Made by a program: the position numbers and the translations under genes. From IMG/VR virus record IMGVR_UViG_3300048104_000573, positions 1 through 22,361 of that record: 22,361 nucleotides of DNA; one strand, 5' to 3'. The first letter of the stretch is position 1; every line of letters starts with the position of its first letter. This stretch comes from a virus. The notes below the pieces were generated by a model. The model was not told the DNA's origin. It did no database searches and saw only the letters and a program-made list of their open reading frames with translations. Shown here piece after piece: positions 1 to 22,361 of this stretch.

Positions 1-513
1 CATAAAGAGTTTCAAGATAAAATTGAAAAAACTACTAATCCTATGGATTATATAGAAGAAAGAACAACTTATAAAGAAGTTGCAAAATGGATGAGAGAAC
101 ATGGATATGATAATGTCGCAAAGAAATGTGATAGACAATACCATAAGCTCAAGTCAGGTGGTAACATAATGAGAAAAACTACTGAGATTCCTAAAGATAA
201 AATAGGAGCCTTTGTAGGTCATATGCCAACATGCTTAACACATCCAGACGAAGACCGATATTTAACAGTAAGAGAAGCTTTATCGCTTATGAAGTTACCA
301 TTTAACTTTATACTGTTAAATCCTAAAAGGTCGTTGAACCACATATGTCAAAATGTACCAGTGACTACAGCTGAGCATCCTGCTCGAATGGTTCAAAAAT
401 ATTTAAACAATCAGCTTGAGATGGTAGACACAAAGTTCTTAGTTCAGGATAATAAAAAAAGAACCTATAATTTTGAAAAAAACAGTTTACAACTCACTGA
501 TTTTATGGTATAA
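1..513 (+). CDS. DNA cytosine-5 methyltransferase, C-terminal part (5' end outside window)
   Basis: The frame is open from base 1 and ends in TAA at 511-513, so only the last 170 residues are present. The visible part resembles the C-terminal target-recognition and motif IX-X region of C5 cytosine methyltransferases: a DEDRYLTVREALSLMKLP stretch matches the usual R-x-L-T-x-R-E-x-x-x-L-x-x-x-P pattern, followed by NHICQNVP, which stands in for motif X (Q-x-x-N-x-V-P). The catalytic Pro-Cys motif would lie upstream and cannot be checked. Such enzymes methylate phage DNA and may protect it from host restriction. The next gene's promoter lies inside the end of this frame. I recall similar proteins in T4-like cyanophages, but the family call rests only on the C-terminal signature. 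Confidence 0.68.
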   Translation, partial: HKEFQDKIEKTTNPMDYIEERTTYKEVAKWMREHGYDNVAKKCDRQYHKLKSGGNIMRKTTEIPKDKIGAFVGHMPTCLTHPDEDRYLTVREALSLMKLPFNFILLNPKRSLNHICQNVPVTTAEHPARMVQKYLNNQLEMVDTKFLVQDNKKRTYNFEKNSLQLTDFMV

Positions 514-514
514 T
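486..514 (+). promoter_or_regulatory. Early-type sigma70-like promoter upstream of bS21/uvsX/gp41
   Basis: TTTACA at 486-491 is followed after 17 bases by TATAAT at 509-514, with an extended -10 TG at 506-507. The predicted start (about 521) leaves a 23-base leader holding the AAGGAGA ribosome binding site at 534-540 before the ATG at 544. The same GTTTACA-N17-TATAAT design with TGG before the -10 occurs at 3840 and 17837. The promoter overlaps the last codons and stop of the methyltransferase. Confidence 0.8.
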
Positions 515-543
515 AGTACTATAGAATTTAATAAAGGAGAACT

Positions 544-810
544 ATGCCAAGTATAGATTTAACACCTAGGAAGAATCGTAATCCTAGAGACAAAAGACCA
601 GCAAAAGAAATGCCTTTTGATGTTGGTCTTAGAAGATTCAAAAAAGCCTGTGATAATGCAGGTATCGTACAAGAGGTACGCAAAAGAGAGTTTTATGAAA
701 AACCTGCAGCCAAAAGAAAAAGAAAAATGGCTGAAGCTGTTTCAAGAAGTCGTAAACAACAAAGAATGCTAGACGCATTTAATAGGCCATCAAAGGCCAG
801 GAGAAGATAA
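544..810 (+). CDS. rpsU: Ribosomal protein bS21 (phage-encoded)
   Basis: This 88-residue protein contains the core of bacterial small-subunit protein bS21. [16 protein letters not shown] (residues 25-40), [11 protein letters not shown] (44-54) and a following [10 protein letters not shown] track match the E. coli protein almost position by position. The tail is rich in Arg and Lys, as expected for an rRNA-binding protein. bS21 sits near the anti-Shine-Dalgarno end of 16S rRNA and helps mRNA initiation, so a phage copy could bias host ribosomes toward phage messages. Unlike most genes here it has its own promoter and a strong AAGGAGA site 3 bases before the ATG. It is the first gene of the replication operon; uvsX follows after one base. 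Phage-encoded bS21 has been reported in SAR11 phages, which fits the window. N- and C-terminal extensions beyond the E. coli core are visible. Confidence 0.93.
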
Positions 811-811
811 T

Positions 812-1864
812 ATGTCTATAATGGATAAATTAAAAAAGAATAGTAAAATTAAAGATACATCTATTCTATCTGATTCAGTATTATTTGCTGAAAAAGATAT
901 AACTGTCACTAATGTTCCAATGGTTAACGTTGCGCTATCAGGTGATATCGATGGAGGATTAACTTCAGGACTTACAGTTCTTGCTGGCCCTTCAAAACAT
1001 TTTAAAACTTCATTTGCTTTATTGATGGGTGCAGCCTATCTTAAACAACATGAAGATGCAGTAATGCTATTTTATGATTCAGAGTTTGGTTCACCCCAAT
1101 CTTATTTCGAATCATTTGGCATTGATACCGAAAGAGTATTGCATACACCAGTCCAAAATGTCGAACAACTTAAGTTCGATTTGGTAGGCCAACTTGAGAA
1201 TATCGAAAGAGGAGATAAAGTAATTGTTGTTATTGATTCAATTGGAAACTTAGCCTCTAAGAAAGAGTTGGAAGATGCCCTCAACGAAAAGTCAGTCGCT
1301 GATATGTCGAGAGCTAAAGCATTAAAGGGACTATTCAGAATGATTACTCCTTATCTAACCATGAAGAATGTTCCTTTACTTGCTGTTAATCATACCTATC
1401 AAGAAATTGGATTGTTTCCTAAAGCAGTTGTTTCAGGTGGTACAGGTATCTATTACTCATCAGACAATATATGGATTATTGGAAGACGTCAAGAGAAAAA
1501 AGGTACAGAAATACAAGGGTATCATTTTGTAATCAATGTAGAGAAATCAAGGTTTGTAAAAGAAAAATCTAAAGTACCAATCTCAGTAACATGGGAAGGT
1601 GGAATTGCTCCATACTCAGGATTACTAGATGTTGCAATGGCTGGTGGATACGTAGTTAAACCAAATGTTGGTTGGTATGCTCAAGTCGATATGAAGACAG
1701 GAGAAATACTAGAACCTAAAGTAAGAGAAAAAGATACTCTTAAGAAAAAGTTCTGGGACCCAATCTTTGAAAATACAGACTTTAAAGAATTTGTCAAAAC
1801 ATATTACTCTATTGGACATAGACCAATGGTTGATATTGACCTTGATATTGATACGGAAGAGTAA
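812..1864 (+). CDS. uvsX: UvsX, RecA-like recombinase
   Basis: This 350-residue protein is the T4 UvsX-type strand-exchange recombinase, which coats single-stranded DNA and drives recombination-dependent replication and repair. Walker A is GPSKHFKT (59-66), Walker B is VIVVIDS (137-143), and the YDSEFG box (88-93) and NLASKKELEDALNEK segment (146-160) match T4 UvsX almost exactly. INVEKSR (241-247) and PYSGLLD (267-273) are further family marks. It is about 40 residues shorter than T4 UvsX (391), the difference being at the C-terminus, which ends in an acidic tail (DIDLDIDTEE). It starts one base after bS21 and its stop overlaps the next ATG (TAATG), so it lies in the replication operon from the promoter at 486. 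Confidence 0.96.
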   Translation: MSIMDKLKKNSKIKDTSILSDSVLFAEKDITVTNVPMVNVALSGDIDGGLTSGLTVLAGPSKHFKTSFALLMGAAYLKQHEDAVMLFYDSEFGSPQSYFESFGIDTERVLHTPVQNVEQLKFDLVGQLENIERGDKVIVVIDSIGNLASKKELEDALNEKSVADMSRAKALKGLFRMITPYLTMKNVPLLAVNHTYQEIGLFPKAVVSGGTGIYYSSDNIWIIGRRQEKKGTEIQGYHFVINVEKSRFVKEKSKVPISVTWEGGIAPYSGLLDVAMAGGYVVKPNVGWYAQVDMKTGEILEPKVREKDTLKKKFWDPIFENTDFKEFVKTYYSIGHRPMVDIDLDIDTEE

Positions 1865-2199
1865 TGTATAACATAAATCAAAATGACTACTCAATTGTAG
1901 AGAATGAAACAAGCGCGTTTCAAGGTGTCAAACTTAAGACAGGCACTTGGAAGAATGTTATAGTCATATATGGACAAGTTGGCGTCAAAGAAGATACAGC
2001 TTTAGATATGGCAACATTAAGCTTTAACTTTACAGTACAGGACCCAGCAGATTTTAGTGTAGACGAACTTGAAAAAGATGAATCATTTAAGAATTACTTA
2101 GGCTCAGTACTACAATATATAATAACAGATAGTTTAGAACATGGAGGACATATTGGAGAACCAACTACCGACACACATACTGAATCACCTTCTACATAA
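1864..2199 (+). CDS. Conserved unknown protein between uvsX and gp41
   Basis: I do not recognise a function for this 111-residue acidic protein. It begins on the uvsX stop codon (TAATG), which suggests coupled translation. The middle (residues 22-60) looks like a beta-rich fold (GVKLKTGTWKNVIVIYGQVG), followed by an acidic helix around residues 66-90. Its last 59 bases overlap the start of the gp41 helicase gene in another frame. I recall short proteins of this kind in the same uvsX-gp41 position in marine T4-like phages, which suggests a replication-linked role, but that is inference from position only. Confidence 0.75.
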   Translation: MYNINQNDYSIVENETSAFQGVKLKTGTWKNVIVIYGQVGVKEDTALDMATLSFNFTVQDPADFSVDELEKDESFKNYLGSVLQYIITDSLEHGGHIGEPTTDTHTESPST

Positions 2200-3538
2200 C
2201 GAAGAGTTTTGCAGAAGAGTAGTACCTTATTTAAAGAATGAGTATTTTGAAGGTACACACAAAACTGTGTTTGACCTTATAGTCCAATTTGTAAGCAAAC
2301 ATAATAAATTACCAACATCAAAAATCTTAGAGCTTGAGTTAAAGAAAATACAAGCTCCTGAAGATATATTAAATAATGCTCAAAGATTAGTCACAGAAAT
2401 TATCGATAAATCTGATATCGATACTGATTACCTAATTACTGAAGCAGAAAAGTGGTGTAAAGAAAGAGCTGTTTATAATGCTATTATGGATTCAATAGGA
2501 ATCATTGATGGTAAAGATAAAGAAAGAAGTGAAGGTGCTATACCTGAAATACTATCTGAAGCTCTTGGTGTTTCGTTTGATGAACAAATTGGTCATGATT
2601 ATATTGATGATAGCGAACAAAGGTTTGATTTTTATAATCGTAAAGAAGACAGAATACCGTTTGACTTAGATTACTTTAATAAAATAACAAAAGGTGGTCT
2701 ACCTAATAAGACACTTAACATTGCCTTAGCCGGAACAGGCGTAGGTAAGTCATTATTCATGTGTCATTGCGCAGCAGGAGTACTTAATCAAGGAAAGAAT
2801 GTATTGTACATAACAATGGAAATGGCTGAAGAAAGAATCGCTGAAAGAATTGATGCGAATCTCATGAACCTTCCAATCGAATCTCTTGGGTCATTACCTA
2901 AAAATGTATTCGATGATAAGATTGGAAAAATTGCAAAATCATCTGTAGGTAAACTTATAGTGAAAGAATATCCTACTGGTTCTGCGCACACTGGTCATTT
3001 CAGAGCTTTACTTAATGAGCTTAAACTCAAAAAGACATTTAAGCCTGATATGATATATATTGACTATTTAAATATTTGTGCCTCAAGCCGCATGCGTGGC
3101 ATGGGTGGAAGTATAAATAGTTATACTTATATTAAAGCCATAGCCGAAGAACTTCGGGGATTGGCTGTGGAATTCAATGTTCCAATAGTATCGGCAACAC
3201 AGACCACGAGGTCTGGTTTCAGTAATACTGATGTCGGTCTTGAAGATACATCTGAATCGTTTGGTTTGCCAGCAACGGCTGATTTAATGTTTGCTCTTAT
3301 TTCAACAGAGGAACTAGAAGAATTAGGTCAATTGCTAGTAAAACAATTGAAGAATAGATATAACGACCCAACCAAGTACAAGAGATTTGTAGTTGGTGTG
3401 GACCGTTCCCGCATGAAACTATATGATGTAGAGGAATCGGCTCAATCAGACATTATGACAGAAATGGTGCCAGATAAGCCGATAAATAAGTTTGGTGAAC
3501 GCGAAAGTAATGACTCGTTTGCTGACTTCAAACTATAG
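2141..3538 (+). CDS. gp41: gp41-like replicative DNA helicase (DnaB family)
   Basis: This 465-residue protein is the T4 gp41-type hexameric replicative helicase (T4 length 475). The N-terminal domain aligns from ILNHLLHNEEFCRRVVPYL (13-31) with the T4 protein, which supports the start at 2141 despite a 59-base overlap with the previous gene. Walker A is GTGVGKS (198-204). The family box YITMEMAEERIAERIDAN (223-240) follows, then Walker B DMIYIDY (303-309) and the SATQTTRSG sensor region (351-359). The VKQLKNRYND stretch near residues 400-409 also matches T4. The enzyme unwinds DNA 5' to 3' at the fork and recruits primase. It is the fourth gene of the operon led by bS21. Confidence 0.96.
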   Translation: MEDILENQLPTHILNHLLHNEEFCRRVVPYLKNEYFEGTHKTVFDLIVQFVSKHNKLPTSKILELELKKIQAPEDILNNAQRLVTEIIDKSDIDTDYLITEAEKWCKERAVYNAIMDSIGIIDGKDKERSEGAIPEILSEALGVSFDEQIGHDYIDDSEQRFDFYNRKEDRIPFDLDYFNKITKGGLPNKTLNIALAGTGVGKSLFMCHCAAGVLNQGKNVLYITMEMAEERIAERIDANLMNLPIESLGSLPKNVFDDKIGKIAKSSVGKLIVKEYPTGSAHTGHFRALLNELKLKKTFKPDMIYIDYLNICASSRMRGMGGSINSYTYIKAIAEELRGLAVEFNVPIVSATQTTRSGFSNTDVGLEDTSESFGLPATADLMFALISTEELEELGQLLVKQLKNRYNDPTKYKRFVVGVDRSRMKLYDVEESAQSDIMTEMVPDKPINKFGERESNDSFADFKL

Positions 3539-3550
3539 ACGGAGAACTAT

Positions 3551-3733
3551 ATGAACATGTTAAATACAGCAAAAGCATGGTTAATGGCAAGATGGGCAGA
3601 ACGTACATCTTGGGACGGCGGACTTATTGTCGGCTTATCATTATCATACCTATTACTAGGTGGCTTAGTTGACTTAGTAGCTTGGGTAGCCCTTGCTTAC
3701 GGTGTATACACTTTTATAGCAAAAGAAGTATAA
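3551..3733 (+). CDS. Small membrane protein, unknown function
   Basis: This 60-residue protein has an N-terminal amphipathic stretch (KAWLMARWAERTSWDG) and then one long or two short hydrophobic segments (about residues 23-57, LIVGLSLSYLLLGG and LVDLVAWVALAYGVYTFI). It lies 12 bases after gp41, with a GGAGAA site at 3541-3546, and is the last gene before the terminator. I recall similar small proteins downstream of gp41 in cyanophages. No function can be assigned; anchoring replication proteins at the membrane is one speculative option. Confidence 0.78.
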   Translation: MNMLNTAKAWLMARWAERTSWDGGLIVGLSLSYLLLGGLVDLVAWVALAYGVYTFIAKEV

Positions 3734-3758
3734 CACTCCTTTAGTAATGATTATCATG

Positions 3759-3786
3759 GGGGAGCCATCACAGCTCCCCACCTTTT
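3759..3786 (+). terminator. Intrinsic terminator of the bS21-uvsX-gp41 operon
   Basis: GGGGAGC (3759-3765) pairs perfectly with GCTCCCC (3773-3779) around a 7-base loop, and is followed by CC and a short T tract (TTTT at 3783-3786). It is by far the most GC-rich hairpin in an AT-rich window and sits between the last gene of one unit and the next promoter. The T tract is short, so read-through is possible. Confidence 0.85.
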
Positions 3787-3839
3787 CTCTCACATCAACA
3801 CTTTCTCACAATTATTTTCAAAAAAAGTGAAAATAATCG

Positions 3840-3868
3840 TTTACATTTGCTTAAAAGTATGGTATAAT
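3840..3868 (+). promoter_or_regulatory. Early-type promoter for the small-gene cluster
   Basis: TTTACA (3840-3845), 17-base spacer, TATAAT (3863-3868), with TG at 3860-3861 forming an extended -10. The predicted start near 3875 gives a leader of about 29 bases with AAGGAG at 3892-3897 before the ATG at 3904. It is the same motif as at 486 and 17837, including the CG before TTTACA shared with 17837. The 170-base gap 3734-3903 holds only the terminator and this promoter. Confidence 0.85.
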
Positions 3869-3903
3869 ATATCTATATTTAAAAATAAGATAAGGAGTTA
3901 AAT

Positions 3904-4125
3904 ATGACATCATTACAAAAAATCAAACAAGAAGTCCAAGCTATGGGCACAGGTTCAATTCTTAGAGAATTGGAAGGTGGCATGAGACCAGGACTTTGCG
4001 AATCATTCGATATGAGAGTAGCTTTCACTGATAGAAATAAAGTGATTGACCAACTAGTAGAGAAAAGAAGTCATGAACTTCATATGAAAACTGTACTAGA
4101 ACTTAAAACAGGAGTAAGAGTATGA
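3904..4125 (+). CDS. Small unknown early protein
   Basis: I do not recognise this 73-residue protein. It has a good ribosome binding site (AAGGAG, 3892-3897) and is first in a unit with its own early promoter, so it is probably made soon after infection. It is mostly helical by composition, with a GSILRELEGGMRPGLC segment (residues 18-33) and a charged second half. Its stop overlaps the next start (ATGA). Short genes of this type in T4-like phages often encode host-takeover factors, but nothing in the sequence shows that here. Confidence 0.7.
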   Translation: MTSLQKIKQEVQAMGTGSILRELEGGMRPGLCESFDMRVAFTDRNKVIDQLVEKRSHELHMKTVLELKTGVRV

Positions 4126-4328
4126 TATTATCACTAACACACATTGCTACAAATATACCTGTAGACATTGAATTGGATTTAGTCGAATTAGCTTGGGCTA
4201 AAGATAAAAATCCAAAAACTTTAAACGAATCCTGGGAAAAACTTTGTGAATCAGTTTTGCAAAGAACTGGCCATGATATCCAAGGCAATTTTGAACTTGA
4301 AACTTTAGGCGGGAGGCCAATACATTAA
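4122..4328 (+). CDS. Small unknown protein
   Basis: This 68-residue acidic protein begins in the ATGA overlap with the gene before it and ends two bases before the next ATG, so it fits the operon tightly. No motif is recognised. The sequence looks like an N-terminal beta strand pair followed by helices (ELAWAKDKNPKTLNESWEKL). An antisense frame covers the same bases but has no upstream signal and opposes the unit, so the + strand reading is preferred. Confidence 0.65.
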   Translation: MILSLTHIATNIPVDIELDLVELAWAKDKNPKTLNESWEKLCESVLQRTGHDIQGNFELETLGGRPIH

Positions 4329-4329
4329 T

Positions 4330-4632
4330 ATGAAAAATCCAAGAACAACTAGTTACGTAATGACAGTACACACAGGAAGCGCAGGCGATATGCTTGAACT
4401 CCAAAGACTCAGAAAAACCATAAGCACTGTAAATTTACATGCTAAAGAAAACGAAAAGATTTCTTACATGAATCCAAGAGGAGCTAAGTTTCCTAGGTAT
4501 TATGTAAAGTGCCAAGGTCGTGGTCCAAGAACTATACACGCAATTGCTGATGGTTCATACGCAAGAAAATACGATCAGTCTTTACCGTTAAGACATGCTG
4601 AAAAAATGGATGTATATGTCTATCAAAGATAA
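4330..4632 (+). CDS. Small basic unknown protein
   Basis: This 100-residue protein is rich in Arg and Lys and has no motif I can name. The central part has RGAKFPRYYVKCQGRGPR (about residues 50-67), which could be a nucleic-acid-binding surface, and it ends in a short beta-like stretch (MDVYVYQR). It lies one base downstream of the previous stop (TAATATG), and its own end overlaps the start of the next small gene by 17 bases. Function unknown. Confidence 0.7.
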   Translation: MKNPRTTSYVMTVHTGSAGDMLELQRLRKTISTVNLHAKENEKISYMNPRGAKFPRYYVKCQGRGPRTIHAIADGSYARKYDQSLPLRHAEKMDVYVYQR

Positions 4633-4771
4633 AGCTTATAAAATAACAGCTAAGAAAAATCAAAAGGTTGTGGCAGAATATCTCTATGAACTAGAGGAAT
4701 CTGCTGCAGCTTTTGCCAGTAAAATGAAAGAAAAGGGATATCAAGTTTGGGTTGAAAAGGTATACCTATAA
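4616..4771 (+). CDS. 51-residue unknown protein
   Basis: A short frame starting ATG at 4616 encodes 51 residues (MSIKDKAYKITAKKNQ to WVEKVYL) and ends in TAA at 4769-4771, which overlaps the ATG of the next gene (TAATG). It reads as a compact alpha/beta protein: a basic N-terminus, a helix (VVAEYLYELEESAAAFASKM), then a strand (GYQVWVEKVYL). The coupled junctions on both sides and the sensible composition support a real gene despite the size. Function unknown. Confidence 0.65.
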   Translation: MSIKDKAYKITAKKNQKVVAEYLYELEESAAAFASKMKEKGYQVWVEKVYL

Positions 4772-4947
4772 TGGAATATCTTTTAGTCGGAATATGTATA
4801 TCTTTCTGTGCGTATCAATCTTGGCAACTTGGTATACGTGAAGGCGCTGAAAGAACAATCAAAAAATTACATGAAGAAAAAATCATTAGTGTAAAAACTA
4901 ATGGTAATATTGTACCCAATCCATTTTATATCGAAACTGACTCATAG
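4771..4947 (+). CDS. 58-residue membrane-anchored protein, unknown
   Basis: This small gene starts on the previous stop (TAATG) and encodes 58 residues. Residues 2-17 (EYLLVGICISFCAYQS) form a single hydrophobic segment, followed by a charged helix (LGIREGAERTIKKLHEEK) and a short tail. It is the last gene of the early small-gene unit; the late promoter at 4953 begins five bases after its stop. I recall similar short proteins in marine T4-like phages but no function is known to me. Confidence 0.7.
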   Translation: MEYLLVGICISFCAYQSWQLGIREGAERTIKKLHEEKIISVKTNGNIVPNPFYIETDS

Positions 4948-4952
4948 AATCT

Positions 4953-4960
4953 TATAAATA
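4953..4960 (+). promoter_or_regulatory. T4-type late promoter (TATAAATA) at the head of the packaged-protein cassette
   Basis: TATAAATA at 4953-4960 is an exact match to the T4 late promoter -10 element, which is read by the phage sigma gp55 and needs no -35. It sits between the early small genes and the first CTS gene, where a late promoter would be expected. With the usual spacing (-13 to -6) the start site falls at about 4966, which is the A of the ATG. No Shine-Dalgarno site is present between box and ATG. Confidence 0.7.
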
Positions 4961-4965
4961 GATTT

Positions 4966-5940
4966 ATGAAACGATTTAAATCCTTTTTAGAAGAGCAATT
5001 ACAGTTTACTATGTTAACACATAGTGATTTAACAAAGTATGTTAAAAAAGGTAATTCAGAAAGATTAGATACGTTCATAGACAAAATCAAAAATAAAAAA
5101 GAATTTCTTACTACTAAAGGTGAAGTTGTTATTAAAGACAAAGCTCCTGATAGAGAAGAATTTTTAAAGCCAGGATTTAAATTTAAATTTAATACTACTA
5201 AAGGAAATATACAATATCCGGGAGAATTCTTAAAGACTCCTGAATTTGGTGGTAAAGGTAAAGGTTTTGGCACAGCTGCAGAGGATAGATATTTAGCCTC
5301 ATTTAGAACTGAACTAGAAAGAGTAATGGATGAACAAGAAGACGGAGCTCTTGATATGTTAGTCGGTGGTAGGAAAGTAGTAGTATCAGGCGTTGGACAA
5401 CCAAAAGGAACTCCAAAAGCTGACTTCTTTTTACTTGACGACATGGGAGAAGAAGTTGCGTGGTTATCGCATAAAGCTGGTTCAAAATCAAATGACTTTC
5501 AACAATACGGTGGATTGACACCTAGAGGTACAAAAGGAGCATTTGAAAGAAGTAAACAAGTTAATTCATTTATTGAGAAATTAAAAGAATTATATCCAGA
5601 AGGAATGAAAAGTGGAGATTCTGTTAAAAGAGATATAGACCTTAATGGAGATGGAAAAGATATAGTACGTAAATCAATATATGGAATAGATTATGGTGGT
5701 AAACCTGGTCTTAATAATATTGATGAATTCCATCAAGGAGAAATGAAGCTTTCTAAAAAAGGAAAGTTTTGGACAATTACATCAAACCATCAAGCTGAAA
5801 ATGGATTTGTACCAAGAGATGATTATAAAGCTATATTTTATGCAAGATATTCTAGTGACATGAATCATTTTGGTATACAAAGTTGTAGAGCAGGAATCTT
5901 TACATCTACAAGACCAGCTAAAAAAACGGAATTTGTATAA
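4966..5940 (+). CDS. CTS protein with restriction-nuclease-like (PD-(D/E)xK-type) motif
   Basis: This 324-residue protein starts with a CTS-like leader (MKRFKSFLEE), so I infer it is packed in the capsid and trimmed after Glu9 or Glu10. The body has GTPKADFFLLDDMG (148-161) followed by WLSHKAG (166-172) and DFQQYGG (177-183). This is the layout of PD-(D/E)xK nucleases: an Asp at the end of one strand (Asp153) and a Lys (Lys170) in the next, with a helix upstream carrying Glu (ELERVMDE, 116-123). The third acidic residue normally two before the Lys is Ser168 here, so the match is a variant. If active it could cut host DNA at injection, or act on competing phage DNA. The next gene starts on its stop (TAATG). 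Function is a proposal from motif layout. Confidence 0.72.
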   Translation: MKRFKSFLEEQLQFTMLTHSDLTKYVKKGNSERLDTFIDKIKNKKEFLTTKGEVVIKDKAPDREEFLKPGFKFKFNTTKGNIQYPGEFLKTPEFGGKGKGFGTAAEDRYLASFRTELERVMDEQEDGALDMLVGGRKVVVSGVGQPKGTPKADFFLLDDMGEEVAWLSHKAGSKSNDFQQYGGLTPRGTKGAFERSKQVNSFIEKLKELYPEGMKSGDSVKRDIDLNGDGKDIVRKSIYGIDYGGKPGLNNIDEFHQGEMKLSKKGKFWTITSNHQAENGFVPRDDYKAIFYARYSSDMNHFGIQSCRAGIFTSTRPAKKTEFV

Positions 5941-7181
5941 TGAAACGATTAACTACATACTTATCTGAGGCCGCAGGAAAGAATACTCATATGACACATA
6001 TTGAGGATTTGATTCTTGACGGCGGAGTTAAGGGGGCTCGCCAAGCTATCAACGCACTAAGAAGCATGCGTGATATGTTGAGTGGTAATGCTAAAGCACC
6101 TATAGACATTACTGTTAAGTGGGACGGAGCCCCCGCCGTATTCTGTGGAGAAGACCCAAGGGATGGACAATTCTTTGTAGCTAAAAAAGGAATTTTTAAC
6201 GCTGAACCTAAAGTATATAAGTCACATGCTGATATAAAAGCTGATACTAGCGGTGACTTATCTAAAAAATTAATAATGGCTTTTGATAACTTAAAAGACC
6301 TTGGCATCAAAGATGTTATACAAGGCGACTTTATGTTTGACGAAAGCGATTTGAAGAAGGAGACAATCAATGGAATTAAACATATTACTTTCCATCCTAA
6401 TACTATCCTTTATGCTGTTCCTCTCGATACGCAATTAGCAAAGGAAATAGAAAGAGCAAAGATAGGTATTATATGGCATACATCATATAGTGGCAAATCA
6501 TTTGAAACAATGAAAGCTGAATTTGGTAGAGATATAGTTGGTAAATTAAGAAGAACAAAAGATGTTTGGATGGATGATGCAACACTTAAAGATGTATCAG
6601 GTACAGCAACATTAACATCATCTGAAACTGCAATGCTAAATTCTAATCTATCAAATGCAGGTAAGATATTTCAAAAGATTGCGTCTAAATCATTAAAAGA
6701 AATAGAACAAAACAAAGAATTAAACCTAGTTATTAATGTATATAACAATAGAGAAGTAAGAAAAGGGCAGAGAATTACTAATACAGCTAAACATGCTAAA
6801 GGTTTAATAATGTTTGTTAATGATAGATATGCAAAACAGATTGATAAAAGAACTTCTGATGCAGGTAAACAAGTACAAATAGATAAGAGAGATGAATTGC
6901 TTGAATTCTTTAGTAAAAGTAATTTAGACCAATTAAAATTAATATTTGATTTACACAATTATGTTACAGATAGCAAATTAATTATTATAAATAAACTAAA
7001 CGAACTCAATAATATGGGTACGTTTGTAAAAACTAAATCCGGATTTAAAGTCACCGGCGTTGAAGGCTTTGTGGCTATAGATCGAATGGAAGGTGGAGCT
7101 GTTAAATTAGTAGACAGATTAGAATTTTCTACTAATAATTTCAGCAAAGATATTATAAAAGGCTGGGACAATCCAGGCTAA
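5940..7181 (+). CDS. CTS protein with ligase/nucleotidyltransferase-like motifs
   Basis: This 413-residue protein has a CTS-like leader (MKRLTTYLSEA) and motifs in the order of the DNA/RNA ligase superfamily. VKWDGAPAVF (59-68) looks like motif I K-x-D-G, with Lys60 the candidate adenylated residue. VIQGDFMF (126-133) is in the place of motif III, with Asp replacing the usual Glu. ILYAVP (156-161) could be motif IIIa, EGFVAI (375-380) fits motif IV (E-G-x-V), and VKLVDR (388-393) could hold the motif V Lys. A long helical insert (about 160-340) lies between IIIa and IV. I recall this family as conserved but unannotated in marine T4-like phages (DUF6267-like). It starts on the stop of the nuclease-like gene, which suggests paired expression. 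The ligase assignment is inference from motifs. Confidence 0.8.
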   Translation: MKRLTTYLSEAAGKNTHMTHIEDLILDGGVKGARQAINALRSMRDMLSGNAKAPIDITVKWDGAPAVFCGEDPRDGQFFVAKKGIFNAEPKVYKSHADIKADTSGDLSKKLIMAFDNLKDLGIKDVIQGDFMFDESDLKKETINGIKHITFHPNTILYAVPLDTQLAKEIERAKIGIIWHTSYSGKSFETMKAEFGRDIVGKLRRTKDVWMDDATLKDVSGTATLTSSETAMLNSNLSNAGKIFQKIASKSLKEIEQNKELNLVINVYNNREVRKGQRITNTAKHAKGLIMFVNDRYAKQIDKRTSDAGKQVQIDKRDELLEFFSKSNLDQLKLIFDLHNYVTDSKLIIINKLNELNNMGTFVKTKSGFKVTGVEGFVAIDRMEGGAVKLVDRLEFSTNNFSKDIIKGWDNPG

Positions 7182-7200
7182 ATGGGAACCAAGGGTATAA

Positions 7201-8577
7201 ATGTCAATAAAATCATTCAGTGATTATTTAACTGAAAGCACAAAAGAAATTTCGTTTGTTTTTGGACGATTCAATCCTCCGACTATAGGTCATGAGAAAT
7301 TATTTGATGCAGCTAAAAAGCATTCAAGAGGCGGCAATTATCGTGTATACGCGTCGCGTACAGTAGATGCTAAAAAGAACCCACTCCAATTTAAAGATAA
7401 AGTAAAATTCATACGTAAAATGTTTCCTAAACATGCGCGTAGTGTAATGGCTGACAAAGATGTTCGTACAGTACTGGATATAGCAGTGAAATTGTACGAC
7501 CAAGGGTTTACCAAAGTAACTATGGTTGCAGGTAGCGATCGAGTAAAAGAGTTTGATATACTCTTAAACAAATACAACGGTAAAGATTCTAGACACGGAT
7601 TTTATAATTTTGAAGGTGCTATACATGTAGTAAGTGCAGGTGAAAGAGACCCCGATGCCGAGGGAGCATCTGGAATGTCTGCCACAAAAATGCGAATGAC
7701 CGCTCAACAAAATGACCTAGCTGGTTTTGCGAAAGGATTACCAGCTGGGTTTGCAGCAAACGATGTATTTAACGCTGTAAGAAAAGGCATGGGACTAAAG
7801 TTAGAAAATACTTTTAGACAACATGTTGACTTACCAGTTGTTTCTCAAAGAAGAGAAGAATATGTTGGTGGCGAATTATTTCAAGAAGGTGATATTGTTA
7901 ATGTAAAAGGACAAAATACCATTGGCGAAATACTTGTATGTGGTTCAAACTATGTTATAGTAGAATCAGAACTTGGTAAGAATAGACATTGGATTGATGA
8001 TATAGAATTAGCTGAATACAACGAACTTGGTACAGATGCTACAACAGCTCGTTATCTTAAAGATACTCCACTTAGTGGTAATATCCCATTAGCTCCTCAT
8101 TCAAAAGATGCAGAAGCTTTACAAAAAGCAAATAAAAAAGGTGCAATAACTGCACAAGCTAAATATCATACAGGTCTATCTAAATCTACAATAGCAAAAA
8201 GAAAAGCTCATTTTAATAAAAAATCAACTGAGCCAGCTCCTGGAGATGCAAGAGCTAAAACAAAACCATCTAAGCATACTAAAAAGTTTAAACAGATGTT
8301 TGGCGAAATGGCCGACCATTTAACGTTCGAAGATTACGTAATAGAAGCAAAAGGCGCTGATGCAGCATTAAAGAAAAAAGCTGATAAGTCAGGTATGCCA
8401 TTAGCGATATTAAAGAAAGTATTTCAAAGAGGAGTTGCAGCTTGGAAGACAGGTCATAGACCTGGAACAAATGCAGTTCAATGGGGATTAGCAAGAGTTA
8501 ATTCATTCACAACAAAATCAAGTGGAACTTGGGGAAAGGCCGATAAAGATTTGGCTGCAAAAGTAAGAGGAAAATAA
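7201..8577 (+). CDS. CTS protein: HIGH-motif nucleotidyltransferase, SH3-like middle, second CTS-like site and C-terminal domain
   Basis: This 458-residue protein starts with a CTS-like leader (MSIKSFSDYLTES). Residues 17-195 form a nucleotidyltransferase of the HIGH superfamily (NMN adenylyltransferase or cytidylyltransferase type): GRFNPPTIGHEKL (22-34) carries the T/HxGH box, GSDR is at 111-114, and GMSATKMR (158-165) replaces the ISST-K/R motif. Residues 214-270 look like a small beta-barrel (FQEGDIVNVKGQNTIGEIL). A basic linker leads to TFEDYVIEA (375-383), a second CTS-like peptide inside the protein, followed by a compact C-terminal domain (KSGMPLAILKKVF, then AAWKTGHRPGT and WGLARVNSF) that I recall as a separate domain in many marine phages (DUF5824-like). 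Cleavage after Glu382 would release that domain. Substrate cannot be told from sequence; NMN to NAD is one option. Confidence 0.87.
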   Translation: MSIKSFSDYLTESTKEISFVFGRFNPPTIGHEKLFDAAKKHSRGGNYRVYASRTVDAKKNPLQFKDKVKFIRKMFPKHARSVMADKDVRTVLDIAVKLYDQGFTKVTMVAGSDRVKEFDILLNKYNGKDSRHGFYNFEGAIHVVSAGERDPDAEGASGMSATKMRMTAQQNDLAGFAKGLPAGFAANDVFNAVRKGMGLKLENTFRQHVDLPVVSQRREEYVGGELFQEGDIVNVKGQNTIGEILVCGSNYVIVESELGKNRHWIDDIELAEYNELGTDATTARYLKDTPLSGNIPLAPHSKDAEALQKANKKGAITAQAKYHTGLSKSTIAKRKAHFNKKSTEPAPGDARAKTKPSKHTKKFKQMFGEMADHLTFEDYVIEAKGADAALKKKADKSGMPLAILKKVFQRGVAAWKTGHRPGTNAVQWGLARVNSFTTKSSGTWGKADKDLAAKVRGK

Positions 8578-8579
8578 AA

Positions 8580-8813
8580 ATGAAAACATTTAGAGAAATA
8601 AGGGAAGCTAAAGTAAAGCAAATCAAGCTTGATTTCGATGTAGGTGACCCAAGAGAATTTGCGCCGGATTGGCAAGAAGAAGGAGTGTTCCTAGTCAATT
8701 GGAATAAAAGAAAAATGGAAATGACTGTTGAAGGAGAGCCAAAAGCTTTAATGAAATGGTTAACCGGTACATATGGTTACAGCTCAGCTGAAGCTAAGAG
8801 GGCTATGAAATGA
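8580..8813 (+). CDS. Small CTS protein, unknown
   Basis: This 77-residue protein begins MKTFREIREA, one of the closest matches to the T4 CTS, and would be cut after Glu9. The remaining part is a small alpha/beta domain: LDFDVGDP, VFLVNW and MEMTVEGEP strands followed by ALMKWLTGTYG and a short helix. The strand-helix unit MEMTVEGEPKALMKWL resembles LTVKGSKKKVEKWL in the protein encoded at 9496. It starts two bases after the stop of the preceding gene and ends in an ATGA overlap with the next. Function unknown; packaging is inferred from the leader. Confidence 0.78.
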   Translation: MKTFREIREAKVKQIKLDFDVGDPREFAPDWQEEGVFLVNWNKRKMEMTVEGEPKALMKWLTGTYGYSSAEAKRAMK

Positions 8814-9496
8814 TGAAATTTAAACAACTCAGAGAAAAATATATAGAAGAAGCTTCATTCTCATCAAGTCTAATAAAAAGAGCTGTTAAAATAGCTAAAG
8901 ATATGGGTGGGAATATGACTGGTGCTTATAAAAAAATCGAAAGAATGAAAAAAGGTTTAGGCGACCACCCAGATGTCGAAAATGCATTAAGACTTGCTAA
9001 CGAATCTGTTAGTGAAGGTACAATGGCTATTGGTATTAAAGATAGAGACCCAAAAGAAAGAGCAAAAGCTCAAGCACAACTTTCAAGCATGTTAAAAAAA
9101 GATGGTAATAAAAAAGTAGGTTCTAAAGAAGGTAAAAAGTTTGATGAAGTATTAGATACTTACATATTATCAGACGATTTATTAGCAGATGAATTTGCAA
9201 ATCCAAAAAACAAAAATATGAAAATAATAGATTTGCTAAACAAACATGCTAAAAGACTTAGAGTTGATTTTTCAGAATCTCTTGAAGAAGGTTTTATGAA
9301 AAAGATGTCGCAAATACAGATAAAAAGAAAGTATGGAAGAGTAATCAAAAGAGCTTTATCAAAAGGCAGCCTTGAACTTCCATCAGATGCAGAAGAAGCT
9401 TTGTATATGTACGCATTCGATAACGGAGAAATAAAAACAGATGACCCTGATGAATTTACTGACTGGTTAGATGACAATTTAGAGGACTTTTCATAA
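8810..9496 (+). CDS. Multi-domain CTS protein with ESxxE/G linkers
   Basis: This 228-residue protein has a CTS-like leader (MMKFKQLREKYIEEA, cut expected after Glu14); the start could be either of two adjacent ATGs at 8810 or 8813. Three bodies follow, separated by similar peptides. Residues 15-64 are helical (SLIKRAVKIAKDMGGNMTG to DVENALRLAN), a block I recall in several marine phage proteins. ESVSEG (65-70) then separates residues 70-155, and ESLEEG (156-161) separates a final acidic helical domain (161-228). Both linkers put Glu before Gly, which fits the gp21 preference for small residues after the cut. I infer a packaged precursor cut into three or four pieces. Biochemical roles are unknown. 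Confidence 0.8.
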   Translation: MMKFKQLREKYIEEASFSSSLIKRAVKIAKDMGGNMTGAYKKIERMKKGLGDHPDVENALRLANESVSEGTMAIGIKDRDPKERAKAQAQLSSMLKKDGNKKVGSKEGKKFDEVLDTYILSDDLLADEFANPKNKNMKIIDLLNKHAKRLRVDFSESLEEGFMKKMSQIQIKRKYGRVIKRALSKGSLELPSDAEEALYMYAFDNGEIKTDDPDEFTDWLDDNLEDFS

Positions 9497-10455
9497 TGAT
9501 AAAGTTTAAAGAACTAAGAAAACTAAACGAAGTTAATGGCCAAGAAGGTCCAGTACTTAGAATGAGCTATAAGCCTCAACGTCAAAGCAGAAAATTACCA
9601 AGTCATTCTACTATTACTAAATCAGATTTATATGATGATGTTATATACAATAGTAAGAATTGGGAAATAACTGCTAATACTAATTCATTAGCAATAAGAA
9701 TGCCAAACCCTAAAGGTCATGAAAAAGATAGAAAAGATTGGATGGACTTAATAAATTCAGCAAAAGGAGATACTTCTAATATGATTAGAGGTGGTGGTCT
9801 TACTCAGTCAGAAGTTGATGAACTTATAAGAGATATGAAAAAAGCAGCTAAAGATTTTGGACCAACTAAAATGGTAGTGCAAGAACATGAAATATATGTA
9901 TCACATAAAACACCAGGAAAAATGAAAGTAGTAAAAGGTCTTATGTCTATGCTTAAAGCTCTTGATGAGTTTGGTATGAGAAACCATGTAAGCGTTGCAA
10001 GTAAAGATGGCGTATTAACTCGTATACAAGATGCTGGTCAATATAATTATAATGAATCTGTTAACGTTAACGAAGAAACATTTAAGTTAGTTGATATGTC
10101 AAAAAAGACAGCAGCTATAGCGGATAAACTTGCTAAAAAAATCGGACTAGATACTGATTTTGAAGGTGGAGTTACAGGCGTAGAACTAACTGTAAAAGGT
10201 TCTAAAAAGAAAGTAGAAAAATGGCTACAATCATTACCAACAGAAAGTGTTAATGAAGGTAGGTATACAGCTGATGATGGCGGAGCATTTGATTCTTTAA
10301 GAATCGCAAAATATCTTGCTCATCAAGATGGTAAAAAATGGAGAGGATTACCTTATGGTACTTTATCAAGCTACATAGATGATGGCATGGAAATGCTTAA
10401 ACGAAACAAATCAAAGGCAAGAGAGATATTATCTCAGCCAACACCGAGGGATTAA
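9496..10455 (+). CDS. Multi-domain CTS protein with VNE linkers
   Basis: This 319-residue protein begins MIKFKELRKLNEV, a CTS-like leader ending in LNE (Glu12). Residues 20-180 form the first domain, alpha/beta in look, with WEITANTNSLAIRMPNP and EHEIYVSHKTPGKM segments. NESVNVNEE (186-194) leads into a second domain (195-248) ending in ELTVKGSKKKVEKWL, which resembles part of the protein at 8580. ESVNEG (250-255) leads into a third, helical domain (255-319; RIAKYLAHQDGKKWRGLPYG). The repeated L/V-N-E ends are what a prohead protease could cut. It starts on the previous stop codon (TAATG) and is separated by two bases from the next gene. No enzymatic motif recognised. Confidence 0.8.
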   Translation: MIKFKELRKLNEVNGQEGPVLRMSYKPQRQSRKLPSHSTITKSDLYDDVIYNSKNWEITANTNSLAIRMPNPKGHEKDRKDWMDLINSAKGDTSNMIRGGGLTQSEVDELIRDMKKAAKDFGPTKMVVQEHEIYVSHKTPGKMKVVKGLMSMLKALDEFGMRNHVSVASKDGVLTRIQDAGQYNYNESVNVNEETFKLVDMSKKTAAIADKLAKKIGLDTDFEGGVTGVELTVKGSKKKVEKWLQSLPTESVNEGRYTADDGGAFDSLRIAKYLAHQDGKKWRGLPYGTLSSYIDDGMEMLKRNKSKAREILSQPTPRD

Positions 10456-10457
10456 TC

Positions 10458-11003
10458 ATGAAAGGATGGAAAGAAACATACACTAATATAGTATTAGATG
10501 AAAAATTAGGCAGAAAAACAGTAAGACTTGTTAAAGATTTAGAAAAAGCTATTGATAAAACAGGCGACTTAATTAAACAATTACCTGAAGAACTGGAAGT
10601 TATTAATGGAGATTATAGTGAATCTTACGGAGAATTAAATTCAGGACAAAATTCTTTAGAATACGGAATACGTCATCTAGAAGGCGATTTAAAAAGTTTA
10701 GACAGCTTGTCTGGTGTAGACGAAGAAATAGTCAACGAAAGACTTAAGTATCATTCTAAAAGTCCAGCTGAGCTTAAAGGTTCTGAATTCGATAGAAAAC
10801 AAGAAATTAAAAACATTAAAAAAATGTTAAAAATGATTGAAAAAGCTCATGATTTTCATTCAAAATTTCAATATAATAATAGAGCAGCTGGTGAGCCCGC
10901 TAAAATTACAGATGGTTTGTTTGCTTCAGAAAGTGCATTGTATAATTACATGATTGATATTGAAGATGGTAAGTGGGATGGAAAGGTAGACTTAGAAGAC
11001 TAA
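10458..11003 (+). CDS. Helical CTS-like protein, unknown
   Basis: This 181-residue protein has a longer, less typical leader, MKGWKETYTNIVLDEKLG, with aromatic residues and the closing Glu of the CTS pattern (cut possible after Glu15). The rest is charged and helical, with long Lys/Glu/Leu-rich stretches (residues 22-50 and 110-145) that could form coiled coils. No catalytic motif is visible. Its stop overlaps the ATG of the next CTS gene (TAATG at 11001-11005). Function unknown. Confidence 0.75.
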   Translation: MKGWKETYTNIVLDEKLGRKTVRLVKDLEKAIDKTGDLIKQLPEELEVINGDYSESYGELNSGQNSLEYGIRHLEGDLKSLDSLSGVDEEIVNERLKYHSKSPAELKGSEFDRKQEIKNIKKMLKMIEKAHDFHSKFQYNNRAAGEPAKITDGLFASESALYNYMIDIEDGKWDGKVDLED

Positions 11004-11182
11004 TGAAAACATTCTACGATTACTACACAGAAAAGCTAGAGAAAGATGCTGATATGGAAGAACATAGACAGATATCTGTATTTAATCCTCAAGCTCCAGG
11101 CAAATGCAGAAGATTACTCAAACGTTGGGGTAAGGTTAATAAAAGAAGTAAAGCAAAGACACAAAGAAAACTAGGTACATGA
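11003..11182 (+). CDS. Small basic CTS protein
   Basis: This 59-residue protein starts at 11003 with MKTFYDYYTEKL. A longer frame opens at 10973 inside the preceding gene, but the leader and the TAATG junction point to 11003. After the leader and a short acidic part (KDADMEEH) comes a strongly basic tail (CRRLLKRWGKVNKRSKAKTQRK) suited to binding DNA or RNA. Cleavage could follow Glu10 or one of the Glu residues at 19-20. It ends in an ATGA overlap with the next gene. Packaged small basic proteins fit the T4 internal-protein model. Confidence 0.75.
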   Translation: MKTFYDYYTEKLEKDADMEEHRQISVFNPQAPGKCRRLLKRWGKVNKRSKAKTQRKLGT

Positions 11183-11403
11183 AGAATTTTAAAGAGTATG
11201 CTAAAATAGAAGAAGGTTCATTAGTAATGGATGATTCTGCTATATTAGATTCTATATGGAATGAAGTCAAAAAACAGTTAGAAAAGGATTTAAAAAAAGG
11301 TAATGTAGAAAGAACTAACTTAATAGCAAGATGGGCAAAGTTTAAAGTAACTAAATCCGGCCAAGCAAGAGGGAGGTCTTTTAGATATGACCTTAAAAAA
11401 TAA
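11179..11403 (+). CDS. Small CTS protein, unknown
   Basis: This 74-residue protein begins MKNFKEYAKIEEGS, a clear CTS-like leader with a cut site before Gly13. The body is a charged helix (LDSIWNEVKKQLEKDLKKG, about residues 24-42) and a basic C-terminal part (IARWAKFKVTKSGQARGRSF). It starts in an ATGA overlap with the previous gene and is one base from the next start. No known motif. Packaging and delivery are inferred from the leader only. Confidence 0.77.
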   Translation: MKNFKEYAKIEEGSLVMDDSAILDSIWNEVKKQLEKDLKKGNVERTNLIARWAKFKVTKSGQARGRSFRYDLKK

Positions 11404-11404
11404 T

Positions 11405-11911
11405 ATGAAAACATTTAAAGAACACGCAGAAATAAAAGAGTTTAGAAGTTCAGGAGGATTTGATGACATTGCATCACTTCGTATGATGGATGGACAAATA
11501 ATGATTCAAGAATTTATTTATGATGTTCTTAAAGTAATATGGGCCTGTACTAAACTAATAGTAAAAATAATGCTTAAAGGCAGTGAAGGTCTTTATTATG
11601 GCGCTAAATGGTCTATATCAGGTTTATATGGTAGATATAATAAGCTAGCAAAAGCAACTAGAAAAGCTGAAAAAGCTATGAAAAAAGCTAAATCAGCAGA
11701 AGATTTAAGAGCAGCAAAGGTACATTATATTGACGCAAGACTTAGACTTCAAACAGAAAGAGACATGATTGATGAGTTATCAAAAGAAGAAAAAGCAATA
11801 TATAAAGCAGATATTGCAAAGATAACTAAATCATTTGATAAGATTAGTAAGACTATAACAAAGATTGAAAAAAATCCAGATATGAAAATTAAAGATAAGA
11901 GGTTAAAGTGA
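11405..11911 (+). CDS. CTS protein with hydrophobic segment and long helical tail
   Basis: This 168-residue protein starts at 11405 (MKTFKEHAEIKEF); an upstream in-frame ATG at 11387 lies inside the previous gene and would place six residues before the leader, so the later start is preferred. After the leader, residues 30-66 are hydrophobic and aromatic (FIYDVLKVIWACTKLIVKIM and LYYGAKWSISGLYG) and might enter a membrane. The rest (70-168) is a Lys/Ala/Glu-rich helix of coiled-coil type. The leader is nearly the same as that of the protein at 15539 (TFKEHAQLDE), although the bodies differ. Function unknown. Confidence 0.77.
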   Translation: MKTFKEHAEIKEFRSSGGFDDIASLRMMDGQIMIQEFIYDVLKVIWACTKLIVKIMLKGSEGLYYGAKWSISGLYGRYNKLAKATRKAEKAMKKAKSAEDLRAAKVHYIDARLRLQTERDMIDELSKEEKAIYKADIAKITKSFDKISKTITKIEKNPDMKIKDKRLK

Positions 11912-12258
11912 TATCATTTAAGACATTTCTAGATGAAAAAGGTCCAGGGCTTTGGGCTAACATTCGTAAAAGAAAAGCAAGTGGAAAACGAATGCGTAAG
12001 AAAGGAGAGAAAGGTGCTCCTACAGCAGCTGCAATGAAATCAGCATCAGAAGGTTCAGGTAAAAAAGAAACTTGGGAAGATGGATATAAAAGAAGAGTTG
12101 TACAAACATCTAGTCCTGAGCATAAAGAAAAAGGTTTTAATTGGAGAATCAAAGGTAAAGATAGAGATGAAGTAACGATTAAGTTATATAAGTCTAAGCC
12201 AGATTTTAAAGAGTATACAAAACAAATGAAAAGAGTAGCTGGCCATGAGTTTGGTTAA
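11908..12258 (+). CDS. Highly basic CTS protein, GTG start
   Basis: This 116-residue protein starts at a GTG (11908) overlapping the previous stop (GTGA); the resulting N-terminus MISFKTFLDEKG fits the CTS pattern, which supports the start, with a cut after Glu10 before Lys-Gly. Residues 12-48 (PGLWANIRKRKASGKRMRKK, then GAPTAAAMKSA) are a basic, Gly/Ala-rich block I recall in many marine phage proteins. A second part (about 78-116) has FNWRIKGKDRDEVTIKLY strands and a final helix. The high charge suggests DNA or RNA binding. Function unknown. Confidence 0.78.
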   Translation: MISFKTFLDEKGPGLWANIRKRKASGKRMRKKGEKGAPTAAAMKSASEGSGKKETWEDGYKRRVVQTSSPEHKEKGFNWRIKGKDRDEVTIKLYKSKPDFKEYTKQMKRVAGHEFG

Positions 12259-12616
12259 TTTTAAAGAGTTCACAACAACGTTCGGTTTATACGAAGAAAC
12301 TGGTCAACATGTACCTTTAGAACAACCAATGATTGAAGGACCTGAATTAAATAAACCTAAAAGGTCTGGTGGTCCAAGCAAATACGTTGTATACGTAAAG
12401 AATCCAAAAACAGGTAATGTAATGAAGATTAATTTTGGAGATAAGAAGGGTGGTTTATCATCAAAGATAAATGACCGTGATGCTGCAAGAAACTTTGCTT
12501 CAAGACATAACTGTGATACAAAGACTGATAAAACGAAAGCGGGTTATTGGGCTTGTAGATTACCTAAGTACGCTAAAGACTTAGGATTAAAAGGTGGAGG
12601 TAATTACTTTTGGTAG
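12245..12616 (+). CDS. CTS-like protein with conserved RHNCDTKTDKTKAGYWACR motif
   Basis: This 123-residue protein has a stretched leader (MSLVNFKEFTTTFGLYEE, cut possible after Glu17 or Glu18). A beta-rich middle (KYVVYVKNPKTGNVMKINFG, residues 47-66) leads to the striking stretch ARNFASRHNCDTKTDKTKAG and then YWACRLPKYAKDLG (about 81-114). I recall this pattern in small proteins of many marine phages; its paired Cys and His residues might bind a metal, but this is a guess. It overlaps the previous gene by 14 bases. Function unknown, packaging inferred. Confidence 0.78.
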   Translation: MSLVNFKEFTTTFGLYEETGQHVPLEQPMIEGPELNKPKRSGGPSKYVVYVKNPKTGNVMKINFGDKKGGLSSKINDRDAARNFASRHNCDTKTDKTKAGYWACRLPKYAKDLGLKGGGNYFW

Positions 12617-12882
12617 ACCTACCTTTTGCATCCGAAGAAATAATTGGCGGTGAGATAAGAGAATTCTTCCTCGATCGAGATGATGAAGAATATGTTTGGC
12701 ATCGTGACCATGAACCGCGTGAAGTTGAAATACTCGAGGGTGAGGGATGGCGTTTTCAATATGAAAACTGTTTGCCATATTTGTTAGAACCTGGAATGAT
12801 TTTTGATATTCCAAAAGGAGAATATCATAGATTAATTAAGGGATATAATAACCTTAAATGTAGGATAATCAAGAATGGATAA
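12610..12882 (+). CDS. Cupin-like small protein, TTG start
   Basis: This 90-residue protein has no CTS leader and starts at a TTG (12610) just before the previous stop, giving MVDLPFASEE. The body looks like a single cupin barrel: VWHRDHEPREVEILEGEGW (29-47) resembles cupin motif 1 with two His and a Glu, and EPGMIFDIPKGEYHRLI (61-77) resembles motif 2 with its His. Such proteins often bind a metal and a sugar or small acid. I recall similar short cupins in cyanophages. It overlaps both neighbours by a few bases. The substrate cannot be told. Confidence 0.75.
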   Translation: MVDLPFASEEIIGGEIREFFLDRDDEEYVWHRDHEPREVEILEGEGWRFQYENCLPYLLEPGMIFDIPKGEYHRLIKGYNNLKCRIIKNG

Positions 12883-13186
12883 AGATTTGCAACAAGTATA
12901 TACAGTCCAGTCTCAAAGGTTGGATAGAATTGAAGAGAAATTAGACCAAATGGCTCAGGCGATAGTAGCGCTTGCGAGAGCTGAGGAAAAGATTTCGACT
13001 CTGGCTGAATTTAATAAGCAGCAGTCAGAACAGATACAAAGTCTTATAAATAGAATAGACCGAGTGGAGCAATTAGTGAATAGCAATGCAAGCACGGTTA
13101 ATGTAATAAATAGAATATTCTGGGTTATATTAGTTGGTTTAATATCAGCAATAACTTGGGAATATATAATTCATTTAAGCAATTAA
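12875..13186 (+). CDS. Coiled-coil protein with C-terminal membrane anchor
   Basis: This 103-residue protein is a heptad-like coiled coil (residues 8-72: QVYTVQSQRLDRIEEKLDQM onwards) followed by one hydrophobic segment near the C-terminus (about 78-98, INRIFWVILVGLISAITWEY). This layout, with helix outside and a C-terminal anchor, resembles XhlA-type phage proteins and some lysis accessory proteins, but no family motif decides it. It starts 8 bases before the cupin stop. A late-promoter-like box lies inside it (13045-13052). Function unknown; lysis or membrane association is a guess. Confidence 0.75.
   Translation: MDKDLQQVYTVQSQRLDRIEEKLDQMAQAIVALARAEEKISTLAEFNKQQSEQIQSLINRIDRVEQLVNSNASTVNVINRIFWVILVGLISAITWEYIIHLSN
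13045..13052 (+). promoter_or_regulatory. Possible T4-type late promoter upstream of the 13199 gene
   Basis: TATAAATA occurs here in the 12-base context CTTATAAATAGA that is identical to the box before 4966. It lies inside the coiled-coil gene, 147 bases before the ATG at 13199. Similar octamers occur by chance in AT-rich coding DNA, so only the shared flanks and position upstream of a large probable late gene support it. Confidence 0.4.
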
Positions 13187-13198
13187 CGGAGAATAAAA

Positions 13199-14557
13199 AT
13201 GAACAACATGTTTAACGATGATATAACAACAAGCATTGCTAGCACAGTAAGAGATGTACTTGAAGGCAAGCCAGCTGTTATTAAGGAGGAAGTAAAATAT
13301 CCTCACGATATGTTTCACCCAAAAACAGGTGAAAAAGAAGTAGCTAATAACGAAAAAGAGCATAAAGCTTTAGACGCTAAAGGTTATACACATAAAAAAA
13401 ATGAAGTAGCACAACCACAAAAACCATCTGGTAAACTAGGACAAGATTCTGGTGAAAAAGACTTTGCTGATAAACATAAAGGCAAGAAAGTCGGAGAAAA
13501 GGAAGACGGTACTGTAGTTAAAGAAGCAACTATTAGTGTTAGCGAAAAGCTAAAGAAAAGCGGTAAAGATACTTTAGATGTAGATTATATCGGTGATGAT
13601 AGATTAACTAAAGAACTTGAAAAAAAGTTCAAAGTAAAAATCAAATCAACAGGTAACACTACAGCTGATATAACAGGCGATAGAAAAAACATTATTAACC
13701 TATTAAAATCAGATGCTTATCTTATGGATGAAGATGAAATCGAAGATACATTTCCATCATTAGCTGAAGAAGTTCAACCTGAAGAAGACGAAGCTAAATT
13801 AAAAGAATCAGAAAAGCAAGCAGCTTATCAAAAAGTATTTAAAGCAGGACTTAAAAAGTTTGGCGCAAGCGGTATTGGCGATATGGATGATGCTAAGAAG
13901 AAAGAATTCTTTAATTGGGTTGATAAGAACTATAAGTCTAAAGCAGAAGAAATTGAAGCTAAAGGAAAAGACGAAGAAGACGTAAATGAAGCTATGTCAC
14001 AGAAAGATATGGAAAAACGTCTAAAGCTTATCAAAAAGGCTGTTGAGAAAATCAATAGACAAAACCTAAGAAATGCTAAAGCAGACGCTATGAAGATGAT
14101 GAAGCAATCTGGAATGTTTGATGAAGATGCATCTGACGAAGAAGAGGTTGATGAACTTACTGATAAACAAAAGAAACTTCCAGCTGGTTTACAAAAAGCT
14201 ATTAAAGCAAAAGAAAAGGAAGAAGTAAAAGAAGACGTCAGAGACATGAAAAACTATAAAGATAGAGATCGTAAAGGTCATGAAGCTTATATGAGTATTC
14301 AAGTTGTTAAAGGTAATACTAGCAATAAGTTTGATGATGACTTCGGTTTTTCTAAAGCTGAGATGGTTATGATGGATAAACTTATTAGCAAAATCAAGAA
14401 TATGCATGTATCTAGTTTTGATGGTGGTTCTTCAGGGCCAGCTTCTTTAGAGTTCTACGGTGACGAAGCTTCTCTTAAGAAATTTATAGCAGATAAAAAT
14501 GTACAAAAGATTGTTAAGAAATATAAAGGTAAAGTATCAGGACCAAATAAGGCTTAA
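13199..14557 (+). CDS. Large charged virion-core-like protein, possible polyprotein
   Basis: This 452-residue protein is very rich in Lys and Glu/Asp and has a good ribosome binding site (CGGAGA, 13188-13193 region). It starts MNNMFNDDITTSIASTVRDVLEG rather than with the common leader. Blocks I recall in marine phage proteins are YPHDMFHPKTGEKEV (34-48) and LTDKQKKLPAGLQKAI (320-335). It contains several Glu sites of the kind used by prohead proteases: DVLE/G (22), VVKE/A (109), SLAE/E (189), DVNE/A (264). Two small strand-helix units (TTADITGDRKNIINLL, 154-169; ASLEFYGDEASLKKFI, 415-430) resemble those in the CTS proteins. It may be a prohead core/scaffold protein or a packaged polyprotein. 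Which is right cannot be decided from sequence. Confidence 0.72.
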   Translation: MNNMFNDDITTSIASTVRDVLEGKPAVIKEEVKYPHDMFHPKTGEKEVANNEKEHKALDAKGYTHKKNEVAQPQKPSGKLGQDSGEKDFADKHKGKKVGEKEDGTVVKEATISVSEKLKKSGKDTLDVDYIGDDRLTKELEKKFKVKIKSTGNTTADITGDRKNIINLLKSDAYLMDEDEIEDTFPSLAEEVQPEEDEAKLKESEKQAAYQKVFKAGLKKFGASGIGDMDDAKKKEFFNWVDKNYKSKAEEIEAKGKDEEDVNEAMSQKDMEKRLKLIKKAVEKINRQNLRNAKADAMKMMKQSGMFDEDASDEEEVDELTDKQKKLPAGLQKAIKAKEKEEVKEDVRDMKNYKDRDRKGHEAYMSIQVVKGNTSNKFDDDFGFSKAEMVMMDKLISKIKNMHVSSFDGGSSGPASLEFYGDEASLKKFIADKNVQKIVKKYKGKVSGPNKA

Positions 14558-14575
14558 TTATCTCTTATAGATAAT
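14557..14575 (+). other. AT-rich hairpin between the 13199 and 14578 genes
   Basis: ATTATCT (14557-14563) and AGATAAT (14569-14575) form a perfect 7-base inverted repeat around a 5-base loop, starting at the stop codon of the large gene and ending two bases before the next ATG. It lacks GC pairs and a T tract, so it is a weak terminator at best; it might affect translation start of the next gene. Confidence 0.45.
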
Positions 14576-14577
14576 AT

Positions 14578-14949
14578 ATGATGAAAATATTTGACGAATT
14601 GACAGACAAAAACTTTAAACTTTTTGCAGCGCAACAATATAACAATCCGGAATGTACGGATGTTGAAGAATTTAAGAATGACCTTTCAAGATTTAAGTAT
14701 CTTAAAAGGCTACTTACAAGATATGAAGAACATGGCGAATTACAAGAGAGACTAATACTCAATCACATCATAGTTCTTTATAACGTATTTGGTATACAAT
14801 CTTGTAATAAAATGATGTGGTTTAAGATAGAAAAAGAACACTATCAATATATTAAACCATTTTTAGTTTATCTTCACTATCTACCAGAGGATGAAAAGGT
14901 TGAAGTTGTAATGGACCCTAATATTGTAGAGGTATTAAGAGAACTATAA
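14578..14949 (+). CDS. Conserved marine-phage protein of unknown function (123 aa)
   Basis: This 123-residue protein matches a family I recall as widely conserved in T4-like marine phages: FDELTDKNFKLFAAQQYNNP near the N-terminus, FKNDLSRFKYLKRLLTRYEE (residues 32-51), then LQERLILNHIIVLYNVFG (55-72) and YIKPFLVYLHYLPED. It is helical throughout. The N-terminus (MMKIFDEL) faintly resembles the CTS leader but no clear Glu cut site follows, so I do not count it. It couples to the next gene by TAATG. The consistent pairing with the next gene suggests a shared role, perhaps structural. Confidence 0.83.
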   Translation: MMKIFDELTDKNFKLFAAQQYNNPECTDVEEFKNDLSRFKYLKRLLTRYEEHGELQERLILNHIIVLYNVFGIQSCNKMMWFKIEKEHYQYIKPFLVYLHYLPEDEKVEVVMDPNIVEVLREL

Positions 14950-15542
14950 TGGGAATTATATCAAGAGCAGGAGATTTATTTTACGCATTTCGATTTTTGA
15001 AATTGCTCGTTACTCCGTTCGAGAAAACGAAAGCTTTTGAACTTGGTATAATAGACGAAAAAGGTAAGGTACTTAAGAAAGCATCAAAAAGAACTAAGCC
15101 AGAAGAAAAATCTGCTTATACTGTTTTTCACAGACTCGTATTTAATCTTAAAAGGCTCGTAGGTAAAGTACCTGGCGGAAGGTCTGTAGTAGCACGTTAT
15201 GGAGCTGCTCTTTTCCTTATAAGAGAACACACTGGAATGTCAGAAAAGAAAATGCTAGAGACATTAGAAAAAGTATTAGAAATCGATATTGATTCAAATG
15301 AACTAAATGAAAGTACATGGTATCAAGATGATGACTTTAATCTTTTTCCAGGTAATTATATACTAACAGAAGATATAGCATCGATTACAACAGGTGAAGT
15401 TATTGCTCTAAAAAATCAAAGAGTTGTAGTAAAAGAATTACAAGCACCAATTGGAAGCTTCTCGAATATAAATATCTATAGGGTCAAACATTCAAAGACG
15501 AATCAAGACCTTTATATAACTAATAGGGATATATGCAGATGA
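14949..15542 (+). CDS. Conserved marine-phage protein with possible C-terminal SH3-like domain
   Basis: This 197-residue protein starts on the previous stop. Residues 16-95 (RFLKLLVTPFEKTKAFELGI, VFHRLVFNLKRL, YGAALFLIREHTG) are a block I recall as conserved in T4-like marine phages. After an ELNES stretch (118-122), which looks like the L-N-E linkers of the CTS proteins, residues 132-195 form a beta-rich domain (FPGNYILTEDIASITTGEVI, then INIYRVKHSKTNQDLYI) similar in layout to the middle domain of the nucleotidyltransferase at 7201. Function unknown. Its end overlaps the next CTS gene. Confidence 0.82.
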   Translation: MGIISRAGDLFYAFRFLKLLVTPFEKTKAFELGIIDEKGKVLKKASKRTKPEEKSAYTVFHRLVFNLKRLVGKVPGGRSVVARYGAALFLIREHTGMSEKKMLETLEKVLEIDIDSNELNESTWYQDDDFNLFPGNYILTEDIASITTGEVIALKNQRVVVKELQAPIGSFSNINIYRVKHSKTNQDLYITNRDICR

Positions 15543-16018
15543 TGACATTTAAGGAACATGCTCAGTTAGATGAAGCATTTCCACTTGCAGGTCTTATAGG
15601 TGCAGCACGTATAATAAGTTTTGGATTAACAAGAGCTGGTATAAACGTTGCTAAAATAGTGGCGCCTTTTCCTTTTGGTGGAATAAAAGGTGCAATAGGC
15701 GGAACCGTATTAGGAAGCATAGCTGCTAAATATGGCTGGGATAGTATTATAGAAACTCAAGCCCTTGGAACGCGATTAGTAATGGATATAGCAAAAGCTT
15801 TTGGTGGAAATATTTCAGCTGCAGTAGCTGCAGCAATATTTGAAAAGGTATTAATTATTGGAACTACAGTAACTTTAGGAGCTTTATTATTAGTATTAGT
15901 ACCAGCGAAAACTCGTAAGAAAGTATCAAGATCGATAAAAAGTTTTAAGAAAAAGACTTTAAAAATGTCAGATATAAAAGCTATAGGTAAAAAAATAAGA
16001 AATGAAAAGAACATTTAA
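15539..16018 (+). CDS. Hydrophobic glycine-rich CTS protein
   Basis: The leader MMTFKEHAQLDEAF fits a start at 15539 or 15542; an ATG at 15533 would add two residues. A cut after Glu12 would expose a hydrophobic protein of about 147 residues. Segments at roughly 14-35 (PLAGLIGAARIISFGL), 48-68 (GGIKGAIGGTVLGSIAA) and 92-125 (AAVAAAIFEKVLIIGTTVTL, then GALLLVLVP) are long enough to cross or insert into membranes, with Gly-x3-Gly spacing like glycine zippers. The C-terminus is very basic (KTRKKVSRSIKSFKKK). A packaged membrane-active protein is unusual; a role in DNA entry or altering the host membrane is a guess. The leader nearly repeats that of the gene at 11405. Confidence 0.78.
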   Translation: MMTFKEHAQLDEAFPLAGLIGAARIISFGLTRAGINVAKIVAPFPFGGIKGAIGGTVLGSIAAKYGWDSIIETQALGTRLVMDIAKAFGGNISAAVAAAIFEKVLIIGTTVTLGALLLVLVPAKTRKKVSRSIKSFKKKTLKMSDIKAIGKKIRNEKNI

Positions 16019-16235
16019 AGAATTTGAATCAATGTGGGAAGACGCAGCAGCAAATTCTGTAGGCGGTGGTGGTGTATCAATGCCAGCAGATGCAATGGGT
16101 AAAGCAGCTCATAAAAAACATAAGAAAAGAGTTTACGATGGTAGAACTAAAGAAGGTAAAGCCTTTGTTAGAAGAATACTAGATAGAAGAAATAAGAAAA
16201 TGCTGAAAGGGAGCAAGATAGATGAAAACGTTTAA
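16002..16235 (+). CDS. Small basic CTS protein with Gly-rich linker
   Basis: This 77-residue protein starts MKRTFKEFESMWEDAAA, a CTS-like leader with a cut possible after Glu13 or in the following Ala stretch. Next is a Gly-rich linker (NSVGGGGVSMPADAMGK, residues 18-34) of a type I recall following leaders in other marine phage proteins. The rest is strongly basic (KKHKKRVYDGRTKEGKAFVR), including an RRILDRRNKK stretch, and could bind nucleic acid. It overlaps the previous gene by 17 bases. Function unknown; packaging inferred. Confidence 0.78.
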   Translation: MKRTFKEFESMWEDAAANSVGGGGVSMPADAMGKAAHKKHKKRVYDGRTKEGKAFVRRILDRRNKKMLKGSKIDENV

Positions 16236-16515
16236 TGAGTTTAAAAAAGAATTAAGTGAAGCTTATAAGTTTGATAAAAACGACTTTAGGTACTGGAGAC
16301 CTGGTGGAATGGAACTTAAGCTTAGAAATGGCGCATACGGATATGACGTTGAACAGGCATTTAAAAAGGCTGGATATGATGTATATGGTAGAGATGTAGA
16401 TATTAATAGAGATTCTATTAAATTTAACTCATACAGTAAGCATTGGGGAACAGATGATAAAAAAATACGTAAAGTAGTATTAGATGTTCTTGGTGTAGAT
16501 ATCGAAAAATTATAA
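16222..16515 (+). CDS. CTS protein with small alpha/beta body
   Basis: This 97-residue protein has one of the clearest leaders (MKTFNEFKKELSEAY, cut expected after Glu13, giving SE/A as in T4 AE/A). A good ribosome binding site (AAGGGAG, 16207-16213) precedes the ATG. The body has an aromatic segment (FRYWRPGGMELKLRNGAYG, residues 22-40), a helix (DVEQAFKKAGYDVYG), strands and a final helix (KIRKVVLDVLGVD). It is the last gene with a leader in the window. No known motif. Confidence 0.8.
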   Translation: MKTFNEFKKELSEAYKFDKNDFRYWRPGGMELKLRNGAYGYDVEQAFKKAGYDVYGRDVDINRDSIKFNSYSKHWGTDDKKIRKVVLDVLGVDIEKL

Positions 16516-16516
16516 T

Positions 16517-16759
16517 ATGAAAGATTTTGTTATTAACATGTGGGAAAAAATCAAATGGTTTTTAAGACTATTCCAGAAACGATATACAATTCATGTATCA
16601 TTCGATAATCAATGGGGTAATGGCGACGACCAAACTTACGTACATGTAAGAAAAATAATCAAAGCAAATTTTAAAGAATTAAAGTTTAGAACTGATGATA
16701 AAAGAACGGTGCATATAAAAGGTATGCAAGGTTTAAGATATAAGATAGAGGACGAATAA
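16517..16759 (+). CDS. Small unknown protein, conserved in marine phages
   Basis: This 80-residue protein begins one base after the previous stop. It has an aromatic amphipathic N-terminus ([17 protein letters not shown], residues 5-21) and then a small beta-rich domain ([41 protein letters not shown]). I recall the SFDNQWG...[10 protein letters not shown] pattern in other T4-like marine phages. It has no Glu-ended CTS leader. Its stop overlaps the acyl carrier protein start. Function unknown. Confidence 0.75.
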
Positions 16760-16974
16760 TGATTGAAAAAATAATTTCAGAACAGTTAGGTGTTGAAATA
16801 GATACAGTGACTGATGATAAAAACCTAATGAATGACCTAGGCGCAGATTCATTAGATACAGTACAATTAGTAATGGATATTGAAGAAGAATTTGATATAG
16901 AAATTACTGATGAAGATGCCGAATCACTACATACAGTAGGCGATATTAGAAAATATATAGAGGACAATACATAA
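16759..16974 (+). CDS. acpP: Acyl carrier protein (phage-encoded)
   Basis: This 71-residue acidic protein is an acyl carrier protein. [20 protein letters not shown] (27-46) is nearly the same as the E. coli AcpP core, with Ser31 the site for the 4'-phosphopantetheine arm, added by a host enzyme. The following [20 protein letters not shown] completes helices III and IV. ACP carries growing fatty acids and also meets other host proteins such as SpoT, so a phage copy may redirect lipid synthesis or signalling. Both ends are coupled to neighbours by TAATG and TAATGA junctions, placing it next to the spanin genes. It is full length (E. coli 78 residues), and the active-site serine is intact. Confidence 0.95.
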
Positions 16975-17357
16975 TGAATCAAATGATGATTGGATTAGTA
17001 CTTATTCTTGGACTAGGAGGTTTTTATCTATATAATGAAAATCAAACTCTTACACAGAATAATATCAAATTAGAAGCAGCTGTTGAAGAACAAAAACAAA
17101 CAATGGCTATAATGAAAGAGCAATACGAAAAACAAGGTAAAGCTCTTATGAACATGAGTAGAGTAAATGCTCAAATAGAAGCTGATAAAGCTGAATATTT
17201 GGCTATATTTTCTAGACATAATTTAGATGTACTTGCACTAAAGAAGCCTGGACTCATGGAAAAAAGATTTAATGATGCAAGTGAAAAAGTAATGGAGGGA
17301 CTTGAAGATGATACTAAAGAATTATATAACCTTAGTAATCCTACTATTAATAACTAG
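16974..17357 (+). CDS. Probable i-spanin (Rz-like)
   Basis: This 127-residue protein has an N-terminal membrane segment (about residues 5-20, MIGLVLILGLGGFYLY) and then a long coiled-coil region (24-70, LTQNNIKLEAAVEEQKQTMA onwards). This is the layout of Rz-type inner-membrane spanins, which pair with an outer-membrane lipoprotein to disrupt the outer membrane at lysis. The next gene, a lipoprotein, starts inside its 3' end in another frame, the usual Rz/Rz1 arrangement. Sequence family membership is not recognisable beyond topology. It implies a Gram-negative host. Confidence 0.77.
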   Translation: MNQMMIGLVLILGLGGFYLYNENQTLTQNNIKLEAAVEEQKQTMAIMKEQYEKQGKALMNMSRVNAQIEADKAEYLAIFSRHNLDVLALKKPGLMEKRFNDASEKVMEGLEDDTKELYNLSNPTINN

Positions 17358-17820
17358 TGGTTGTTCTTTATTAGGAACAAAACAACTAGAGGTCGTATCT
17401 AAACCTGTACAAATAGATATCATGCAACCAGATTTGCCAAGGACTGTTGATTTAACAGCGCCAAAATGGTATGTTGTATCTGAAGCAAGAATAACAAATC
17501 CATGTAAAAAAATAGAAGATAAGAGACCAAAAACATGTGACTTATCTGAAAGAGAAAATCCTGATTGGCCAGAAGGTTATACATATCTGGATAGATTCCT
17601 TGATGAAATGAAGGAACAAAATAATGGTGAAGTAGTTTTTGTAGCTACATCAGTTGGTGACTATAAAGTTATGGCTGAAGATATGCAAGAACTTAAAAGA
17701 TACATAAAACAATTAGGTGAAGTCGTTATATATTATAGAAACGTTACGATGCCTAACGGTGAGAAAGGTGTCGGAGTTGGAGTACAAACTCCTGAAAATG
17801 TAGCCGAAATAAGAGGCTAA
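17308..17820 (+). CDS. Probable o-spanin (Rz1-like) lipoprotein
   Basis: The start chosen is ATG 17308, placed nine bases after a GGAGG site (17294-17298); a TTG two codons upstream is too close to it. The product is 170 residues with a lipoprotein signal: ILKNYITLVILLLITSGC, the Cys at residue 19, with a slightly atypical lipobox (T-S-G-C). A Pro-containing segment follows (VSKPVQIDIMQPDLPRTVDL), then a globular part (PKWYVVSEARI; LDEMKEQNNGEVVFVATSVGDYK; MQELKRYIKQLGEVVIYYRN). It overlaps the i-spanin gene by 50 bases. It is longer than classic Rz1 but I recall similar proteins in T4-like cyanophages. Role in outer-membrane disruption is inferred from topology and context. Confidence 0.82.
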   Translation: MILKNYITLVILLLITSGCSLLGTKQLEVVSKPVQIDIMQPDLPRTVDLTAPKWYVVSEARITNPCKKIEDKRPKTCDLSERENPDWPEGYTYLDRFLDEMKEQNNGEVVFVATSVGDYKVMAEDMQELKRYIKQLGEVVIYYRNVTMPNGEKGVGVGVQTPENVAEIRG

Positions 17821-17836
17821 AAACTTAAAATAAACG

Positions 17837-17865
17837 TTTACAAATCGCACGATTTGTGGTATAAT
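17837..17865 (+). promoter_or_regulatory. Early-type promoter of the nrdA-nrdB-redox operon
   Basis: TTTACA (17837-17842), 17-base spacer, TATAAT (17860-17865), with TG at 17857-17858. It matches the promoters at 486 and 3840. The predicted start is about 17872, only four bases before the nrdA ATG at 17876, so there is no room for a ribosome binding site. Confidence 0.85.
17840..17857 (+). promoter_or_regulatory. Palindromic operator-like site inside the nrdA promoter
   Basis: ACAAATCG (17840-17847) and CGATTTGT (17850-17857) form a perfect 8-base inverted repeat around a 2-base centre. It starts inside the -35 box and ends at the T of the extended -10, so a protein bound here would block RNA polymerase. 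The other two promoters of the same type lack it. It does not match the NrdR box I know. Confidence 0.6.
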
Positions 17866-17875
17866 ATATAATATA

Positions 17876-20170
17876 ATGAATACAACTACTATAAATGTCA
17901 CTAAACGAGATGGGTCAATAAAACCATTCGATTTAGATAAAGTTCATAAAGTTTTAGAATGGGCAGTTGAAGATATATCAGGCGTATCAATGTCTGAAAT
18001 AGAACTTAAAGCTAACATACAACTATATGACAAAATTGCAGCTTATGATATCCATGAGCTTTTAATCAAATCAGCCGCTGAATTAATTTCAGAGCATACA
18101 CCAAACTATCAATTCGTAGCAGCTCGTCTTATATCTTATAAGATGAGAAAAGAAGCTTATGGAGAATACACACCTCCACCATTAACTCAAATCATAGAAG
18201 AAAACATAGAGTTAGGAGTATATGATAATGAGATTGTTAATATATATTCTGAAGATGAAATTGTAGAGCTTGATGCTTATATTAAACATGAAAGAGATGA
18301 TACATTCACATACGCAGGAATGGAACAATTTCGTGGTAAGTATCTTGTTCAAGATAGAAGAACAAAGAAAATATACGAAACTCCACAAATACTTTATATG
18401 ATGATATCAATGACTCTCTTTGGTAAGTATAAAGAGAATAGATTAAAATATGTTAAGGACTACTATGATGCAATATCTCAATTCTATATATCACTACCTA
18501 CTCCAATCATGGCAGGGGTTAGAACACCGACTCGACAATTCAGTTCTTGCGTCCTTATTGAATCAGGAGATTCCCTTGACTCTATTAATGCTACTGCTAC
18601 TTCTATTGTTAGATACATAAGTAAAAAGGCAGGTATAGGAATAGGCGCCGGCTCAATAAGAGCAAATGGTGCAAAAGTTGGAGATGGTTCAGTAGTACAT
18701 ACTGGATTGATTCCATTCTTAAAATATTTCCAATCAGCTGTAAAATCCTGCTCTCAGGGAGGTGTAAGAGGAGGAGCTGCAACTGTATATCTGCCCTTAT
18801 GGCATCATGAATTTGAAGACCTAGTAGTACTTAAAAACAATAAAGGTACAGAAGAAAATCGTGTAAGACACATGGATTATGCGTTTCAATTTAATAAGCT
18901 TATGTATCAAAGGTTACTTGAAGGCGGTAATATAACTTTCTTTGACCCAAATGATGTACCTGGTTTATATGAATCATTCTTTGTTGACCAAGAAAAATTC
19001 CAAGAGTTATATGAAAAATACGAAAGAGCTCATAGTGTAAGAAAGAAATCTTTACCAGCACTTGATGTATTTCAAATGTTTTTAACTGAAAGAAAAGATA
19101 CTGGTAGAATATACCTTATGAATGTAGACCATGCTAATGACCACGGTTCATTTATAGCAGAAAAAGCTCCAATCAGAATGAGTAATCTTTGTTGTGAAAT
19201 TGACTTACCAACAACTCCTTTAAACGGTCCTGATGATAAAGATGGAGAAATATCTTTATGTACATTATCAGCTATCAATTGGGGACTTATAAACGAGCCA
19301 CATGAATTTGAAAAATATTGTGACTTAAGTGTAAGAGCTCTTGATGAGTTATTAGATTATCAAGGTTATCCAATACCAGCTGCTGAAAGAGGTACAATGA
19401 ATAGAAGACCTTTAGGCATAGGTATTATCAACTTAGCTTATTTCTTAGCAAAAAGAGGACTTAAATACGATGAATCAGCATATAAGATTGTTGATGAATA
19501 TGCTGAAGCATGGTCATATTATTTAATAAAAAGTTCAGCAAACCTTGCTGCTGAGAAAGAAAAATTGATATATAATACAGATACGAAATATTCTTTAGGA
19601 ATACTTCCAATCGATACTTATAAGAGTGCAATAGATAATCTTGTAGAGTACAGAGAACGTTTACCGTGGGAAGATTTGCGTAAGCAACTCAGAGAAACTG
19701 GCATCCGAAACTCGACTCTAATGGCTTTAATGCCAGCCGAAACAAGCGCTCAAATAAGTAATAGTACAAATGGTATTGAACCTCCAAGAGCTTTAGTATC
19801 ATATAAACAGAGTAAAGATGGAGTTATGGCGCAAGTTGTGCCTGGTTATCATCATCTTAAAAATAAGTATGACCTTTTGTGGGACCAAAAATCTCCCGAA
19901 GGATACTTAGCTATATGTGGTATATTACAAAAATATATAGACCAAGGAATCTCTGTTAATACATCTTATAATCCAGAACACTATGAAGATAATAAGATAC
20001 CAATGTCAGTGATGATACAAGATACTGTCACTGCATACAAATATGGTTTAAAACAACTATATTACTTTAATACTCATGACGGCGCAGGTGAAATGAAAGA
20101 AGATGAACATCATACGTATGATGGAACAGAAATAATAGATGATGAGGACTGCGATTCATGCAAGATTTAA
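17876..20170 (+). CDS. nrdA: Ribonucleotide reductase class Ia, large subunit
   Basis: This 764-residue protein is the alpha subunit of class Ia ribonucleotide reductase, which makes dNDPs from NDPs. An N-terminal ATP-cone is visible (residues 6-95, VTKRDGSIKPFDLDKVH onwards). The catalytic residues match the E. coli numbering: Cys225 (FSSC), Asn437, Cys439 and Glu441 (NLCCEI), and Cys462 (LCTLSAIN). The radical-path tyrosines are in QLYYFNTHDG (729-730). The C-terminal tail ends DEDCDSCKI with Cys759 and Cys762, the pair reduced by glutaredoxin or thioredoxin; grx lies downstream in this operon. The start at 17876 lies right after its promoter. The last codons overlap the next small gene. 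Confidence 0.98.
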   Translation: MNTTTINVTKRDGSIKPFDLDKVHKVLEWAVEDISGVSMSEIELKANIQLYDKIAAYDIHELLIKSAAELISEHTPNYQFVAARLISYKMRKEAYGEYTPPPLTQIIEENIELGVYDNEIVNIYSEDEIVELDAYIKHERDDTFTYAGMEQFRGKYLVQDRRTKKIYETPQILYMMISMTLFGKYKENRLKYVKDYYDAISQFYISLPTPIMAGVRTPTRQFSSCVLIESGDSLDSINATATSIVRYISKKAGIGIGAGSIRANGAKVGDGSVVHTGLIPFLKYFQSAVKSCSQGGVRGGAATVYLPLWHHEFEDLVVLKNNKGTEENRVRHMDYAFQFNKLMYQRLLEGGNITFFDPNDVPGLYESFFVDQEKFQELYEKYERAHSVRKKSLPALDVFQMFLTERKDTGRIYLMNVDHANDHGSFIAEKAPIRMSNLCCEIDLPTTPLNGPDDKDGEISLCTLSAINWGLINEPHEFEKYCDLSVRALDELLDYQGYPIPAAERGTMNRRPLGIGIINLAYFLAKRGLKYDESAYKIVDEYAEAWSYYLIKSSANLAAEKEKLIYNTDTKYSLGILPIDTYKSAIDNLVEYRERLPWEDLRKQLRETGIRNSTLMALMPAETSAQISNSTNGIEPPRALVSYKQSKDGVMAQVVPGYHHLKNKYDLLWDQKSPEGYLAICGILQKYIDQGISVNTSYNPEHYEDNKIPMSVMIQDTVTAYKYGLKQLYYFNTHDGAGEMKEDEHHTYDGTEIIDDEDCDSCKI

Positions 20171-20391
20171 AAAATAAAATCAATACAAGAATGGATATTC
20201 TTCAAGCTTGGATGGAAGAAGATTACCATTTAAAAAGACCACAAGTAGTTTATGACCATACACTTACAATAAGTAAATTTTGGTCAGTACTTTCAGAAGA
20301 AGACAAGGAATATATACAATGCGCACAAGATGCAATAGAAACAAAATCAACAATATCATGGAATCCTAATGGCAATACTACACAAAAATAA
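20158..20391 (+). CDS. Small conserved protein between nrdA and nrdB
   Basis: This 77-residue protein starts inside the codons for the redox tail of nrdA (ATG at 20158) and overlaps the nrdB start by 23 bases. It is mainly helical, with RMDILQAWMEEDYHLKRP (12-29) and YDHTLTISKFWSVLSEEDKE (32-51). I recall similar short proteins at this place in cyanophage nrd operons. The constant position suggests a link to ribonucleotide reductase, perhaps assembly or regulation, but there is no motif to prove it. Confidence 0.8.
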   Translation: MQDLKNKINTRMDILQAWMEEDYHLKRPQVVYDHTLTISKFWSVLSEEDKEYIQCAQDAIETKSTISWNPNGNTTQK

Positions 20392-21442
20392 AAAATCACA
20401 CTTAGAAAAAAATATGTTTTTAGACGAGCCAGTTGATGTCGCTCGTTATGACCAACTTAAATATCCACAAATAGATAAAATTACGGAAAAACAACTAGGA
20501 TTCTTTTGGAGACCAGAAGAAGTAGATGTATCAAAAGACAAAAAAGACTTTGGAGAATTAACTGACCATGAACAACATATATTCACATCTAATCTCAAAA
20601 GGCAAATACTTTTGGACTCTGTACAAGGTAGGGCCCCGAACCTTGCTTTCTTACCTATATGTTCGTTACCCGAAGTTGAAAACTGGGTCGAAACCTGGTC
20701 GTTTTTTGAAACTATACATTCTCGTTCTTATACTCATATTATTAGGAACATTTATGCAAACCCATCGATAGTATTTGATTCAATGCTTGATGTAAAAGAA
20801 ATTATGGATTGTGGCTCTGATATCGCAAGATACTATGATGATTTAATAACAGATAATAATTCAGCCACTAATAAAATGCAACATAAGACATCATTATATA
20901 TGGCAATGCTTTCAGCGAATGCTCTAGAAGGAATACGTTTTTATGTTTCCTTCGCCTGCAGTTGGGCATTTGCTGAACTTAAAAAGATGGAAGGTAATGC
21001 TAAGATTATTAAGTTTATAGCAAGAGATGAAAATACTCATCTTGCAGCAACTACTGTTATGATTAAGAATCTATTAAAAGAAGATAAAGATTTCGAAAAG
21101 ATAGCTAAAAAGAATGAAGAACAAGCTATTAAATTATTTGTAGATGTTATTGAACAAGAAAAAGCATGGGCAAGATACTTATTTAAAGATGGTTCAATGA
21201 TTGGTTTAAACGAAACAATATTAGAAAATTACGTAGAATGGATAGGATGTAAACGAATGAGAGCAATAGGTTTACATTGCCCATACACAGTTCCTCAGAT
21301 GAATCCACTACCTTGGACGGAAAAGTGGATATCTGGAGGAAACGTACAAGTCGCTCCACAGGAAACAGAAATAACTTCGTATATAACTGGTGGAGTTAAA
21401 CAGGACGTTGATGATTCAACATTAAAAGGATTAAGCTTATGA
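20369..21442 (+). CDS. nrdB: Ribonucleotide reductase class Ia, small subunit
   Basis: This 357-residue protein is the beta subunit that holds the di-iron centre and the tyrosyl radical. The metal ligands are all present: Asp83 (LLDSVQG), Glu114 and His117 (ETIH), Glu187 (ALEGIRFYVSFACS), Glu221 and His224 (ARDENTHLA). The radical Tyr121 is in HSRSYTHIIRN. WRPEEVDVS (47-55) and NPLPWTEKW with NVQVAPQE (312-332) are further E. coli-like segments. The C-terminal peptide (DDSTLKGLSL) would dock on NrdA. The start at 20369 gives MAILHKNKK and overlaps the preceding gene; homology begins by MFLDEPVDVARYDQ (16-29). It couples to the cytochrome gene by ATGA. Confidence 0.98.
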   Translation: MAILHKNKKSHLEKNMFLDEPVDVARYDQLKYPQIDKITEKQLGFFWRPEEVDVSKDKKDFGELTDHEQHIFTSNLKRQILLDSVQGRAPNLAFLPICSLPEVENWVETWSFFETIHSRSYTHIIRNIYANPSIVFDSMLDVKEIMDCGSDIARYYDDLITDNNSATNKMQHKTSLYMAMLSANALEGIRFYVSFACSWAFAELKKMEGNAKIIKFIARDENTHLAATTVMIKNLLKEDKDFEKIAKKNEEQAIKLFVDVIEQEKAWARYLFKDGSMIGLNETILENYVEWIGCKRMRAIGLHCPYTVPQMNPLPWTEKWISGGNVQVAPQETEITSYITGGVKQDVDDSTLKGLSL

Positions 21443-21876
21443 GAGAATTAGGAATGACATTATTAGGATGTTTGGCAATAGGATTATTTTTTGCAATGAA
21501 AGTATATCCAAATCTAGAATACTCTGGATATGGTGGAGGACATTCATGCACAGGAGAATGCTACGAAGAATATGTAAGAATAAATGGAACGAGTGTAGAT
21601 ATATTAAAAGCAAAACAAGCTCTTGCTGCAATGGATGAATTTAGTGCAATTAAACCTTTATGGTCAGGTTGCGCAGCATGCCACGGTCAACAAGGCGAAG
21701 GTATGGCAGTGTTTCCAAAACTTGCCGGTCAGTCAGCTGATTATATTACTGATAGATTAAATACGTATAAAAACAGAGGAGAAGTTGGACCTATGAGTTC
21801 GACAATGTGGGCTCAGGCTGGAATGTTATCAAGTGCAGATATGGAAATGCTAGGTAAATATATAGAAACGCTATGA
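21439..21876 (+). CDS. c-type cytochrome (membrane-anchored, class I-like)
   Basis: This 145-residue protein has an N-terminal hydrophobic segment (residues 6-20) acting as signal or anchor, then a haem c site CAACH (78-82). Around it are GCAACHGQQGEG and FPKLAGQ (92-98), as in cytochromes c4/c553, followed by DYITDRLNTYKNRGEVG and a Met-rich stretch (Met119, 123, 129), one of which would be the sixth haem ligand. The ending (SADMEMLGKYIETL) is the usual last helix. An extra Cys pair (C37, C41) precedes it. It needs host cytochrome maturation and would act in the periplasm, maybe keeping respiration or electron flow up during infection. It is coupled to nrdB (ATGA) in the operon. A phage-borne haem protein is unusual. 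Confidence 0.92.
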   Translation: MRELGMTLLGCLAIGLFFAMKVYPNLEYSGYGGGHSCTGECYEEYVRINGTSVDILKAKQALAAMDEFSAIKPLWSGCAACHGQQGEGMAVFPKLAGQSADYITDRLNTYKNRGEVGPMSSTMWAQAGMLSSADMEMLGKYIETL

Positions 21877-22058
21877 GCAAAACAACTGAAGAAAAAGTAC
21901 TACAAGCAGTTAACCTTGCACCAAGTGAAGACATTGTAGAAAGATTAACAGAAATACACCCAATGAGGCAGATATTTTGGGCATCAATAATTCAAGTCTC
22001 TGTATTTGGATTTATGCTCTTTGCATTTTGGGCAATAAATTTAGGATTAAAAACATGA
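21873..22058 (+). CDS. Small single-span membrane protein
   Basis: This 61-residue protein overlaps the cytochrome stop by ATGA. Residues 1-31 are polar and helical (EEKVLQAVNLAPSEDIVERL), then one membrane segment (about 35-56, FWASIIQVSVFGFMLFAFWA) ends near the C-terminus. No family is recognised. Being between a membrane cytochrome and glutaredoxin, it might partner the cytochrome, but this is inference from position. Its stop overlaps the glutaredoxin ATG. Confidence 0.78.
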   Translation: MSKTTEEKVLQAVNLAPSEDIVERLTEIHPMRQIFWASIIQVSVFGFMLFAFWAINLGLKT

Positions 22059-22300
22059 TAGAAATATATGGAAAAACGCAATGTCCTTATTGCGATATGG
22101 CAAAACAACTATGTCAACAGGAAAAATTAGATTATAGTTATAATCAATTGGATGTAGATTTCACAAGAGAACAACTCTTTGAACTCTTTCCAGGAGCAAG
22201 AACTTTTCCACAAATCAAAATTGATGGACAATCGATTGGTGGTTATGTAGAATTAAAAGAGCATGTTGCTGGCAGAAGAACTCTGCTTACTGAAGGATGA
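22055..22300 (+). CDS. grx: Glutaredoxin
   Basis: This 81-residue protein is a classic dithiol glutaredoxin: MIEIYGKTQCPYCDMAK with active site CPYC (10-13), the cis-Pro region TFPQIKIDG (50-58) and the glutathione-binding IGGY (61-64). The start at 22055 in the ATGA junction is chosen over a longer frame that begins inside the previous gene, because homology starts here. It likely reduces the NrdA tail Cys pair, as T4 NrdC does, and its place in the nrd operon fits. Confidence 0.95.
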   Translation: MIEIYGKTQCPYCDMAKQLCQQEKLDYSYNQLDVDFTREQLFELFPGARTFPQIKIDGQSIGGYVELKEHVAGRRTLLTEG

Positions 22301-22361
22301 TTTTAGAATGTGAATATTGCTATTCACGAATAGTGATTAAACCAGATGAGCCTATTAAAAT
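22297..22361 (+). CDS. Start of a Cys-containing protein, cut by window end
   Basis: An ATG at 22297 overlaps the glutaredoxin stop (ATGA) and the frame stays open to the last base, giving MILECEYCYSRIVIKPDEPI. The CEYC pair near the N-terminus could be half of a zinc site. The tight junction supports a real gene, but too little is present to identify it. Confidence 0.55.
   Translation, partial: MILECEYCYSRIVIKPDEPIK

Follow-up and report, generated by a model that had tools for sequence, protein, structure and literature searches.

A large cassette of genes with leaders resembling the T4 capsid targeting sequence in a marine T4-like phage

The cassette and its genomic setting

The window, i.e., the whole 22,361-base viral record analysed here, represents part of a marine T4-like phage genome (Table 1) and has no DNA-level match among phage records. 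Between the gp41-type helicase gene on one side and nrdA on the other lies a cassette in which the first-pass annotation had noticed fifteen genes starting with variants of one short peptide, attached to unrelated bodies. All fifteen are indeed open reading frames of the plus strand, twelve with strong and three with weaker leaders; the bodies are unrelated, and the leader codons differ from gene to gene. The cassette is not pure, as five leaderless genes (12610, 12875, 13199, 14578, 14949) lie within the interval.

Table 1. Features of the window. A slash marks the putative cut site in the leader.
Feature	Position	Strand	Leader	Product or remarks
uvsX/recA	812-1864			T4 UvsX C-terminal domain present
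gp41-type helicase	2141-3538
T4-type late promoter	4953-4960	+		TATAAATA, five bases before first leader gene
Leader gene	4966-5940	+	MKRFKSFLEE/Q	324-aa body, phrog_13937
Leader gene	5940-7181	+	MKRLTTYLSE/A	DUF6267 (Pfam 1e-101); ligase-like motifs KxDG, EGFV
Leader gene	7201-8577	+	MSIKSFSDYLTE/S	Cytidylyltransferase/NMNAT-like (T4-GC190 homologue) + DUF5824
Leader gene	8580-8813	+	MKTFREIRE/A	77 aa
Leader gene	8810-9496	+	MMKFKQLRE/K or ..YIEE/A	228 aa
Leader gene	9496-10455	+	MIKFKELRKLNE/V	319 aa
Weak leader gene	10458-11003	+	MKGWKETYTNIVLDE/K	181 aa; L/I-x-E present, core rule failed
Leader-like gene	11003-11182	+	MKTFYDYYTEKLEK	59 aa; without L/I-x-E cut site
Leader gene	11179-11403	+	MKNFKEYAKIEE/G	74 aa
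Leader gene	11405-11911	+	MKTFKEHAEIKE/F	~168 aa; longest ORF from 11387
Leader gene	11908-12258	+	MISFKTFLDE/K	116 aa, GTG start, phrog_16028
Leader gene	12245-12616	+	MSLVNFKEFTTTFGLYE/E	123 aa, phrog_7595
Leaderless gene	13199-14557	+		Acidic, Lys/Glu-rich; C-terminal KKKEFFxYVDKNY; conserved in relatives' cassettes
Leader gene	15533-16018	+	MQMMTFKEHAQLDE/A	161 aa, Ala/Gly-rich body
Leader gene	16002-16235	+	MKRTFKEFESMWE/D	77 aa; MWE in place of L/I-x-E at cut site
Leader gene	16222-16515	+	MKTFNEFKKELSE/A	97 aa
Acyl carrier protein (ACP)	16759
nrdA	17876
nrdB	20369
Cytochrome c	21439
Glutaredoxin	22055

The nearest relatives of the window's DUF6267 protein are found in C48C1, Methylophilales phage Melnitz, Stenotrophomonas phage DLP_6 and Pelagibacter phage HTVC008M, followed by hundreds of cyanophages. 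Cyanophage S-PM2 shares the gene order (uvsX, gp41, DUF6267, cytidyltransferase, variable genes, primase, nrdA, nrdB). The 22-kb fragment, which is itself without head genes, holds none of gp21, gp22 or gp23.

Most bodies have no match of known function in Pfam or PHROG. A nuclease guess for the body of gene 4966 was dropped, the low-confidence model (pLDDT 71, pTM 0.47) having no fold match; the leader of this gene is retained as M[KL]RFK(S/T)(F/Y) in relatives of 67-90% identity. Across 36 DUF6267 sequences the residues K60, D62, G63, E375, G376 and K389 are invariant, comprising KxDG and EGFV, which resemble motifs I and IV (EGxV) of the ATP/NAD-dependent ligase superfamily, and VK; in a Foldseek search the best and several other matches were DNA ligases, all of them weak (E 0.08 to 2). 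The 7201-8577 product matches the PHROG cytidyltransferase family at 3e-86 and Pfam CTP_transf_like below the cut-off, and its catalytic (H/T)xGH motif is intact (GRFNPPTIGH).

The late promoter ahead of the cassette fits synthesis during head assembly, and many relatives have the same site before their own first cassette gene. The promoter motif occurs five times in the window against 4.8 expected, which is not above chance; among relatives it accompanies 43 of 292 leader genes versus 15 of 959 others, an enrichment that was discarded as independent evidence because it is mostly one orthologous site repeated.

Leader and cut motif against chance, and their variation among relatives

The leader was formalized as an aromatic or hydrophobic anchor at residue 3-6, a hydrophobic, aromatic or His residue at +3, and then hydrophobic-x-Glu. 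This rule is met by 13 of the 40 called genes of the window, against 1.16 +/- 0.94 when residues 2-26 were shuffled 200 times (maximum 4). In T4, the prohead protease gp21 cuts after L/I-x-E and propeptides measure 10-19 residues (PMC9026906). A strict L/I-x-E with its Glu at residue 9-17 closes the leader in 13 of the fifteen proposed genes, the exceptions being 11003, which has no such site, and 16002 (MWE), while 2000 shuffles gave 3.05 on average and reached 13 in none. Outside the proposed fifteen, the same motif occurs in six of 26 window genes (Fisher P 1e-4), with a background of 17% in internal windows. Gene 10458 has the cut motif (LDE) behind a poor core (MKGWKETY). What the cassette presents is thus a short N-terminal peptide resembling the T4 leader MKTYQEFIAE on unrelated proteins, mostly ending in a gp21 motif at the expected distance.

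None of the flanking genes (uvsX, gp41, ACP, nrdA, nrdB, cytochrome c, glutaredoxin) carries a leader; a score given to nrdB (20369, MAILHKNKKSHLEKN) by a position-specific scoring matrix (PSSM) was a false positive. Furthermore, the shared leader residues are encoded by codons that differ synonymously, which shows that the peptide and not the DNA is under selection.

In 80 related viral contigs, 29 leader-bearing body families were counted versus 2.6 by shuffling, an approximate figure, as family 0 is chained by repeats and at least one false positive (nrdB) is included. Each contig of at least 12 kb has between 2 and 11 leader genes, which surround a constant DUF6267-cytidylyltransferase pair while the neighbours change, and in a 130-kb relative six of the eight matches to the rule cluster within 9 kb, inside the cassette.

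Relation to T4 internal proteins and to cyanophage virions

A leader profile trained on the window and the 80 related contigs, with T4 left out, was run on 277 T4 open reading frames. The first rank was taken by 61.1, and IPI, IPII and IPIII came within the top eight, all four names having been checked against the annotation. Since a profile built from the window's lineage retrieves the T4 internal proteins, whose first ten residues have been proven sufficient for head targeting (PMC9026906), the marine leaders are tied to the proven T4 capsid targeting sequence. The leader MKTYQEFIAEA, previously ascribed to all of IPI-III, belongs to IPII and IPIII, whereas IPI begins MKTFKEFTSTTT. Likewise, the remark that T4 has only a few such proteins holds for its three known internal proteins but not for T-even relatives at large, where at least 10 have been described (PMC12373910).

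The protease required by such a system was sought in relatives. A gp21-family protein was present in all nine records tested first; the family (PF03420) was found in C48C1, Melnitz, HTVC008M, T4-like cyanophages and three long metagenomic relatives, further in DLP_6, KVP40, S-SCSM1 and S-SM1, and a gp21-type (Peptidase_S77) protease in every full-length Kyanoviridae relative tested. No such protease was detected in S-TIM5 or S-CBWM1, neither of which is classed in Kyanoviridae, nor in seven metagenomic fragments too short to be informative.

Published virion proteomes offer a more direct view. The T4-GC190 NMNAT, of which the 7201 protein is a direct homologue at the same genomic place, has been reported in virions of S-SM1 (PMC3037559), S-SCSM1 (PMC9602691), S-SZBM1 (PMC9146016) and S-CREM2 (PMC10665884). 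Its leader in these phages (MKKFSAFLNE/A, MKSFLQFLKE/A, MRFRQFIIE/A and MKNFSSFLTE/A, respectively) ends in hydrophobic-x-Glu followed by Ala, and the window protein bears a leader as well; the accounts of the cyanophage proteins call them virion-associated and, where they treat them, give no targeting mechanism. In S-PM2 the NMNAT is joined to upstream DUF6267 sequence and is without leader, and it was reported as undetected in the virions of that phage (PMC3037559), a single negative case to be read with the different detection depths of these studies in mind. The 7201 leader also stays recognisable across some 70 metagenomic relatives, although their bodies range from 50 to 100% in identity.

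For S-CREM2, all 219 proteins were ranked by an untrained measure, their plain BLOSUM62 similarity to T4 MKTYQEFIAE, and set against the 52 proteins of its virion table (PMC10665884 Table 3). Among the non-structural proteins, five of the top six appear in that table, namely NMNAT (ORF154), ORF136, a kinase (ORF14), a SAM hydrolase (ORF6) and ORF13, and the top-5 enrichment for virion presence has a Fisher P of 0.0012. The best match of all, gp83, and the leader-like gp175 are absent from the virion proteome as tabulated; an untuned Mann-Whitney test over all non-structural virion proteins listed is not significant (P 0.26), and most of these proteins lack the leader. A T4-type regular expression, written after the S-CREM2 leaders had been seen, also placed five of six in the virion (P 1.7e-4). 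The window-lineage PSSM was set aside for this purpose, as it overfits the local FKEH variant and separated the tabulated virion proteins weakly; a widened second PSSM drifted. The authors of that proteome caution that virion detection may include carry-over (PMC10665884). S-SZBM1_136 and S-SZBM1_139, reported in virions (PMC9146016), have no leader, which indicates that other packaging routes exist. The Cas9-like S-CREM2 virion protein ORF12 carries RFASFMAEA at residues 18-26, away from its annotated start.

Probable internal head proteins and competing readings

The leader, the unrelated bodies, the cut motif, the gp21 of relatives and the late promoter all agree with a capsid targeting sequence of the T4 type. 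We consider it highly probable that the cassette supplies a marine T4-like (Kyanoviridae-like) phage with a set of some 13 to 15 internal head proteins, which would be tagged, cut, packaged and injected; judging by homology, they are very probably packaged in the head of their own phage, as the first-pass annotation had inferred. The proteins would be expressed late and docked onto the scaffold core of the prohead by a leader of 9-17 residues, M-x(1-4)-F-x-x-[F/Y/H/I/L] followed by L/I-x-E. A gp21-type prohead protease would cut after the Glu and free the body within the head, DNA would be packaged around the freed bodies and, by analogy with T4, these would enter the next host along with it, where in the first minutes they would probably act against defences or on metabolism.

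It could be argued that the leaders do target the prohead core but that the cargo works in building the head or condensing DNA, not as delivered effectors: several bodies are small, Lys-rich and reminiscent of DNA-condensing proteins, and the T4 internal proteins are abundant, basic and DNA-associated (PMC9026906, PMC3012670). We regard this as unlikely, given that enzymes are among the proteins (an NMNAT-like one here, a SAM hydrolase and a kinase in S-CREM2), that the make-up of the set differs widely among relatives, as that of accessory effectors would, and that T4 IPI-III are anti-restriction proteins in the host, where they block type IV restriction enzymes (PMC12373910).

Far less probable is that the common N-termini reflect an expression feature or a recent duplication of gene starts, with no packaging role. 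An A-rich start such as ATGAAAACATTTAAAGAA could promote translation, but translation needs no L/I-x-E at a narrow distance, neighbouring genes of the same base composition do without the leader, and leader-bearing homologues are present in virions; the synonymous variation of codons points in the same direction. Slightly more improbable still would be a leader addressed elsewhere (baseplate, membrane, degradation) whose gp21-like cutting is coincidental. Leaderless virion proteins packaged by other routes leave some room for it; against it stands the retrieval, by the same profile, of T4 proteins for which ten residues suffice for head targeting.

Returning to packaged internal proteins, counter-defence would be, by analogy, the likeliest role of the small variable ones, because T4 IPI-III block restriction enzymes, and an appealing candidate role for the cargo is NAD repair to counter defences that deplete NAD. 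A bolder and more tentative proposal, possible but somewhat doubtful in our judgement, is that the cassette is a swappable late payload of at least a dozen effectors, among them an enzyme that makes NAD and a nucleotidyltransferase of ligase-like type, injected as a ready-made counter-defence and repair kit; the leader would then allow the injected proteins of many ocean phages to be listed from sequence alone.

In kind the cassette is not new: it is the known T4 internal-protein system in a marine and much enlarged form. It shares with IPI, IPII and IPIII a leader of similar sequence and length, the L/I-x-E motif, unrelated bodies and accessory variability, as well as a gp21-family protease, here in relatives. 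It differs in gathering 13-15 genes in one 11.6-kb block, versus three at two loci in T4, in its place between gp41 and nrdA, and in including large enzyme-like proteins (DUF6267, NMNAT-like). The ejection proteins of phiKZ and SPN3US, a different phage group compared here from the literature only, are alike in that a gp21-related protease cleaves many head-packed proteins after Glu. What appears new is how large the cassette is, that its cargo includes enzymes, and that the system extends to Kyanoviridae; among the open-access papers searched, 'capsid targeting' and 'cyanophage' occur together only in one T4 review.

What was a curiosity of T4 would in this way probably apply as a general rule to abundant ocean phages. 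The leader would predict which uncharacterised phage proteins travel inside the head and suggests how NMNAT, kinase and SAM hydrolase, so far unexplained there, come to be in published cyanophage virions, and the cassette provides both a direct candidate list of first-minute effectors and a natural set of leaders for studying protein loading into phage heads. Within that set, the residue at +3 from the anchor Phe is more variable than in T4, with His, Tyr, Ile and Leu being common.

Leader-bearing and leaderless proteins

After IPII and IPIII, the best match to the leader among T4 proteins is the hypothetical product of gene 61.1, which is possibly an internal protein that has so far been overlooked. 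In the Cas9-like protein reported from S-CREM2 virions (PMC10665884), RFASFMAEA, which resembles the capsid leader, lies at residues 18-26, downstream of the annotated start. Two proteins detected in S-SZBM1 virions (PMC9146016), S-SZBM1_136 and S-SZBM1_139, come from the same cassette region and carry no leader, so proteins also enter the particle by a second route.

The acidic protein, found without a leader in the cassettes of many relatives, is conserved at its N-terminus, which reads FNDDITxSIA or a close variant, and carries the motif KKFGVxSPxxLxxxKKKEFFxYVDKNY at its C-terminal end. It is possibly a core or docking protein.

Coordinates of the features discussed
Feature	Location	Note
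DUF6267	window 5940-7181	
Acidic protein	window 13199-14557	no leader
Acyl carrier protein	window 16759-16974	DSL attachment site present
Cytochrome c	window 21439-21876	CAACHG haem motif; Pfam 3e-8
Gene 61.1, hypothetical, 54 aa	T4 (L112) 18966-19130	N-terminus MKTFKEFIKED, predicted cut before D
Cas9-like protein	S-CREM2 (L095) 7704-10313	
S-SZBM1_136	S-SZBM1 (L168) 15695-16294	virion-detected
S-SZBM1_139	S-SZBM1 (L168) 16989-18362	virion-detected

Late promoter at the cassette start

The T4-type late promoter TATAAATA (window 4953-4968 region) ends, at its 3′ side, 5 bases upstream of the ATG at 4966, so that late transcripts may, by this spacing, begin at or adjoining the start codon, i.e., as leaderless mRNA. 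The spacing is identical in three relatives (L003-L005).

Putative enzyme genes and auxiliary genes

The ligase-type motifs KxDG, EGFV and VK are invariant in DUF6267. A single PHROG, phrog_455, covers both this protein and the cytidylyltransferase, and the two are therefore fused in some phages. Directly downstream of the cassette lies the acyl carrier protein gene. The cytochrome c gene, an unusual auxiliary gene for a T4-like phage, adjoins nrdB; after it come the genes for a small membrane protein and for glutaredoxin.
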